Assembly (NCBI GenBank): GCA_019359505.1
Contig: JAHHHD010000031.1
Coordinates: 1 to 63,439 of the forward strand
DNA from: Drouetiella hepatica Uher 2000/2452
Lineage (GTDB): Bacteria; Cyanobacteriota; Cyanobacteriia; Elainellales; Elainellaceae
DNA: 63,439 nucleotides
Direction of reading: 5' to 3'
The notes beneath the pieces are model-generated. The model made no database searches. It was given only the letters and a program-made list of their open reading frames with translations, and had not been told where the DNA came from. Every line of letters begins with the position of its first letter. Within the stretch, counting starts at the first letter, position 1. Below, in pieces: positions 1 to 63,439 of this stretch. Both the position numbers and the translations under genes were made by a program.

Positions 1-2
1 CT

Positions 3-275
3 CAACTGAACTGGAACGACGCTCAAAATTCTGGAACCGCTACCTCTCAATTTCTTCAAAAAAACCAGCGCGGTCTAATTGATCATCTGAATAACTTCTG
101 GCAAAGGACACTTGCCTACCTCAATCCCTCTTCCGAACCTCGTGTGTGGCAAATTCAAGACGCTGGTAAAGTGACCTGGAATGCTTATGATCCCACGACA
201 AGAGAATCGATCAAGCAAGTCTCTGTTCAGGAATTACGTGTGTGGTTAGAAGAACTGCACTATCAAAACGTTTAA
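3..275 (+). CDS. C-terminal part of a small conserved cyanobacterial protein (5' end outside window)
   Basis: An open frame enters from the left edge and stops at TAA 273-275, giving at least 90 residues. No start codon is visible. The last ~40 residues contain a YDPTTRES motif and end RVWLEELHYQNV. This tail clearly resembles the end of the 90-residue protein at 55048-55320 (YDPQTQRS then IRVWIERRYLS), so the two are paralogues. No catalytic motif, signal peptide or membrane segment is seen. I do not know its function. A strong hairpin terminator follows 30 bases downstream, so this is the end of its transcript. Confidence 0.75.
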   Translation, partial: QLNWNDAQNSGTATSQFLQKNQRGLIDHLNNFWQRTLAYLNPSSEPRVWQIQDAGKVTWNAYDPTTRESIKQVSVQELRVWLEELHYQNV

Positions 276-305
276 TTGCGATCGCAATATTTCAAGCCTT
301 ACTCT

Positions 306-345
306 GCCCAGGTTTCTGCAAGCTATCAGAACTGGGCTTTTTTTG
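306..345 (+). terminator. Rho-independent terminator
   Basis: The stem GCCCAGGTTTCTG pairs with CAGAACTGGGC around an 8-base loop and is followed by a run of seven T. It lies just after the stop of the left-edge gene. Confidence 0.85.
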
Positions 346-411
346 TCTCTAGCTTTTTGGCTTCTTTACCAAGATGGGGAGTAGAGCTATGTGGCTGTCA
401 CCAGTTTGCTT

Positions 412-456
412 AGGACATTTGGGGTGGGGCGCTTCGCGCCCCACCCCAAATGTCCT
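412..456. repeat. Palindromic element, beta type (copy 1)
   Basis: Perfect 21-base arms (AGGACATTTGGGG...) close on a three-base loop TTC with a GCGC core. The left flank 'ccagtttgcttagg' is the reverse complement of the conserved right flank (ctaagcaaactgg) of other beta copies at 36287, 47969 and 49404. It lies between the terminator and the acetamidase gene. Translating through it creates a false N-terminal extension of that gene. Confidence 0.9.
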
Positions 457-559
457 TGATTGCACCTCGACAAACACAAACAAGCTGTCAAATTCGCCAC
501 AGCCACAGCCGTTGATTGGCAGTAGATTTTTGACATTCTTCTCGAAGGGGCGAAATTCA

Positions 560-1675
560 ATGGAAGCGAGTGCTTTTCTCTCAGTCGATCGCGCTAAGCC
601 GCTCTGTGACCAGTCCCATGTCGGACACAACCGCTGGCACCCTGAGATTGAACCCAAAGTTGAAGTTGAGCCGGGTCAGGTGATTGGCATGGAAACGCTC
701 GATGCCTTCGATGGACAGATCAAACCCGATACGACTCACGAAGCGGTCGGGCGGTTGAATTTGGGATTGGTGCATCCCCTCACGGGGCCTGTTTATGTCA
801 AAGGCGCAGAACCGGGAGATATTCTAGAAGTCACCGTTCGTCAGATTGATCCCCAACCCTTCGGCTACACCTTGCAAGTCCCAGGCTTTGGCTTCTTGCG
901 AGATTTGTTTCCAGACCCCTACATTATTCGTTGGAACATCGCCAACGAGACAGCAACCTCAGAGGACTTGCCGGGTGTCAGCATTCCGGGTGCTGCGTTC
1001 ATGGGGGTGATGGGTGTTGCGCCGTCCCACGATCTGCTGCACAAGATTTACGCGAGAGAGGCTGAACTGAAAGCCAAGGGAGGAAATGTCCTGCTGCCCG
1101 ATGCCAAAAACGCGGTTCCCAATTCGGGAATTGCTACTCAAGCCATGCGGACGATCGCCCCCCACGAAACAGGTGGCAACCTGGACATCAAGCAACTGAC
1201 GGCAGGCACCACTGTCCGGATTCCGGTCTATGTCCCTGGTGCTTTATTCTCGGCTGGAGATGCCCACTTTGCACAAGGCGATTGTGAAACCTGCGGCACA
1301 GCCGTAGAAATGGGTGCAACGTTCTATGCCTCGTTTCAGGTGATTAAAGGGGAAGCTGAGCGTCTGGGAATTCGAGACACCCAGTTTTACCGCAACGACT
1401 ACTTCACGACTCCGCAAATGGCGGTTCCACAGCGATTCTTTGCCACGACTGGGCAGTCCTACACGCGCGAAGGAGTCAACTATTCTGAGGATCTGACCGT
1501 TGCCGCCCGCAATGCGCTGCTGAATATGATTGATCATCTTGTGGATCAGCGAGGGTTCACTCCGCAGGAGGCTTACGCGATTTGCAGTGTCGCGGTTGAC
1601 TTGAAGGTCAGCGAGATGGTAGACGTACCGAACTTCGTGGTTTCTGCCTTTTTGCCCCTCGATATCTTCGTTTAG
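560..1675 (+). CDS. Acetamidase/formamidase family amidohydrolase
   Basis: The product has 371 residues and belongs to the FmdA/AmdA family, which hydrolyses formamide or short amides to ammonia plus the acid in the cytoplasm. Family hallmarks are the opening HNRWHPEIEP region, PLTGPVYVKGAEPGD, and the central HFAQGDCETCG stretch with acidic and Cys residues. The end 'VSEMVDVPNFVVSAFLPLDIF' region is typical of the family. The frame stays open back to 374, but that part lies in a palindromic repeat. ATG 560 follows GAAGGGG at a proper distance and starts right before the conserved region. Substrate preference cannot be read from sequence. It stands alone with no urea or amide ABC transporter beside it, so a nitrogen-scavenging role is an inference. 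Confidence 0.88.
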   Translation: MEASAFLSVDRAKPLCDQSHVGHNRWHPEIEPKVEVEPGQVIGMETLDAFDGQIKPDTTHEAVGRLNLGLVHPLTGPVYVKGAEPGDILEVTVRQIDPQPFGYTLQVPGFGFLRDLFPDPYIIRWNIANETATSEDLPGVSIPGAAFMGVMGVAPSHDLLHKIYAREAELKAKGGNVLLPDAKNAVPNSGIATQAMRTIAPHETGGNLDIKQLTAGTTVRIPVYVPGALFSAGDAHFAQGDCETCGTAVEMGATFYASFQVIKGEAERLGIRDTQFYRNDYFTTPQMAVPQRFFATTGQSYTREGVNYSEDLTVAARNALLNMIDHLVDQRGFTPQEAYAICSVAVDLKVSEMVDVPNFVVSAFLPLDIFV

Positions 1676-1865
1676 GCTTCAAGTAGCCTCTTGAACTTGA
1701 GCCATTTTAGAATGTCAAGTCTAGGCTGGCTGAGCGATCGTCATGGCTTGAGGAGAACGGGAAAAATACCCCATTAAACCATCTGGGTCGTTCTGTTCTG
1801 CCAACTATTCAACCGAGGGGTTTGAGATTCAAATGGTTAAATCTCAGAGTTAAATCTCAGAGGCT

Positions 1866-2279
1866 TTACTCCTTGACATCGCCTCGGAGCGTTTTGATCT
1901 GCCCCCGTTTGGCTTTACTGTCGAGCCGCTTTTGCTTGGCACTGCGCGAAGGCTTCGTAGGTTTGCGGTTTTTAGGGATGACTGTCACGCTTTGGAGCAA
2001 CTGTTGGAGGCGGATGAGCGCATCTTCTTTATTTTGCTCTTGGGTGCGATGCTGTTGGGCTTTGATGACAATAACGCCATCTTTGGTGATGCGGCTATCA
2101 CCCAGGTTGAGCAGGCGCTCTTTGTAGAGGGGAGAAAGGGAAGAGGCATTGATATCGAAACGCAGGTGAATGGCAGTAGCAACTTTGTTGACGTTTTGCC
2201 CCCCTGCGCCCTGCGAACGAATGGCACTTAGCTCGATTTCACTGGGAGGGATGGCGGTGCGTTTGGTAATTTCTAGCAT
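1866..2279 (-). CDS. arfB: Alternative ribosome-rescue factor / peptidyl-tRNA hydrolase ArfB
   Basis: The 137-residue protein carries the class I release factor GGQ loop at residues 26-28 (RSQGAGGQNVNKV) and ends in a basic tail rich in Lys, Arg and Ser. This is the ArfB/YaeJ layout: GGQ domain plus a C-terminal tail that enters the empty mRNA channel. ArfB releases peptides from ribosomes stalled on truncated mRNA. The length matches the family (about 140) and no codon-recognition domain is present, which excludes RF1/RF2. It is monocistronic between convergent and unrelated neighbours. Confidence 0.92.
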   Translation of the reverse strand: MLEITKRTAIPPSEIELSAIRSQGAGGQNVNKVATAIHLRFDINASSLSPLYKERLLNLGDSRITKDGVIVIKAQQHRTQEQNKEDALIRLQQLLQSVTVIPKNRKPTKPSRSAKQKRLDSKAKRGQIKTLRGDVKE

Positions 2280-2452
2280 AAATGGGGGAGGACTTTAGGC
2301 AACGCCATAACCAGTATAGGGTCGTTTTAGTTGGGTGATAGTGAGTGCTGATCGCCATAAGTTTCAGAGGGTCAGGGGTCGGTAAGAGTGGACTCCAGGT
2401 ATCGATCGCCCGAAACCCGCGCACATGGAGCTTTACCCGCTGCTATCGATCG

Positions 2453-4327
2453 CTACAAAGGTCTAAACCCCATACGCATCAATAAATCTTGTCCTTCCTT
2501 AGTCTTCAAAGTTTTAGCATAGGCTTGCCCTGCTTTCTCATGCTCTTTTTGCCATTCTTCAACCTGATTCCCGTAGTAACGTTTTACCACTATGGACACC
2601 GTTTCATGCTGAAGATCTTGAGGGTATGCAGAGTTCACCGACACAGGTGAATAAGCGCTAGTTTCGTTTTTACAGATTTCTCTAGGCTTAAAGGTGATGG
2701 CAAACGGAAGAACGGGTTTGTCACCCGCTTCAGCAATGGGCATGGGTTTTACTGTAGATGTGTCCTGAGTGAAATAGTTGTAAATTAACGCAGAGGGGGC
2801 AAGATATATTCCACCAGGAGTTTCACTGACTTTTTGTCTTCCAAGCTCGCTATTATCAACAGATTGAACCGTCGAACCAAACGGTTGACCCTGCAAAACA
2901 TATTTCTGGAAGGCATAAGCTTTGCCTTGATTAGCCGCCTCTTCTTCTGCTTTATTGATGAAGGGAATAATAGCTATATTCTCTACTTGAGAGCCTCTAA
3001 AATCTTGCCAATTTAGCTGTTTATCGCTGGTATAAATTTTTCTCAAATCGGCTAGGTTGAGTCCACCAAACATTCTAAGATCTAGATCGGGATGAACAGC
3101 GATCGCGGTAACATCTTGTGCCACTGGATACTCTTCAAGAATAAATCCTTTTCCCCTCGCGTTTTCTTTTTGTTCATCCGTCAAAGCCTCGGCAAGAGGA
3201 AGCGAAGATACTGCAAACGCAATATCTTTCTCATGGCTGACCAATAACTCAATGGCAGTGAGAGAATTAACCCGCTTTCCTTCTAAGTTAAGATCGCTAG
3301 GCAGGGTGAAGGTAGGATTAAAAGAATTAGTGGCAAGAAAATCAAACTGAGTATCAATTCCAACGCCACTTCCTTCACAACGCAATGAAGACCAGGTAGA
3401 GGTTCCGGTATACTTGAATGTCCCCGAAGGGAAATCGATGTTAGAGAGTTGCGGAGGGGTCATGGTTCCCATAGCGACAATCATCACGGCGATTACCATA
3501 CCAGACAATAGTACGTAGGCTAATGGATAACGTCGTATCCTTTTCCATCTCCTTTGCCACCGTTGGATGCTTTGTGCTGGCTGTAAAGGCGTAGCAGATG
3601 CAGTTTCTAGATCTGGGGAGGTCAACTGTAGCTGTGGAACGTCTGAAGTAACAGAGGGTATATCCTGGGCTTGTTCGATTGGAACAAAAGGTTCTGGAGA
3701 AGGTTTAGGAGAACTTTGCTCAAATACTCTTTGCTCAAATATTAAAGATGAAGGTCTTTGTAATAGGATAGGAATTAAATGTTCTGGAGTTTTAGCCCGT
3801 CGAATTGCACTCCGACCTAATTTGTACGAAAACTCAATTGATTTCCCAGCCCCTAATCCATCATAAAACCCGACAACGAATTCTATAGCTGCTCTATCAC
3901 TAATGGCTTGGCTCATGCCAATGACATACTTGACATGCTGAGCGATCGCTCTTGCCTGTTGTTCTGAGTAACAGGCATTCAGTAAGACGCACTCAATCCT
4001 GATGCAGCTTGTTAGGAGTTCAAATAAATCTGCCAGAGCTTCTCCATCTACGAGTTGAGCCTGACCCGTCTCGTCTTCAAAGACCAATCCTTCCTCTCCC
4101 TCGCCATGTCCACAAAAGTGAATAATTTGGGGTTCATAGTCCAAAATGGCGCGATGAATGCCTTTACGGCTGACAGCCCATTTCGTTCTGACCTCAAAGC
4201 GTTCGCGCTCCCGTGAACGTTCTAGCCCTGCTTCAATTTCGTGAGCTTCTTCGTCTAACCGCAATCTCTTCGTATTTTTGGGATTTGCTGCTAGGATTAG
4301 AATTTTTTCTGGGGAAATACTATTCAC
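2453..4327 (-). CDS. CHAT-domain protease fused to a membrane anchor and PstS-like substrate-binding domain
   Basis: The protein has 624 residues. Residues 8-180 form a CHAT (caspase-like) domain with the histidine motif HFCGHG (H70/H74) and the cysteine motif LLNACYS (C119). A Pro-rich linker (205-250) and a basic stretch lead to one transmembrane helix at about 268-290. Residues 295-624 resemble phosphate/molybdate-type periplasmic binding proteins: TGTSTW, the IAFAVSSLPLAEA region, then DLRKIYTSDKQLNWQDF and ETPGGIYLAPSALI. The predicted topology puts the protease in the cytoplasm and the ligand-binding module outside. The start is GTG with no clear ribosome-binding site. The ligand and protease target are unknown. 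The pairing suggests a solute-sensing protease but this is inference. Confidence 0.8.
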   Translation of the reverse strand: MNSISPEKILILAANPKNTKRLRLDEEAHEIEAGLERSRERERFEVRTKWAVSRKGIHRAILDYEPQIIHFCGHGEGEEGLVFEDETGQAQLVDGEALADLFELLTSCIRIECVLLNACYSEQQARAIAQHVKYVIGMSQAISDRAAIEFVVGFYDGLGAGKSIEFSYKLGRSAIRRAKTPEHLIPILLQRPSSLIFEQRVFEQSSPKPSPEPFVPIEQAQDIPSVTSDVPQLQLTSPDLETASATPLQPAQSIQRWQRRWKRIRRYPLAYVLLSGMVIAVMIVAMGTMTPPQLSNIDFPSGTFKYTGTSTWSSLRCEGSGVGIDTQFDFLATNSFNPTFTLPSDLNLEGKRVNSLTAIELLVSHEKDIAFAVSSLPLAEALTDEQKENARGKGFILEEYPVAQDVTAIAVHPDLDLRMFGGLNLADLRKIYTSDKQLNWQDFRGSQVENIAIIPFINKAEEEAANQGKAYAFQKYVLQGQPFGSTVQSVDNSELGRQKVSETPGGIYLAPSALIYNYFTQDTSTVKPMPIAEAGDKPVLPFAITFKPREICKNETSAYSPVSVNSAYPQDLQHETVSIVVKRYYGNQVEEWQKEHEKAGQAYAKTLKTKEGQDLLMRMGFRPL

Positions 4328-4416
4328 AGCATCTAAGCGGTAATGAGATCTACCTAAAGTTTATGCTCTCTTCTACCCAATTGGGCTGACTTTATCCATC
4401 CCCAGCAGATCGCAAG

Positions 4417-4457
4417 TTAGGATTTTGTGGCGCGCTCCGCGCGCCACAAAATCCTAA
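4417..4457. repeat. Palindromic element (GCGC core, first of a tandem pair)
   Basis: Perfect 19-base arms (TTAGGATTTTGTGGCGCGC) surround a TCC loop. It shares the six bases TCCTAA with the next palindrome, so the two hairpins cannot both form fully. Confidence 0.9.
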
Positions 4458-4506
4458 AAGCTGGATTTCAAAGGCGCAGAGCGCCTTTGAAATCCAGCTT
4501 TTAGGA
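4452..4506. repeat. Palindromic element (GCGC core, second of a tandem pair)
   Basis: Perfect 26-base arms (TCCTAAAAGCTGGATTTC...) around an AGA loop, the longest perfect stem in the window. It lies downstream of the histidine kinase gene and upstream of the CHAT gene, both leftward, and may end the kinase transcript. Confidence 0.9.
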
Positions 4507-4568
4507 AAAATAGGAAGACTTTGCGCTCTACTGATCCCTTCTGGTAATCAAAGGGCGCTTCTGGCAAA

Positions 4569-6023
4569 CTAGCGGCTGGGCAAACTTAGCGTCAGTGCCG
4601 TCTGTCCCTCTGGCGCTGAGTCAAGCACCAAGTCGCCATTGTGTGCCCGCGCGATTTCCCGTGACAGGCTGAGTCCTAGCCCAATTCCCTCTACTTTGCG
4701 AGTTCGGGCAGGATCGCCTCGATAGAAGCGATCGAAAATACGAGGACGATCGCTCAGGGGCATGGTGTTAGACGCATTAGAGATGGTCACCTGTACAGAC
4801 AGCCTCTGCCGAGCCTGAATCCGTATCCATCCGTTAGGCAAATTGTACTTGATGGCATTGCTCACCAAATTTTGCAACACTTGAGTCAAAAGATCGCGAT
4901 CGCCCCACACCCACAAATCGCTGGCCACATCGGCCTCTAGCGTCAGATGGGGTGCCAGTAGCTCCATATCTTCAACAATCACGGCTAGCAGCTCTGACAG
5001 GTTGACCTCAACCTTATGCAGGCTCATCTGTCCAGCATCAGCAAGCGATAGCAGCAGCAGCTTGCGCACAATGCCGCTCAGGCGACGAACTTCATCCAGT
5101 AAATTGCTAAGGTTTTGCTGAACTTCCGAGCCTGGTTCAGCATGATAGAGCGCCTGTTCTAATTCTCCCTGCAAAATAGCAAGCGGTGTTTTAAGCTCAT
5201 GTGCTGCATCTGCGCTAAACCGAGAAGCCTGCTTGAAGCTCCGTTCTAGCCGCTCTAACATTTGATTAAAGACTTGAATTAACTCTACGAACTCAACATC
5301 AGTAGCCCCCAGATGGATCTGCTGATCGAGTCCGGCAACGGTCACTTGCTGAATCGCTGCTGTTAATCTACGAATAGGACGCAATGCTCTACCTGACAAT
5401 CCCCAGGCTCCTCCCGCGACCAGTAGCAGAGTTCCAGAAATAGCAACCAGAAAGATGTTGCGAATCACATCCATTTCTTGGTCAATCGCCTGAAGACTAA
5501 TAGCGATCGCCGCCTGAGCACGAGGAGTGCTTACTGCTCCAATCCGCCAATCTCCGGTAGCCGTGCGCTGAGTTTGAATGCGAGGATTGGGAAACATGCC
5601 GCCCATTACAGAAAAAGAGCGATCGAGATTTCTCGGAGATTTTTCTGTTCCCAGAGCTAGATCGTTCTCATCCGGCGAGACTGGGGGAATGAGTAAAGGA
5701 GGAAAGAAATTTTGCAAATTTATTTCTGCAAACTCTTGCCCAGACTGATAAAGTACCTCACCCTGACTATTCTTGACTAATACTGCAGTCGGCGTGTCAG
5801 CATCGGCTCCTAGCTCTAGCGATAGCGAAGCGCCAAAAGCCTGCCATTCCTCTGGCGATCGAGGACGGGTAGCCCGCTTCGCCTGACTTTCTAGTTTGGC
5901 ATCCAGGCGGCTAACTTCGGCAACATAAATCAGCCTCCAAGCAATAATGCCAAAACCTACTAGAGCACTCCCCGCCAAAGCCACCGAGAACAAGGCAATT
6001 CGGAGCCGAAATGAGCGAATCAT
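4569..6023 (-). CDS. Membrane sensor histidine kinase
   Basis: The protein has 484 residues: transmembrane helix 7-29, a ~155-residue periplasmic sensor region, second helix ~188-208, HAMP linker 210-260, and HisKA with the phosphorylated His275 in SADAAHELKTP. The ATPase domain carries the N-box NLVSNAIKYN and the G-box GIGLGLSLSREIA. The start ATG overlaps the stop of the upstream response regulator by four bases (ATGA), so the two are translationally coupled. The arrangement is like cyanobacterial RppA/RppB-type pairs. The signal is unknown. The divergent secreted repeat protein and efflux operon on the other side are the obvious candidate targets. Confidence 0.93.
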   Translation of the reverse strand: MIRSFRLRIALFSVALAGSALVGFGIIAWRLIYVAEVSRLDAKLESQAKRATRPRSPEEWQAFGASLSLELGADADTPTAVLVKNSQGEVLYQSGQEFAEINLQNFFPPLLIPPVSPDENDLALGTEKSPRNLDRSFSVMGGMFPNPRIQTQRTATGDWRIGAVSTPRAQAAIAISLQAIDQEMDVIRNIFLVAISGTLLLVAGGAWGLSGRALRPIRRLTAAIQQVTVAGLDQQIHLGATDVEFVELIQVFNQMLERLERSFKQASRFSADAAHELKTPLAILQGELEQALYHAEPGSEVQQNLSNLLDEVRRLSGIVRKLLLLSLADAGQMSLHKVEVNLSELLAVIVEDMELLAPHLTLEADVASDLWVWGDRDLLTQVLQNLVSNAIKYNLPNGWIRIQARQRLSVQVTISNASNTMPLSDRPRIFDRFYRGDPARTRKVEGIGLGLSLSREIARAHNGDLVLDSAPEGQTALTLSLPSR

Positions 6024-6700
6024 GCTGACTCCGACTTGCGAAAGCGATATCCAACTCCGCGTACACTCTCAATCCAGCTTAATTCATCTCCTGAATCAAC
6101 TTTCTTGCGGATTCGCTGAATGCACACATCTACAACGTTGGTATTGGGATTGAAATCATAGCCCCAGACATGCTCTAAGATTTGAGTCCGAGTAAATACA
6201 CGCCCAGGAGAACGCATAAGATATTCCAACAAATTAAACTCTCGTGTCGTCAGCTCAACCAGCTGTTGATTACAAGTCACTTCACGGGTAATTCGATCGA
6301 GTTTTAGTAATCCCACCGAGAGAAAGTTTTGGCGATCGCCCGCACTTCGTCGCACTACCGCATGAATTCGGGCTACCAGTTCTTCGACAAAAAACGGCTT
6401 AGCCATGTAATCATCGGCTCCCAGATTCAGCCCTTCTAGCCGATCGTCCAGCTCATTGCGTGCCGTCAACAAAATCACGGGCGTATTTTTTCCCGATCGC
6501 CGCAAATGCTTGAGGATAGACAGCCCATCTCTACCAGGAACCATAATATCCAGCAACAGCACATCATACTCATGGGCGATCGCCTTGGCATAGGCTTCGT
6601 CACCATTGTCGCAATAGTCAACGACGAACCCTTGCTCCCTCAATCCAACTTGGACGAAGCTGGCAATCTTGGACTCATCTTCCACAAACAGAACGTGCAT
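6020..6700 (-). CDS. OmpR/PhoB-family response regulator
   Basis: The 226-residue protein has a receiver domain with acidic pocket E7-D8, phospho-acceptor D51 (LLLDIMVPGRDG) and Lys about 101 (MAKPF). A winged-helix DNA-binding domain follows (LTTREFNLLEYLMRSPGRV, then VRGVGYRFR). The frame is open 25 codons further upstream, but ATG 6698-6700 gives the canonical MHVLFVEDE start. It is the first gene of a two-gene operon with the kinase and is transcribed away from the gene at 6845. The shared 145-base spacer should hold both promoters and is the expected binding site. Confidence 0.94.
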   Translation of the reverse strand: MHVLFVEDESKIASFVQVGLREQGFVVDYCDNGDEAYAKAIAHEYDVLLLDIMVPGRDGLSILKHLRRSGKNTPVILLTARNELDDRLEGLNLGADDYMAKPFFVEELVARIHAVVRRSAGDRQNFLSVGLLKLDRITREVTCNQQLVELTTREFNLLEYLMRSPGRVFTRTQILEHVWGYDFNPNTNVVDVCIQRIRKKVDSGDELSWIESVRGVGYRFRKSESA

Positions 6701-6844
6701 TGTATCCACTGCTCCATTGTAGGTCTGACAATGGCGGAATCGAATTACAAAACTGTAATTCAGACGGGTCGCCAAAGATCATTTTCAACGCATTTAATTC
6801 AGGGTATAGACCACATTAACTTGCTTAGGAAAGGAATGAAAGCT

Positions 6845-7507
6845 ATGAAAATTCAGCGTCTGTGGATGCTCTCTATCACTTCTCTAGTGATTGTTGGGGC
6901 GCTCGGCTGGACTGTATCTGCTACCGTATCTGCCAAAACTGCCCTCAGCCCAAATCTGCTAGTACAGGCTTCCCCTGAAGACCCCGCTCAAGGACAGATG
7001 AGAAAAGAGCGCCGCCGTATTGACTTTTCTGCGGCAGCGGCTCAGCTTGGAACTACCGAGGCAGAGTTGAAAGAAGCCTTGGGAGTGCCCGCTCGACCCC
7101 CTGAAGGCGATCGCCCAGAAAATCGCCCAGAAAATCGTCCAGAAGGCAGCCGTCCGGCGCGACCCAGTTTCCAAGAAGCTGCAACCCAGCTTGGCGTGAG
7201 TGAGGAGCAGTTGACTCAGGCGCTTGGACTCACGATCGATCCTCAGACTGGCGAACCCTCACGTCCCCGGAATCGTCCTGATTTGCAAGCTGCGGCAACA
7301 GAGTTGGGAGTTACAAAAGAGCAACTCAAGGCTGCCCTAGGAATGCCTGATCGTCCTCCGACAGAAGGCCCTCAAGGTCGTCGAGGACGGCTAGATATTG
7401 CGGGTGCAGCGACTAAGCTTGGCGTGACTGAAGATCAGCTCATTCAGGCGCTTGGGATTCCAGCTCGTCCGGCTGGCGATCGTCCTGGCGATCGTCCTGG
7501 CAACTAG
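6845..7507 (+). CDS. Secreted protein with four helical-hairpin repeats
   Basis: The product has 220 residues: a signal peptide (KIQRLWMLSITSLVIVGALG...) and four imperfect repeats of about 40 residues. Each repeat core reads like AAxxLGVTEEQLxxALG and is followed by a Pro/Arg/Gly-rich spacer (PARPPEGDRPENRP). The cores look like short two-helix units. AGGAAAGGA at 6827-6835 sits next to ATG 6836 but about nine bases before ATG 6845, so 6845 is preferred. It is divergent from the two-component system and upstream of a MacAB-like efflux operon. Spy/CpxP-type periplasmic stress proteins occupy similar positions in other bacteria, but no sequence match to them is visible. Function unknown. Confidence 0.75.
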   Translation: MKIQRLWMLSITSLVIVGALGWTVSATVSAKTALSPNLLVQASPEDPAQGQMRKERRRIDFSAAAAQLGTTEAELKEALGVPARPPEGDRPENRPENRPEGSRPARPSFQEAATQLGVSEEQLTQALGLTIDPQTGEPSRPRNRPDLQAAATELGVTKEQLKAALGMPDRPPTEGPQGRRGRLDIAGAATKLGVTEDQLIQALGIPARPAGDRPGDRPGN

Positions 7508-7701
7508 ACTACTGGGCAGCCTTCAAGCCAGCCTGATGGTCGCTAATCTGATTTTGTAGGCAGGGACATCTACCCTGAGTCAAGTCGAAAATCCTAGCTT
7601 GTTTTGGGCGAGGCACTTCTATCCAGCCCAAAACAATTTCTTGCCCCCTCACTACAATGGTCTCGTAAACAGCAGTTTCGTCATCCAATACAACAGCGAG
7701 T

Positions 7702-9069
7702 ATGAAACTTGATTCGCCTCCCCGAACAGCATTGATGCCATTGGTAAAGAATAAGCGGCTAACCCGCTGGCTGGTTGGGCTACTGGCTCTGGGCTTGCTG
7801 GCAGGAGGCGGATACCTGGTTTACCGTCAGATGACCACTGCTTCACGGCAGGAAGCTAGGCGGCAAATGCAGACAGTCGCCGTGAAGCGATCGACCTTAC
7901 CCATCACGATTTCCGCCAATGGCACGGTGCGACCCAAGCAATCCACCAACGTCAGCCCCAAAAACTCAGGACGGGTCAAGAGCATCATTGTCGAAGAAGG
8001 GGACATGGCAGCATCAGGGCAAATCCTCGCCTATATGGATGATTCTGACCTGCAAGGACAGCTTCTCTCCGCTCAGGGGCAGCTTGCGTCGGCTCAGGCC
8101 AATCTGCAAAAGACGATCGCTGGCAATCGTCCCCAAGAGGTCGCTCAATCGCAAGCGCAACTCAAGAGTGCAGAGGCAAGTCTGCGTCAGGCAGAGTCGG
8201 ATTTGCGGCGCAACCAGCAGCTCTATAACGAAGGAGCGATCGCCGCTCAGGCACTCGATACAGTTCGCACCACGCGAGACACCGCGCAAGCTGCTGTAGA
8301 ACAAGCTCAGCAGGTTACAGGTCTGTCGCAAGCCGGAAGCCGCCAAGAAGATATTGATGCGGCGCGGGCAGAAGTAACTCAGGCAGAGGGAAATCTCAAG
8401 ACGATCGAAACTCAAATTGACGATGCCATCATCCGTGCACCTTTCAGCGGCACCATTACCAAGCGCTATGCCGATCCAGGTGACTTTGTTGCGCCCACCA
8501 CATCCGCCAGCGACACCTCCTCTGCAACTTCTTCCTCTATCCTGTCTCTCGCCTCCACCTATCAAGTCGTGGCAAAGGTGGCTGAAACAGATATCGCCCG
8601 AATCAAAGTTGGGCAGCCCGTTAGCCTGAAAGCCGATGCCTATCTCGACCAAACTTTTACTGGACGCGTGGCACAAGTTGCGGCAGAGGCAACCGTGACC
8701 AGCAACGTCACCAGTTTTGAGGTGAAAGTGGACATTCTCTCAGACACTCAGCGTCTCCTGCGTCCCGGCATGAATGTAGATGTGGAGTTTAAAGCGGGTG
8801 AACTGACCAATGTTTTGACGATTCCCACCGTGGCGATCGTCCGGCAGCAAGCGGGAGAGGGAGTGTTGGTGGTGAACGAGGGAAAATCGCAATTCACGCC
8901 CATTAAAACGGGCACTACGGTAGGCAACCAAACTGAAGTTCAGTCTGGACTAGAGGACAATCAGCAAATCCTGATTAGCGCGCCCGCTTCGTCCTCAGCA
9001 CCTGCTTCGTCGGGCGGCAATCGATTGTCTTTGCCGGGACTCAATCCAGGCGGAGGACGGAGGCAGTGA
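7702..9069 (+). CDS. Periplasmic adaptor (membrane fusion) protein of an ABC efflux system
   Basis: The protein has 455 residues: membrane anchor about 20-42 after a short basic N-terminus, an N-terminal lipoyl half (PKNSGRVKSIIVEEGDMAASGQ), a long Gln/Ala-rich coiled-coil hairpin at ~110-215, the second lipoyl half (APFSGTITKRYADPGDFV), and the beta-barrel/membrane-proximal region to ~400. The tail is Ser/Gly-rich. This is the HlyD/MacA layout linking an inner-membrane transporter to an outer-membrane channel. The stop overlaps the next gene's GTG start by four bases. No outer-membrane TolC gene is in the window. Confidence 0.92.
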   Translation: MKLDSPPRTALMPLVKNKRLTRWLVGLLALGLLAGGGYLVYRQMTTASRQEARRQMQTVAVKRSTLPITISANGTVRPKQSTNVSPKNSGRVKSIIVEEGDMAASGQILAYMDDSDLQGQLLSAQGQLASAQANLQKTIAGNRPQEVAQSQAQLKSAEASLRQAESDLRRNQQLYNEGAIAAQALDTVRTTRDTAQAAVEQAQQVTGLSQAGSRQEDIDAARAEVTQAEGNLKTIETQIDDAIIRAPFSGTITKRYADPGDFVAPTTSASDTSSATSSSILSLASTYQVVAKVAETDIARIKVGQPVSLKADAYLDQTFTGRVAQVAAEATVTSNVTSFEVKVDILSDTQRLLRPGMNVDVEFKAGELTNVLTIPTVAIVRQQAGEGVLVVNEGKSQFTPIKTGTTVGNQTEVQSGLEDNQQILISAPASSSAPASSGGNRLSLPGLNPGGGRRQ

Positions 9070-10364
9070 AAACAAAAGCTCAAGTCAGATCTGCCCCGGT
9101 GATTCATCTCCAGCCTGTGTCGATCGCCGAAATTCTTTCTATGGCGGCTGAGGCGTTATGGAGCAACAAACTCCGCACGTTGCTGACCATGCTGGGGATT
9201 ATTATCGGCATTACGGCGGTGATTGCGATTACCTCGATCGGTCAAGGGGTACAAAAGGCAACGGAGCAGCAGCTTCAAGGCTTAGGAACCGATATCTTGC
9301 AGGTGCAGGCGGGTGCAGCTCGGAGCGGCAACGTCAGTCAAGGGGGCGGTTCCGCCTCAACCTTAACCTGGGACGATGCCCAGGCGATTCAGAGCCAGGT
9401 TTCGTCAACTCAGTTGGTTTCGGCGTATCTGCAACAGACGGCGCAGGTGGTTTCTGATCAGCAAAATATTTCTACCACCATCATCGGCACCGACGCAAAC
9501 TACGCAGATGTGAGAAACACACATCCCCAGGAAGGGCGATTTTTCACGCCCGAAGAGATAACCGCCGCCAAGCCATTAGCCGTTATTGGCCCTACCGCTC
9601 GCGACGAGCTGCTGGGCACAGGCAGCGTTGTAACCGGGGCAAGAATCCGGATTCAGGGAGAGAGCTATGACGTGATTGGCGTCATGGAGCCGAAAGGCTC
9701 TCAAGGGCCGTTTAATCTTGATGAGCAGGTCTATATTCCGCTGACTAACATGTCGGCGCGGCTGGTGGGAAACAACGCCCTTGCCGGAATTGCTGTCCGA
9801 GGCATCTATGTGAAAGTCAAAGCTGAAGATCAGAGCAATCCTGACCCCATGAATGCCGCCCAGTTTCAAATCACAAATTTGCTGCGCGTCCGCCACAAAA
9901 TATTTCCGCCCGCTGCCGATGATTTTAGACTAACCAACCAATCTGATGTGATTAGCACGCTGACAAACGTCGTGGGGATGTTCACGATTATGGTGGTGGC
10001 GATCGCTGCTATCTCCCTCGTTGTGGGCGGCATTGGTATTGCCAATATCATGCTTGTATCAGTGGTAGAACGCACCCGCGAAATCGGCATTCGCAAGGCG
10101 ATCGGGGCCACCAACACCGCAGTCTTGAGCCAATTTCTGACCGAGGCAGCCGTGATTTCGATTATCGGCGGGGCGATCGGCATTGGGCTAGGAATTGCTA
10201 TTGGATTTGTCACCGCTTTGATCTTCAAGTTTCCCTTTGTGGTTTCTCTCTGGTCAATCGTGCTGGGATTCGGTCTATCGTTTGTGATCGGCATCATTGC
10301 AGGTGTAATTCCGGCACGTAATGCTGCCAGACTTGATCCGATCGCCGCCCTCAGGAGCGATTGA
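9066..10364 (+). CDS. MacB/FtsX-type ABC transporter permease
   Basis: The protein has 432 residues: a first transmembrane helix at about 40-60 (LLTMLGIIIGITAVIAITSIG), a ~200-residue periplasmic MacB_PCD domain, and three C-terminal helices with the FtsX signature (VVERTREIGIRKAIGA then PARNAARLDPIAALR). Such permeases move substrates from the periplasm by mechanotransmission rather than across the inner membrane. The GTG start lies in GTGA overlapping the upstream stop. The ATPase gene starts one base after its stop. Gene order adaptor-permease-ATPase is common for cyanobacterial MacAB-like systems. Substrate unknown. Confidence 0.93.
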   Translation: MKTKAQVRSAPVIHLQPVSIAEILSMAAEALWSNKLRTLLTMLGIIIGITAVIAITSIGQGVQKATEQQLQGLGTDILQVQAGAARSGNVSQGGGSASTLTWDDAQAIQSQVSSTQLVSAYLQQTAQVVSDQQNISTTIIGTDANYADVRNTHPQEGRFFTPEEITAAKPLAVIGPTARDELLGTGSVVTGARIRIQGESYDVIGVMEPKGSQGPFNLDEQVYIPLTNMSARLVGNNALAGIAVRGIYVKVKAEDQSNPDPMNAAQFQITNLLRVRHKIFPPAADDFRLTNQSDVISTLTNVVGMFTIMVVAIAAISLVVGGIGIANIMLVSVVERTREIGIRKAIGATNTAVLSQFLTEAAVISIIGGAIGIGLGIAIGFVTALIFKFPFVVSLWSIVLGFGLSFVIGIIAGVIPARNAARLDPIAALRSD

Positions 10365-10365
10365 T

Positions 10366-11034
10366 ATGGCTACCATGATCTGGATGGAAGAAATCCGCAA
10401 AACTTACCGATTGGGAGAAATTGATGTTCCCGTACTAAAGGGCATTGATTTGGCGATCGAAGAAGGAGAATATGTCGCCATTATGGGTATGTCGGGTTCC
10501 GGAAAATCGACGCTGATGAATATCCTGGGTGGACTAGATCGCCCCACGTCAGGACTCTATGTGCTAGAAGGCTATAACCTCAGCGGACTGACCCAAGACG
10601 AACTCGCCTATATCCGCAATCGTCGGATTGGCTTTGTGTTTCAGCAGTTCAACCTACTGTCTCGCTCCACGGCGCTCGAAAACGTCATGCTGCCGATGAT
10701 CTACGCCAACATTCCTAAACCCAAACGTCGCCAGCGGGCGATCGAGGCTCTGACCCGCGTCGGGTTGGGCGATCGCCTTTCCAATCGACCTAGCCAGCTT
10801 TCGGGAGGTCAGCAGCAGCGAGTAGCGATCGCCCGTGCCTTGGTGAATCGTCCCGCGCTAGTCTTGGCAGATGAACCTACCGGAGCTTTGGATACCCAAA
10901 CTTCTGCCGAAGTGATGGAGCTGCTCAGCGATTTAAACCGTCAGGGAATCACGATCGTCATCGTCACACATGAGCCAGATATCGCAGCTCAAACCCATCG
11001 CACGATTCACGTCAAAGACGGGCTGATCGTCTGA
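10366..11034 (+). CDS. ABC transporter ATP-binding protein (MacB/LolD type)
   Basis: The protein has 222 residues with Walker A GMSGSGKST (41-49), Q-loop VFQQFNLL (~91-98), signature LSGGQQQR (145-152), Walker B ALVLADEPTGALD (~164-176) and the switch histidine in VTHEPD. The insert after the Q-loop matches the MacB/LolD subfamily. An AGGAG at 10352-10356 supports ATG 10366 over the in-frame ATG at 10321, which lies inside the permease. It is the last gene of the efflux operon. A palindromic element follows before the convergent glycosyltransferase gene. Confidence 0.94.
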   Translation: MATMIWMEEIRKTYRLGEIDVPVLKGIDLAIEEGEYVAIMGMSGSGKSTLMNILGGLDRPTSGLYVLEGYNLSGLTQDELAYIRNRRIGFVFQQFNLLSRSTALENVMLPMIYANIPKPKRRQRAIEALTRVGLGDRLSNRPSQLSGGQQQRVAIARALVNRPALVLADEPTGALDTQTSAEVMELLSDLNRQGITIVIVTHEPDIAAQTHRTIHVKDGLIV

Positions 11035-11116
11035 TTGCTCAAAAACTTTTAATGGGCTACTTTTTCTTTCCTCCAACTGCGAAAGGTTATGGCTGCATTC
11101 ACAGCAGTCAGGACGG

Positions 11117-11159
11117 GGACATTTTTGAGGGCGCGCTCCGCGCGCCCTCAAAAATGTCC
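11117..11159. repeat. Palindromic element, beta type (copy 2)
   Basis: Arms of 20 bases (GGACATTTTTGAGGGCGCGC) close on a TCC loop. The flank 'caggacgggg' on the left and 'ctaagc' on the right match other beta copies, though the inner arm sequence differs. It sits between two converging genes and may end both transcripts. Confidence 0.9.
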
Positions 11160-11191
11160 TAAGCCCGATAATTATGGGCTATATTTCTGCC

Positions 11192-12127
11192 TTAAGAGAG
11201 TGAAGCAGGCGATAAGGATGAATTTTTGAAGGAGGCTGGCTTTATACGTTCTCTGAAGAATCCCGCTACGTTTGCCACTTGAGATAGAAAGAGCAATAAA
11301 GCTAGTAGGATGCCTGACTGAGAAGAGGACTGTGTAAGTGGATAAGTAAGAAGATTAAAGTAGAACGAAATGGGTTCAATTTGGATACGGTCATGAATTC
11401 GCTGGGTACGCACTTGGTGAAAGCAGAATGCTCCTCGACCATAGTTGAAATGCTGCCGCCAAAATGTCTTGAAAGTTAATTGATGGGCATGGTATACCTT
11501 GACCTGTGGTGCGTAAACCATCTGATAGCCTTGGTGCAGCCAGCGATCGCAGAACTCACGATCTTCACCTGCGGCTAGCGGAAATGTTGTGTCAAACCCC
11601 TTGAGCAACTGAAAGGTAGCCGTAGATAGCGCAAAGTTATTCGAGGCAAAAAAGCTGGCTGTCGCCTCAGCGTTGTAGTAGCCATAGAGATAATCAATCA
11701 AAAGCTGGCTAGCTGTTGAGTACAAATTTTCTGGCAGTGCGTTGAGCGTTTTTCCGCCCACCAGCGCATCAGGGGTCAATTGAAACTGAACCTCAAGGGC
11801 AGCTAGCCAATCAGAAGTAGGGATACAATCATCATCTGTGAAAACGATGAATTTTCCCTGGGCGATCGCCGCCCCGGCGTTACGGGCACTGGCAGGACCT
11901 GCGTTTGCCTGCCGCAAAAGCGTTAGATTCAGCACCGCTTGCAAGGGTTCAATCACTGAAACAAGCGGTATTTTGCTACCATCATCGACCACAATCACTT
12001 CAAAATTCTCGCGAGAGTAGTTAAGTTGTGAAATTGCTTCGAGGCATTTGTGCAGGCGATCGGGACGGTTATAGGTAGGAATGACAATGGAAAAGAGTAG
12101 CGGTTCTTGAATCATATTTTGTGTCAT
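11192..12127 (-). CDS. Family 2 glycosyltransferase
   Basis: The 311-residue protein has a GT-A fold: SIVIPTYNRPDRL near the start, VVDDGS at ~47-51, the metal-binding FTDDDCIP at 97-103, and AGEDREFCDRW at ~183 as the probable catalytic-base region. One hydrophobic helix near 268-290 (GILLALLLFLSQVANVAGFF) suggests membrane association. It would add a sugar from a nucleotide donor to a growing lipid-linked glycan at the cytoplasmic face. It is the last gene of a leftward exopolysaccharide cluster, 48 bases after the flippase. Confidence 0.92.
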   Translation of the reverse strand: MTQNMIQEPLLFSIVIPTYNRPDRLHKCLEAISQLNYSRENFEVIVVDDGSKIPLVSVIEPLQAVLNLTLLRQANAGPASARNAGAAIAQGKFIVFTDDDCIPTSDWLAALEVQFQLTPDALVGGKTLNALPENLYSTASQLLIDYLYGYYNAEATASFFASNNFALSTATFQLLKGFDTTFPLAAGEDREFCDRWLHQGYQMVYAPQVKVYHAHQLTFKTFWRQHFNYGRGAFCFHQVRTQRIHDRIQIEPISFYFNLLTYPLTQSSSQSGILLALLLFLSQVANVAGFFRERIKPASFKNSSLSPASLS

Positions 12128-12175
12128 AAATGTTTGGCTGAGAGATAGTTTTTCTTAAACTATAGTTTTCTTAAA

Positions 12176-13639
12176 CTAACGACTTTGGCTCCTTTTTTGG
12201 GATGAAGCAAGATGTGCAAGTTCAAGTATCTGTTGAAATAATTTTGGTGCAAACAAGCGAACGGCTATCACATACACGAGCACGCCAAGTACAATACAGA
12301 ACACTAATAAACTCTGTGAATTTATCGAACTATCTAGCAATTGTTTGGCAAGCAAAATGATTCCAGACATTGTGAGAGAGCAAATGAGTGGAGTGATAAA
12401 CTGTCGCAAATATTGGAGTAGCGAAGTCTGAAGGAGCTTGCTAACAGCCCTTTGAGTAATCGGAAACAAGATAAAAGCCCGAGCTAGATAAGCATAAGCA
12501 ACGGCAACTATGCCCCAGCGCACTGCGATCGCAAACCCAACAACATTTAATCCAGCACTCAGCAAACCAAAATATAATCGCCACTGTGGTTTACCTAGCG
12601 CCATAAAAATTGAGCCTTTGAAATAAGTAACAGACCTTAGAATTCCAACTACCGAGAGAACTTGCATGACTGGAACAGAGGGCATCCACTGTTTTCCAAA
12701 GCAAGTCACCACAATTTCAGGGGCTAAGACTACAACTCCTAAAAAAGTAGGAAATGCGATCGCGCTAGTGATTTGGGTAGCCGTATAAAATGCTCGTCGA
12801 AATCGCTCAGGATCTTCTTGTAAACGAGAGAAAGCAGGAAGCGCTACCTGGTTGGTCGTACTGACTAGAACTTGAGTCATCACCGCCAGGATGCGATAGG
12901 CAACACTGTAAAAGCCAAACGCAGTTGATCCTAAGAAAATACCAATCAGAAATTCATCTGCTCGGCTATTCAAAAATCCTAGAAAATTAAATGCCAGAAT
13001 ATTGATACCGAAGTTAAATAAATCTTTGAAATGCCTGACAGAGAACTTGAATTGTGGTCGCCAATCGCTGACTCGCCAAAGCACCAATGTGCCAACTAAT
13101 TCCTGCACTAATTGCTGACCAACCAAGCTCCAAACACCCCAGCCACTGTAAGCCATCAGAACTCCAGTTATGCCTCCTGCCAAGGTTCCGAGTAATGAAC
13201 GGGTGGCGATCTCTTTATAAGCGAACTGACGTTCCAGAACGGCTTGCTGCACTCTGCTTAGCGAAGTAATGACAAAGACAACAGAGAGCCACTGCAAAAT
13301 AGGAGCAAGTTGAGGTTGCTGAAAGCCATTTGCAACTGGAATTGCCAAAGTAAATACTGCCACCGTTAACAAGATGCCGCTAATGAGGCTTGTCCAGAAA
13401 GCAGTGTCTAAATGCTCTGGCTCTAGTTCTTTTCGCTGAATTAGCGCTTGGGTAAAACCTTGCTCCAGAAACACTTGCATAAAAGCGAGAACCACATTTG
13501 CTAACGCAGCTAAACCAAAAGTCGCGGGTTCAAGTAACCGAGCCAGAACAATAAAGACCACTAGAGAGCCAATTTGACTTCCCCAATTTTGGATTGCAGA
13601 CCAGACAACTCCCTGAATTGTTTGTGCTTTGATAGTCAT
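12176..13639 (-). CDS. Wzx-like lipopolysaccharide/exopolysaccharide flippase
   Basis: The 487-residue polytopic protein has about 12-14 hydrophobic helices and belongs to the MOP superfamily (MviN/Wzx/AmpL type). Its start region reads VVWSAIQNWGSQIGSLVVFIVLARLLEPATFG, typical of cyanobacterial oligosaccharide flippases. It would move lipid-linked repeat units across the plasma membrane for polymerisation or attachment. It closely resembles the truncated protein at 14570, which points to a local duplication. No Wzy polymerase is obvious in the locus; the GT-C-like protein at 20460 is the only other large polytopic candidate. Confidence 0.92.
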   Translation of the reverse strand: MTIKAQTIQGVVWSAIQNWGSQIGSLVVFIVLARLLEPATFGLAALANVVLAFMQVFLEQGFTQALIQRKELEPEHLDTAFWTSLISGILLTVAVFTLAIPVANGFQQPQLAPILQWLSVVFVITSLSRVQQAVLERQFAYKEIATRSLLGTLAGGITGVLMAYSGWGVWSLVGQQLVQELVGTLVLWRVSDWRPQFKFSVRHFKDLFNFGINILAFNFLGFLNSRADEFLIGIFLGSTAFGFYSVAYRILAVMTQVLVSTTNQVALPAFSRLQEDPERFRRAFYTATQITSAIAFPTFLGVVVLAPEIVVTCFGKQWMPSVPVMQVLSVVGILRSVTYFKGSIFMALGKPQWRLYFGLLSAGLNVVGFAIAVRWGIVAVAYAYLARAFILFPITQRAVSKLLQTSLLQYLRQFITPLICSLTMSGIILLAKQLLDSSINSQSLLVFCIVLGVLVYVIAVRLFAPKLFQQILELAHLASSQKRSQSR

Positions 13640-13759
13640 TACAGAAGTTTGACAGTCCTGATCGAGTTAGCTGAAACTAGCAATTCACCCTTAAGGTAGA
13701 ACCTTGACCTTTTGTCTCCCACCCTGAGAACCAGAGTTTGATGGCTTTGCTTCCTCTAC

Positions 13760-14530
13760 CTAATCGAGATGGAGAAGATGTGTGGCTAAAGCTTTCAAGT
13801 GATAAATTTGGTAAGCAGTTGCTTGTTGAAAGAGAATAGGCAATTTTCTTTGACAAGAATTTGGAGTCACTAGCGTCGAATATTCCTGCTTAGTCGGATT
13901 GCAAATTTCCCTAGCAAGTTCAGCCGCGGCAATTTCTTTAAATACGGTTTCAAATTCCGCTGCTAATGTTGGATAACCCAGCTTCTCTGCCATCTCAGAC
14001 AAGTGACGATCGCGCTCTGCGTATCTCTGGGATTTAGAGTCTCCGCAGTAGAGAATGCCCAGATCCAACCGCTCTTCCAGTTCATTTGCTAGACGAACTA
14101 GCAAAACATCGCGCCCAATGTCATCCAGAATATCAATTTGCTGATGAATAATAGGAATAATTGCCATATTCCACTGTAAAGCGGTGTATCTGGCAATATA
14201 TTCTTCAATTTCTTGACCAATTGCCTGCACAACCTGCTTCTGTTTCGCCTTTGAGCGGCCTGTTTGACCTGCACCAAAATCGCCGTGAGAGTAGGCAGCG
14301 TGCAAGAGTCCTGCAACAACTAATTTGTAAGACACTCGAAGCTGTGCGAGAACGCTAGCTGTACCGACTAGATGGGCAATAAAGGTTTTACCAGAGGGGC
14401 GAAACCGTCCAGTGAATAGCTGCACGGCAAGCTTGTAGGCATTGGAGATGCTCTCAAGTTCAACGTGCGAATAACCTAATTGATGTAGCTGGTTGAAAAG
14501 TTGAATATTGGTTTGGGCATATAAATGCAT
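13760..14530 (-). CDS. HD-like domain protein (DUF6817-like)
   Basis: The 256-residue soluble protein has an HD-type metal-site pattern: FIAHLVGTASVL (His ~50) and VVAGLLHAAYSHGDFG (His ~77), then VRLANELEERLDLGIL around 130. These resemble the helices of HD/RelA-like phosphohydrolases, and I believe the family is DUF6817, though this was not searched. The last ~60 residues are poorly conserved in appearance. It lies between the complete flippase and the truncated one in the exopolysaccharide operon. A role in nucleotide or sugar-nucleotide turnover is possible but unproven. Confidence 0.7.
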   Translation of the reverse strand: MHLYAQTNIQLFNQLHQLGYSHVELESISNAYKLAVQLFTGRFRPSGKTFIAHLVGTASVLAQLRVSYKLVVAGLLHAAYSHGDFGAGQTGRSKAKQKQVVQAIGQEIEEYIARYTALQWNMAIIPIIHQQIDILDDIGRDVLLVRLANELEERLDLGILYCGDSKSQRYAERDRHLSEMAEKLGYPTLAAEFETVFKEIAAAELAREICNPTKQEYSTLVTPNSCQRKLPILFQQATAYQIYHLKALATHLLHLD

Positions 14531-14569
14531 AGATATAACCTCACTCGTGAGTAGGTGGATGTGAGTGGC

Positions 14570-15241
14570 TCAACTAGAGGATGGAACAGTACCTTGCGAT
14601 AAAGATGATTGAGTGAATGATTGACTTCGTTGAACTTGCTGCCGAATGCGGGTATGGCGATCGAGTAGTAACCTAACGCGCAATAAAACAACACCAACTA
14701 GCTCTTGAGCGATCTGCTGGGCAACGAGACTCCAAACGCCGAAGCCATATAGCGCCATAGCAATACCAATGGCGCCTCCAGCGATCGTACCACTGAGCAC
14801 ACGGGTGGCTGTCGCCTTAAAGTTAAGGGCACGTTCTAGCAAGGCTTGCTGCACATTGCCACAGGCTGTGATCAAAAACAGTAAAGAGAGCGCTTGTAAG
14901 ATCGGGATAAGCAGCGGCTGATGAAATCCCGCTGCCACTCCATAGGCTCCCGTACAGCTCATTAGAAATAAGCTAAGACCGATCGCCAGACTCGTCCAAA
15001 AAGCAGTATCAATATGCTCAGCCTCTAGATCTTTCCGCTGAATTAAGCTTTGGGCAAATCCCTGCTGTAAGAAGATTTGTAGCAAGGCAAGGAAAATATT
15101 TGCCATCGCAACCAGCCCAAACATTTCGGGTTTTAGCAGCCGTGCTAGCAGAAAAAAGACAATTAGCGATCCCGCCTGACTGCCCCAATTCTGTAAAGCA
15201 GACCAAAAAGCGCCTCTAATTGCCTGCTCTCGAATACTCAT
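14570..15241 (-). pseudogene. Truncated Wzx-like flippase (N-terminal ~180 residues)
   Basis: The first ~180 residues match the complete flippase at 12176 almost segment by segment (WSALQNWGSQAGSL, LARLLKPEMFGL, QGFAQSLIQRKDLEAEHIDTAFWTSL, through AQQIAQELVG). After ELVGVVLL the frame continues with 40 unrelated polar residues and stops. A normal flippase of this family has ~480 residues and ~12 helices; only about five are left here. The break occurs at about residue 185, and the HD-like gene follows 39 bases later. This suggests an internal deletion or replacement of the 3' part. It could still make a small membrane protein, but flippase activity is unlikely. Confidence 0.8.
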
Positions 15242-15245
15242 CTAC

Positions 15246-16463
15246 TTACGCCAGAGCCTCGGAAGAGTGGGAAATGCGGGTCGGATATTTAGCTTGAATT
15301 TGCTGATAGATGTCGATAAAGCGCTCGGTGCGCTGCGTTTCGCTAAAGTGCGTTAAGGCGCGTTGTCGTCCGGCTTGCCCCATTTGCTCTGCCAATGTCC
15401 GATCGCTCAACAGCCGCAGCAGCGGAAGCGCGATCGCCTCCACCTCTCCAGGTGGAACCAAAAATCCAGTGGTGCCATCTTGCACGATTTCTGGCTGCCC
15501 CCCTACCGCACTGGCAATCACTGCCGTGCCACGCATCATTGCCTCGGTCGATACATTGCCAAAGGGTTCTTCCCACTGTGACGGAACGGCCTGTACCCAA
15601 GCGGCTTCAAACTGCTGTTCCATCTCGGCGAAGGGCAAATGTCCGAGCCAAGTTACGGCATTGCTAATACCCAGTTCTACCGCCAAGGTTTGCAGAAAGC
15701 TTACCTCGCTGCCTTGTCCAGCAATCAGTAGCCGCGCTTGAGGAACTTGTGGCAGAACTTGTGCAAACGCCCGCAGCAGAACTTCAACTCCTTTTTCAGG
15801 TACGAGTCGTCCCGCAAAAACAACGGTGGGCGGGTTTTGCAAGGCAGGACGCATAGGGCGTTCAGGCACGCCATTGTGAACAACTTCAACCGGAGAGATG
15901 CCTTCGGCTTCAAGTTTGACCTTCATTCCATGACTGAGGGCAACAACCCGATCGAACGCCGATCGCCAACGTAACCAAAGCTGCCGTTGCAGCATTAGCA
16001 TCGCCCAAGACTGCGGGGTTAGGCAACCCGATTGTAAGCAAGCTAAACCCGCCGCAAATTCGCAGGAATCCCCGTTGGGCAGCACTTTTGTACCAAGCGG
16101 ACAGATAGCTTTATAAACTGCCGTTTGGTATAGGCAAGGCAAATCGCGTAGAAGTGGCAGAATCAAAGGTGATAATTGCCACATGAACATGCGGACATGC
16201 ACAACGTCTGGCTGAAAGTTCCGCAGCACCTGCCGTAGCACCCAGTAGGCTGAAGGATTCGCGACTTGTGACAGCACTTGCAGCTTGCTGGTTGTTCCAA
16301 AGCAGAGGGAGTCGGACAGCAGTGGACTGCTAACCGTCTGCGCCCGACTCGTCAGCAGACACACCTGATGACCCCGATCGCGCAAGCCCTGCCGCAGTGA
16401 AAGCATTTGCAGTTCGGCTCCACCCGTTGCCGTGCCGTAATCATGCAGGAGCAGAATTTTCAT
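15246..16463 (-). CDS. Family 4 glycosyltransferase
   Basis: The 405-residue protein has a GT-B fold. The N-terminal domain begins LLLHDYGTATGGAELQMLSL; the C-terminal domain has VVFAGRLVPEKGVEVLLRAF and the donor-binding EEPFGNVSTEAMMRG (E-x7-E pattern). It would transfer a sugar from UDP- or GDP-sugar with retention. Its start overlaps the end of the upstream family 2 enzyme by 23 bases, and the truncated flippase starts five bases after its stop, so it sits inside one operon. Confidence 0.93.
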   Translation of the reverse strand: MKILLLHDYGTATGGAELQMLSLRQGLRDRGHQVCLLTSRAQTVSSPLLSDSLCFGTTSKLQVLSQVANPSAYWVLRQVLRNFQPDVVHVRMFMWQLSPLILPLLRDLPCLYQTAVYKAICPLGTKVLPNGDSCEFAAGLACLQSGCLTPQSWAMLMLQRQLWLRWRSAFDRVVALSHGMKVKLEAEGISPVEVVHNGVPERPMRPALQNPPTVVFAGRLVPEKGVEVLLRAFAQVLPQVPQARLLIAGQGSEVSFLQTLAVELGISNAVTWLGHLPFAEMEQQFEAAWVQAVPSQWEEPFGNVSTEAMMRGTAVIASAVGGQPEIVQDGTTGFLVPPGEVEAIALPLLRLLSDRTLAEQMGQAGRQRALTHFSETQRTERFIDIYQQIQAKYPTRISHSSEALA

Positions 16464-17493
16464 GCTTCTCTTGAGTGAGCGGTAAGGGGTCTGGTGAGGG
16501 AGCCAAGGCGAAGTGCTGTTGAGCGTAGCGATCGGTGAGGTAGCGATTCAGGCGCTTTTCGATCGGGGCAAGCAAGCCATACATCAAGATTTTTTCCAGC
16601 TTGCGGCTGCGAATGCCAAAGGTAAGACGATGGACAATCGGCATCAGAATCGTCTTTCGCCGTCGCCAGCCCAGCGCCTTATATTTCTGTTTAAAGTAGC
16701 TGTCTTCTGCCAAATTCCACTTCTGCCGCAAGCGACTCAGGCTTCCTAGCTCCCAAGCATCGCTCCAGCGCAGCATATAGAAGTGCCAGTCGCTCAAGGC
16801 TAGCGGCGACGAGGGAACGTATGTGGCAAGACACTCTGGCTCAAAGTAGACACTGCCACCTGCTTGAGCCACAGCCATACAGAAGTCAACATGCTCTTTT
16901 GTGTTGAGCATGGCTTCATCAAATTTGCCGATGCGATCGAAGATTTCTGTGCGAACCAAGGCGCAGTGGAATTCACACAGTTCAGTTTGGCTGCGCTGAA
17001 GCTGCGATCGCACTTTCGCCACCGACTGACCCTGTCGATACATTTTTTCACGCAGTCGATTTCTGCCTCTAGCATCACGAATCACGCGAGACTCACCGCC
17101 CGCAAAGTGGATGTCTTCATGGAGCGGCAAATACTGACACATTAGCGGTCCAACCACTGTTGCTCCAGTTTCATCTGCGCAATTCACCAAAGCTTCGAGC
17201 CAGCCTGGAGTAACAACAACATCATTGTCCAGAAACACGACATATTTTGTGTCAACTTCTACCAAAGCTAAGTTCCGGGCACGGTTAGGAGAGAGATAGT
17301 AGTGGGTGCGAATTAGCTTAAATTCTTTCTCTTGAGCTTGTACTTTCAGGTACTCCTGTACCTGCGGTGGAGAATTCCCATCTACATACACTAGCTTGTG
17401 CGGCATTGATGTATGTTTATAGATACTTTCAAGAGATTCACGGGTATAGCTAAATCGTTCGCGCGGAACAACTACGATCGTTACTTCAGTCAT
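16441..17493 (-). CDS. Family 2 glycosyltransferase
   Basis: The 350-residue protein has a GT-A domain: VTIVVVPRERFSYTRESLESI at the start, the metal motif FLDNDVVVTPGW at ~95, and an NTKEHVDFCMAV segment around 200 as the likely catalytic-base region. An upstream TTG at 17517 is in frame, but ATG 17493 has GGAGG at a normal distance and gives a standard GT2 start, so it is preferred. The last ~100 residues are basic and have no membrane helix. Part of the leftward exopolysaccharide operon, it overlaps the next gene. Confidence 0.9.
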   Translation of the reverse strand: MTEVTIVVVPRERFSYTRESLESIYKHTSMPHKLVYVDGNSPPQVQEYLKVQAQEKEFKLIRTHYYLSPNRARNLALVEVDTKYVVFLDNDVVVTPGWLEALVNCADETGATVVGPLMCQYLPLHEDIHFAGGESRVIRDARGRNRLREKMYRQGQSVAKVRSQLQRSQTELCEFHCALVRTEIFDRIGKFDEAMLNTKEHVDFCMAVAQAGGSVYFEPECLATYVPSSPLALSDWHFYMLRWSDAWELGSLSRLRQKWNLAEDSYFKQKYKALGWRRRKTILMPIVHRLTFGIRSRKLEKILMYGLLAPIEKRLNRYLTDRYAQQHFALAPSPDPLPLTQEKHENSAPA

Positions 17494-17532
17494 TGATGTC
17501 AAACCTCCAAGTGACAAGAGAAACGGCTCATC

Positions 17533-19020
17533 TCACACAACTGTTGATTCTTCAAGCTTCAATTTGTCTGTAACGAGTTTGTGCTTAGAAGTTGTCCACT
17601 GTTCTTTTGTAAACTCCTCGTGATAGGAACGCTCAACATTCACATTCCACAAGTCATGTTTCTCACCCAAAATATTCTGCACCGCAAGCATCGCCGTCAG
17701 CATGGAGTGATCTTGATTGTTATAGCGATGCATTCCATTTCTACCCACGGTTTGCAGGTTTTCAAAGGTTTCTAGATAGTCCTGAATCACCTGCAAATGC
17801 TGACGATACTCACCGTCATAAACTGGGTAGGCTTTGTATTGCCGAATGACAGTGCCATCTTCAACATCACCTGGTTGAACGCCGATATTCAGCGCGATCG
17901 CTTCTTGGGTTGCCAGCTTAATTAAGTCTTCGTCCGATCGCTGCCACAAATCATCTCCCTCGCTGCAAAAATATTCCATTCCCAAACAGGTTTTTCCAGC
18001 TTCAGGAACCATTGCTGCGCTCCAGTTTTTGAAGTTCTGAATTCGACCCACCTTAAACTCTGGACTGTGAATGTAGATCCAGTTGTCAGGAAATAAATTA
18101 TCCTGGTTCACAATCAGCGAGACGATCAGAAAGTCGCGGTATTTCAAGCCGTTTGCTGCTGCTAAAACTTCAGGCGGCGGCAGCGGATCGAGGCGATGTA
18201 ACAACGCTGTTACGGGCATGGTGGAGATAAATTGATCGGCTTCAATCTTCTGGATTTCCCCATTCTGCTCGATCGTAATGCTCTTGATATGCTTACCCGA
18301 TCGCTCAATTCGAGTCACTGCCGTATTGAGCTGAACTGTGCCACCTTTCTCCTCAATCAGTTCTTGAGCACGCTCCCACATCATTCCTGGCCCTAGAATC
18401 GGATAATCGAATTTCTTGATCAGGCTCTTTGTATTCTGGCTACCAAACAAAGCATTGGTCACGGCGCGCTTGAGGGACATACCTTGAATACGCTGTGCCG
18501 CCCAGTCTGCCCGAATTTGGTTACAGGGAATTCCCCAAACTTTCTCAGTGTAGGTTTTAAAGAAGGTGCGATAGAGGCGATCGCCAAAGCGATTGACCAC
18601 CCACTCTTCAAAGGTTTCTGGCTCAGGAGTCATTTTCAGCCTGTCTTTGAGTTTCGCTTGGAAGTAACTCATCAAAATCAGAAAGCTGTTAAAGACTCCC
18701 AAGTTTGACAGCGTATTGAACAGTGAAAGCGGATAGTCATAGAACTTTCCCTGATAATAAATGCGCGACAAACGAGGCACTTGAATAAACTCTTTATCGA
18801 GAATTTCATGCCAAAATTGCTCAACCTGCGGCACCTTGGTAAAAAAGCGATGTCCCCCAATATCAAATCGATAGCCTTTATACATCTCGGTTCGGGAGAT
18901 GCCACCTACTAAATCAGCTTTCTCCAGTACAATTGGCTGAATTCCGCGTTTTACAAGCTCATAGCCTGCGGTGAGTCCAGCCGGACCTGCACCGATGATT
19001 GCAATAGGATAACGTGTCAT
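17533..19020 (-). CDS. FAD-dependent oxidoreductase of the Glf/protoporphyrinogen-oxidase-like class
   Basis: The 495-residue flavoprotein has the dinucleotide-binding motif [16 protein letters not shown] at 7-22, then [22 protein letters not shown], the hallmark of amine-oxidase/UDP-galactopyranose-mutase-like enzymes. Central motifs are [10 protein letters not shown] and [12 protein letters not shown]; the end holds [15 protein letters not shown], which contacts FAD. Members of this clade are common in bacterial polysaccharide loci, where they may act as sugar mutases or oxidases. True UDP-galactopyranose mutases are ~370-400 residues, so this longer clade is probably distinct. Thirty-nine bases separate it from the upstream glycosyltransferase gene. 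Confidence 0.85.
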
Positions 19021-19059
19021 TCAATTGCCTCGATAGATTGGTTCAGAATGGCGTAAATT

Positions 19060-20091
19060 TCAAGACTCTGAAATTTCTAATAGCTTGGGTTTCAGGGTTG
19101 AATGCCGACTAAACCAGTAATAGCGGACTGTCCCAATTGCAAATGCTAAACCGCCGTAGAGAAAATAAAGCCAGTGCCAAAAGATGGTTCGATAGGCGAA
19201 CCACAAACCCCGTTTCTGCTGAAAAAATCGATAAACGGGAAAGTTAATGGATAAAAAAATTAGAGCTAAGAGAAAAGCGATCGCAACTGCGCCAGTCCAG
19301 AAGAATGTTCCTAGAAGCGCTGCTAAAAAGCCGTAGGCGAGCAGCAGACTAGCGCGGCTAGAGGTCTTAAGATTAAGGTCGTTAACAAATTGGCGATTGC
19401 GCCAAATCAGCTCAGTCCAGGGCAATGCACGGTAGAAAAACTCGGCTCTCAGCAGATTGACTGGCTTCCAACATTTGAGATGTTTAACCTGAAGGGTTTT
19501 GCACAGCTCAATACGATAGCCCGCCTGCTTTAAACGATAGCCTAACTCAATATCTTCAACTGAAGGATAACGATAGTTTTCATTAAATCCACCCAGCTTC
19601 AGAAAAATATCGCGTCGAATTGCGCCGCAAGCTCCCCAGAAAGTAGAGGCTTCCGTTGCTCCAGTTTGATGAGTGTAGTGGTGAAATAGATTTTTGTACT
19701 GCGACAAAAAGTTTGGCGCACCGGGCATATCGTCGTAAGAACCAATGGCTGCCGCTAAATCTGGCTTATTGTGAAACAACGCGACGACCTGTTCGAGGGT
19801 GTCAGAGGCGATCGTCACATCTGCATCTACAAAAAAGAGAATGTCGCCTTGAGCAGACTTAGCTCCTAAGTTTCGAGCTTTTGCTGGTCCTCCAGAAACT
19901 GGAATTCGCAGCACTCTAAATCCAGCTTCTTCAGCTAAACGATAAGACTGATCGGTATCACCATCGGCAACGACAATTATCTCTGCTTGAGACGCAAAAC
20001 TGATTAAGCTAGATAAGCATTTACGAAAACTTTCACCTCCGTTATGAACGGGTACCACAACAGACACGTTTGGCAATCGTAAAGATGACAT
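19060..20091 (-). CDS. Family 2 glycosyltransferase with C-terminal membrane helices
   Basis: The 343-residue protein has VSVVVPVHNGGESFRKCL at ~10-27, VVADGDTDQ near 40, the metal motif FFVDADVTI near 92, and PSVEDIELGYRLKQAGYRIE near 180 (ED-x-E base region). Two to three hydrophobic helices occupy 255-320 (LLLAYGFLAALLGTFFWTGAVAIAFLLALIFL), so it is membrane-bound. It is the first gene of the leftward exopolysaccharide run. The spacer to the rightward gene at 20460 should hold both promoters. Confidence 0.9.
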   Translation of the reverse strand: MSSLRLPNVSVVVPVHNGGESFRKCLSSLISFASQAEIIVVADGDTDQSYRLAEEAGFRVLRIPVSGGPAKARNLGAKSAQGDILFFVDADVTIASDTLEQVVALFHNKPDLAAAIGSYDDMPGAPNFLSQYKNLFHHYTHQTGATEASTFWGACGAIRRDIFLKLGGFNENYRYPSVEDIELGYRLKQAGYRIELCKTLQVKHLKCWKPVNLLRAEFFYRALPWTELIWRNRQFVNDLNLKTSSRASLLLAYGFLAALLGTFFWTGAVAIAFLLALIFLSINFPVYRFFQQKRGLWFAYRTIFWHWLYFLYGGLAFAIGTVRYYWFSRHSTLKPKLLEISES

Positions 20092-20459
20092 ATCGCTGAT
20101 TTCTCCGCTTATTTAACCCTCTGACTGCCTCAAAATCGGTAACCCTGATCTGTGATGCGAGAATTTATCCTCTCTTCACTTTCCAAAGCATTTTTGAACT
20201 ACCCAGAGGAAAACGTTGAAGCTTACACAAACTTCACAGGCTACGGTAATTTCTAGCTGAGAAATAAAGATTTAATAAAGTCAGTTCTCAAATCTGTGAG
20301 ACCCTCCTTTTAGTAGTAGGAGTAAAAAGCATCGCTTAATCAGGAGATATTTTGCGATCGGGAACACTCCGCGACCCTCTCACAAAAATCACCTTAAGAT
20401 CAGCAGTGCCAAGATGGAAATTTACTGAGCGCGTTCGGTCGTTATCACCACATGGAACC

Positions 20460-21626
20460 ATGAAATTAAGGGACTCTCCAAATTCAAAATCCCAAACAAT
20501 TTTCACAGTAGCGATCGGGCTACTCTACCTAGCTCTCTTTGTTTCTTTAGATTACCTACAATTTCCTCCAGTCTGGGATGAGAGCCATTTTTGGGAGACC
20601 ACGCTACGGTTTAGTCAGCAGCTCATTCCCAGTTTGGAGCTATTGAAAAGTTATGGTGAGTTAAATACTCCCCTGCCCTTTATTATTTTTGGCATTCTTG
20701 AGTTTGTGTTCAAGGGCGGTATTTTTGCTGGCAGATTTTTGAATTTAGGGCTGTCCCTGATCATGACCTATCTCATTGGTCAGGCTGCCCTGAGTCGTAA
20801 TTATGCTGCACTATTGGCATTGGGCGGACTGTTCCTATTTCCTTACTATCTATGGTCAAGTGGCTATTTCTACACAGATATCATGGGCGCATTTTTTGTG
20901 TTCATTGGTTTTTGGTTTTATCAGCAGCAGCGCCATTGGCTGAGTAGTTTTGCTTTTGTTTTGGCCATTGCCTCTCGTCAGTATATGCTGGCATTTCCAT
21001 TGGCGATTGCTGTTCACGAATTCATCTCAGTTCATAGAAGCGGATTCAAGTTAGAGCGCAGTTGGATCGCTCCACTGCTTGCCGCAAGTTCAATCTTGGG
21101 TTGGATTTTGCTCTTTGGGGGCCTGGCTCCCCAATCTGCATTCACAAATGAGAGTATTCAAGTACCTGGCATTCAAAAAAGCTCGTGGGCAGTCGATTTG
21201 AGCGGTAGCCTCTACTTTCTCTCCTGTCTTGGTTTTTACTTCGTAGGGTTAGAGTGGCTACTCTTCAGCCGAAAAATGAATGTTCAAAAGCTCATCACCC
21301 AAAAAAATTGTTTTTTAGCATTTATCTTAATCATTCTCTTCATCCTGTTTCCCCCCTTGGATACTCACGGGTTGCTGAGTCGAGGACTAGAACTATTGTT
21401 AGTAGAATTTCCTAGACTGTGCCTATTGTATGCTCTAGCCCTCATTGCTGTAATTCGCTTTGCCTACCGTCCTAATCTTGCCTTTTGGATACTGTTAATG
21501 AACTGTGGCATTATGCTGAGAGCTTACCCATGGGACAAGTATCTCTTACCGATACTGGTCGTATTTTGGTATCTCAAGGCGATCGATCGCCTTGATGCAA
21601 CATCTGAAAACAATTTTCAGGTATAG
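20460..21626 (+). CDS. Polytopic GT-C-like membrane protein
   Basis: The protein has 388 residues and 9-10 hydrophobic helices. An acidic motif in the first luminal/periplasmic loop (PPVWDESHFWETT) and an ASRQYMLAFP segment after the central helices recall GT-C glycosyltransferases that use lipid-linked sugars; ALG10-like families have a similar D/E loop and RQ motif. This is a resemblance only. The frame is open to TTG 20352, which has AGGAGAT at a good distance, so a start 36 codons earlier is a real alternative. In the exopolysaccharide locus it could be a glycosyltransferase or a polymerase. Confidence 0.65.
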   Translation: MKLRDSPNSKSQTIFTVAIGLLYLALFVSLDYLQFPPVWDESHFWETTLRFSQQLIPSLELLKSYGELNTPLPFIIFGILEFVFKGGIFAGRFLNLGLSLIMTYLIGQAALSRNYAALLALGGLFLFPYYLWSSGYFYTDIMGAFFVFIGFWFYQQQRHWLSSFAFVLAIASRQYMLAFPLAIAVHEFISVHRSGFKLERSWIAPLLAASSILGWILLFGGLAPQSAFTNESIQVPGIQKSSWAVDLSGSLYFLSCLGFYFVGLEWLLFSRKMNVQKLITQKNCFLAFILIILFILFPPLDTHGLLSRGLELLLVEFPRLCLLYALALIAVIRFAYRPNLAFWILLMNCGIMLRAYPWDKYLLPILVVFWYLKAIDRLDATSENNFQV

Positions 21627-21646
21627 CGGTCACCCGTTTGCTTAAG

Positions 21647-21685
21647 ACATTTAGGGTGGGGCACGAAGCGCCCCACCCTAAATGT
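21647..21685. repeat. Palindromic element, beta type (copy 3)
   Basis: Arms of 18 bases (ACATTTAGGGTGGGGCAC) with one mismatch around a GAA loop. Left flank cgtttgcttaag and right flank cgttctaaccgccttggcggttgcc are those of other beta copies in reverse orientation, including the small AACCGCC/GGCGGTT hairpin at 21694-21711. It lies between converging genes. Confidence 0.9.
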
Positions 21686-21759
21686 TCCCGTTCTAACCGC
21701 CTTGGCGGTTGCCATAAACCTCAAGGGAGAATGATTTTATAGAGTGGGCAGAAAATTAA

Positions 21760-24700
21760 CTATACTTCGGATTGCATTAAAGCCCCTGTTTGTATGAGAT
21801 AGGCAAAGTAGGTGCTGAGCAAAGCGCTGTCAACTGGGGCACAGGCGATCGCCGTTTCTTCCAGCGCTTGCAGCGTTGCCCTACAGTCAATTTGGGGCTT
21901 CTGATCTTGCTGATAAAGTTGGGGAATGGTGAGTTGCTCTGTTGACCAGCGCTTGAGGAAAAAGGGCAGCAGCGGCGCTAAGGGATTATCCTCGGTCTGT
22001 ACCCGCAGCCGCTCAAGCCAGTCCTGATAGGAGCAGATTTGCATGGTGTAGCCTTTGTCTTGCAGCCAGTCTGCAAATTGTCGCCAGTGCAAGGGCTGAG
22101 GATTGTTGAGATGGAAGGCTTTGCCCAAAGATTCCGGCTGTTGGGACAAGTGAGCGATCGCCTGACTCACATAGTTGACGGGGGCAATGTCCATCCGGTA
22201 GTCCAAATCAGGCATACTGCCGAGCTGAATACAGCCCCGGATCATGAGACAGGTGAAGTCATCACTATTCCAGGCTCCTGTCTGGCTATCTCCCGAAATC
22301 AGCGGCGGACGATAGATCGTTACGGGCAAACCCTGATCGCGAGCGATCGTCACCAGCTTTTCGGCAACCCATTTACTCTGGGAATAGCCCATGTAAATCC
22401 CTTCACTGTGATCAACCGGATCGGATTCCATCACCTGCTGACCTGCATAGGCGGTAGACTCAAATACCGTCACGGTAGAAACATAGTGTAGCGGCTTCAA
22501 AGTATGCTGACTGGCAAGACGTATTACTTCTTGAGTACCCAAAACGTTACTCGTCTTTAGTCCTGCATAAGGGTATACCCAGTTGAGCAAAGCTGCACTG
22601 TGGTAAATCACATCAATTTGTAATGCTAAGTCCTGGAAGGCGGCATCACAAAGTCCGAACTGAGGACGCGCCAAGTCTCCTAGTATGGGCACAATTCGGG
22701 TTTGAAATTTCTCGTCCCACAGACCATAGTTACCGAGATTTTGTTGAATTCGGGCTATTCCTTGAATAATGTCGGCAGCACGCACCAGGCAATAGCAAGT
22801 TGCCTGAGTTTGGCGCAGTAAATCTGCTAGGAGAAATGCGCCCAGAAATCCTGTAGATCCGGTCAGGAAGATAGCTTTGGGATGCGCTACAGGATTAAGC
22901 TGTCCTCGCTTTGCGGCAATGCTGGCAGCAATTTCGATATCCAGAACTGCCTCTTGATGGAGATCGATCGCCCTTTCAACTACACGATCGGATGAAGGGA
23001 GGTTTAGCGCTTGTAATTCTGTTGCCAAATGGGTTGAGAGCGCGGCGATCGTTGGGAAATGCCAAATCAAATTTGCCTCTACCTCCAGCGGCGCTGTCAT
23101 CTGCTGAAGCTCATGGGCAAACTCAACCGCCGTGACAGAATCTAAGCCATACTCGGCAAATGATCGACTGGGTTCGCTCACGGCAATATTGACCTTGCGC
23201 TCCAGCCATTGCATAATCCAGTTTTGCAGAGCCTCTTGGGTTTTAGTAGATGCCTGGGATGTATCAGAAGCCTGAGATTGGGATGTAATGGGTTCAGGCG
23301 CGACAGGTTTGCAGGGGATATGGCGCAGCAATTCGTCCAGCTCACGGTTTTCATCGGCCAAGGTTTGCTCTACCTCGCCGATCGCCTGTCCATAGTCAGC
23401 GATCGTCTGCTTCAACGGCTCTGCTGCAATAAACACCGCTGTCGGCATTTGCCCCGCCCGCTCAATCTGCTGCTCTAGCTGGATTTGTGCCCATGCTACC
23501 GCTCGTCCTAGCGAGTCGCCAGATCCAATGCGGGATTGAGCAAACGCCCAGCGCACCGATGCCAGCAAAATCACCTGAGTCGTAATCTCTCCAATCAAAA
23601 CATATGCCCAGCGCTGGGCAGTGGTGCGATCGCCAAACCGCTCTCCGCAAGTTTCCTCACGCTGCTGAATCTGTTGAGCGATCGTCTGAAGGCGCTGCGC
23701 CAAATCTGCTGCCCCCAAATTGTGCGACAGGAACTGAGTTAGCCCCTGCCCCTGATGCACCACTCGCGATCCCAGGAACATATTCAGCGTTTCAGTCGGC
23801 CCTTCAAAAATTCGCAGAATTCGGGCATCTCGCAGGAGCTGCGGCGCAATATTCGTCTCAATATAGCCCCGTCCGCCCAAAAGCTGCACTAGATTATCAG
23901 CGGCTTGCCAGAAAAACTCCGGAGCCGCAATTTTGCAGGCGGTGTAGACTTCGATCGGCACTATAACGCCGCGATCGAGCCATTCTGCCACCTGATTGAC
24001 CAGCGTTTCTGTTGTGGCGATGGCTGCCGTCAGGTCATTCAGCCGCACCAGCGTCACCGGATTACTCAATAGCCGCCCTGTTGAAACCATCCGGCGATCG
24101 GCATAGCGCACCATGAGCTGAGCGCAGCGCTTCATACCGCCGACACAAGCCGCCGCAATGCTTAGCCTGCCGTACATCATGGCATCTTGGGCGACCTCCA
24201 TACCATTCCCCGGCTCTCCCAAAATCTGCTCAGACGCAACGGGCACACCTTCTAGATACACCGTATTCTGCACCATGCCGCGCATTCCCATCGTCAGCGC
24301 CTCGGCACCCTGCCGCAGTCCTGGGCTACCCTGCCGCACTGCAAAAGCGCTGACTCCTCTGGATTTGCCGTTGGCATCCAGATGTTGAGCAAACACATTA
24401 ATCACGCCTGCCCAGGCTGCCGAGCCACTCCAAATTTTGGTGCCGTAGAGCTGTAGCCCGCTGCCTGTCCCATCTGCCGCAACAGCTTGTGTGGAAAGTG
24501 CCTGAGGGTTAGACCCGGCTCCTGGCTCCGTTAGGGCAAAAGCCGCCAGTTCCCGTCCTGTTGCCAGCTTCGGCAAAAACTCTTCCCGGATTGCTTCAGA
24601 GCCATAGTTGAGAATCGGGCGAATCCCCAATACATTATTTAAGCCAACAAATAGCGCCAGCGTCGAGTCGATCGCCCCCAACTGCTGCAAAATCCGCAGC

Positions 24701-26853
24701 GTGCTGCGATGGCTCAACGCAATGCCACCATAGGATTGTGGCACCTGCATTCCCAGCAGCCCCCGGTTGCCAAAATCCAGCACAATATGAGGTGGGATAC
24801 AGCGCCGCTCGTCAATCAAGAAAGAGTTGATGCGATCGCCCCCGTAATTCCGTAGCCACTGAATTAAATCATCTGCTTGGGACTGCGTAGGGTCATTTAA
24901 CTTCTCAGAGGCTTCCAGTTTCTCAGAGACTTGCAGGTTTTCAAAGACTTCTAGCTTCTGGGCAACTTGTTGAACCGGGATGGCTGTCTCCCTGGAAGCC
25001 ACCACATCCAAGCTGCCCCTCAAAAATCCGCTGCGGCAAGCATAGCGCTGAATTTTGCCGCTGGAGGTCTTGGGAATGCTGCCCGCCGACAGCAGCACAA
25101 CCCCATGCACCTGCAAACCATGCTCGATCGCCACAGCCTGCCGAATCTGGCTAACTACCTGCTCTACATCGAGAGATTGGTGCGTCGTGCCGTCTGCGTC
25201 TGGAGAAGTCTGACGGCGATCGGTCAGGTTAACGCTATCCCCCGATCGCTCGATCGCGGATATTGCCACCCGACGGCGCTCTTGGTATCGTCGCTCTACC
25301 TCTGCCACAATGACTAGGCGTTCTTCGCCTTCTACCTCGATCGCAAATGCTGCACAGCAGCCCGGTTTACGCAGCGACCCATGGCTCTGTTCCACAGTCA
25401 ACTCAATATCTTGCGGGTAATGATTCTGTCCCCGGACGATAATGACATCCTTTAGCCGTCCGGTGACAAAAAGTTCTCCGTCCTCGACAAATCCCAGATC
25501 GCCTGTTCGCAGATAGGAGGTTGCCTCAGGATTCTCTTCGGGTGCTGTCACGGCATAGAATATCTGACGAGTTTGTTCTGGCTGTTGCCAATAGCCTTGC
25601 GCCAAGCTAGGATTTTGCGCCACCCAAATTTCGCCGACCTGTCCAGCAGCACAGACAACTTGACTCTCTGGATTAACGATCGCCACTCTCTGCGCCGCCT
25701 GACCACAGCCCACGAGCGATCGCCCCTCTTCCTCTGAGTTGGAGGCAACCACCTGGTTTTGCGATAGCGCCGCCGCGCTCACCGTCTTAATCACGGGCAT
25801 CTGAGACTTTTGACCTCCTGAAACCAGCAGCGTGGTTTCCGCCATCCCATAGCAGGGATAAAACGCCTCTTGCCGAAAGCCACAGACCGCAAAGGCTTCG
25901 GCAAACCGCTCTAAAACTGCTGCCCGAACGGGTTCCGCTCCGTTGAACGCCACCTCCCAATGGCTTAAATCAAGCGTCGATCGCTGTTCTGGCGTAATCT
26001 TTTGTACACACAGATCGTACGCAAAATTAGGGCCGCCGCTGGTCGTTGCTTGATAGTGAGAGACTGCCCTGAGCCAGTTAATCGGTTTTCGCAAAAAATC
26101 CATGGGGGACATCAGCACCGTAGAAGCGCCAACGTAGAGCGGCTGAAGAATTCCTCCCACCAGCCCCATGTCATGATAAGGCGGCAGCCAGGTTACGCCT
26201 CGACTCTGGGCCGTGTTGCCAAAGCAGGTGCAAATTAACTCCAGGTTATGTAGCAAATTCCCATGGCTCACCATCACGCCCTTGGGGGTACCCGTCGAGC
26301 CGGAGGTGTACTGCAAAAACGCCAGCGTGTTGCTGTCGAGGATGAGGGATCGTCTATCTTCAACAGATATTTGCCCCGCAGAAATATCGCAATCATTCGT
26401 CGTCAGCCAGAGCAGGGCAGCCAAATCTGGCGTTTCCTTGAGCCAGGTGGCATTTGCCGCAATGCCCACCGTCGTCAGAGCAACGGTTGCTTGAGCATCT
26501 TGGGCGATCGCCTGGACTCGCTCGGCAGAGCGATTTGCCCTAGGCGGATAAGCCGGGACAGCCACCACTCCCGCATAAAGACAGCCAAAGAATGCCGCAA
26601 TGTAGTCTAGCCCAGGGGGATAGAGCAGCAGAGCACGATCGCCTGGTTTAGCAAAAGTCTGCAACCTCGCCGCAATTGCCTGAGCCTTCTGCGCCAAAGA
26701 TTGGTAGGTCAGGCGATCGGACTCCTGCTCCCCGTCTCCCAGCAAAACATAGACAGTCTGATCGGGCTGGGTCATGGCGCGATGCGTCAACAGGTCGGCA
26801 ATCGTTAGCCATTGGCGCGGCGTAGCCAGGAAACGAGACGGGCAAACAGTCAT
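21760..26853 (-). CDS. FAAL - acyl-CoA dehydrogenase - ACP - thioester reductase megasynthase
   Basis: This 1697-residue single-chain synthase has four modules. Residues 1-620 form a fatty acyl-AMP ligase (core YTSGSTGTPKG at 182-192; GYWQQPEQT; TGRLKDVIIVRGQNHYPQDIE), which activates a fatty acid and loads it onto an ACP without CoA. Residues ~660-1040 form an acyl-CoA dehydrogenase (LTEPGAGSNPQALS; RILRIFEGPTETLNMFLG), which would put an alpha,beta double bond into the acyl chain. An ACP follows with the phosphopantetheine serine in GLDSVTAVEF (~1239). Residues 1325-1697 form a thioester reductase (TGSTGFLGAFLL, YSQSKWVAE), which releases aldehyde or alcohol with NADPH. ATG 26853 is chosen because the longer frame adds only non-homologous sequence. 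No ketosynthase or phosphopantetheinyl transferase is nearby. Product inferred, not known. Confidence 0.9.
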   Translation of the reverse strand: MTVCPSRFLATPRQWLTIADLLTHRAMTQPDQTVYVLLGDGEQESDRLTYQSLAQKAQAIAARLQTFAKPGDRALLLYPPGLDYIAAFFGCLYAGVVAVPAYPPRANRSAERVQAIAQDAQATVALTTVGIAANATWLKETPDLAALLWLTTNDCDISAGQISVEDRRSLILDSNTLAFLQYTSGSTGTPKGVMVSHGNLLHNLELICTCFGNTAQSRGVTWLPPYHDMGLVGGILQPLYVGASTVLMSPMDFLRKPINWLRAVSHYQATTSGGPNFAYDLCVQKITPEQRSTLDLSHWEVAFNGAEPVRAAVLERFAEAFAVCGFRQEAFYPCYGMAETTLLVSGGQKSQMPVIKTVSAAALSQNQVVASNSEEEGRSLVGCGQAAQRVAIVNPESQVVCAAGQVGEIWVAQNPSLAQGYWQQPEQTRQIFYAVTAPEENPEATSYLRTGDLGFVEDGELFVTGRLKDVIIVRGQNHYPQDIELTVEQSHGSLRKPGCCAAFAIEVEGEERLVIVAEVERRYQERRRVAISAIERSGDSVNLTDRRQTSPDADGTTHQSLDVEQVVSQIRQAVAIEHGLQVHGVVLLSAGSIPKTSSGKIQRYACRSGFLRGSLDVVASRETAIPVQQVAQKLEVFENLQVSEKLEASEKLNDPTQSQADDLIQWLRNYGGDRINSFLIDERRCIPPHIVLDFGNRGLLGMQVPQSYGGIALSHRSTLRILQQLGAIDSTLALFVGLNNVLGIRPILNYGSEAIREEFLPKLATGRELAAFALTEPGAGSNPQALSTQAVAADGTGSGLQLYGTKIWSGSAAWAGVINVFAQHLDANGKSRGVSAFAVRQGSPGLRQGAEALTMGMRGMVQNTVYLEGVPVASEQILGEPGNGMEVAQDAMMYGRLSIAAACVGGMKRCAQLMVRYADRRMVSTGRLLSNPVTLVRLNDLTAAIATTETLVNQVAEWLDRGVIVPIEVYTACKIAAPEFFWQAADNLVQLLGGRGYIETNIAPQLLRDARILRIFEGPTETLNMFLGSRVVHQGQGLTQFLSHNLGAADLAQRLQTIAQQIQQREETCGERFGDRTTAQRWAYVLIGEITTQVILLASVRWAFAQSRIGSGDSLGRAVAWAQIQLEQQIERAGQMPTAVFIAAEPLKQTIADYGQAIGEVEQTLADENRELDELLRHIPCKPVAPEPITSQSQASDTSQASTKTQEALQNWIMQWLERKVNIAVSEPSRSFAEYGLDSVTAVEFAHELQQMTAPLEVEANLIWHFPTIAALSTHLATELQALNLPSSDRVVERAIDLHQEAVLDIEIAASIAAKRGQLNPVAHPKAIFLTGSTGFLGAFLLADLLRQTQATCYCLVRAADIIQGIARIQQNLGNYGLWDEKFQTRIVPILGDLARPQFGLCDAAFQDLALQIDVIYHSAALLNWVYPYAGLKTSNVLGTQEVIRLASQHTLKPLHYVSTVTVFESTAYAGQQVMESDPVDHSEGIYMGYSQSKWVAEKLVTIARDQGLPVTIYRPPLISGDSQTGAWNSDDFTCLMIRGCIQLGSMPDLDYRMDIAPVNYVSQAIAHLSQQPESLGKAFHLNNPQPLHWRQFADWLQDKGYTMQICSYQDWLERLRVQTEDNPLAPLLPFFLKRWSTEQLTIPQLYQQDQKPQIDCRATLQALEETAIACAPVDSALLSTYFAYLIQTGALMQSEV

Positions 26854-27042
26854 GATTTGGCTCCAATGAACGCAGTAGAGGCACCTGCTTCGATCTAAAT
26901 GGGGCGATCGAGTGCGGCAGGCTTTTGTACCTCTACAGTGCCCAAAGGAAATCAAAAGGAATCAAATCACTTTTCGCAAATAGTCTGATCGCTGCCGATC
27001 GACTTATTGCTGAATAAATAGCTTTACTCCTAAGAAGACCGT

Positions 27043-27104
27043 GAAACCTCCAGCAAGGTTCTGATACCATACCTCATGCTGTATCAGAACCCTGTCGAGG
27101 TTTC
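27043..27104. repeat. Imperfect inverted repeat
   Basis: GAAACCTCCAGCAAGGTTCT... pairs with ...CCCTGTCGAGGTTTC with one bulge and few mismatches around a ~12-base loop. The arm GAACCCTGTCGAGGTTTC looks like a dispersed cyanobacterial repeat. It lies upstream of the megasynthase gene. Confidence 0.75.
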
Positions 27105-27157
27105 AAACAGAGTCAGTCGATCGCAAACCAATGCTCACGCTAGAAATACTCGTGTCT

Positions 27158-27251
27158 GATCCCCCTGAATTCCCGCGCTATCGCGCCGCTGCGCGAGAAA
27201 AAAGGGGGACTTTGAGTTCTGAAGCCCCCTTTTTAAGGAGTTGGGGGGATC
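27158..27251. repeat. Dispersed C/G-tract repeat (MITE-like)
   Basis: The outer ends GATCCCCC and GGGGGGATC are inverted; inside are AAAAAGGGGGACTTTGAG and GAAGCCCCCTTTTTAAGG. This looks like the non-coding dispersed repeats common in cyanobacterial genomes. With the hairpin at 27043 it fills the 428-base spacer between the synthase start and the DUF2808 gene's end; no gene is seen there. Confidence 0.7.
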
Positions 27252-27281
27252 GAGTGTAAGCTTTGCGATCGACTGAGAGTA

Positions 27282-27875
27282 TTAATCAGTGGTCAGAGTT
27301 CTGTTTCCTACGAATATAGCTGTAGGAGTTTTTGTAGCTGTGTAAGCTGCAATTCCATACTCATAGGTTTTTCCAGCCGTTGGCTTTGGTGCCTTTAGGG
27401 CAACGGTTAGCATTGTGCCTGATGCCACAGATGGATCAAATTCAATCCAAAAGGTTCCGGTTTCGTCCATCCACGCCTCAGTAGCGATCGCTTGACCGAT
27501 TGCTTCAGGGGTTCCAGCAAAAGCTTGAGCATTGATCAAATCAAATCTCATTGGAATCGTAGAGGCATCTTGATTAAGATCACTAAACGATAGCTTTGAG
27601 AATTGCTGTGAATGCTCTGGCATAACTACCGTGAAGTAATATAAGCTCTCTCCTTCTGTAAGGCGATCGCTCACAACAGAACCGCTTAAAGTGTTAGCAG
27701 CAGTTTGATAGCTGGAGGCAGAAGAATCGGAAGGGTGAGGATTAGACAAATTTTTGTCGCTGTCCGTCAGGTCAAATTCAGGAATATGGGGCAGTGAAAA
27801 CTCGGTAGCATATGCCCACGAACCCAGCAGGGCGCTAGTAATTGCCACCGTCAAACCTAAGCTAATTTGCCGCAT
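27282..27875 (-). CDS. Secreted DUF2808-family protein
   Basis: The 197-residue protein has a signal peptide (MRQISLGLTVAITSALLGSWAYA). The mature part holds the DUF2808 pattern: YYFTVVMPEHSQQFSKLSF, AFAGTPEAIGQAI, FWIEFDPSVASGTMLTVALKAPKP, TYEYGIAAYTA and a final FVGNRTLT. The family is nearly restricted to cyanobacteria and is of unknown function; it is expected to fold as a beta-sandwich in the periplasm or beyond. AGAGGT precedes the ATG. It is followed downstream by the repeat-filled spacer and has no operon partner. Confidence 0.82.
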   Translation of the reverse strand: MRQISLGLTVAITSALLGSWAYATEFSLPHIPEFDLTDSDKNLSNPHPSDSSASSYQTAANTLSGSVVSDRLTEGESLYYFTVVMPEHSQQFSKLSFSDLNQDASTIPMRFDLINAQAFAGTPEAIGQAIATEAWMDETGTFWIEFDPSVASGTMLTVALKAPKPTAGKTYEYGIAAYTATKTPTAIFVGNRTLTTD

Positions 27876-28091
27876 AATTTACCTCTTGCTTTTTGAAAGA
27901 TTCAAGCCGAAGCTTTTAAAGTCTGATAGCCTAATCAAGATTTAGATATCCAGCAATGAACTTGGCAAACGGCGAACATTGCGCCTGCTAAAGCCGTTAT
28001 GAACAAGCACATCTGTGGCGATCGTTAGTCCTCGGTTCTGTAATGAGGGCTGGTAACGCAGCTTAGTCATCGTGGTTTCCTTTGATTCAGG

Positions 28092-28520
28092 TTAGGGACG
28101 AACGGTCACAGGAATTTCTAGCTCAAAGGGCCTGAATGCCTCGCTTCTAGACTGTCCTGCAAACACGAGCCGATAGCTTCCTGGTGTAGGAAACGTAATG
28201 CTCGTGCCAATAGGCTGTTCATGCCCTTCGGCCGGAGTTTCAGCTAGTTGGGGACGAGCGATCGCTCGATCTTGGGAATCATAGACGACTAAGTTACAGT
28301 TGCAGTCTGTTAAGGGAACAGTTTCGCCGTCCGAGCGGATCAAACGAATCCAAGTAGGGCTGGGCTGTCCAGCATAGGGAGAATCATCCGGCTGAAGATG
28401 AACTGTTGCCTGAAGATCTCCTACAGCTAGGTCTTGATGCGAAATCATGTCTGAGGTGTCTATAAGGACGCTAGCTGGAACCAGCACCATAGACACAAGC
28501 AAGGGAAGATATTGATGCAT
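28092..28520 (-). CDS. Small secreted protein, paralogue of the 29217 product
   Basis: The 142-residue protein has an N-terminal hydrophobic signal (MHQYLPLLVSMVLVPASVLI) and a short beta-rich body. It aligns along most of its length with the product at 29217: HLQPDDSPYAGQPSPTW, DCNCNLVVYDSQ, PGSYRLVFAGQSRSEAFRPFELEIPV. The CxC pair and PF-E-L end are kept in both. The layout recalls FixH/YtkA-like periplasmic beta-sandwich domains, but this is only an impression. The gene is transcribed away from its paralogue across a 696-base spacer. Function unknown. Confidence 0.75.
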   Translation of the reverse strand: MHQYLPLLVSMVLVPASVLIDTSDMISHQDLAVGDLQATVHLQPDDSPYAGQPSPTWIRLIRSDGETVPLTDCNCNLVVYDSQDRAIARPQLAETPAEGHEQPIGTSITFPTPGSYRLVFAGQSRSEAFRPFELEIPVTVRP

Positions 28521-29216
28521 GATTATTACCTGATGTGAACTTACAGGATGAGTTGATTAGAATGTAGCGATCGCCCGATGGTGTTAAAACGCTCTAGACC
28601 CGATCTAGGCTCTAGACATCCGCTCAAGATGCTCTCAGCACTTAACTTTCTCAGTAAAGTGCAGTGAAAAAGACCCGATCGCGATAGATAGAGCGTTTGG
28701 AATCTGAAATTGAATGTCAATGGCAGGGTTTTTCGCCTCACTGAGATTCTAGCAGCTTATTTTAATTAGAACAAGAGATGGTTCTAATTAAATTCTGGCG
28801 TTCAGCTTTAGAAATAATTAGAGTGATTTGAGAAAGATAGTGTTCCAATTAGATTGAATTCGGTTAAGCTGTGGGTGAAAGGCTAAATTTGCTCTTGTTG
28901 CAGGCGATCGAAGTTGCTATATTAGCGGATGCAGGTACCTGCTAGAGTAAACCTGGCTTCTCCGGGCGTGCAAGATCAGTTCGCTCTTATCCCAGAGCTT
29001 CTCCTAATCAATAGTCTTAACATTCATAATCTTGAACTCATCGCCATAGAGACTCATCGCTCTAACAAAAATGTAGTGCAGTGTGATGGATTGAGCGAGT
29101 TACTAAGTTTTTTGTCAAATCATGCTAAGTTGTTGCCGCGCAAGAGTGTGGCAACAATCCTTCCTAGGATTTGAATCTATCAGGCGGTTTCCCAAACCAT
29201 AAGTCTAGAGCTTTCT
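28521..29216. other. Long divergent spacer (696 bases)
   Basis: This holds the promoters of the two paralogous secreted-protein genes. AT-rich tracts occur near 28750-28870, and there are short inverted motifs such as GCTCTAGACCCGATCTAGGCTCTAGAC near 28590. A possible 81-codon frame at 28929 lacks a ribosome-binding site and recognisable features, and I do not call it. Confidence 0.5.
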
Positions 29217-29645
29217 ATGCACAGAATTTTGCCGATTTTCATTTTATCTGTTCTCGGAATTTCAGTAACTCCGCTGGTGGGCGCCCTACCCTCGATCGCC
29301 TATCGACAGATGGCTAGCACGGTCGGAGCCTCCATGCACCTAGAGCCGCATGATATGCCCCGTGCTAAGCAATCAAGCCCTACTTGGTTTGTGCTGACTC
29401 AGCGCGGGGGAAGCTTAATTCCTGCCGGAAATTGTGCTTGTCAAGTTGCAGTATACAACTCAAGTCATCAGGTAATCGCTCAGAGTTTACCTCTTTCTAC
29501 GGTGCTAGTGGAAACGCATCAGGCAATCAGCACGACTATGAATTTTCCAAATCCTGGCACCTATACAGTCGTTTTGTCAGGACGATCGAAGGACGAAAGC
29601 TTTCACCCCTTTGAACTTACGTTTCCTGTCATTGTTAGCCCTTAA
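29217..29645 (+). CDS. Small secreted protein, paralogue of the 28092 product
   Basis: The 142-residue protein has a signal sequence (RILPIFILSVLGISVTPLVGA) and a mature domain matching its divergent neighbour: HLEPHDMPRAKQSSPTW, NCACQVAVYNSS, PGTYTVVLSGRSKDESFHPFELTFPV. Conserved Cys-x-Cys, His near the mature N-terminus and the PFEL strand hint at a shared fold with possible metal or disulfide chemistry. No ribosome-binding site is clear before the ATG. The next gene starts 23 bases later on the same strand and is probably co-transcribed. Confidence 0.75.
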   Translation: MHRILPIFILSVLGISVTPLVGALPSIAYRQMASTVGASMHLEPHDMPRAKQSSPTWFVLTQRGGSLIPAGNCACQVAVYNSSHQVIAQSLPLSTVLVETHQAISTTMNFPNPGTYTVVLSGRSKDESFHPFELTFPVIVSP

Positions 29646-29668
29646 TCTTTTCATTTAGGAGCCGTTAT

Positions 29669-30091
29669 ATGACCTTACTGAAACAGAAAAATCTCCAGAC
29701 TGAAGAGACACTTGAGAATCAGCGGGAGCAGATTAAAAGAGAATTGCGGCAGAAAATTAATGAAACGCTCCAGAATGCAAAAAATTTGTCTCCTAGCAAA
29801 TGTTTAGATGAAATTAGGAGCAGACTTTTTGCCATTCAGCAATACTGTAAAGTCCATGGAAAAACCTTCATTGCGATCGAGGAAACCATTACCTGCGATC
29901 AATATGGGCTAGGTGGAAATAGGGCAGATGCCGCAACGCTATTTCGAGGTCCCAATGTGGATGCTTCAGTCGCAATTTGTGTGTCCAAACAAGGATCTTT
30001 GCTGCATCGGGATGGTAGCTCTTGGCAAATCTATAAAAATGCAGGCGATGTCGATCCTTCTGAATTTATTTCAGCTCTGAAAATTTCTTAA
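29669..30091 (+). CDS. Unrecognised 140-residue cytoplasmic protein
   Basis: TTTAGGAG lies well placed before the ATG. Residues 1-45 are charged and heptad-like (QKNLQTEETLENQREQIKRELRQKI), a likely coiled coil. The rest is a compact domain with CDQYGLGGNRADAATLF, AICVSKQGSLLHRDGSSWQIYKN and an acidic end. It has no signal peptide or membrane segment and I recognise no family. It follows the secreted paralogue by 23 bases and its stop codon lies within a terminator hairpin. Confidence 0.7.
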   Translation: MTLLKQKNLQTEETLENQREQIKRELRQKINETLQNAKNLSPSKCLDEIRSRLFAIQQYCKVHGKTFIAIEETITCDQYGLGGNRADAATLFRGPNVDASVAICVSKQGSLLHRDGSSWQIYKNAGDVDPSEFISALKIS

Positions 30092-30122
30092 GAAGTGACC
30101 CAGCGACACTTCTTAAGAAATT
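30082..30122. terminator. Perfect 16-base inverted repeat, likely bidirectional terminator
   Basis: AATTTCTTAAGAAGTG pairs perfectly with CACTTCTTAAGAAATT around a nine-base loop. It contains the stop codon of the 29669 gene and faces the convergent 30142 gene. There is no long T-run. Confidence 0.75.
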
Positions 30123-30141
30123 AATAACTCTTAGGGTGGCT

Positions 30142-30933
30142 CTAAAACTCTAGATCATCTGCGTACACCAATCGTGTTGCCGATCGCTGTTCAAACAGCA
30201 TATACTCCTCCATAATGCTCCAGAAGAAAGCCCGTAGGGTTTTACGACGAGCCTCGGCTGGAATAGCGTAGTTAAATTGAGAGTCAGAGGGCTGGAGTTT
30301 TGCCAGATGGCTATCGCAACCACAGCCATGCTCCATAAAATATCCGTGACGGCTAGAGATGCTGTCAATGAGCCGCCGCAGCATGGAAACATATCCCCCG
30401 TGTAAGATGGCATCAAACCGACGGGCGATCGCCAAGTCCTGCTCACTAAAGCGGAAAGAACGAACTTCAAATAGATCCGATCGCTGTAAAGGATGTAGAA
30501 ATGTCCAGTAGAAGGTGGCAGGCACGTCGTAGCCGAGTTCATCAAATAAATCGCTAACAATGTTGAGCAGTGCCACACGATTGCTCTGCTGAAACTCTGC
30601 CTGCGGCTGATTCCGAATCTGTTGCAGGTTTGGATAGCTCTCAGGCAAGAACATTTCACCGTAGTGAGTCACGGCTTCCCAAGCCAATTGTCCATTTCCT
30701 TCGCAGTAAGCAGACTTAAGGTGCTGAGCTTCGGGACGCTCTAGAAATAGAATGTGTCCGCCTTGATTTTTAGCCAGAAATACCTGTGCCATTGCCGTAT
30801 ACACGCGCGGCTCAGTCATCCAGGTGCCCGCTGCAATCTGTCGCCAGCTGTCTGGCATTTGTGCAATTGGCACGGCAGGTTCGCCATTGATTGTAATCAG
30901 CGCAGATCTGGAAATAGGTTCTGTCGATAGCAT
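30142..30933 (-). CDS. Unrecognised 263-residue soluble protein
   Basis: AAGGAG lies ten bases before ATG 30933; the in-frame TTG just upstream is rejected. The sequence is mixed alpha/beta with many aromatic residues, for example VYTAMAQVFLAKNQGGHILFLERP, GQLAWEAVTHYGEMFLPESYP and YFMEHGCGCDSHLAKL, then a helical end LRAFFWSIMEEYMLFEQR. The HGCGCDSH cluster could bind metal. No signal peptide or membrane helix is seen. I do not recognise the family. Upstream lies a short 15-base tandem repeat. Confidence 0.75.
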   Translation of the reverse strand: MLSTEPISRSALITINGEPAVPIAQMPDSWRQIAAGTWMTEPRVYTAMAQVFLAKNQGGHILFLERPEAQHLKSAYCEGNGQLAWEAVTHYGEMFLPESYPNLQQIRNQPQAEFQQSNRVALLNIVSDLFDELGYDVPATFYWTFLHPLQRSDLFEVRSFRFSEQDLAIARRFDAILHGGYVSMLRRLIDSISSRHGYFMEHGCGCDSHLAKLQPSDSQFNYAIPAEARRKTLRAFFWSIMEEYMLFEQRSATRLVYADDLEF

Positions 30934-31048
30934 CAAAAAACAGCTCCTTATGTCGGTAATCTCTCCAGGCAGTAAAACTTTTGCTCAGCTCAACAACCTG
31001 ACTCGGCTTAATTTTGCCACAACTCAAGCAGATTGTCCTGTTATGGAT

Positions 31049-31114
31049 CTGCATATCGCCAATGTACAGATCGCCGATATGCAGATCGCTGATATGCATA
31101 TCGGCGATATACAG
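31049..31114. repeat. 15-base tandem repeat, about 4.4 units
   Basis: Units such as ATGCAGATCGCYGAT follow one another with few changes. On the plus strand they read as IADMQ-type pentapeptides and on the minus strand as IGDLH-type pentapeptides. It lies in the 30934-31262 spacer, where I see no complete gene. Confidence 0.75.
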
Positions 31115-31262
31115 TGTGTGAGCAATGCCCCCCTTTTTATCCCGATCGCTAAATTATGAATAAATTTGAATCGTTCGCCTTTCGATACCAATCAATTTGC
31201 CTTTTCGACTCCATTGCGGTACTGATAGAAGAGATCCTCACATTGAAATATTTTCTAAAGTT

Positions 31263-31892
31263 ATGGCAACACTCCCTTCTTTAAGACTGCTTCAACGGCT
31301 TAGTATGACAGGATGGGTTGGAGTAGGGTTAATTCTAGCGGCTCCGGGTTTTGCAAACTCCTATTCAGTGCATCAATCTTCAGTGCATCAATCCGATCGC
31401 CTCACCTCTGCCTCGCTTTCATTCATGCCCTCAGTGCTACATCAGGCGGGACTAACCATCGCTCAAGCCCAGAGACAGGACATTATTGACACAGCAGCAG
31501 CTAAGGGTTCTTTCCAAACCCTCCTCCAGCTTCTAGATGAATTGGGAATGACAGAAGATCTGAGAGGCTATGGGCGATTCACAATTTTTGCACCCACAGA
31601 TGCAGCCTTTGCTGCCATTCCTCCTGATGTGATGAAAAAACTGTCTGACGATCGGACTCTGATGTCTAAGGTGTTGGCATACCATGTCATTTCTTCAGCT
31701 AACCCGCTAACGTCTGGTCAAATCAACCCACCCGCTTCTGTAAGAACATTAGAACGGAGCGAGGTCAAAATCACCAAGCGTAGAGGTCGTCTCTATGTCA
31801 ACGAGGCAAGAATAGTTGAGGCAGACATCGAAGCGACTAACGGCGTAATTCATGCTGTTGATCAGGTTTTAATTCCTGACAATCTAAGATGA
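31263..31892 (+). CDS. Secreted fasciclin-domain protein
   Basis: The 209-residue protein has a signal peptide (TGWVGVGLILAAPGFANS) and one fasciclin (FAS1) domain at ~75-207. Diagnostic parts are DTAAAKGSFQTLLQLLDELGM, FTIFAPTDAAFAAIPPDVM, VLAYHVISS and the final IEATNGVIHAVDQVLIPD. Such domains mediate adhesion at the cell surface or in extracellular matrix. A short direct repeat VHQSSVHQS follows the signal peptide. The frame extends to 31197, but ATG 31263 directly precedes the signal sequence. Confidence 0.92.
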   Translation: MATLPSLRLLQRLSMTGWVGVGLILAAPGFANSYSVHQSSVHQSDRLTSASLSFMPSVLHQAGLTIAQAQRQDIIDTAAAKGSFQTLLQLLDELGMTEDLRGYGRFTIFAPTDAAFAAIPPDVMKKLSDDRTLMSKVLAYHVISSANPLTSGQINPPASVRTLERSEVKITKRRGRLYVNEARIVEADIEATNGVIHAVDQVLIPDNLR

Positions 31893-31897
31893 CTACT

Positions 31898-31950
31898 CAT
31901 TGGCTGGCAAAATTTATTGGCTGGCAAAGTTTATTGACTGACAAAACTTA
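31898..31950. repeat. 18-base direct repeat, three copies
   Basis: TTATTGGCTGGCAAARTT-like units occur three times in a row, the third degenerate, starting just after the stop codon of the fasciclin gene. Confidence 0.8.
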
Positions 31951-31973
31951 GAATTGTGGATTAGGTAGAACCC

Positions 31974-32015
31974 AATATTTTTTGGAAGTGCCGCGCGGCA
32001 CTTCCAAAAAATATT
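31974..32015. repeat. Perfect 42-base palindrome (GCGC core)
   Basis: AATATTTTTTGGAAGTGCCGC is followed directly by its reverse complement with no spacer loop. It lies between converging genes and belongs to the same GCGC-core class as the others, with its own arm sequence. Confidence 0.9.
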
Positions 32016-32074
32016 TCAGGTTACCCACAGCTTTCAGTTTGCCATAATCTCTTTTCTAAACTAAGCTTTTCAAA

Positions 32075-33058
32075 CTAAGCTGACATTAATTGCTGAATAC
32101 GCTGTGGCTCTTCTCCCAGCCAGTCTGGATTCTGAGCCGTACCATCAAAAATTGATGAGGTCTTGAACGGTTCAAACTCTCCTCTTGCCCCTGCTGATGC
32201 CGTTTTTGCTAGGAGCGATCGCACCTGTTGATCATCCATAGGCTGAAATGTTCGCACGGCTTCAAATGCCTGATCCAGGATTTCCATACTGTCTATCCCT
32301 GTAATCACGACTGACGTAGGCAAATTCAGGGCATAGTGTAAGCACTCGATCGGCGTAACGGTGCCAGACTTCAGCAGAATACCGTTTGCCATACTTTTCA
32401 TGCCCAGAATCCCGATGTTCTGCTTGACCAATTCTGGCACCACCAGTTTGGCAAAGCTACGGTAGTGAGCATCCATCACATTCAGCGGCATTTGAGCCGT
32501 AGCAAACTGAAAGCCATGATTGGCAGCAACTTCCAGCATATGCAAATGAATCTGTGGATCTTTGTGCCCGGTAAAACCGATGTACCGGAGCTTGCCCGCT
32601 TTTTGTGCCTCTACCAGAGCTGCATTTGACCCTTCTTCGTCAAAAACGCGATGGGGATCTTCAAATCGAAGGATCTCGTGATGCTGAACCAAGTCGATGT
32701 GATCGACTTGCAAACGGAGAAGCGATTCATCGAGCTGTCTAGCGGCTTCTTTCTTGGAGCGTCCATCAATTTTTGTCATCAGGAATACTTTGTCGCGGTA
32801 GCCATCGCGCAGAGCTTTACCCATCCGCATCTCGCTAACGCCGCTGTTATAGTCCCAGCAGTTGTCCATGAAAGTAATGCCTCGATCGATCGCGCTCCGA
32901 ACAATCCGGATCGCTAGCGGCTCGTCCACATGTTTTAGGCTCAAGTGCCAGCCCCCTAAACCGATCGCCGAAACTTTCTCTCCCGTATTGCCCAAAATCC
33001 GGTACTGCATTTCTGAAGACATATTTCCTATCATCTGTTTCTCTGCTGTGTTCGCCAT
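32075..33058 (-). CDS. Aldo/keto reductase
   Basis: The 327-residue protein is an AKR: MQYRILGNTGEKVSAIGLGGWHLS at the start, the catalytic Asp/Tyr region DNCWDYNSGVSEMRMGKAL, Lys in LMTKIDGRSK, and DLVQHHEILRF. The TIM-barrel end holds TSVVITGIDSMEILDQAF. It uses NADPH to reduce aldehydes or ketones. ATG 33058 is used; an in-frame TTG 33070 abuts the ribosome-binding site and ATG 33022 would trim the poorly conserved N-terminus. It is transcribed away from the MerR gene and may share its regulation. Confidence 0.9.
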   Translation of the reverse strand: MANTAEKQMIGNMSSEMQYRILGNTGEKVSAIGLGGWHLSLKHVDEPLAIRIVRSAIDRGITFMDNCWDYNSGVSEMRMGKALRDGYRDKVFLMTKIDGRSKKEAARQLDESLLRLQVDHIDLVQHHEILRFEDPHRVFDEEGSNAALVEAQKAGKLRYIGFTGHKDPQIHLHMLEVAANHGFQFATAQMPLNVMDAHYRSFAKLVVPELVKQNIGILGMKSMANGILLKSGTVTPIECLHYALNLPTSVVITGIDSMEILDQAFEAVRTFQPMDDQQVRSLLAKTASAGARGEFEPFKTSSIFDGTAQNPDWLGEEPQRIQQLMSA

Positions 33059-33221
33059 TATTTCAGTCAATCTCCCCAGAAATATCTATCCAAAGCGATC
33101 GTCTCTACTTGATGGTGAAGGCATTGAGCCACCAGAACATCAATCGCTAGAGAGAAAGCAGCTTGGGCTAAAGCGATCGCAAAGATTGCCATGTTTGGAT
33201 AACATCAAGCATGAGTAAGAC

Positions 33222-33251
33222 TTGACGTTGACGTTAAAGTTGCGCTATAAA
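33222..33251 (+). promoter_or_regulatory. Promoter with MerR operator dyad for the merR-type gene
   Basis: TTGACG (-35, 33222-33227) and TATAAA (-10, 33246-33251) are 18 bases apart. The dyad TTGACGTTGACGTTAA (33222-33237) has ACGT-2-ACGT symmetry and overlaps the -35. The same motif recurs at 33667. Confidence 0.75.
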
Positions 33252-33269
33252 TCAAATGTGAACCAACAA

Positions 33270-33647
33270 ATGCGGATCGGAGAATTTGCGAAACTGGCTG
33301 GCGTGACCCCCCGCACTGTTCGGTACTACGAAAGCTTAGGCTTATTGAGTCCAAACGAGCGGGAAGGAGCGGGCTTTCGTTACTATACGGACGTCGAATT
33401 AGCCAGACTGCAAAAGATTAATGCCCTGAAGGAATTGGGGCTGAGTCTAGAGGAAATTGCCAGCGTCGCACCTCTCTATTTTGAAGACCTAACAATGTTG
33501 CAAGGCAAGCGAAAGATTGTTGAAATTCTTAAATCACACCTTCAGGAAACAGAAGACAAGCTTGCAGGATTAGAGCAGTTTCGAGCGGAATTACAGGCAA
33601 ACATCGATCGCATTGAACAATGGATTGAGTCTCAAACGAAAAATTAG
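33270..33647 (+). CDS. MerR-family transcriptional regulator
   Basis: The 125-residue protein begins MRIGEFAKLAGVTPRTVRYYESLGLL, the MerR winged-helix signature, continues with RYYTDVELARLQKINALKELGLSLEEI, and ends in a long dimerisation helix (VEILKSHLQETEDKLAGLEQFRAEL). It has no C-terminal Cys metal site, so it is not a CueR/ZntR-type metal sensor; it resembles MerR proteins that sense aldehydes or redox stress. The frame extends to 33222 over its own promoter; ATG 33270 starts the domain. It likely controls itself and the three genes after it. Confidence 0.92.
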   Translation: MRIGEFAKLAGVTPRTVRYYESLGLLSPNEREGAGFRYYTDVELARLQKINALKELGLSLEEIASVAPLYFEDLTMLQGKRKIVEILKSHLQETEDKLAGLEQFRAELQANIDRIEQWIESQTKN

Positions 33648-33666
33648 CAATTTTTTTGGCGCAAAA

Positions 33667-33682
33667 CTAACGTTAACGTAAA
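33667..33682 (+). promoter_or_regulatory. Second MerR operator dyad
   Basis: CTAACGTTAACGTAAA has the same ACGT-2-ACGT core and spacing as the dyad at 33222 and lies 19 bases before the ATG of the CMD-family gene. Both are followed by WAAWGTTGC-like sequence, so the match covers more than the core. Confidence 0.75.
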
Positions 33683-33700
33683 TGTTGCAATGAGAAACCT

Positions 33701-34138
33701 ATGCCAACCCTTCAACCCAAATTTGAGCAACCCACGTCTGAACCTAGCCGCTACAGACGTGGCTGGGAAAAGCTGACCGAAATCGACGGAGACGCAGGAG
33801 AAAAGGTAATTGCTAGCCTGAAAGACATTGCTCCCGATCTTGGACGATACATCATTGAATTTGCCTTTGGCGACATCTACTCCCGCCCAGGACTGGATTT
33901 GAAATCGCGCGAAATTGCCACTGTTGCAGCGCTAACGGCGTTGGGCAATGCTCAGCCACAGCTTAAGGTTCACATCCATGGCGCTTTGAACGTGGGCTGT
34001 ACTCAAGAGGAAGTAGTAGAGGTTATTTTGCAAATGGCAGTCTACGCAGGATTTCCAGCAGCGCTGAATGGTATTACAGCTGCAAAGGAAGTCTTCCAAG
34101 AGTGGGATGCTTCCGGTCACGCGCCTCGGCATGATTGA
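33701..34138 (+). CDS. Carboxymuconolactone decarboxylase (CMD/AhpD-like) family protein
   Basis: The 145-residue protein has the CMD-family pattern: [83 protein letters not shown]. One Cys sits in the HGALNVGCT loop, but the CxxC of true AhpD is absent. Members act as decarboxylases or thiol peroxidase partners. It is the first gene of an operon with an SDR and an aldo/keto reductase, right behind an operator that matches the MerR one. Confidence 0.9.
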
Positions 34139-34189
34139 AGTCTGATCGCGATACCAGAAAGATACATGATTTTAAGGAGACTTTAGAAT

Positions 34190-34939
34190 ATGACAGGTAA
34201 GTTAAATGGAAAAGTAGCGATCGTCACAGGAGCTTCCTCTGGTATTGGAGAAGCAACGGCGATCGCTTTGGCAGCAGAAGGCGCAGCGATTGTGATTGCA
34301 GCACGGCGAATCGATCGGCTGAATGATTTAGCGAAGCGGATTACAGAGAAAGGTGGGCAGGTTTTGTCTATTACGGCTGACGTATCCGATGAGGCGCAGA
34401 TCAGTGACCTCGTGCAACAAACCCAGACAAAGTTTGGCAAGGTTGATATTCTCGTCAACAATGCAGGCGTGATGCTGCTCGGCATGATCGATGGTGCCAA
34501 CACTGAAGACTGGCGACGCATGCTCAACCTCAATGTTCTAGGACTGATGTATGCCACGCACAAAGTTTTACCGCTAATGAAAGCTCAGGGCAGCGGGCAT
34601 ATTGTCAATATTTCATCGGTGGCGGGACGAGTTGCTAACGCAGGATCGGGAGTCTATAACGCCTCTAAATGGGCGGTAGGAGCATTCTCTGAATCCTTGC
34701 GCAAAGAGGTCTATCAAAACAACATTCGCGTCACGATTATTGAGCCGGGACTGGTGGCAACCGAGCTGCCGCAGCATGTCACTGACCCGAAAGCAAAAGA
34801 GACGACCGCGAACTTTTACGGCTCAGTCAAAAACTTGGAAAGCGAGGACATTGCAGCAGCGATCGTCTATGCCGTCACGCAGCCCTCTCACGTCAATGTC
34901 AACGAAATTCTGATTCGCCCAACTGAGCAAGAGCGGTAG
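34190..34939 (+). CDS. Short-chain dehydrogenase/reductase (YdfG-like)
   Basis: The 249-residue protein has the NAD(P) motif VTGASSGIGEATA at 13-25, the NNAGV motif at ~88, catalytic Ser in NISSVAGRV and the YxxxK pair in YNASKWAVGAF. The AARRID stretch after beta2 suggests NADP(H). AAGGAGAC lies before the ATG. Spacing to the neighbours is 51 and 57 bases, consistent with one operon. It probably reduces a small carbonyl such as a 3-hydroxy-acid semialdehyde, but substrate is not readable. Confidence 0.93.
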   Translation: MTGKLNGKVAIVTGASSGIGEATAIALAAEGAAIVIAARRIDRLNDLAKRITEKGGQVLSITADVSDEAQISDLVQQTQTKFGKVDILVNNAGVMLLGMIDGANTEDWRRMLNLNVLGLMYATHKVLPLMKAQGSGHIVNISSVAGRVANAGSGVYNASKWAVGAFSESLRKEVYQNNIRVTIIEPGLVATELPQHVTDPKAKETTANFYGSVKNLESEDIAAAIVYAVTQPSHVNVNEILIRPTEQER

Positions 34940-34996
34940 ATAAATCAGTTACGTTGAATTGCACATAATCTTGCACACAATTATCAGGAGAACATC

Positions 34997-35983
<987 letters not shown>

Positions 35984-36161
35984 GTCTTGAGAGGTGCAGC
36001 AATCGGCATTTGCCACACCTCCCAACACCTACTGCATTAGGATCGATTTTTACCCAACTGAGAACCGTCGTACTGTAGCTGCTCAAATTTTATAGCTATC
36101 GATTAATGGAGAGTGAAACGACAGCTAATTTGCTTGATATAGCGCTACGCCCTTAGATCCA

Positions 36162-36214
36162 ATGAGTTATTTTTTGAGAGCCGCGCGGAGCGCGGCTCTC
36201 AAAAAATAACTCAT
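36162..36214. repeat. Palindromic element, alpha type (copy 1)
   Basis: Perfect 25-base arms (ATGAGTTATTTTTTGAGAGC...) around a GGA loop. Flanks 'agcgctacgcccttagatcca' and 'cctaactcaattacgta' recur at the alpha copy at 47869, with which it shares ~95 nearly identical bases. Confidence 0.92.
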
Positions 36215-36286
36215 CCTAACTCAATTACGTAATGCCATACCATCATCAGCGCAAGCATAGCAACCGCTAGGGCGGTTAGGACGGGG

Positions 36287-36325
36287 ACATTTTTGGCGGG
36301 GCGCTTCGCGCCCCACTAAAAATGC
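36287..36325. repeat. Palindromic element, beta type (copy 4)
   Basis: Arms of ~18 bases with three mismatches around a TTC loop; left flank carries AACCGC-GCGGTT and TAGGACGGGG, right flank CTTAAGCAAACTGGCG. With the alpha copy at 36162 it fills the 398-base spacer between converging genes. Confidence 0.88.
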
Positions 36326-36381
36326 CTTAAGCAAACTGGCGGCAGCTATACCTTCAGGAATTTGGAAGATAATCTCAAGCT

Positions 36382-37086
36382 CTAGAGGTCTTTTTTGGGA
36401 AGACGTGAGAATGGATCAACCACATCTTTGGAGTAGAGAACTGGAAGTTTGAGATTATAGTGCAAAGCAAGCATCCTTAAAACAACTACTGCTGTAAATC
36501 CTGCTGCACCTGCAAAGGAGGGCGAAAGTTTGAATGATAAAAAGAGCAAGTACGTCCAGCCTCCCAGAAACGAGCAGGTTGCATAAAGGGTGGATTGGCG
36601 AAAAATAACTGGGATCTCGATTAAGGTAACATCGCGCAGAACACCACCAAATACGCCTGTTATCACGCCGAAGAGAACGGCAATAAAAGGAGGAATGCGA
36701 TCGGCTATTGCATAGGATGTACCCGATATGCTGAACAAGGCAAGACCCAAAGCATCTATCAAGTTAAACGACTTTCTAGCCAAAGGTTTTACAGGTGTCA
36801 ATCTCTGAGAATAGTAGAGGAACAGAATAGACAGAATAAAAATAAGAATAGGATACTCCTGATGGCTTACCCAAAATAGGGGTCGCCGATTCAGCAAAAC
36901 ATCTCGGAGAGTTCCACCCCCAAAAGCAGTGATGAACGCAATGAAATAGGTGCCAACAATATCTAGCTGTTTTTCGCGGGCAGCAATCATACCTGAGAGA
37001 GCCGAAACGGTGACAGCAGACGCCTCAATAAAATACTGAAATTCAGCAAATCTATCCAGTTGGTCGGCGATCGCATCTAAAGCCAT
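36382..37086 (-). CDS. TRIC/UPF0126-family membrane protein (YicG-like)
   Basis: The 234-residue protein has about seven transmembrane helices in two related halves, each with a glycine-rich RD motif: GGGTLRDVLLNRRP near 75 and GVFGGVLRDVTLIEIP near 160. Such prokaryotic TRIC-like proteins form trimeric cation channels; the biological ion is not settled here. It is leftward, converging with the redox operon, and has no operon partner. Confidence 0.9.
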   Translation of the reverse strand: MALDAIADQLDRFAEFQYFIEASAVTVSALSGMIAAREKQLDIVGTYFIAFITAFGGGTLRDVLLNRRPLFWVSHQEYPILIFILSILFLYYSQRLTPVKPLARKSFNLIDALGLALFSISGTSYAIADRIPPFIAVLFGVITGVFGGVLRDVTLIEIPVIFRQSTLYATCSFLGGWTYLLFLSFKLSPSFAGAAGFTAVVVLRMLALHYNLKLPVLYSKDVVDPFSRLPKKDL

Positions 37087-37392
37087 GGCGATGTATCCCG
37101 CTTTAAATCAGCTATGCTAGATCAGTAAAAATTCTGGGAAATTCTGGAAATTCTGATCGATGATCCAGCTAATTATACGCTGTTCACTTCGTTAAAGAAT
37201 TGGGTACTTTAATAGGAAATCGCCCGTTTTAACTTGAAGTGCATCTCACTCTTTCCACCCGCGAAAGACTTTAGCCATGATGAAGACCTGTACCAAGCCT
37301 CTGAAAACCAATCCTTTCAGCAGTTACCGCGATCCAGCTACGGGTCGGTGGATCGTGATTAAAGAAAGTTCTAAGCCCGGTCAGCACAAGAA
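37087..37392. other. Spacer between two leftward membrane-protein genes
   Basis: No gene, repeat or clear terminator is seen. A 62-codon minus-strand frame at 37271 overlaps the end of the EamA gene and has no supporting features. Confidence 0.5.
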
Positions 37393-38292
37393 CTAGCCAA
37401 AATCCAGCAATAGCCAAATACCGCATATTGCTATCAATATCCCCACTACCGATCGCCAACTGACCCGTTCACCCAACGCGATCGCAAGGGGAATAATAAA
37501 TAGCGGACTGGTTGCCGTTAGCGCCTGTGCAATTCCGGCTGCCGTATATTTGAGCGCCGTTTGCTGAAGCCAGATCGCCAGATAGGTACCTGCAAAGGAT
37601 GTACCTATTAATATTCGCAAAAACTGAGGCGATCGCACAGCCTGGAAACCTGCCCAAACGCTTCGTCTTTGGAGAATAAGGATAGACAGCACTGCCATCC
37701 CTGCCAGCAGTCGAATGAGCGTACTCCATAACGGACTAACGCTGGTTTCAGCAAGAGCAGCCCTTGATAGTACGGCTCCACTTGCCTGCCCCAAAGCTGC
37801 CAGCAGTCCAAAGCCAACGCCCCTTAGCGGTTTCATCTGATGCACCTGATCAGGGGCACGCTCTGCAATCACCCATGACACACCCGCCACCGTCAAAAAG
37901 ATGCCGAGCCAAGCCTGTAAACTCAGCTGCTCTGCCAAAAAAACGCTTGCCAGCACAGCCGCCAAAGGCGGCGCTAGAGATTCCATTAAGAGCGATCGCC
38001 TTGCGCCCACACAGTTGAGCGATTCCAGAAAAGCCGTATCGCCAAAGCCAATGCCGATCGCGCCACTCAGCAGCAGTAACCCCAGGTTGAAGCCGCCAAT
38101 CTGCGAGCTAAAATTGCCCTGAAACAGCAGCGTCAGCAAAATTAGGGCGATCGCCACCCCGTTTTTAGCAAAGTTCAGCAGTAGCGGAGACATTTGCTTG
38201 CCCAAGTCCACGTAAATCAGAGAGGCGATCGCCCAGATCAAGGCAGCACTGAGGGCAGCAAGTTCGCCTCGGTATTCAAGAAAAAACAGCAT
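37393..38292 (-). CDS. EamA/DMT-family transporter
   Basis: The 299-residue protein has ten hydrophobic helices in two EamA halves: LIWAIASLIYVDLGKQMSPLLLNF near 17 and GLLAALGQASGAVLSRAAL near 158, ending LIAICGIWLLLDFG. DMT transporters mainly export amino acids, metabolites or drugs with proton coupling. It differs from the EamA protein at 54132 in sequence. Substrate unknown. Confidence 0.92.
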   Translation of the reverse strand: MLFFLEYRGELAALSAALIWAIASLIYVDLGKQMSPLLLNFAKNGVAIALILLTLLFQGNFSSQIGGFNLGLLLLSGAIGIGFGDTAFLESLNCVGARRSLLMESLAPPLAAVLASVFLAEQLSLQAWLGIFLTVAGVSWVIAERAPDQVHQMKPLRGVGFGLLAALGQASGAVLSRAALAETSVSPLWSTLIRLLAGMAVLSILILQRRSVWAGFQAVRSPQFLRILIGTSFAGTYLAIWLQQTALKYTAAGIAQALTATSPLFIIPLAIALGERVSWRSVVGILIAICGIWLLLDFG

Positions 38293-38711
38293 AGATAAAG
38301 TTAGGCTTCCTTTGGGCTATCCAGCATTCTGACATAACGCATCGCTGGGATGTGTCTCTGCATCTTGATAACAGCTATTGACAACCAGACTTAACTGTGC
38401 TTCTATCTAAATATGCAAGTGAGTATCTATGCTTAGATATTCGTCTCATGCGCACTACCTTCGACTTTCACGTCAGTGCATACCCAGTATTCTGGTCTAG
38501 CAATTCCTCAAAGGTTTGGACTCAACTTTTAAGCGATCGCTGGTTCAGCCTACTAGATATGCCCTAATGTGAAGCTTAGAGGTTGTGCGATTGAGACGTA
38601 GATCGTTAAGTAGAAAGCAGATTTCTCGTCTATAAAGACATTTATAGAGATAAGAGTCTTTTGCTTGAGATATTCCAATGCTACTCAAATTTGTAGCTCA
38701 GGAAGTTCTAC
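38293..38711. other. Spacer upstream of HNH and EamA genes
   Basis: This 419-base divergent spacer holds no tRNA-like cloverleaf, long repeat or gene that I can see. AGGAAG at its right edge is the ribosome-binding site of the HNH gene. Confidence 0.5.
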
Positions 38712-38948
38712 ATGAATCCTAGACAAAGAAAAGTCAGAAAAACTCAGCTCGTTAGTGAGTATGGATCTTGCTGCTGGTGGTGTGATTGCAAATTGCCATC
38801 TGAGCAGTTAACACTCGATCACTTGAAACCCAAGAGCAAAGGGGGTTCCAATTCACTGGAGAATCTACGCCTCGCCTGTCGCCCCTGCAATAGCTCTCGC
38901 GGGAATAGTCTCTTTCCCCCTCAGGTAAAGAAGATTACGAGCGCTTAA
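38712..38948 (+). CDS. Small HNH endonuclease
   Basis: The 78-residue protein is one complete zinc-bound HNH module: CCWWC at 20-24, DH at 36-37, LENLRLACRPCNSSRGN with the second Cys pair (56/59) and Asn. Compact HNH proteins like this act as nicking or restriction-like nucleases or are of phage/mobile origin; no specific target is readable. AGGAAG precedes the ATG by seven bases. The RNase III gene begins ~100 bases after it. Confidence 0.9.
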   Translation: MNPRQRKVRKTQLVSEYGSCCWWCDCKLPSEQLTLDHLKPKSKGGSNSLENLRLACRPCNSSRGNSLFPPQVKKITSA

Positions 38949-39052
38949 ATTCACTCGTGGTTGAGGAAGTTTTGAGCCACCTGAACTTCCTCAACCGTAA
39001 ATTCGAGACTCCTTTTAGATTCAATTTCGATCACAGAACAACAGCGATTAAG

Positions 39053-39733
39053 ATGCACAAACTTTTGATGTTCAATGATGAAAAACTGCTGCGTCAGGCG
39101 CTGACTCATCGCTCCTATGTGAATGAAAATCCTGGAGAGATCAAAGACAATGAGCGGCTAGAATTTCTAGGTGATGCTATTCTCACCTTCGTCAGCGGCG
39201 AGTACCTTTATCAACGTCATTCTGAAATGGGGGAAGACGAAATGACGCGATGGCGATCGGCTCTCGTCGATGAGAAACAGCTTGCTAAATTCGCAACTGA
39301 AGTTGGGCTAGATTTTAGAATGCGTTTAGGACAGGGCGCAATTCGGGACGGCGGCTACCAGAACCCCAATCTTCTCAGCAGCACGTTTGAAGCCGTGATT
39401 GGGGCGTACTATCTAGATTGCGATCGCAATCTAGAAGCTGTCCGTCCTTTAATAGAAGAGTTGTTTGATTCTGTACCCCCAGACGATCAACCTGGCTCCA
39501 ACATAGATTCAAAAAATAGGTTCCAGGAATATGCCCAGGCGAATGGAGCAATTATGCCTCCAAAGTATGTTACGGAGAAGAAGGGGGGCACAGATCATGC
39601 GCCAGAATTTATTTCTAAAGTCTATGTCGGTGACAAAGTTTATGGCGAAGGCACAGGACGGAAGAAAAAAGATGCTGAAAAGCAGGCTGCCGAGGACGCT
39701 TTAGCGAAGTTGAAAAAGCGAGGATTACTTTGA
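39053..39733 (+). CDS. rnc: Ribonuclease III
   Basis: The 226-residue protein has the RNase III signature NERLEFLGDAIL (33-44) with catalytic Glu/Asp, a second acidic site near SSTFEAVIGAYYLD, and a C-terminal double-stranded-RNA-binding domain (SKNRFQEYAQANG to KKKDAEKQAAEDAL). It cuts double-stranded RNA in rRNA maturation and mRNA decay. The frame is open to GTG 38957, but ATG 39053 aligns with usual family starts ~15 residues before QALTHRSYVNE. No strong ribosome-binding site supports either start. Confidence 0.93.
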   Translation: MHKLLMFNDEKLLRQALTHRSYVNENPGEIKDNERLEFLGDAILTFVSGEYLYQRHSEMGEDEMTRWRSALVDEKQLAKFATEVGLDFRMRLGQGAIRDGGYQNPNLLSSTFEAVIGAYYLDCDRNLEAVRPLIEELFDSVPPDDQPGSNIDSKNRFQEYAQANGAIMPPKYVTEKKGGTDHAPEFISKVYVGDKVYGEGTGRKKKDAEKQAAEDALAKLKKRGLL

Positions 39734-39913
39734 GCTATCAACTTGTGGTACAAAATATTTCGCATCACTAAACTGGTTTGTCATCAGAAAATTTGTCATC
39801 AGAAAACTACGAAAGATACTGCCAATTTTGCCTAGCCATTTCAGAATGCTTGATTTACTGAACGTTTGGTATACTGTCCAAATAGAAGCAGAAAACAATT
39901 TTGAGGTGAGTTA

Positions 39914-40462
39914 ATGTCCAAAGCGGCGGTTATTCCCCAATTAATGGCGGTATTCCGGCAATATGGCTATGAAGGAGCCAGCATTACTCGGTTTTCGGAA
40001 GCGACTGGTTTAAAACGAGCTAGCCTGTATCACTATTTTCCAAACGGCAAAGAGGAGATGGCAGCCGTAGTGCTAGATTACGTCACGCAGGCGCTCAAAG
40101 ATCAGGTGCTAGCACCGTTGGACAGCGATCGCCCCCCCATCGATCGCATCCGCGCTATGAACCAGAATATAGATGCGTTTTATCAGCATGGACAGCGAGA
40201 CTGTCTGTTGGCACTGCTCAGCATTGGGGAAGCACACGAGTTGTTTCAAGGGCAGGTGCAGCAAGCGCTCAAGCTCTGGATCGATGGTTTGGCAACCTTA
40301 CTCATCAATACGGGAATCACACCCGCCACTGCCCATCAACGCGCGGAAGATGCAATTGTGCAGATTCAAGGAGCGATCGTGCTGACACGAGGACTAAATA
40401 ATACGGCAACGTTTGAGCGCGTCTTGAAACAAATCCCAGAGTTTTTGCTGCGCCCTGAGTAA
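39914..40462 (+). CDS. TetR-family transcriptional regulator
   Basis: The 182-residue protein has an N-terminal helix-turn-helix (YGYEGASITRFSEATGLKRASLYHYFPNGKEEM) and a C-terminal ligand domain resembling the LmrA/YxaF group. Members repress efflux or oxidoreductase genes until a small hydrophobic ligand binds. GAGGTGAG precedes the ATG. Neighbours are unrelated, so its target is not evident. Confidence 0.92.
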   Translation: MSKAAVIPQLMAVFRQYGYEGASITRFSEATGLKRASLYHYFPNGKEEMAAVVLDYVTQALKDQVLAPLDSDRPPIDRIRAMNQNIDAFYQHGQRDCLLALLSIGEAHELFQGQVQQALKLWIDGLATLLINTGITPATAHQRAEDAIVQIQGAIVLTRGLNNTATFERVLKQIPEFLLRPE

Positions 40463-40519
40463 GCGATTCATCAAAGTTCTAATTTTGAAAGAGGCTTCAG
40501 AATAATTGCACATGCAACT

Positions 40520-43500
40520 TCAGTTCTTAACCTTCCCCACCCAAGGAATCAGCGGATCTTGGGCTAGCCGATAGGATATGGCATAGGCTCCGTAGCGGTT
40601 CAGGTGACTGGGATCAGAGAAATAGCCATATTTTGTTGTCCAAATTTCGCCCAAGTCCCGGAACGCAAATCCGGGCTGGCTGAGGGAAAGCTTGACCATG
40701 TACTCTTTAAATTCCTGCTCGTGCTGACGACGGGCAGGATCGAGGTAATCTTCGGTGAGGGGCAGGTTAACAAAAACGACGGGAATATTGCGCGTTTGGG
40801 CGTACTGTAAGAGCGATCGCAAAGCAGTTTCCTGCCGTCCAGCAATCCTGAAGTTTTCATAGTCGCCATCATACTGACCTGTCACCCTGGCATACTTCTG
40901 ATAGTAGGTTGCCGGATTGAACTGCATCGGCAGCGAGAGAAACCCATCAGGATTGACAAGGATCGACTGAGCCGCAGAATGAGCAGGGATAGCCTGAGCC
41001 GAATTGGGACTCACAGCACTGACAGGTGAAGTCTCGATCGCCGCAGTAGGCAAGATCTGGGAAAAGTTTTCTTGAAAGAGATGCTTGAGGCGATCGCGCT
41101 GGTCGTAGGTACCCGAAATCTCAGCTAGTTGGCTGCTAAACCAGCGATCGATCGCCTCATAGCTGCTAGTCAGGGAAATATTGATGCCATTTTTGGGCTG
41201 GGTGGGAGCGGTTGGCAGTTCAGCTGTCAGCTTGGGAATAGGAAACTGACCTGCCGTGAGCTGCCGATAGCCTTCAGATGCAGCAATGCCGTTGAACGTA
41301 ACGTCGCCACCGCCGCTGTTGAAAGCCCTTGCTCCATCTGCCCAGAGAATCAGGCGCGGCAGTTGGTCGGGTGTGAGGAGCTGCTGCACTAACAGGTCTG
41401 CAACCTGCGCTGTCGCACCATTGATGCCAAAGTTAAAAATACTCAGGTCTGCGTAGCCCAAATCCGCTAGACTCTGCTTCAGTGCAGCTGGATCAATGCC
41501 CCGTAAGGCTCTGGAGCTACCCATGACCAGCACGTCAGGCGGTTTGCCGTTTTCCTTAATGTATTGGTAATAGAGCTTTAGCTTCTCGTCCATCTGATGG
41601 CTATTGAAGCTGGGTAAAGTCGGTTCGGCTGCCAAAATAGCAGCCGTAATTTGACTGGCTTCAGGTTGGATCGCCGTGTAGGGTAGGGACGATCGCTTTT
41701 GTAAGGGCGGCGATTGGGGTGGCGCATCGGCTGAATCCGCAGGCTTCGCCAAGCTAGAATTCGAGGCAGTCGATCGGGTAAACCCTTCAGAGTTAAAGAT
41801 GCCGTCTTGAGGAGAACGCCGCAGCGTGATTTTGGGCGATGCCGCCTGAGTTGGAGGCTGAGGCTGAGCCTGAGGTGTCGGCTGTTCCGCAAGATCGGTA
41901 GGCAATGTCGAAGACAACACAGGTGCCGTTGAGTCGCTGGGTGCAGAGGGTTTAGGCTTGGGCTGAGCTTGCAGCATCTGACCCGCTAGCCAGTTGGCTT
42001 GCAGCATTAGCAGAATTCCTACCATGCCCCACACGGCAGCAATGCGAGTCTGAGAGTTTGAACCCGCAGATGCTACGGCCAAGACCTGAGTCTGCGGCGT
42101 GGGGGTGAAGAGGAACGATCGCACCAGAATCTGCTCTGTCCCGTTTTTGAGGCGCTGCTGAAACCGTTTCCAGACGGAATGAATATCCGCAGGGGTGAGA
42201 TCTGGGCGTAGGGCTGACTCATCGGCTGGAGTCATCAGATCATGCACAAAGCTGTCTGTCGCGACAAACTCAGGCGTGGCTTCTGGAACCAGCCGATGAC
42301 GAGACACAAAATCGACTCCGAAACTCCAGAGCGGCAGTTTTTGTCCCGACCGTCTGCCGTAAATCCGCACTCCTGCTAAATTGGGCAGCTTCAACTGCCG
42401 CAAAAACTTGGCGATCGTCTGCCCAACTCGGTGCTGCTCTGGACAGACGGGAGCCTCGCTCATCACATGCAGCAAGTCTTGCTTGGGCAAAAGCTGTAGC
42501 CGGATGCCTCCCGTCATCAGATAGCGATCGAGATCGGGATTGAGCAATCGATGCAGCAAGAAAGCAATCGCTTCCCAGTCGCCCTGCTGAGCAAGCGCCA
42601 TTGCCGATTCTGATAGAGCCGGATGTTGGGCGGCAGGCAGTTTGAGCCAATCAATCCAGGCAGGCGCTTCCATACCCGTAATCTGCGGCATCTGTCCATA
42701 CAGCGTTGCGGCATGAATGCCTTGGGGGGCAAGAGGCTCTAGCAACTCGCTGATCCACTGACGCGATCGCGACAGGTCGGGCGGCTCAGCAGGCTTTCGT
42801 AAATTTGTGGGCGAATCGATATCACAAAACAGGTGCAGCGTTGATTCCTTTAGCGAAGCAGTGGCAACCCGCAATCCCTGACTGGCTCCCGCCTGGTTCA
42901 GCAATTGCCGGATGGCTTCCACATCGCCCCAGCGCCCCCACTCTCGCAACATTTCGCTCGGAGGAGTCAAATCGACCCTGAGCTTCCAGTCAGGTTGGGT
43001 TTCTCCGGATACCTGAAATAAAATCACCGCATCTCGGTAGCCCTGAATCTCTAGCTCTCGCAAGCGGCGAGTAATGGGTTCACCCACCAGAGACAAATCG
43101 GGACTATAGGCTGCGCCACAGGAGATCCACAGCCGCTTGGTGGTCATTGCCGCCAGAGGAATAGCCCCCGACTGCACCGTAGAAGGCGACAGATAGGGGA
43201 CGGTCTTAGCGCTGACTCGAACCGCCACACCCAAGTCACTAAGGGTTTCGCTGAGGTAGCTGGCGATCGCCACTTCCTCCCCCTGCTGTGCCAAACTGCG
43301 GTTCGATCGCGCTAGAGCTGAATTTTCCTGATGAGAACTCCCCTGGGCTGCTTTTCCTTGCAGGGCTGGACGGTTGGCGAGTTGGAGCTTGCCGACAGCT
43401 CTAGTGGCGCTAATCTTTTGGGGATCAATTGGATCTAATTGATGTGCGTCCAGTTCAGGCAAGCTCGATCGCCGTATGCCCTGCTGCATCTGCTTCAGAT

Positions 43501-43822
43501 GGCGATCGAGCTGGTTTAGGTGAATGGCGGCTGTCCATGCAGGTTGTCCGGCACCCGGCAGGCAGCCATAAAGCTGCACCCGATAAATGGGCGTATGAGC
43601 TTCCGATAGAAGCGTCTTGAAATCAGTTTTTTGAAGGACAGGAATGAGCCAGAGTAGCAGAGTACCGCGATCGGGACAGGGTTGAGCCTGACACAGCAGA
43701 TGAAGATTATTGCCGCGCAGACGAAATTTGACCTGAAGCCCTCGTGGCTCGAAGGTTTGGCTGACCCATCGACCTAGCGCAGATGCGTAATTTGAGGAGT
43801 AATGATCCACAGCGTTTGACAT
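40520..43822 (-). CDS. DUF1574/SGNH protein with four cytoplasmic repeats
   Basis: This 1100-residue protein has four degenerate ~100-residue repeats at about 10-105, 190-285, 305-400 and 425-510. Each runs helix, LHLLC-like strand, long helix, YGR/YGC-x-PG turn and PxWxxxVDL. A transmembrane helix at ~597-615 and a Pro/Gln-rich linker (620-715) lead to an SGNH-hydrolase-like domain at ~745-1100: MGSSRALRG (Ser769), IFNFGINGATAQ (Asn) and DPSHLNRYG (Asp1070, His1073). DUF1574 proteins are frequent in cyanobacteria. A role in acylating or deacylating surface glycans is plausible because glycosyltransferases lie nearby, but it is inference. The repeats' partner is unknown. Confidence 0.82.
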   Translation of the reverse strand: MSNAVDHYSSNYASALGRWVSQTFEPRGLQVKFRLRGNNLHLLCQAQPCPDRGTLLLWLIPVLQKTDFKTLLSEAHTPIYRVQLYGCLPGAGQPAWTAAIHLNQLDRHLKQMQQGIRRSSLPELDAHQLDPIDPQKISATRAVGKLQLANRPALQGKAAQGSSHQENSALARSNRSLAQQGEEVAIASYLSETLSDLGVAVRVSAKTVPYLSPSTVQSGAIPLAAMTTKRLWISCGAAYSPDLSLVGEPITRRLRELEIQGYRDAVILFQVSGETQPDWKLRVDLTPPSEMLREWGRWGDVEAIRQLLNQAGASQGLRVATASLKESTLHLFCDIDSPTNLRKPAEPPDLSRSRQWISELLEPLAPQGIHAATLYGQMPQITGMEAPAWIDWLKLPAAQHPALSESAMALAQQGDWEAIAFLLHRLLNPDLDRYLMTGGIRLQLLPKQDLLHVMSEAPVCPEQHRVGQTIAKFLRQLKLPNLAGVRIYGRRSGQKLPLWSFGVDFVSRHRLVPEATPEFVATDSFVHDLMTPADESALRPDLTPADIHSVWKRFQQRLKNGTEQILVRSFLFTPTPQTQVLAVASAGSNSQTRIAAVWGMVGILLMLQANWLAGQMLQAQPKPKPSAPSDSTAPVLSSTLPTDLAEQPTPQAQPQPPTQAASPKITLRRSPQDGIFNSEGFTRSTASNSSLAKPADSADAPPQSPPLQKRSSLPYTAIQPEASQITAAILAAEPTLPSFNSHQMDEKLKLYYQYIKENGKPPDVLVMGSSRALRGIDPAALKQSLADLGYADLSIFNFGINGATAQVADLLVQQLLTPDQLPRLILWADGARAFNSGGGDVTFNGIAASEGYRQLTAGQFPIPKLTAELPTAPTQPKNGINISLTSSYEAIDRWFSSQLAEISGTYDQRDRLKHLFQENFSQILPTAAIETSPVSAVSPNSAQAIPAHSAAQSILVNPDGFLSLPMQFNPATYYQKYARVTGQYDGDYENFRIAGRQETALRSLLQYAQTRNIPVVFVNLPLTEDYLDPARRQHEQEFKEYMVKLSLSQPGFAFRDLGEIWTTKYGYFSDPSHLNRYGAYAISYRLAQDPLIPWVGKVKN

Positions 43823-44018
43823 TCGAGGTTATCTATGAAGACCCTGACGCTTCACTCGCTAAGGTTGTAGCACACTAATAGGAACACCGATCGCTATCCC
43901 AACTTTAGCCCGCCGATTTCTGCCGCCATTCTAACGGTCTTGTAGGATATTGTTATGTAACTTCATATCAAATTTTCATACGCTCTCCCTAGGTTTTTAC
44001 AAAGGCTAATTTCAAACA

Positions 44019-44207
44019 ATGGCTGATTTCAAAGTTCCGACCCAAGTTTTGCTGAGCTTAAGCACCTTTCCTTTGCTGCTGCTGCTAGTAGGAAGCAAAG
44101 TGCTGACTAAAGCGATCGACGAGTTGGGGCAAGCTAGCGAGGAAATCTTTCGAGGCGATCGCCTGCCTATTCTTCATATCCCCAAGCCTGCGGATCAAAA
44201 AGAGTAG
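44019..44207 (+). CDS. Small conserved membrane protein
   Basis: The 62-residue protein has one hydrophobic helix (TQVLLSLSTFPLLLLLVGSKVL) followed by an amphipathic stretch and an acidic/basic tail (FRGDRLPILHIPKPADQKE). It is clearly a real small protein by its hydrophobic pattern and cyanobacterial codon use, but I do not recognise a function. It faces the DUF1574 gene divergently and converges with the gene at 44220, ending 12 bases from it. Confidence 0.6.
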   Translation: MADFKVPTQVLLSLSTFPLLLLLVGSKVLTKAIDELGQASEEIFRGDRLPILHIPKPADQKE

Positions 44208-44219
44208 AAATTTGTTGGT

Positions 44220-46544
44220 CTACTCAAAGCGTTGGAGCGATCGCGACCACTGCTGAATTTGATAGCGCTGACCCTTGTGGATTAATAGAGCTGGCAACCC
44301 CTGTGGGACATCAATAATAGCGGCGATCGTCTGCTCAGACAAAGAGAGATCGCTATAGAGCAATGCGCCCGCACTCGAAAAAATGACCGTGTGATCTGTC
44401 GTTCGATCTACCGTGCGATCTGCGGTATCGTTATCGGTTCTGATGGTGATCACCCATTCGGGCTGACCTTCACCCGTTAGCTCTAGGCGATCGACCTGCC
44501 AATCTCCTATTTGTGCTAGAGCCTGAGTCTCAGGATGCTCTGGAGCGCTGGCTTGGGTACTAGCTGGAGTGCCAACTGGTGCAGCTGGCAACTGTTGTCC
44601 TGCCTGTTGCAGCTGCTGCTCTAGGGTCGTTAGCACGGTGGCGATCTGCTGAGGCTGCTGTTGGCTAAGGCTGGTTAGAGTCAGGCGATCGATGGGAGCC
44701 AGTAAAGGCAGCGTCAGAGCGATCGCAGGCTGGGTCGGATGGGTTGCAGGAGCCGCCGCCAAAAGGTGCAGATTGCCACTACGCCACTGCACGGCTTTAA
44801 TGCTGAGCGTCTGAGCCGATTCCTCTGACTCGCTGATCCGCTGAATCTGTGAATCTGAGGTTAGCCCCAAATGCTTCCACGCCAATTTTTCGGAGTTAGG
44901 CAGATTAAAGGGCGATCGCTGCCAGCGCTGACCGTCTTGAAATCCCAAAACTTTGACTTGATGCCAGACCTGGCGATCGGGTAAGACTAGCGGACGAGGA
45001 CTATACCAGTCGCTAGCCCGAAAGGAAGTCAGCGGCGAAACCGATCCAATCAGGCGTAATGGCCCAGAGGGAGCGTTGGCGATTGGCTGAGACGGGTCAG
45101 TTTGGGATGGCTCAGTTAAGGGATCAAGCAACGCGAGAATTTGTTGAATGGACTGAGGCGATCGCGCTGACGAGGCTACCCCTGAATGTAGCGGGTGCTG
45201 CCGGAGCCAGGTAGCTGCAGCTGAGCGATCGCGCTGGCTAGCAACCGTCATCGCTCCCCATTGCTGTATCACAGGCTGATCTGAATCGACTCGCAGAGCG
45301 GCTTCTACTCGGCGCTGTAGCGACTCGGCATTGGCAGACAAAAGACTTTTGATGTCATATCCGCTCGCACGAACCGATCGCAGCGCTTCTAAAGCTTTTC
45401 CCCAGCGACCATCAATCACCAGCGCGGCAATCTGTTGCGTAGGGCTTGCCCAAGTGCGATCGGCTTGAGCTTGAGTAACCTGGGCATGCAGAGCAATGAA
45501 ATCTATTTGGGCTTGAACAGCGCTGCCATCCTGACCCCGATCGGTCAATAGCTTGAGGGCATCTGACCATAGTCCGTTTCTGGCTAGCAGCAGTCCGTCT
45601 CTGTAGCGCGGCTGATTGGAAACTATCTCCGTTAGAACGATCGCCTCTAGCCGCAAAGGTTCGCCAGGGGCACGGGGCAGTCTAGCCTGATAGACCTGAA
45701 ACTGAGGTTCTAACCCTACAGCTTGATTGACCACCAGCTCATTTTGCTTGTGGCTACCTGTCACCTGCTGCCAGTGGGGCATCTGTCCGGTGGGGCTTGT
45801 CCAAGGCAGCAGAGCCTGAAGCCGATCGCGCTGCGAATCATAGCGCACCACCTGACCATATTTAATACCAGCACTACCGCGCTGCAACTCGCCGCTGAGG
45901 TTTAGCCAAACTGAGGCATCCGGCGGTTCGCCCTCGATCAAGGTGACATAGTTGAGAGGCAGCTTACGGCTACCTCCCAACTGACGCAAGGGAGCGATCG
46001 CCATCAGTTCCTCAATCCCTGTCACCTTTAGGCGATCGATTAGCTCAAATTTTGTTGAATTTAAATTGCTATTGGGACGGTAGGCATTAGAACGATAGGC
46101 ACGGAGTTCCACAATGTGCTGACAGGCGGTATCTCTGGTTTGGCTCCCCCGACAGCGCGATTGTGTCTCCAAAATCGGCAGCAGCAGGTCTTGAGTAGCG
46201 GGTGCTGCAATCGGCTCTCCTAAGGCACGACCCAATTGGGCTTCTTGGGCGGCAATTTCTGCCAGGGTTTGGCTTGTGCCCCCCGGTAGGGTAAACCGTC
46301 CCCACTCCGGCAAAATGTTGTTTAGCCAACTCACAGAACTCGGATTCACAATCAGGCTCACAGCCAGCCAGCCACTCCAGGTTAGGAGGGCGATCGCTCC
46401 CACGCTTGCCACGGCAAAGAGTCCCCTTCCTCGACGCACAGATGGCAGTTCATCCACCCAAATACTGACTTTAATTGGGGTTGCTTTGGGGTTGTCGCCG
46501 CTCTTATGGTTCATGACCATGCGCTTCATGTCTCTGCGCTTCAT
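44220..46544 (-). CDS. Large membrane-anchored protein of unknown function
   Basis: The 774-residue protein has a short basic cytoplasmic N-terminus, one transmembrane helix at about 42-66 (LFAVASVGAIALLTWSGWLAVSLIV), and a long extracytoplasmic part with no recognised domain, rich in Gln, Leu, Arg and Trp; helical segments at ~320-450 look repeat-like (QAQIDFIALHAQVTQAQ, WGKALEALRSVRASGYD). It overlaps the end of the upstream glycosyltransferase by 41 bases, with four in-frame ATGs (46544, 46529, 46520, 46514), so the exact start is unclear. Its position suggests a role near surface-glycan export, but this is inference. Confidence 0.75.
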   Translation of the reverse strand: MKRRDMKRMVMNHKSGDNPKATPIKVSIWVDELPSVRRGRGLFAVASVGAIALLTWSGWLAVSLIVNPSSVSWLNNILPEWGRFTLPGGTSQTLAEIAAQEAQLGRALGEPIAAPATQDLLLPILETQSRCRGSQTRDTACQHIVELRAYRSNAYRPNSNLNSTKFELIDRLKVTGIEELMAIAPLRQLGGSRKLPLNYVTLIEGEPPDASVWLNLSGELQRGSAGIKYGQVVRYDSQRDRLQALLPWTSPTGQMPHWQQVTGSHKQNELVVNQAVGLEPQFQVYQARLPRAPGEPLRLEAIVLTEIVSNQPRYRDGLLLARNGLWSDALKLLTDRGQDGSAVQAQIDFIALHAQVTQAQADRTWASPTQQIAALVIDGRWGKALEALRSVRASGYDIKSLLSANAESLQRRVEAALRVDSDQPVIQQWGAMTVASQRDRSAAATWLRQHPLHSGVASSARSPQSIQQILALLDPLTEPSQTDPSQPIANAPSGPLRLIGSVSPLTSFRASDWYSPRPLVLPDRQVWHQVKVLGFQDGQRWQRSPFNLPNSEKLAWKHLGLTSDSQIQRISESEESAQTLSIKAVQWRSGNLHLLAAAPATHPTQPAIALTLPLLAPIDRLTLTSLSQQQPQQIATVLTTLEQQLQQAGQQLPAAPVGTPASTQASAPEHPETQALAQIGDWQVDRLELTGEGQPEWVITIRTDNDTADRTVDRTTDHTVIFSSAGALLYSDLSLSEQTIAAIIDVPQGLPALLIHKGQRYQIQQWSRSLQRFE

Positions 46545-47748
46545 ACTTGCCGCTAATCACCTCTGCATATTGCCGCCCTGCTTGCTCCCAGGTGTAATCT
46601 TGTTCAATCAGCGATCGCCCCGATCGGGAAAGTTGGTCGCGCAATGCTGCATCTTCAAACAGACGGGAGATGGCACTCACATATTCTTCAGGACGATTGG
46701 CGCGGAGGGCGCGGAGAGGTTCGTCTACGGCAAGCCCTTCTAGACCGCGATCGCTCCCCACTAGCGGAATCCCAGCCGCCATCGCCTCTAACGCCTTGTT
46801 TTTAATGCCGAATCCGGTACGCATGGGCACCACACAGACCGTTGCCCGATGCAATGGCTCCACCATCCGAGGCACCCGACCCGTGACGGTAATGCCAGGG
46901 CGATCGCCCAGCTCCAGAACGGTGGCAACGGGACGATTGCCTACCAAATCTAGGGTGGCATTCGGGTATTTCCGCTGAAGGACTGGCAACACCTCTAGGC
47001 TGAAGAAGCGGGCAGCATCGATGTTGGCAACATTGTCCATTGCGCCAATGAACACCAGCCGATGACCGCCCGGATCGACAGCGCGACCGGGAAATTCCTC
47101 CAAATCAACGCCGTTGGGAATGACGGCAATTTCTGCATCTGGACAGAAGGCTTGCATCTGCTGCCGATCTTCAGCCGTCGTCACGACAATGCGGGAAAAC
47201 TTGCGGGAAAACTTTTGCTCATAGCGGTAAAGCAACGGCAGATTGAGGCGATCGCGTCCCGGATGCTCGGACGTGCCCGTCTCTAGCTGATTTTTGCAGG
47301 TGCCGTAGACGGAGCTGTGGATATTAACGATCGTGCGTAGACGGGATTTCCAAGACGATCGCACATAGATTTCGTTGACGCTATGCTCACAGGTGATTAC
47401 ATCAAAGCGATTTGCCTCGACAGCCTGTTCTACCCAGCTCTGCGCTGGGGGAGAATAGCTAGTCAGGACGCTAGGCGGCGTACCGCCCATTAGGAAATTA
47501 CCAAAGCGCTCTAGTTTGCCCCCCCAGCCCTTGAGTTCAGTTGCCGGAGGTCGGGGGAAAATTACCAGCTCTGTCACTTGCTCCCGCAGTGCCGCGATTT
47601 CACTTTCTGAAGTATCGGGCGATCGCAAGGTTAGCAACGTGACGGCATGGTGCTGCTGCAAATACTTCAGCAGGTTAAACGTCCTAACCTGGGTGCCTCC
47701 CTGCGTGGGCGGATAGGGAAACGTTGAAGAAATCATCAGAATGTTCAT
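46504..47748 (-). CDS. Family 4 glycosyltransferase
   Basis: The 414-residue GT-B protein starts MNILMISSTFPYPPTQGGTQVRTFNLL and has the acceptor-domain VVTTAEDRQQMQAFCPDAEIAVIPNGVDLEEF, then VFIGAMDNVANIDAARFF and the donor-binding FGIKNKALEAMAAGIPLVGS. The end is short and basic. It is the first gene of a two-gene leftward unit with the 774-residue anchored protein. Its promoter lies in the spacer holding two palindromes (47869, 47969). Confidence 0.92.
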   Translation of the reverse strand: MNILMISSTFPYPPTQGGTQVRTFNLLKYLQQHHAVTLLTLRSPDTSESEIAALREQVTELVIFPRPPATELKGWGGKLERFGNFLMGGTPPSVLTSYSPPAQSWVEQAVEANRFDVITCEHSVNEIYVRSSWKSRLRTIVNIHSSVYGTCKNQLETGTSEHPGRDRLNLPLLYRYEQKFSRKFSRIVVTTAEDRQQMQAFCPDAEIAVIPNGVDLEEFPGRAVDPGGHRLVFIGAMDNVANIDAARFFSLEVLPVLQRKYPNATLDLVGNRPVATVLELGDRPGITVTGRVPRMVEPLHRATVCVVPMRTGFGIKNKALEAMAAGIPLVGSDRGLEGLAVDEPLRALRANRPEEYVSAISRLFEDAALRDQLSRSGRSLIEQDYTWEQAGRQYAEVISGKYEAQRHEAHGHEP

Positions 47749-47868
47749 ATTCAGCCGCCCCCGCCCCCTGCTCGAATCTCGTGTTTCTGTACCTGTCCCT
47801 CCACAAAGTTTACTTTGACTTCGCTGATCTGGATTCTCTTACATAGCGCTACGCGCTTAGATCCAATG

Positions 47869-47915
47869 AGTTATTTTTTGAGAGCCGCGCGGAGCGCGGC
47901 TCTCAAAAAATAACT
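47869..47915. repeat. Palindromic element, alpha type (copy 2)
   Basis: Arms of 22 bases (AGTTATTTTTTGAGAGCCGCGC) around a GGA loop. With its flanks it is ~95 bases nearly identical to the copy at 36162, but in a divergent rather than convergent spacer. Confidence 0.92.
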
Positions 47916-47968
47916 TGTCCTAACTCAATTACGTAGGGCTATAGCAACCGCCAAGGCGGTTGGGACGG

Positions 47969-48011
47969 GGACATTTTGGGTGGGGCGCGCAGCGCCCCAC
48001 CCAAAATGTCC
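47969..48011. repeat. Palindromic element, beta type (copy 5)
   Basis: Perfect 20-base arms (GGACATTTTGGGTGGGGCGC) around a GCA loop, preceded by the 8-base hairpin CAACCGCC/GGCGGTTG (47945-47962) and followed by CTCAGCAAACTGGCGATCGC. The rest of the 396-base spacer has no gene. Confidence 0.92.
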
Positions 48012-48144
48012 TCAGCAAACTGGCGATCGCTATCCCATTCAGGACACTCCGGCTCTTGCTGATTCAATTGCCCAGAGAGTAACTGGTAGTAAGCGGCTCA
48101 TAGTCATACCGCTGAGGATTTGATGACTAACCTGAATTCGGGGA

Positions 48145-49185
48145 ATGCTAGAACCAAGTCCTGCTGATTCGTCCTGCCCATCCTACTTCTCCATCATGCC
48201 CGCCATCATACCCAAGATTAGCGTCTGCATTCCCACCCACAACCGATCGCACTTGTTACCCGAAGCGATCGCCAGCGTTTTGGAGCAAACCGAAACTGAC
48301 TTTGAGCTGATTATTTGCGATGATGGCTCCACAGACGGCACGGCGGCATTGATGGCGCAGCTTTTGCAGTTTGGCGATCCTAGAATTCGCTACATTCGCC
48401 ATGAACAAAATATTGGCAAGAGCAACAATATGCGCTCTGGGTTTGATGCCGCTGGAGGTCAGTATTTTGTCAAATTTGATGACGACGATCGCCTGACGCC
48501 AGAGTTTTTGAGCGCCACTGCCGAAATTCTTGACGGCTGCTCTGCTGATTTTGTCGGCACTGATCACTGGATTATTGACATCCAGGGTCAGCGCGATCTT
48601 GCCGCTACCGAGAACAACTCGCGGCATTGGGGACGTGCCGATCTGCCGGAAGGGATTGTTCAAGATTTGCTCCAGGTTGCGTTTGTCCAGCAAAGCTTTC
48701 AGGTGGGCGCAACGCTGTTTCGGCGGCGATCGCTCACGGAGGTCGGCTTCATGCGCCCCAACTGGCAAAACTGCGAAGACAACGATCTGTTTGTGCGCCT
48801 AGCGCTTGCCGGAAAGCAAGGATACTACTGGAACGATCGCCTGATGGAATATCGCGTTCATGCCGAACAGCAGGGTCTTCAGCGCGCCATTCCTTACCTC
48901 AAAGACAAGGTCAGCTATCTCGCAAGCCATCAATTTGAGGATGAAGCTGTGGAAAAAGTTCGGCAGTTTCGCCTTGCCGAGACGCAGCTCCTGCTGGGCT
49001 TGCGGCTGATTAATAGGGGTGAGATTGAAGAGGGGCGATCGCTAATACAGCTCGGCAAAACTGCTGCTCCACTCAAAGCCTGGGCAGGTCTAGGACTTTC
49101 GTTCCTGCCTGTTCACTTACGCAATTCCGGCTTTCAACTGCTGCGCCAAGCTCAAGAGATGCACTTTAAATTAGCCGCAAATTAG
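48145..49185 (+). CDS. Family 2 glycosyltransferase
   Basis: The 346-residue protein has a GT-A domain: ISVCIPTHNRSHLLPEAIASVLEQT, ICDDGSTDGTA, the metal motif KFDDDDRLTPEF and NCEDNDLFVRLALAGK as the likely base. The C-terminal third is helical without a membrane segment. ATG 48145 and ATG 48196 are both possible; the conserved domain starts after 48196, so the shorter form (329 residues) may be the real one. It is single, flanked by palindromes on both sides. Confidence 0.9.
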   Translation: MLEPSPADSSCPSYFSIMPAIIPKISVCIPTHNRSHLLPEAIASVLEQTETDFELIICDDGSTDGTAALMAQLLQFGDPRIRYIRHEQNIGKSNNMRSGFDAAGGQYFVKFDDDDRLTPEFLSATAEILDGCSADFVGTDHWIIDIQGQRDLAATENNSRHWGRADLPEGIVQDLLQVAFVQQSFQVGATLFRRRSLTEVGFMRPNWQNCEDNDLFVRLALAGKQGYYWNDRLMEYRVHAEQQGLQRAIPYLKDKVSYLASHQFEDEAVEKVRQFRLAETQLLLGLRLINRGEIEEGRSLIQLGKTAAPLKAWAGLGLSFLPVHLRNSGFQLLRQAQEMHFKLAAN

Positions 49186-49300
49186 AGAAGCTACAGCAAT
49201 TTCAAATGGGTCGTGAGAGGTGGGATAGGCCCAGGCTGCCCTATCCTCTCACCAATTACTGGGGCTGCTATGAAACTAGAGTGGTAAGGTTAGGAGAAAA

Positions 49301-49339
49301 TTTTTTTGAAAGCCGCGCTTAGCACGGCTTTCAAAAAAA
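49301..49339. repeat. Palindromic element, alpha type (copy 3, inverted)
   Basis: Arms TTTTTTTGAAAGCCGCGC with one mismatch around a TTA loop. The right flank 'agtaagcgcgtagcgctgt' is the reverse complement of the alpha left flank, so this copy is inverted relative to 36162 and 47869. Confidence 0.88.
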
Positions 49340-49403
49340 ACTCATTTTGATAGTAAGCGCGTAGCGCTGTAATCAGTAATACAGCTATCGCCAGTTGGCT
49401 TAA

Positions 49404-49444
49404 GAAATTCTGGGTAGGGCGCTTCGCGCCCTACCCAGAATTTC
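49404..49444. repeat. Palindromic element, beta type (copy 6, inverted)
   Basis: Perfect 19-base arms (GAAATTCTGGGTAGGGCGC) around a TTC loop, with flanks CCAGTTGGCTTAA and CCCCGTCCTAACCGCCTTGGCGGCTGCC, the reverse of the usual order. Both palindromes fill the 305-base spacer between converging genes. Confidence 0.92.
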
Positions 49445-49490
49445 CCCGTCCTAACCGCCTTGGCGGCTGCCACAACAGGACTCAGCGCCA

Positions 49491-51137
49491 CTAATACTCA
49501 GCCAGTCCAGAAGCAGTACCTATCGTAGATGAAGCACCAGCACTACCGCTGGTATCCTTGACAAAGCCGTTGTAGGCTTCCATGCCATGCTCGCCGATAT
49601 CCAAGCCGACATACTCTTCTTCTGAACTTACCCGAATGCCAAGAACTGTCTTGAGCGCTATCCAGAAAATTGAGGAAAGCAAAACGGTGATGCCGCCTAC
49701 GGCTAAAGTTCCTACAATCTGTATCCACAACTGCCCAAAGCCACCGCCCAAGAGTAGACCTGCGGCAGGGCCAGCGCTATACAATGCGCCAGCAGCTTCA
49801 CTAGGACCTACGGCAAACAAACCGAGTGCCAAAGTGCCCCAGATACCGTTGACCAAGTGAACCGCAGTAGCCCCAACCGGATCGTCAATGCGAATGCGAT
49901 CGAAGAAGGTAACGGCAAAAACCACCAAGATACCGCCTATGGCACCAATGACTGCTGCCGCAGGCAGAGTGATGAAAGCGCAAGAGGCCGTGACGGAAAC
50001 CAAACCTGCCAAAATACCGTTGATGATCATAGACAGGTCGGGTTTGCCTAACACCATCCAAGCTGTCGCTGTGGCTGCAACGCCACCGAAGGCTCCGCCC
50101 ATGTTGGTTGTCAACGCGATGTGAGCGATCGCCGATCCATTTCCCACGCTCATCGTAGAACCCGGATTAAAGCCAAACCAGCCCAGCCACAGAATGAGAC
50201 AGCCCAAAGTGGCAATACTCATGTTGTGACCCGGTATGGCATTGACATTGCCATCGTCACTGTATTTGCCCAAGCGAGGCCCTAGGAAGGCTGCACCCAT
50301 GAGCGCTGACCAACCGCCAACGGCATGGACAACGGTTGATCCAGCAAAGTCAAAGAATCCCATTTGCGCTAGCCAGCCACCACCCCAGACCCAGTGCCCG
50401 GTAATGGGGTAGGCAATACCTACAAGCAGAAGGCTGAAGATCAAGAACTCAAAGAACTTGATCCGCTCTGCTACCGCACCCGAAACGATCGTGGCTGCGG
50501 TTCCAGCAAAAGCAAGCTGGAAGAAAAACTTGGCAGCTAGAGGTACGCCTGTCCAGTTCAACGAGCCGTAAGCTCCCTGATAAGCATCACCCACTGCGGG
50601 GCTATTGTCAGCTCCCGTTAGCCCAAAAATGCCTTCTAAACCCACAAAACCGTTGCCATTGCCAAACATTAGACCAAAGCCAATCAACCAAAAGGCGATC
50701 GTTGCCAAGGCAAACACAATCAGGTTTTTTGACAGGACATTAACGGCATTTTTCTGCCGACAGAAGCCAGTTTCCAACATGCAGAATCCGGCGTTCATGA
50801 AGATCACCAGCATTGCGGCGACCATGACCCACATGGTGTCCATGCCCACCTTTAGCTCACTCTCTAGCTGCTCCACCGTTTTAGTGCCAGTTTGAGCCGA
50901 GGCAGAAAAGGCAAAAACAACCACAATTAATGCTGCTAGGGGCAAGCAGGCTCTCCAGGTTGGCGACCAAGAGGAAACCGTTTTCAGCTTTTCTAGCAGA
51001 GTGGAAAAGCTAACTTGATCGAGTTGTAGAGAGGTCGTGCGGCGGCTAGAGCTACGACCTGCTTGCCTTTGAGGCTGGTTTTGAAAGACCGATCGCCCTC
51101 CCCGTTTTTTGGGCTTTCGGCGCATAAGTTGAGACAT
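49491..51137 (-). CDS. amt: Ammonium transporter
   Basis: The 548-residue protein has eleven transmembrane helices of the Amt/Mep/Rh fold: [66 protein letters not shown] and the C-terminal [20 protein letters not shown]. It imports ammonium at low outside concentration. Residues 1-80 form an unusually long N-terminal extension: a basic stretch with a helix ([19 protein letters not shown]) that may be a signal peptide. AGGAGG with ten-base spacing supports this ATG. Expected control by NtcA/PII is not shown by a clear NtcA box. Confidence 0.93.
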
Positions 51138-51740
51138 GTATAATAAATCCTCCTAAAATGTGCAATCTGCGATCAAAATTGTGCCTGAATAAGAAGTCAC
51201 AACCTCTAGCACCTGGTAGATGAACTAAGGCTGGCATCTGGCTTAATGTTGAGCTTGTCAAGCCAAACTGTCCGACCAGCTTCCTTAATCCGTCACGGGC
51301 TTCTCCTAAGCAGCTTGAAAACACCCCTTAACTGAACTTGCTCTCGCCTTACTCAAGAAAATCACCCAACGAAATACCGCTTCTTACAGCAGCACAAGCC
51401 GAGATAAGAACTTTACTAATGCTTGAATGCCTTAGCAATTTCCCTTTGGAACTGTACTGACTTTCAATAAGAAATTTCTGTATACCAAAGCATGTTTAAA
51501 GTCTTAATTTTATGCTTTTGATAAACTGTGCTGTCTGACCTACCACCTAGCCAGATCAGCCCTGTAAATGTTGACTAGCAACACTTTGACAGGGTTGAGG
51601 CACACCTAATTTGGCGTTAGGAAAATGTATACCCCATCACCAGACTCAAGATCTGCATCCCACCAGCCCCCTAAATTTTACCGACCCCGCTCGGTCAAAA
51701 TAATGTAGTACACCTCTGGCGGGGTCATTTGGGCATGAGC
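51138..51740. other. Spacer upstream of amt (603 bases)
   Basis: This must hold the amt promoter and leader. I scanned for GTA-N8-TAC and found none convincing. AT-rich sequence occurs near 51480-51530. No gene or repeat is called. Confidence 0.5.
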
Positions 51741-52475
51741 TTAAAATCGCATTAGCCTGAAGTGGACGATCGCCTCCAGGATGCCGTCCGCAAAAGGTGC
51801 GCGTGAAAGATAGTGACGAGATTCACCACAGAGGCGATACCATGCCATCAGTTCCGATCGCGCATTGCTAACAATCAGCCCTAGCGTGTTTTGCTGAAAT
51901 AGGCTGATATCGTTGCCTGAATCGCCACAAACCAGCGTTTTGTTGGCAGGAATATTAAGCTTTTCCCGTAGATAAGTCATTGCCAAGCCTTTGTCGCCGT
52001 GCTTAGGCAGAATGTCTACGTCTTCATCGTTGCTGAAAATAATTTGTGCCTTCAATCCTGCTTGGGCAATCAAAGCCTGTAGATTTGCCAAAATCGAATC
52101 GGCTAGTTCAGGGTCAATTAAAAAGCTGAGTTTCCAAGGGTTTTGCTCCGCTTTAGGCTGAATAATCAAGTCTGGAAACGTGCTGGCGATCGCCGCCACT
52201 GAGTCTCGATTCCAATCTTGCGAAAGATGTTCCGCCCAAAGTGGATCTCGCTCATCTTTACGATAGATCTCCGTACCCACACCTGTTACCCAGTAGTCAG
52301 GCTCAAGCAAGTCCTGCTCAGCCTGAAGCTGACGCGCTAGGGCATAGGAGCGACCCGTGGCGTAGATCAAATAGAGACGATCGCGGTTCGCCGAAACCTT
52401 TTGGTTAAACCTCAGCAGAGCAGCAGCATCACCCACCAAGGTATTATCTAGGTCTGTAACCAAAAGGAATCTCAT
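51741..52475 (-). CDS. Sucrose-phosphate phosphatase
   Basis: The 244-residue HAD-family (Cof type) enzyme has DLDNTL (nucleophile D8, D10), TGRSYALARQL, Lys in GDKGLAMTYL and the acidic CGDSGNDISLF. The layout and length match cyanobacterial and plant sucrose-phosphatase, which releases sucrose from sucrose-6-phosphate. It is divergent from the invertase at 52724; between them are 248 bases with a C-rich tract. A sucrose-phosphate-synthase-like gene lies seven kilobases away at 59040. Confidence 0.9.
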   Translation of the reverse strand: MRFLLVTDLDNTLVGDAAALLRFNQKVSANRDRLYLIYATGRSYALARQLQAEQDLLEPDYWVTGVGTEIYRKDERDPLWAEHLSQDWNRDSVAAIASTFPDLIIQPKAEQNPWKLSFLIDPELADSILANLQALIAQAGLKAQIIFSNDEDVDILPKHGDKGLAMTYLREKLNIPANKTLVCGDSGNDISLFQQNTLGLIVSNARSELMAWYRLCGESRHYLSRAPFADGILEAIVHFRLMRF

Positions 52476-52723
52476 GTTGGTTGACCAAGACGTAAGATAC
52501 TCTAGCAGAAAGGATACTTTAGCAAGAGTTAATCCTGTATCTGCCCTGGGACGGATGTGAGAAACGAGGAATAGCAGCCAAGTGTGAAATTATGAAACGT
52601 GCCTTCATACCTTCATACTATTTCATCCCTCACACCCCCATTTGATCCCTTACACCCCACACCCCACTGCCCCCAGATCAACCGTAAGGTAGTGAGTACT
52701 CAATTGATTAACTTGACTATCTT

Positions 52724-54163
52724 ATGCCAGACGTTGAAATTCAAGAAGCAGTAAAGTCTGCCCGATCGCTGTTTTATGAAAAAGCGTTAGTGCAATTTGA
52801 GGGTGAATGGGTAGGAGCGATCGCTGCAATCCTTCAGCCTGTTGGCATGGACAGTTCAGCCAGTGCTCCTGACTTAAACTATGGTGAGATTTTCATTCGC
52901 GACAACGTGCCTGTGATGGTCTACCTACTGACGCAGGGTAAGTATTCAACTGTGCGCCACTTCTTGGAGGTGTGCCTACGGCTGCAAAGCGATCAGCCGC
53001 AGACGCGAGGCATTTTTCCCACTAGCTTCGTTGAAGTGGATGGGAAGCTCGTTGCAGATTATGGACAGCGGGCGATCGGGCGCGTGGTTTCAGTGGATGC
53101 AACTTTGTGGTGGGTGATTCTAGCTCACGCTTATGTGCAAAAGTCGGGCGATCGCGCCTTTGCCTCTCAACCCTCCATCCAAGCAGGAATTCAGCGCTTT
53201 CTAGGTTTAATTTTGCCGCCCTCCTTTCGAGAAGCACCCACGCTGCACGTACCAGACGGGGCTTTTATGATCGATCGCCCCTTAGATGTCTGGGGTGCGC
53301 CCCTAGAAATTCAGGTGTTGCTGCATGGCGCTTTGCTGAGTGCGGCGGGGCTAATGAAAATGGCGATCGAATCCCCTGATTTTGAATATCTTGGCGATCG
53401 CATTCAGCAAACCGTTGACCACGCTAGGCGACTGCACCGCTATCTGCAAAAGCACTATTGGGTTACAGGTCAGAAGATTCAGGTGATGCGGCGCTACCCT
53501 ACAGAGCAGTATGGGGAAGCGATCGAGAATGAACATAATATTCAAGTTGAAACAATTCCTGACTGGCTTCAGCAGTGGCTAGGCGATCGTGGAGGATACT
53601 TAATTGGCAACATGCGGACAGGCAAACCAGATTTCCGTTTCTTTACGCTAGGAAACTGCTTGGGCGCAATCTTTGATGTATTAGACTGCGATCAACAAAG
53701 CGAACTCTTTGGGCTAGTTGTCCAGAATCAAGAAGAACTCATTGCCCAAATGCCGCTGCGAATTTGCCATCCACCCATTGATGGGGCAGATTGGCAGATT
53801 AAGACCGGATACGATCGCAAAAATTCACCAGGGTGTTACCACAACGGTGGACATTGGCCCTGCCTCACTTGGTTCTTGGCGGCAGCTATTTTGCGGCAAC
53901 CTAGCTCTGGCTCGACTCATGATTCAGCCTTTGCTGCCGAGATGAATCTGCTGGAATTGAGCTATCAAAAGATGCTCAGCCAGTTACCCCAACAAAACTG
54001 GGCAGAATATTTTGACGGTTCAACGGCCGCTTGGGTAGGTCAGCAGGCAAGGCTTTATCAAACTTGGACGATCGTCGGCTTCCTGCTGATGCATCACTTG
54101 CTTAAAGTCAATCCTGCGGATGCCGCAATCCTCAACGTGCCTCGCCTTCAGGACTTTTGCTAA
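52724..54163 (+). CDS. Neutral/alkaline invertase (GH100)
   Basis: The 479-residue (alpha/alpha)6-barrel glycosidase shows GH100 features: EIFIRDNVPVMVYLL, RAIGRVVSVDATLWWVILAHAY, DRPLDVWGAPLEIQVLLHGAL and the end CYHNGGHWPCLTWFLAAAI. It hydrolyses cytoplasmic sucrose to glucose and fructose, the counterpart of the phosphatase divergent from it. Its 3' end overlaps the convergent EamA gene by 32 bases. Confidence 0.94.
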   Translation: MPDVEIQEAVKSARSLFYEKALVQFEGEWVGAIAAILQPVGMDSSASAPDLNYGEIFIRDNVPVMVYLLTQGKYSTVRHFLEVCLRLQSDQPQTRGIFPTSFVEVDGKLVADYGQRAIGRVVSVDATLWWVILAHAYVQKSGDRAFASQPSIQAGIQRFLGLILPPSFREAPTLHVPDGAFMIDRPLDVWGAPLEIQVLLHGALLSAAGLMKMAIESPDFEYLGDRIQQTVDHARRLHRYLQKHYWVTGQKIQVMRRYPTEQYGEAIENEHNIQVETIPDWLQQWLGDRGGYLIGNMRTGKPDFRFFTLGNCLGAIFDVLDCDQQSELFGLVVQNQEELIAQMPLRICHPPIDGADWQIKTGYDRKNSPGCYHNGGHWPCLTWFLAAAILRQPSSGSTHDSAFAAEMNLLELSYQKMLSQLPQQNWAEYFDGSTAAWVGQQARLYQTWTIVGFLLMHHLLKVNPADAAILNVPRLQDFC

Positions 54164-55037
54164 CTTCAGACTTTTGCTGACTCCAGAAAGTGGCGATCAA
54201 CACCAGCGCGGCTCCTATCATCCCTCGGATGCCAAGCTGTTCGCCCAGTAGCCCAAATGAAAAGATCGCTGCAAAGACGGGTTCTAAGGTGTAAATGAAA
54301 GCGGTTTCATGGGCGGCAACGTAGCGCTGAGCGATCGTCTGTGTCCAAATTGGCGTTGCCGTCACCGCCAACCCGATATAGAGCAGCGTGTGAGAGTGTT
54401 GAGCGACTGCTGCCATTTGTTCAACCAACTGCGGAGCCGCCCAAGTCAAGCTCAGCAGCGACATCACCCCAAGCTGCACTGCCACCAACGGTAGAGTTGC
54501 ATGACGCGGCGACAGCACGCCCAGAGTCAAAATGTGGGTTGCTACACCGATCGCGCAGCCCAGAGTGAGCCAATCTCCCTGACTCCAGCCGCCTCCCTCC
54601 CAGGACAAAATGCCGATACCTGCGATCGCCAGCCCTGCGGCACAGATCACCTGAAGGGAGAGTTTTTTACCGAAACAGACAGAAAAAATTGGCACCAGAA
54701 TCACATTAAAGCTAATGATGAAAGCCGATCGGTTTGCGGAAATGGTTTCTAGCCCCAGTAGGGCAGTCGCGCACTCAGCAAAGTAGAGAACTCCCAAAAA
54801 CGCCCCATCGCGAAGCAGAGTTGCATCCAGCTTGCGTAGCCAGGGTACAAAGACGGCAGCAGCGATCGTCGATCGAACCGCCAGAATTACCGCAGGAGAG
54901 ACATCGCCAACCACCTGTTTGAGTAAAGGAAAAGAGGTTCCCCAAAGAACGGTTGTGATAATCAGCAGCAGAATCCCCCGGCTATGTTTAGATTTCTCCT
55001 CTCTGGTCTTTTTCTGCGCCTGTAATCCTAAAGTCAT
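54132..55037 (-). CDS. EamA/DMT-family transporter
   Basis: The 301-residue protein has ten transmembrane helices with two EamA repeats (TTVLWGTSFPLLKQVVGDVSPAVIL; TPIWTQTIAQRYVAAHETAFIYTLEPVFAA). Substrates of this exporter family cannot be inferred here. The small gene at 55048 lies 10 bases upstream on the same strand, so they form a unit. Different from the EamA protein at 37393. Confidence 0.92.
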   Translation of the reverse strand: MTLGLQAQKKTREEKSKHSRGILLLIITTVLWGTSFPLLKQVVGDVSPAVILAVRSTIAAAVFVPWLRKLDATLLRDGAFLGVLYFAECATALLGLETISANRSAFIISFNVILVPIFSVCFGKKLSLQVICAAGLAIAGIGILSWEGGGWSQGDWLTLGCAIGVATHILTLGVLSPRHATLPLVAVQLGVMSLLSLTWAAPQLVEQMAAVAQHSHTLLYIGLAVTATPIWTQTIAQRYVAAHETAFIYTLEPVFAAIFSFGLLGEQLGIRGMIGAALVLIATFWSQQKSEVSKSPEGEAR

Positions 55038-55047
55038 GATAAATGGC

Positions 55048-55320
55048 TCAACTTAAATACCGACGTTCAATCCAGACTCGAATTTCGTTTTCTGACACCT
55101 GATGGAGCGATCGCTGCGTTTGCGGATCGTAGCCGCTCCACCAAACCTTGCCGGATGCATCGCATACAGAGGAAATCTGAATGTCAGTGGGCTGCGTGAG
55201 ATGGCACATCCACTCTCTCCAAAGGTGCAGCAAGCGATCGCACCAGGAAACCTTGACGGGCTTTGCAGGGAGAATCAGCTCTAGCTGCTGATATTCCAAC
55301 CAGCTAATTGCGGGTTTCAT
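55048..55320 (-). CDS. Small conserved protein, paralogue of the left-edge gene
   Basis: The 90-residue protein ends with SGKVWWSGYDPQTQRSLHQ and NEIRVWIERRYLS, matching the end of the left-edge protein (KVTWNAYDPTTRES, ELRVWLEELHYQ). The first half (WLEYQQLELILPAKPVKVSWCDRLLHLW) includes a helix. No catalytic motif is seen. It is co-directional with and 10 bases from the EamA gene. Function unknown; the conserved YDPxT turn suggests a shared fold. Confidence 0.75.
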   Translation of the reverse strand: MKPAISWLEYQQLELILPAKPVKVSWCDRLLHLWREWMCHLTQPTDIQISSVCDASGKVWWSGYDPQTQRSLHQVSENEIRVWIERRYLS

Positions 55321-55616
55321 AGGTTGAGTTCTCCACTTTGAGAAAAGGGCTAACGGAGGACGAAACTATTGCTTCTCCTGTGATACTCACTGTAAGGATT
55401 AAGCGCACTGAGAACCAATCAACCGTCTCATCACATCCATCAGGGAATTCGATGGTTAACATTTTTACTCGCGGTTAGCTCCATCTGCTGCAACGCTTAG
55501 ACTCTGTCCTAATCGATAAGCATTGTTTAAGCAGGATTAACTTTCCTATAAGCAATTGCTGCTAACGTTTCAGGATTTTGCGACAATGCAAAAGCTGCGT
55601 CCATCACCTAAGCCCT

Positions 55617-56549
55617 ATGGGAACTGCTCCATTCGATCGCCACAGCCAGTTCAAAAGCCAGCTCAAACTCTCGCAACTTCATGTTTTGATTGCCGTAGCG
55701 GACTTTGGGAGCTTCAGCGAAGCCGCACTGCAACTCCAAATGTCGCAGTCGGCAATTAGCTATGCGATCGCCGCTCTCGAAGCAGACTTGGGCGTGGTGC
55801 TGTTCTCGCGAGGGCGCTACGGAGCGCATCTGACTCCTGTGGGGGAGCAGATTGTCGATCGCGCCCGTCAGGTCACGTATCTGCTGCAAGATATCGTTAA
55901 GCAAGCCAACTTGTCGAAAGGACTAAAGGGCGGTCAGGTGCGGATTTCGGCATTTCGCAGTGCTGCTACCCGCATCTTACCGGAAGTCATTGCCCAGTTT
56001 TGTCGTTGCTATCCGGCGATCGCCATCAGCATTGCCGAGTATGACGATCGTCCTGATGTTGAAGAGGCTCTGCGCAGGGGGCGATCGGATATTGGCATTA
56101 CCTACCTGCCTACCTGCTCTGACTTTGAAACCTGGGAGTTACTGCGCGACGAGTTTGTCGTGCTGTTTCCCAAAGACTTTCAGTCCGCCACAGGACAGCT
56201 AAGCTGGCAAGAGTTAGCCGCATACCCGCTGATCATGGCTCCTGATGGCGACGGCTGTGATGCCATGGTCTACGCCCACTCTGCCAAATATGGAACCCAG
56301 CTCCAGCCGACCTATCAAGTGCGATCGGATGCAACGATCGTTAGCATGGTGGCTCAAGGTTTAGGAGCAGCCATCAGCCCAAGACTCGCGGCTGAGCCTA
56401 TTCCGGCAGATGTGCAGGTTTTTAGCCTACCCGTGCCGCTATTTCGCCTGGTCTGCATTGCCACCCTCGCTGATGCCTTGCTACCCCCTGCCGCCTTTGC
56501 CTTTCTCGATCTGCTCAAAAGCACAATGTGCCAGAAATCGGGTTTGTAA
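55617..56549 (+). CDS. LysR-family transcriptional regulator
   Basis: The 310-residue protein has the LysR helix-turn-helix (LHVLIAVADFGSFSEAALQLQMSQSAISYAIAALEADLGVVLFSRGR) and a periplasmic-binding-like effector domain (VRISAFRSAATRILPEVIAQFCRCYPAIAISIAE...). ATG 55617 is used; earlier in-frame TTG 55578 lacks support. It is divergent from the 55048/54132 pair, a usual LysR/target layout, so it probably controls the EamA exporter. No operator was identified. Confidence 0.92.
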   Translation: MGTAPFDRHSQFKSQLKLSQLHVLIAVADFGSFSEAALQLQMSQSAISYAIAALEADLGVVLFSRGRYGAHLTPVGEQIVDRARQVTYLLQDIVKQANLSKGLKGGQVRISAFRSAATRILPEVIAQFCRCYPAIAISIAEYDDRPDVEEALRRGRSDIGITYLPTCSDFETWELLRDEFVVLFPKDFQSATGQLSWQELAAYPLIMAPDGDGCDAMVYAHSAKYGTQLQPTYQVRSDATIVSMVAQGLGAAISPRLAAEPIPADVQVFSLPVPLFRLVCIATLADALLPPAAFAFLDLLKSTMCQKSGL

Positions 56550-56579
56550 GCCCACGCGGCATCGCTTAATCTGGGTACG

Positions 56580-56620
56580 TTTTTTTGAAAGGGGGCGCTC
56601 TGCACTCTTTCACAAAAAGC
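56580..56620. repeat. Degenerate palindrome, alpha-like
   Basis: TTTTTTTGAAAGGGGGCGCTC and CTTTCACAAAAA resemble the alpha arms at 49301, but with mispaired centre. It lies in the short spacer between the converging LysR and glucosidase genes. Confidence 0.6.
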
Positions 56621-56657
56621 TACACCTCAAATCAGCGATGCCCCTCGTGCCTCTGCT

Positions 56658-58988
56658 TTACGCTTCAATCACAACTCGGAGATTTCCCCGCTTGCGCACA
56701 ACGCGACAAGACGTTGCCGACTCCGCCCGCGCCTCTAGCGAACTGCCCTCCCGGACAAACTCCAGATCCACCAGAGTAGAACCCACCCGAAAGTTCTTCA
56801 GCGACAAATGCTGAATGGAGGCAGGTAAAGCGGGATCAATAATCCTTAAGTGATTTCCGGGCGCATCAGGCACCAGATTTACCATCACCTGAATCAACTG
56901 AAAGATCGTACCCGTTGCCCAAGCTTGCGGCGAACAAGCCACCGGATAGCGGACAGGCTCAATGTGATCGCGCTGATAGCCACAGAACAGCTCTGGCGGA
57001 CGCTGATAGGGCTGCTCCATAGTCATATCAATCAGCCCTTGGCTGACCTCTAGCGCCTGCTCCACATGACCAATCGATCGCAACCCCAGAGTAATCATGC
57101 CATTGTCATGCGGCCAGACCGAGCCAACATGATAGCCCATTGGATTGTATGCCGGAGAAAGGCTGCTGAGGGTGCGAATGCCCCAGCCGCTAAACATATC
57201 CAGGGCATGCAGGCGTTCTGCAACGCTCTTGGCGCGCTCAGGCAAAAAGATCCCCAAATTTAGACAATGTCCGGGATTAGAGGTAATACTATCTACCTGC
57301 TTACCCTCGCCATCTAGCGCCAAAGCGCAGAAATCTAAGTCAGCAACCCAAAAGTCTTGATTAAAGCGAATCTTGAGCTGTCGGGCTTCCTCCTGCCAGC
57401 GATCGGCTAAATCAATTCGCTTCTTGAGTCGGGCAATTTCGCTCAAGCGAACCTTGGCGGCATAGACATAGCCCTGCACCTCGCTCAGGGTAATGGGTCC
57501 CTTCGCCTGCGTGCCGTCTCGGTAGACAATACAGTCCCCAGAGTCTTTCCAGCCCTGGTTCATTAAGCCTTTTTTCGATCGCCGATCGTATCTCAGATAA
57601 CCTGTCTCTTGGAGGTTGCGATCGATCCAGCTCATCGCCGCCAAGGCATTCTCCCACAGCTTGTCTAGCGTCACCTGGTCGTAAGTCCAGGCATAGTATT
57701 CGGCGTAAAGCATGATCCACAAGGGCGTTGCGTCCACCGTGCCGTAGTAGGGCGTGTGGGGAATTTCATGGCAACGCGCCATCTCGCCCAAGCGCAGCTC
57801 ATGCAGGATTTTTCCAGGCTCTTCTTCTCGCCAGTCGTCGTCTGTCTTGCCCTGATATTGCGCCAAAACGGTCAGGGTTTCACGGGCGATCGCCGGATCT
57901 AAAATCAGCGTTTGGGAAGCCGAAATAATGGAATCTCGCCCAAACAAGGTGCAAAACCAGGGCACCCCAGCCGACAAAATCTTGCCCTGCTCAAAAGTTT
58001 GCCGCAGCAGGTAAATATCATGCTCAGCCCGTTCGATCACCTGATTGAAGGCGCGATCGTTTGAGCGAATTTGGGTGATCGAAGTCCGCCACTCCTGCTC
58101 TTCCTGGGATTCGGCTGCTTTCGCCTGCATCAGCGTTAGGGGCGCATTGACTTTGGAAACCGGACGGCTGTTAGTCAGCGTTTCGAGCCGATAGCCGATG
58201 CGCTCGGTCGTGTGCGACTCTAGCTCTAGCTGCCAAATGGCAGTATATCCCTTGAATAGATCGGGCAACCGATGCAGAAACTGGATGTGCGACTCCATCA
58301 CATCGCCGTCTAGTCCTTGGTAGCCCATGGTCAGCTCAGCAGCAGCGGAGTAAAGAACGGGAGCTGGAATCGTGCCTTCAGTCGCGCTGTCTGAGGCATC
58401 GATCAGAAATTCGCCTTTCGCATCCGGGACTTGCTTGATGGCGGGGTCTGCCACAACTCGCCGCAAGAGCCGCCCCTTACCTTTGCGGCTAAAGCCTCGA
58501 ATTTCAAACAAATCCATGAAATCGGCATCGAAGCTGAGAGACAGCTCAAACTTCAGAGTCTTCGTGCTGTAGTTTGTAATGGTTGTCTCTTCAAACAAAC
58601 CGCCGTTTAGGGCAATATCTCGCTGAATGCCAATGGTTTCGGCAGGAATGCGATCGTCATCAATTCGAGGATTGGCGCACAGCACCGAGAGTGCAAATCC
58701 TTTGTGGGCATTGCTGCTGAGCAAGACGGGAATCCGTCCTTCAATTTGCAGCTCAGAGCGGCTTAAAAACCGGGTGTCCCGTCCAAATAGACCCATGCTA
58801 TCGATCGCCCCATCGCCCAAACAACCTGAAATGTTGCCGAGCGTGTCGGTAATCAAAAACAGGTCGTCGTCTTTAAGGGTCAGGGTCAGGTGAGATTGAT
58901 CAGCAGGGTTTACACAAGCCCACTCTGATATGGGCAGTTGATCTGCGGGAACAAAAACTCTGCCGTTCAGTTCGATAATATCCGACAT
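56658..58988 (-). CDS. Glycogen-debranching-type amylo-alpha-1,6-glucosidase
   Basis: The 776-residue protein has an N-terminal GDE_N-type domain (DTRFLSRSELQIEGRIPVLLSSN) and a C-terminal (alpha/alpha)6-barrel: PWFCTLFGRDSIISASQTLILDPAIA, QGWKDSGDCIVYRDGT, NPGHCLNLGIFL, GYHVGSVWPHDNGMI. It would cleave alpha-1,6 bonds or related glucosidic links in glycogen or limit dextrin. Only 51 bases separate it from the upstream glycosyltransferase gene, so one transcript is likely. Confidence 0.9.
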   Translation of the reverse strand: MSDIIELNGRVFVPADQLPISEWACVNPADQSHLTLTLKDDDLFLITDTLGNISGCLGDGAIDSMGLFGRDTRFLSRSELQIEGRIPVLLSSNAHKGFALSVLCANPRIDDDRIPAETIGIQRDIALNGGLFEETTITNYSTKTLKFELSLSFDADFMDLFEIRGFSRKGKGRLLRRVVADPAIKQVPDAKGEFLIDASDSATEGTIPAPVLYSAAAELTMGYQGLDGDVMESHIQFLHRLPDLFKGYTAIWQLELESHTTERIGYRLETLTNSRPVSKVNAPLTLMQAKAAESQEEQEWRTSITQIRSNDRAFNQVIERAEHDIYLLRQTFEQGKILSAGVPWFCTLFGRDSIISASQTLILDPAIARETLTVLAQYQGKTDDDWREEEPGKILHELRLGEMARCHEIPHTPYYGTVDATPLWIMLYAEYYAWTYDQVTLDKLWENALAAMSWIDRNLQETGYLRYDRRSKKGLMNQGWKDSGDCIVYRDGTQAKGPITLSEVQGYVYAAKVRLSEIARLKKRIDLADRWQEEARQLKIRFNQDFWVADLDFCALALDGEGKQVDSITSNPGHCLNLGIFLPERAKSVAERLHALDMFSGWGIRTLSSLSPAYNPMGYHVGSVWPHDNGMITLGLRSIGHVEQALEVSQGLIDMTMEQPYQRPPELFCGYQRDHIEPVRYPVACSPQAWATGTIFQLIQVMVNLVPDAPGNHLRIIDPALPASIQHLSLKNFRVGSTLVDLEFVREGSSLEARAESATSCRVVRKRGNLRVVIEA

Positions 58989-59039
58989 AATGCGCTCTTA
59001 TAGGACATTCCATCTTCGATCTTAGTTGAGGATCTTAGG

Positions 59040-60473
59040 TTAGAAAGCCTTGACAAGCGGATCAACCGATGTGGCTACAGATTCGACAGCCAGTTCTCTC
59101 GCCAAGCCGTCTCTGCCCATGCTGAAGGAAGGGTACATAATGGATTGTGCCAGCAGACGACGATAGAGGTCGCTGAGCTGAATGGCAACCCCTGTCCAGC
59201 TAAAGTTTTCTTGCACTCGTGAAGCCGCCTGCCGTCTTAGCTTGCACGCCCAGACTGCATCAGTGAGAATACGATCGATCGCCTCTGCAAAAGCGGCATC
59301 ATTGTAGGGAGGCACCAGCAGCCCGGTTTCCTCTGGCACTACCGTAAACTTCAAGCCCCCCACATCGGAAGCTACGACTGGAGTGCCGCAAGCCATTGCC
59401 TCGATCGCCACCAGCCCAAATGGCTCATAGTGACTGGGAATCACACAAACATCTGCGGCTGTGTAGTAGGCTGGCAAAACATCATGCCCAATCCTGCCCG
59501 CAAACGTCGTCTGGTCGGCAATGCCCAATTCCTCTACGATTTTCTCAATACGCGATCGTTCTAAACCATCCGATTGACCGGGTTCACTGCCACCGACAAT
59601 TACCAAGCGCAAAGGCTGCTCTGCTGGACGCTTAAGCATTGCAAAAGCACGGACTAGAGTTTCAATGCCCTTCCGAGGATCGAATCGTCCTACGTAGAGA
59701 ACAACCTGATCCTCTGAATTGAAGCCCAGTCTTGACCTTGCCTCAAGCTTGGATAGAACGCGAAAGTTACTGATATCGGTACCGCAAGGAATAACTTCGA
59801 TATACCCCTTTTGAGAAACCAGCGATCGCAATTGCTCCTGTTCTTGAGGGCTAGTTGCCACAATACAATTGGCTTCTTCTAAAATTTGGCACTCCACATC
59901 CATACGGACTTGGGCAATAGGAGGGCGATCGACTGCCTGATACTTGACCGCTCCCAGAGAGTGATAGTTGTGAATCACCTGAATGTTGCTGAGCTTTCGC
60001 AACTCTAGTCCAATCCAAGCCGACATCCAATAATGGGTATGCACCAGAGGATAATTCGTCCCCTCTCGCATTTGAAATTTCTGAAACGCATCCACAAATT
60101 CCGGCAGATACTCAAAAAGGCGATCGCGCGGAATAAATTCTTCTGGCCCAGCAACAAGCCGGATCGTGCGACAGAAGGGCGAATGCTGCACAATCACCGG
60201 GTCAGTAGCGCGACTCTTGCGCGTGAACATATCTACCTGCCAACCCAGCTTAGCCAGAGCTTCACCCACTTGACGCACATACACGTTTTGACCGCCTGCT
60301 TCTTCCTTGCCAATTTCCGCTGCCGGATCGCCATGGTCTGAAATTAGCGCAATGGCTTGTCTAGCTGGCGCTCTTGAGGGTGCAACTTCCGGAGAGGTGG
60401 CGATCGCCTTCGTTGCAGCACATGCCTGAACATTAGGCACTAGCCTAAAAGATTGTGAAATTGCGTTCACCAT
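59040..60473 (-). CDS. Family 4 glycosyltransferase, sucrose-phosphate-synthase-like
   Basis: The 477-residue GT-B protein has a ~40-residue N-terminal extension before IALISDHGDPAAEIGKEEAGGQNVYVRQVGEALA, a sequence typical of SPS/sucrose-synthase-like GT4 enzymes. Other motifs are HTHYWMSAWIGLEL, VLYVGRFDPRKGIETLVRAF and the donor-binding EPFGLVAIEAMACGTPVV. It may make sucrose-6-phosphate for the phosphatase at 51741, but this clade also includes other glycosyltransferases, so the assignment needs care. It precedes the debranching-type gene in the same direction. Confidence 0.78.
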   Translation of the reverse strand: MVNAISQSFRLVPNVQACAATKAIATSPEVAPSRAPARQAIALISDHGDPAAEIGKEEAGGQNVYVRQVGEALAKLGWQVDMFTRKSRATDPVIVQHSPFCRTIRLVAGPEEFIPRDRLFEYLPEFVDAFQKFQMREGTNYPLVHTHYWMSAWIGLELRKLSNIQVIHNYHSLGAVKYQAVDRPPIAQVRMDVECQILEEANCIVATSPQEQEQLRSLVSQKGYIEVIPCGTDISNFRVLSKLEARSRLGFNSEDQVVLYVGRFDPRKGIETLVRAFAMLKRPAEQPLRLVIVGGSEPGQSDGLERSRIEKIVEELGIADQTTFAGRIGHDVLPAYYTAADVCVIPSHYEPFGLVAIEAMACGTPVVASDVGGLKFTVVPEETGLLVPPYNDAAFAEAIDRILTDAVWACKLRRQAASRVQENFSWTGVAIQLSDLYRRLLAQSIMYPSFSMGRDGLARELAVESVATSVDPLVKAF

Positions 60474-60561
60474 AATTGAACCTCGTTGCTTAACCCCATA
60501 ACTGGAACCCTGCTGTTTGCAACATCACGCGTCTGCAATACTACGACTTGCAACAATCACC

Positions 60562-61638
60562 TCAGCCTGCCAAGCTAACGTTGGGCTGATAGTGACCATT
60601 GCGACTAAATCGATCCTGTAGAAGCTGGTTGTAGACTGCTTCATAGCCATCTGCCATCTGCTTAACGCTAAAATGGTTAGAGGCATACTCACGGCAGGCG
60701 AGGCGATCGAGAGTGCCAACTTGCTTGACCGCTGCAACACATTCCTCAATCGTGTCGCACAAGAAGCCTGATACCCCAGGCTGAATGACTTCAGGCGTAG
60801 AACCAAGCCGCATAGCAATTACAGGTGTTCCAGCCGCCATAGATTCAGTCATCACCAAACCAAACGGCTCTCTCCAGGTAATTGGAAACAGAGTTGCGAT
60901 CGCCCGCCCCATCAAGTTATTTTTCTGCTCATGGTTGGCTTCGCCCAAAAATTGAATCTGAACTCCATCCACATGGGGCTTAATTTCTTTTTCAAAAAAC
61001 TCTACGTCTACCACATCGATTTTGCCCGCCATTTTCAGCGTCAGACCCGTTGCTTTGGCAATCGCGATCGCATGGTGTGGTCCTTTTTCGGGCGACATCC
61101 TTGCCAAAAAAGCTAAATAGGGCGGCTCGTCCGGTTGAGGAAAAAATTTGTGGCTGCTGACATCAATACCGTTATAAACAGTTGCTACGCAATTGAGTTC
61201 CAAGTCAAGCTCTCGCTGCGTATTAGAAATGCTGACGTAGGGTTGCGCTTTGGCATGAGAAAACATTTTGCGATTATCTGGGGTAAACACACCATGCAGC
61301 GTATGTACGGTCGGCGTTTTCACCAGTTTTGTGTAGGGTAGAGCCACACAGCCCATGTGGGAGTGGATAACATCAAAATCACCTGCCCGCTCGTAGACTT
61401 GACTCATTTGCAGCATTTCATATATGCCGTACTCTTTCACAGTTGAGTCGAGCCGAAGCGCTTGAGGATGAACCGACGCAAGCTTTGCAAGGGTAATAGA
61501 GTCGCCAGAAGCAAATAGCGTAACCTCATGTCCTCGCCGAACGAGTTCATCGGTCAGCAGACCTACAACCAACTCAATTCCACCGTAGGCTGGAGGAGGA
61601 ACGCGTTCCCAAAGAGGAGCAACCTGAGCAATACGCAT
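60562..61638 (-). CDS. Family 4 glycosyltransferase
   Basis: The 358-residue GT-B protein starts MRIAQVAPLWERVPPPAYGGIELVVGLL and has FDVIHSHMGCVALPY, AFLARMSPEKGPHHAIAIAKA and the donor-binding EPFGLVMTESMAAGTPVIAM. Acceptor unknown. It heads the leftward sugar unit, with an 88-base gap to the next gene. The AT-rich region at 61640-61980 upstream holds its promoter; AAATAAGTATTTACTT-like inverted sequence occurs at 61675-61695. Confidence 0.92.
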   Translation of the reverse strand: MRIAQVAPLWERVPPPAYGGIELVVGLLTDELVRRGHEVTLFASGDSITLAKLASVHPQALRLDSTVKEYGIYEMLQMSQVYERAGDFDVIHSHMGCVALPYTKLVKTPTVHTLHGVFTPDNRKMFSHAKAQPYVSISNTQRELDLELNCVATVYNGIDVSSHKFFPQPDEPPYLAFLARMSPEKGPHHAIAIAKATGLTLKMAGKIDVVDVEFFEKEIKPHVDGVQIQFLGEANHEQKNNLMGRAIATLFPITWREPFGLVMTESMAAGTPVIAMRLGSTPEVIQPGVSGFLCDTIEECVAAVKQVGTLDRLACREYASNHFSVKQMADGYEAVYNQLLQDRFSRNGHYQPNVSLAG

Positions 61639-61990
61639 AGTGAATTCCCTCTAATTAAAATCAAACTCAGGTAAACCCTAAGTAAATACTTATTTGCTTG
61701 CTGTAGTGACCATAGTGCTAAATATAGCGCGATCGTCAAGGTTTTCTGCATCTTCCTTTTGAGAGATTCACACTGTATCAATTGAAAGAAATAGACAAGT
61801 TTACAAAAATATAAACCTCTTAAATCGCAAATAGATTACTTCTAGATCAATAAATCAAAATAACTAAATCTAAAAATAGACTTTTAAATTTAACTAAAAT
61901 AAGATTTTTTAGATGCTTTCAGGATAAGTAAATGAATTTAAAAACGAACGCTAATACACTTAGTCAGAGATCCCCAGTAAAGCCAGTGGC

Positions 61991-62191
61991 ATGATGAGTG
62001 TGACCGCCTCAAAGGCGAGTGGTCTGGCATCAAATGCCCTTCAACAATACGACACTCCTTTTGCCGCGCTAGCTCATGGAGAACTGACCCTAGAAACTAA
62101 GGAAATCTTCAACACGGTTCTCTTCGGGTCAAAAGTCAGCCGCAAGATCGTTGAGGTCATCAACAGTCGTGGGGGATTGAGTAGCGAGTAG
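61991..62191 (+). CDS. Possible small protein, 66 residues
   Basis: The frame encodes a 66-residue polar protein (DTPFAALAHGELTLETKEIF, NTVLFGSKVSRKIVEVI). No ribosome-binding site is visible, and no family is recognised. It stands alone in a region that otherwise looks decayed. It may be a chance frame. Confidence 0.3.
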   Translation: MMSVTASKASGLASNALQQYDTPFAALAHGELTLETKEIFNTVLFGSKVSRKIVEVINSRGGLSSE

Positions 62192-62432
62192 CTGCTTGCG
62201 TAGTATCTTGCCAGAACTGGATGCTGAGAGCTTTAAGATCGGTTTGAGGCTTTGGGAATGGATGACTCTGAGTAAGAATTTACAATAGCTGTTGGCGCTC
62301 TGCAGATGAGAACATCTAGACGGCAGCGGTCGCGGCTTCAAATTGCGGAGTCATAGGGCAAGCTTGTGATTATCTGATTCTATGCTGTTTGAATTCAGGC
62401 ACGATCGCCCCTTTCTCTCAGCTGTACGATCG

Positions 62433-62622
62433 CCTTCCAAAACCTTACAAAAACCGATTGCCCCTTCACGGATCGCCTTCCGAAATCTGGGTACATAGGC
62501 GATCGCCCCGTCAGTCCCTCTACCAATCGCCTCTCTAACAATTGTCTCCCGAAACCTTGCAGAAAACCGATCGCCCCTTCACCGATCGCTCTCCCGAAAT
62601 CTGAGCAACATGAGCGATCGCG
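62433..62622. repeat. HIP1-rich imperfect repeat, two ~75-base copies
   Basis: A segment from 62433 (AAACCTTACAAAAACCGATT..., CTTCCGAAATCTGGG...) recurs from 62544 (CGAAACCTTGCAGAAAACCG, CTCCCGAAATCTGAG...), about 113 bases later. Both copies are dense in CGATCGC-type words. A 95-codon minus frame across it is an artefact. Confidence 0.7.
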
Positions 62623-62641
62623 CTTCACGCTTCCCTTTGGG

Positions 62642-62894
62642 CTAATAAACTTCATCATGAGTTCCAATATCGAGCAAAACAATGACCTCGCTATTTATCT
62701 CCGTATCCTGTTCAATAGAGAAATTGAAGACCGTTAAACCTACCGCTCAGTTTGTGGGTGCCTAAGCTTGGGGTAAATACGTCTGCTTCCATTTATTGTA
62801 GGGTTTCTTCAATGCGTTGCTGGAGGTCAGCGTTCCGTTTGACAAACTTGCGGAATGCTCGTTTGAACTTTGGAGTCAAAACCAACGGTCTCAT
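62642..62894 (-). pseudogene. Broken RelE/YafQ-family toxin
   Basis: ATG 62892-62894 overlaps the antitoxin stop by four bases (ATGA), the usual toxin position. The frame reads RPLVLTPKFKRAFRKFVKR...RIEETLQ and meets TAA at codon 34 (62793-62795), then continues EADVFTPSLGTHKLSGRFNGLQ, typical RelE-superfamily sequence. A frameshift with loss of about ten residues follows, and the C-terminus SIEQDTEIN...LLDIGTHDEVY ends at 62642 in another frame. With two lesions the toxin should be inactive. Confidence 0.85.
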
Positions 62895-63118
62895 TCTTCT
62901 GACTCTTGCAGAGACTGGCGCAGTGCTACAATGACATTCTCGGCTGACTGGTGTTGAAATTTACCTGCACGAAAATCAGCTAAGGTTTGTTGAGCCTCCA
63001 CAGCCATGTCTGCACGACGACTCTCGTAGTGTCGGTTTTGCAGAAGTTTTATCAGCATTTCTTGCTGCTCGTAGGGCAATTTCAGAGCGTTTTCTAGAAT
63101 CTGATTAAGGGTGCTCAT
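62891..63118 (-). CDS. Antitoxin of a RelE-family toxin-antitoxin pair
   Basis: The 75-residue protein is helical and charged (LENALKLPYEQQEMLIKLLQNRHYESRRADMAVEAQQTLADFRAGKFQHQSAENVIVALRQSL), matching cyanobacterial antitoxins that pair with RelE/YafQ-like toxins. It is intact. It would neutralise the toxin and repress the operon. The toxin next to it is a pseudogene, so this is an orphan antitoxin. Antitoxins of this size are hard to classify, so confidence rests on the neighbour. Confidence 0.82.
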   Translation of the reverse strand: MSTLNQILENALKLPYEQQEMLIKLLQNRHYESRRADMAVEAQQTLADFRAGKFQHQSAENVIVALRQSLQESEE

Positions 63119-63225
63119 AGCTTTGGACTACTGCCTCTCAGGTGGAATGGTTTGCGAAGCTAGGTAAATTGTATTGCTCATCTCCTCCACTTGTAAGCCG
63201 CTTCTTCCTCTCAGATTGATTCACT

Positions 63226-63439
63226 CTAGTGCTGCGTCAAAACTAGAAATTAGGGTTGGCAACTGCGTCTAGATCGGCGAAGGTGTATAGAACCCATTTG
63301 AGATCTTAAGAAGATGCTGCAAGCCGCTTCACCATTAGCCTAACGAAGCAGAGGTGAATCTTGGTCGTGGCATTCGGCAATGTCCGCTCAAAGTTTTTCA
63401 CGAGAATTTTGCAACGTTCCATCCAGGCATTTGAGCGTT
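63226..63439 (-). mobile_element. 3' end of an IS5-type insertion sequence (cut by window edge)
   Basis: The segment holds the C-terminal coding part of a transposase and then a probable element end near 63226 (CTAGTGCTGCGTCAAAACTAG, partly self-complementary). The other end is outside the window. The exact boundary and target duplication cannot be set. Confidence 0.6.
63306..63439 (-). CDS. Transposase, C-terminal fragment (IS5/DDE type)
   Basis: The frame running in from the right edge encodes RSNAWMERCKILVKNF, RTLPNATTKIHLCFVR and LMVKRLAASS, stopping at TAA 63306-63308. This matches the C-terminal end of IS5-family DDE transposases, including the conserved R-x-N-A-W-x-E-R-x-K element. 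The N-terminus and catalytic Asp residues are beyond the window. Whether the full gene is intact is unknown. Confidence 0.82.
   Translation of the reverse strand, partial: RSNAWMERCKILVKNFERTLPNATTKIHLCFVRLMVKRLAASS

Follow-up and report, generated by a model that had tools for sequence, protein, structure and literature searches.

Results

A four-domain synthase gene in the window

The window analyzed here, a stretch of 63,439 nucleotides, is the entire contig C6 of a 6.4-Mb cyanobacterial genome that is 99.78% complete. Its minus strand carries a frame (21760–26955) that is open from a TTG codon and encodes 1731 residues, the numbering used throughout; translation from an ATG at 26853, the end given in the earlier note, gives 1697 residues. 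Pfam and NCBIfam searches bear out the order FAAL-ACAD-ACP-thioester reductase (TR) within a single polypeptide, which an earlier note had proposed from the DNA letters (Table 1), and all of the Pfam domains exceed the Pfam cut-offs. KS, AT, KR, and condensation families are absent from the Pfam list of the synthase, and a repeat search inside the region returned weak, short repeats only.

Table 1. Features of the synthase gene. Coordinates are those of the window; residues follow the 1731-residue frame.
Feature	Position	Strand	Basis
Four-domain synthase FAAL-ACAD-ACP-TR	21760..26853	(-)	1697 aa from ATG; frame extends to TTG 26955
FAAL N-terminal adenylation domain, AMP-binding, residues 57-456	25588..26787	(-)	PF00501 E 4.5e-66
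FAAL C-terminal domain with PKTSSGK lysine motif, residues about 503-653	24997..25449	(-)	PF23024 503-556, DIP2-like AMP C-domain; second 7r7e alignment block
Acyl-CoA dehydrogenase core N/M/C, residues 714-1064	23764..24816	(-)	PF02771, PF02770, PF00441; best E 3.8e-30
Catalytic base Glu1051 codon, IFEGPTE motif	23803..23805	(-)	Aligned with IFEG motif of VLCAD and ACAD9
ACAD C-terminal extension, VLCAD/ACAD9-like helical part	23266..23763	(-)	Foldseek matches across extension
ACP, residues 1246-1310, GLDS phosphopantetheine serine	23026..23220	(-)	PF00550 E 6.8e-09; motif read from sequence
TR domain, residues 1362-1725, TGSTGFLG and YSQSK motifs	21781..22872	(-)	TIGR01746; MxaA TR 4u7w

The nearest solved structures to the FAAL part are 7r7e (E 1.3e-186), 3kxw, and the FadD32/FadD23 proteins, and FAAL models of NCBIfam score highly, though under their own cut-offs (for example, NF004509 at 461 versus 775). 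The adenylation domain thus has an AMP-binding fold with FAALs as its closest characterized relatives. At the other end of the protein, Pfam detects NAD_binding_4 at residues 1364–1600 (E 1.5e-69), and the nearest solved relative is the MxaA TR (4u7w, E 2.1e-98). With the thioester reductase model TIGR01746 well over its cut-off (359.6 bits against 213.35) and with GxxGxxG and YxxxK motifs present, this domain reads as an MxaA-like TR.

A sister genome of the same genus (G007) carries the gene in two parts on two contigs, matching residues 19–885 at 89% and residues 1366–1730 at 91% identity; the segment separating them was not found in that genome. Nei–Gojobori Ka/Ks values against these parts are 0.070/0.665 over 874 codons and 0.050/0.758 over 366 codons, corresponding to ratios of about 0.10 and 0.07, respectively. 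The domains, the motifs, and the Ka/Ks values relative to this sister genome therefore mark the synthase as a real, maintained protein; at the sequence level, it is confirmed as one intact protein apparently under purifying selection.

Surroundings of the gene

Upstream of the synthase lies a DUF2808 gene; downstream, a convergent gene encodes a membrane protein and is followed by a glycosyltransferase/flippase cluster. The latter, a polysaccharide cluster at 11192–20091, comprises three GT2, one GT1, and two flippase-like genes and is separated from the synthase by an opposite-strand gene at 20352–21626; MacB/ABC transporter genes lie further along the window. The DUF2808 gene, the membrane protein, and the polysaccharide cluster are not of the ether-lipid type. 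As the earlier note had also claimed for the synthase itself, no PKS module or KS-bearing gene occurs among the ORFs that were domain-searched by Pfam, from 374 to 35983 of the window. The same genome does carry an NRPS/PKS cluster on contig C86, which includes an ACAD and an NRPS with a TR.

The downstream neighbors are not conserved in the sister genome. Its contig C502, which begins inside the TR and has no KS-bearing gene next to it, continues into a match to window positions 9489–11084, so the polysaccharide cluster does not stand beside the TR there. Elsewhere in that genome, which is 72% complete, the cluster region matches only in short, repeat-like stretches. On the upstream side, homology between the window and another genome (G006, 98% complete) ends at the DUF2808 gene, at 27283; the stretch read beyond is unlike the synthase, and the genome has no ACAD match at E 1e-100.

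The ACAD domain and its electron acceptor

The best solved relatives of the ACAD domain are ACAD9 and VLCAD. The earlier note had named a missing catalytic base or FAD site as grounds for abandoning its reading; on alignment, both the base and the FAD-side motifs are conserved. Glu1051 is shared by 56 of the 57 aligned ACAD sequences, Glu810 and Trp842, which belong to two further ACAD motifs, are kept in all 57, and GGRGY is nearly invariant. The TEPGAGS motif is more variable, with Pro811 kept in 44 and Gly812 in 38 of the 57. At the position of MCAD Thr168, the flavin-contacting threonine, 55 of the 57 sequences have a glycine, and the flavin site is for this reason non-standard.

A predicted model of the domain (mean pLDDT 89.1) superposes on human SCAD (8sgs) with a VIA Z of 45.5 and an rmsd of 2.2 over 374 residues. 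The best Foldseek match is VLCAD over 521 columns, C-terminal extension included, and the top matches 3b96, 2uxw, and 8phf span 521, 534, and 535 columns, gaps counted. The VIA rows include PigA (Z 42.5) and ColB1 (Z 43.6), which act on carrier-bound substrates, along with many CoA enzymes whose Z values are much the same. With its N, M, and C domains, catalytic glutamate, and FAD-side motifs, the domain is an acyl-CoA dehydrogenase. A decayed version that lacks the catalytic motifs does occur in two other loci (L026 and L027), unlike the ACAD of the synthase.

ETF alpha (PF00766) was found in none of the 36 searched genomes of the family, including the window's own, in a search whose control was positive in 10 of 14 named genomes. 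It was likewise not found in the Planktothrix genome or in one of the two myxobacterial genomes described below (that of L071), and ETF is present in the other (that of L087). Given its absence from the 36 family genomes, the ACAD therefore needs another electron acceptor. The missing ETF and the glycine at the flavin position both fit an ACAD that uses O2 or another acceptor, although neither proves it.

Distribution of the four-domain form

All 36 searched family genomes match the synthase somewhere; among the matches listed, the full four-domain frame is confined to the window genome and one other (G026), with the two parts in G007. The G026 frame has the same four domains at 56% identity over 1707 residues, and the domains were confirmed in its named copy, locus L035 (FACHB-502, 1697 residues), which has the length and the neighbors of G026 contig C62. 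A scan of genome contigs with the ACAD alignment, which used short exact peptide patterns and may miss relatives, yielded 62 loci, four of which have the FAAL-ACAD-ACP-TR arrangement: L035, Planktothrix paucivesiculata PCC 9631 (L034, 1670 residues), and two loci in Myxococcota MAGs (L071 and L087). L084, a fifth, corresponds to the truncated gene of G007.

Among 388 sampled cyanobacteria, at least 24 genomes have the ACAD at E 1e-100 and at least three have the four-domain form, whose status was taken from frame length (for G007, from its two-part match); up to three candidates were scored per genome, and the ACAD and AGPS counts in this sample are lower bounds. Judged by open-frame length, the class of L087 (289 genomes, five with the ACAD) has the form in the genomes of L087 and L071, a 2586-residue frame in G660 falling outside this count, and the family of the Planktothrix genome (61 genomes, five with the ACAD) has it only in that genome. 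A 1658-residue frame in G038 has the same length as L070, which is KS-AT-ACAD-ACP. The four-domain unit is thus rare, in line with the earlier note, which knew of no such layout as a free unit.

The usual context of the first three domains differs. A KS gene begins within 500 bases after FAAL-ACAD-ACP in 31 of the 41 testable loci, that is, the 43 loci with FAAL-ACAD but no TR minus L037 and L084, both at a contig edge. The tri-domain FAAL-ACAD-ACP starter is known in kind, and the TR-closed version is the unusual one. Outside cellular genomes, a viral scan with the ACAD alignment gave 20 pattern stretches and no relative, plasmids held nothing close to the Planktothrix cluster, and in the 22 records returned by plasmid tblastn at E 1e-150, no single place spanned 80% of the query. 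Among the open-access papers listed, no title or abstract start names the FAAL-ACAD-ACP-TR layout; the available part of the cyanochelin B paper describes no such four-domain protein, and in the main text of a FAAL review (PMC11837247), "reductase" is absent as a word start and the available part does not describe the layout.

Phylogeny

In a quick ACAD tree of 57 rows, the window, Planktothrix, and FACHB-502 sequences form one clade (SH-aLRT 96) that sits among cyanobacterial FAAL-ACAD-ACP starters, with the myxobacterial copies separate; some non-cyanobacterial rows drew long-branch warnings. Six of the 62 loci (L040, L081, L084, L088, L091, and L092) were left out, being either truncated or without a single-frame ACAD match that exceeded 380 columns and 35% identity, and L020 lies on the same contig as L035. 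In the TR tree, the window joins Planktothrix (support 97) near TRs that end KS-AT-KR-ACP-TR PKSs of the same family and apart from NRPS TRs. The FACHB-502 TR groups instead with another free TR protein, at moderate support. The simplest reading of these trees would be one fusion in cyanobacteria, with possible TR exchange in FACHB-502, and a separate or much older fusion in Myxococcota.

Ether-lipid genes beside the enzyme in two relatives

In two other cyanobacterial lineages, the four-domain enzyme stands beside a homolog of alkyl-DHAP synthase (AGPS) and a PlsC-type acyltransferase, an observation that is new. In Planktothrix, the synthase is followed on the same strand by the PlsC-type acyltransferase (22 bases after), AGPS, an SDR, a CTP_transf_1 (CdsA-like) gene, and a CDP-alcohol phosphatidyltransferase; in FACHB-502, a divergent set of PlsC, HAD-IB phosphatase, and AGPS adjoins the four-domain gene. 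The two FAD proteins match mammalian alkyl-DHAP synthase 4bby over nearly its full length (E 4.6e-164 and 1.5e-157), and the first of these alignments includes a common SHHHGVGK stretch; NCBIfam gives only GlcD-type matches for them, far under cut-off.

AGPS is itself uncommon, occurring at E 1e-70 in at least three of the 388 sampled cyanobacteria, one of them G026, and two cases of adjacency between it and the four-domain gene are for that reason unlikely to have arisen by chance. The chance overlap of three AGPS genomes and three four-domain genomes in 388, with one shared, is about 0.02, a figure that excludes the adjacency and the Planktothrix case and treats the window genome (G000) and G007, which are not independent, as two. 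Two further AGPS loci were read: one (G349) has PlsC, HAD, and AGPS, followed by a FAAL-ACP-KS gene that continues into undetermined bases, and the other (G091) has PlsC and AGPS with no FAAL within the 16 kb read. Three of the four AGPS loci that were read thus have a FAAL next to AGPS. No AGPS homolog occurs in the examined flanks of the two myxobacterial loci, and among the open-access papers listed, no title or abstract start reports ether lipids or AGPS in cyanobacteria, a weak negative.

The gene set of AGPS and acyltransferase beside the presumed alcohol-forming enzyme occurs in Planktothrix and FACHB-502, not in the window genome, where the best AGPS match reaches only E 2.6e-16, with 26% identity across roughly 200 residues. 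In the rest of the family, G026 excepted, the leading matches share 24–28% identity across a similar length, about 200 residues, and none was found in the 72% complete G007. The proposal of an ether-lipid role therefore covers the clade but not the copy in the window. The earlier note had envisaged a new lipid or signal pathway; the AGPS and PlsC-type genes beside the enzyme in two cyanobacteria lend weight to the lipid part, and nothing found here points to a signal.

Discussion

Comparison with known systems

The first three domains of the synthase are those of the FAAL-ACAD-ACP starters of cyanobacterial and proteobacterial PKS/NRPS clusters, to which its ACAD is up to 64% identical (among 37 aligned), but these starters lack a TR and usually have a KS gene next, whereas the window synthase has a TR and no adjoining KS gene. 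The PKS-terminal TR clusters of the same family (L028 and L029; FAAL, ACP, and KS-AT-KR-ACP-TR) contain close relatives of its TR (51–58% identity for five) and of its FAAL (61–62%); they carry a KS-AT-KR module and no ACAD match in the PKS. CARs also combine adenylation, carrier, and reductase in one chain. The synthase differs from them in its FAAL-type adenylation domain, interposed ACAD, and MxaA-like TR, and the CAR model scores 197.9 bits against a cut-off of 1300.

Among described pathways, as the available parts of the sources present them, the tambjamine YP1 branch resembles the synthase in combining activation on an ACP, dehydrogenation, and conversion of a thioester to an aldehyde (PMC9594044, PMC6667630). 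TamA (ANL-ACP) and TamH (TR-transaminase) have been reconstituted to give a C12 amine, with C12 aldehyde detected (PMC9594044), and TamT is described as placing the C-3 double bond in the tambjamine chain (PMC6667630). These are, however, the separate proteins TamA, TamT, and TamH, the last a class III transaminase fused to a TR; Pfam finds no transaminase domain in the synthase. The nearest functional parallel is ElbD of M. xanthus, whose described parts are a FAR1-like domain at the N-terminus and ACS, ACP, and AGPAT-like domains (PMC9131029). It shares fused acyl activation, ACP, and a reductase-like domain with the synthase, but its reductase is N-terminal, its acyltransferase is internal, and no ACAD is named in the available text, whereas the synthase has a C-terminal TR and its relatives a separate PlsC; the synthase accordingly does not have the domain set described for ElbD. 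The elb operon has HAD and NAD-epimerase genes, with AGPS (MXAN_1676) in another operon, and no fatty alcohol product of ElbD itself was seen in vitro (PMC9131029). The OLS definition, as given in the available part of the FAAL review (KS-AT-KR, sulfotransferase, and thioesterase; PMC11837247), does not describe the Pfam domain list of the synthase. The novelty that the earlier note saw in the layout thus stands as rarity and not as something wholly unlike known systems, given the discrete Tam parallel and the fused ElbD parallel; the synthase has known domains, a rare closed layout, and probably a new setting.

Proposed function

FAALs form an acyl-AMP and then an acyl-ACP, ACADs pass an alpha and a beta hydrogen to FAD, and TRs reduce a thioester. 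Starting from the domains, the motifs, the signature of purifying selection, and the ether-lipid neighbors of two relatives, we infer the catalytic steps, the position of the double bond, the choice of aldehyde or alcohol, and the destination of the product as follows. The FAAL would adenylate a free fatty acid and load it onto the protein's own holo-ACP. The ACAD would oxidize the chain while it is bound to the ACP, with the trans-2-enoyl thioester as the most likely result and a 3-ene, as described for TamT, possible instead; it would pass its electrons to an acceptor other than ETF, perhaps O2. The TR with NAD(P)H would then release the enal, and a second hydride would give the allylic alcohol. 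An aldehyde or alcohol product had been predicted in the earlier note, and the domains of the synthase agree with that prediction. A common use in the clade would be to provide alkyl-DHAP synthase with fatty alcohol from which ether lipids are made, and in the window genome, where AGPS was not detected, the product would go elsewhere. On balance, we lean toward this reading of a self-contained fatty-acid-to-aldehyde/alcohol synthase whose clade commonly feeds alkyl-DHAP synthase and whose product in the window's organism has another destination.

Alternative readings

A different possibility is that the ACAD performs no desaturation in vivo, being inactive, structural, or a reductase, so that the synthase would be a saturated alcohol/aldehyde converter equal to an ACS plus a FAR. 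The ETF-free family and the glycine at the flavin position are compatible with this, and so are the ElbD pathway, described without an ACAD domain in the available text, and the animal AGPS pathway, which takes C16/C18 alcohols from FAR1 (PMC9131029). The near-invariant catalytic and FAD-side residues and the confident fold argue against it, however, as do the carrier-acting PigA and ColB1 among the structural matches, for all that many CoA enzymes score similarly; where this ACAD has visibly decayed, in L026 and L027, it looks different. We regard a saturated product as unlikely, if worth keeping in mind.

Still less probable is that the aldehyde feeds ADO or is itself volatile, in a hydrocarbon or defense route with no lipid destination. 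The window genome has ADO (E 2.8e-122) and no detected AGPS, and some cyanobacteria contain 2- and 3-heptadecenes whose origin is unsettled, according to the available part of PMC3903477. Yet ADO is present in 33 of the 36 family genomes and is therefore uninformative as a specific partner, and the AGPS neighbors in two lineages point to use of the alcohol.

Heterocyst glycolipids provide a precedent for a fatty alcohol aglycone, and the glycosyltransferases and flippase-like genes near the synthase could in principle glycosylate its product; because the sister genome lacks that cluster beside the gene, and with an opposite-strand gene intervening in the window, we judge a polysaccharide partner very improbable. 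That the protein loads an assembly line in trans, such as the C86 cluster, is very improbable as well: FAAL-ACAD-ACP does normally precede a KS gene, but the synthase's own TR would release the chain, and the C86 cluster already has an ACAD and a TR-bearing NRPS.

Implications

Returning to the synthase predicted to make a fatty aldehyde or alcohol on its own, the family probably provides the fatty alcohol, perhaps 2-unsaturated, from which ether lipids are built, and the AGPS link predicts that Planktothrix PCC 9631 and FACHB-502 contain ether lipids of the alkyl, perhaps alk-2-enyl, type. One gene that converts a free fatty acid to a reduced, probably unsaturated chain would be a compact enzymological tool, and it poses the question of how an ACAD works in ETF-free organisms. 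A bolder proposal, which we hold only tentatively and think improbable as a whole, is that in some cyanobacteria a eukaryote-type AGPS is fed 2-unsaturated alcohol by the synthase to make 1-O-(alk-2-enyl) glycerolipids with an ETF-free ACAD, and that the window's lineage has redirected the alcohol. If so, these lipids would be allyl-ether isomers of plasmalogens, an O2-using or otherwise ETF-free ACAD would desaturate the chain ahead of ether-bond formation, and the window's lineage would be one that retains the synthase without AGPS.

Proteins related to the four-domain synthase in cyanobacteria and in Myxococcota

Two genomes of the family carry proteins of ≈690 residues (L026 and L027) whose decayed ACADs are 44-45% identical and lack both the TEPGAGS motif and the GRGY stretch. 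In Amazonocrinis nigriterrae CENA67, a FAAL-ACAD-ACP protein continues into a putative PLP-dependent α-oxoamine synthase, and the fusion adjoins genes that resemble SDR, Rieske, and radical-SAM genes, the synthase part and these neighbors being judged from sequence impressions; a sphingoid or aminoketone pathway is possible at this locus. The four-domain proteins of the Myxococcota MAG loci L071 and L087 each extend into an additional C-terminal region of ≈200 residues, in which Pfam detects EF-hands for L071 and which reads similarly in L087.

Neighboring genes and related pathways

Dispersed repeats lie on both flanks of the synthase gene, and other contigs of the same genome carry them in many copies. 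Of the two flippase-type genes in the window, the shorter resembles a partial duplicate. SDRs are common, so the likeness between the window SDR and the one among the Planktothrix ether-lipid genes does not speak for a link. Elsewhere in this genome, contig C86 (L030-L032) holds a large NRPS/PKS cluster with a separate ACAD. Of two further cyanobacterial alkyl-DHAP synthase (AGPS) loci, L153 and L154, one comprises PlsC-HAD-AGPS and a FAAL-ACP-KS gene, and the other PlsC-AGPS with an APS kinase and a sulfotransferase nearby. Other genomes of the family encode thioester reductase (TR)-bearing frames of 1984-2033 residues similar to the L028/L029 polyketide synthase, and synthases of this type would release a 3-hydroxy aldehyde or 1,3-diol.

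Coordinates of repeats, genes, and loci
Feature	Location	Strand	Remark
Dispersed repeat	window 27109-27284		one synthase flank
Dispersed repeat	window 21613-21725		other flank
Flippase-type gene	window 12176-13639	-	Pfam
Flippase-type gene	window 14570-15241	-	matches only first half of same Pfam model
SDR gene	window 34190-34939	+	41% identity over 192 residues to Planktothrix SDR
FAAL, ACP, KS-AT-KR-ACP-TR synthase	L028:3926-14912		≈2017 aa; Pfam
FAAL, ACP, KS-AT-KR-ACP-TR synthase	L029:5073-15882		≈2017 aa
Cyanobacterial AGPS locus	L153:6911-13061	-	
Cyanobacterial AGPS locus	L154:4543-7373	-	
Separate ACAD, C86	L031:3003-4151		
TR-bearing NRPS, C86	L032:1875-6461		
FAAL C-terminal piece, decayed ACAD	L026:9069-11144	-	
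FAAL C-terminal piece, decayed ACAD	L027:9390-11450	+	
FAAL-ACAD-ACP-putative oxoamine synthase	L054:6684-11753	+	A. nigriterrae CENA67
Myxococcota four-domain protein	L071:7051-12651		
Myxococcota four-domain protein	L087:7153-12651
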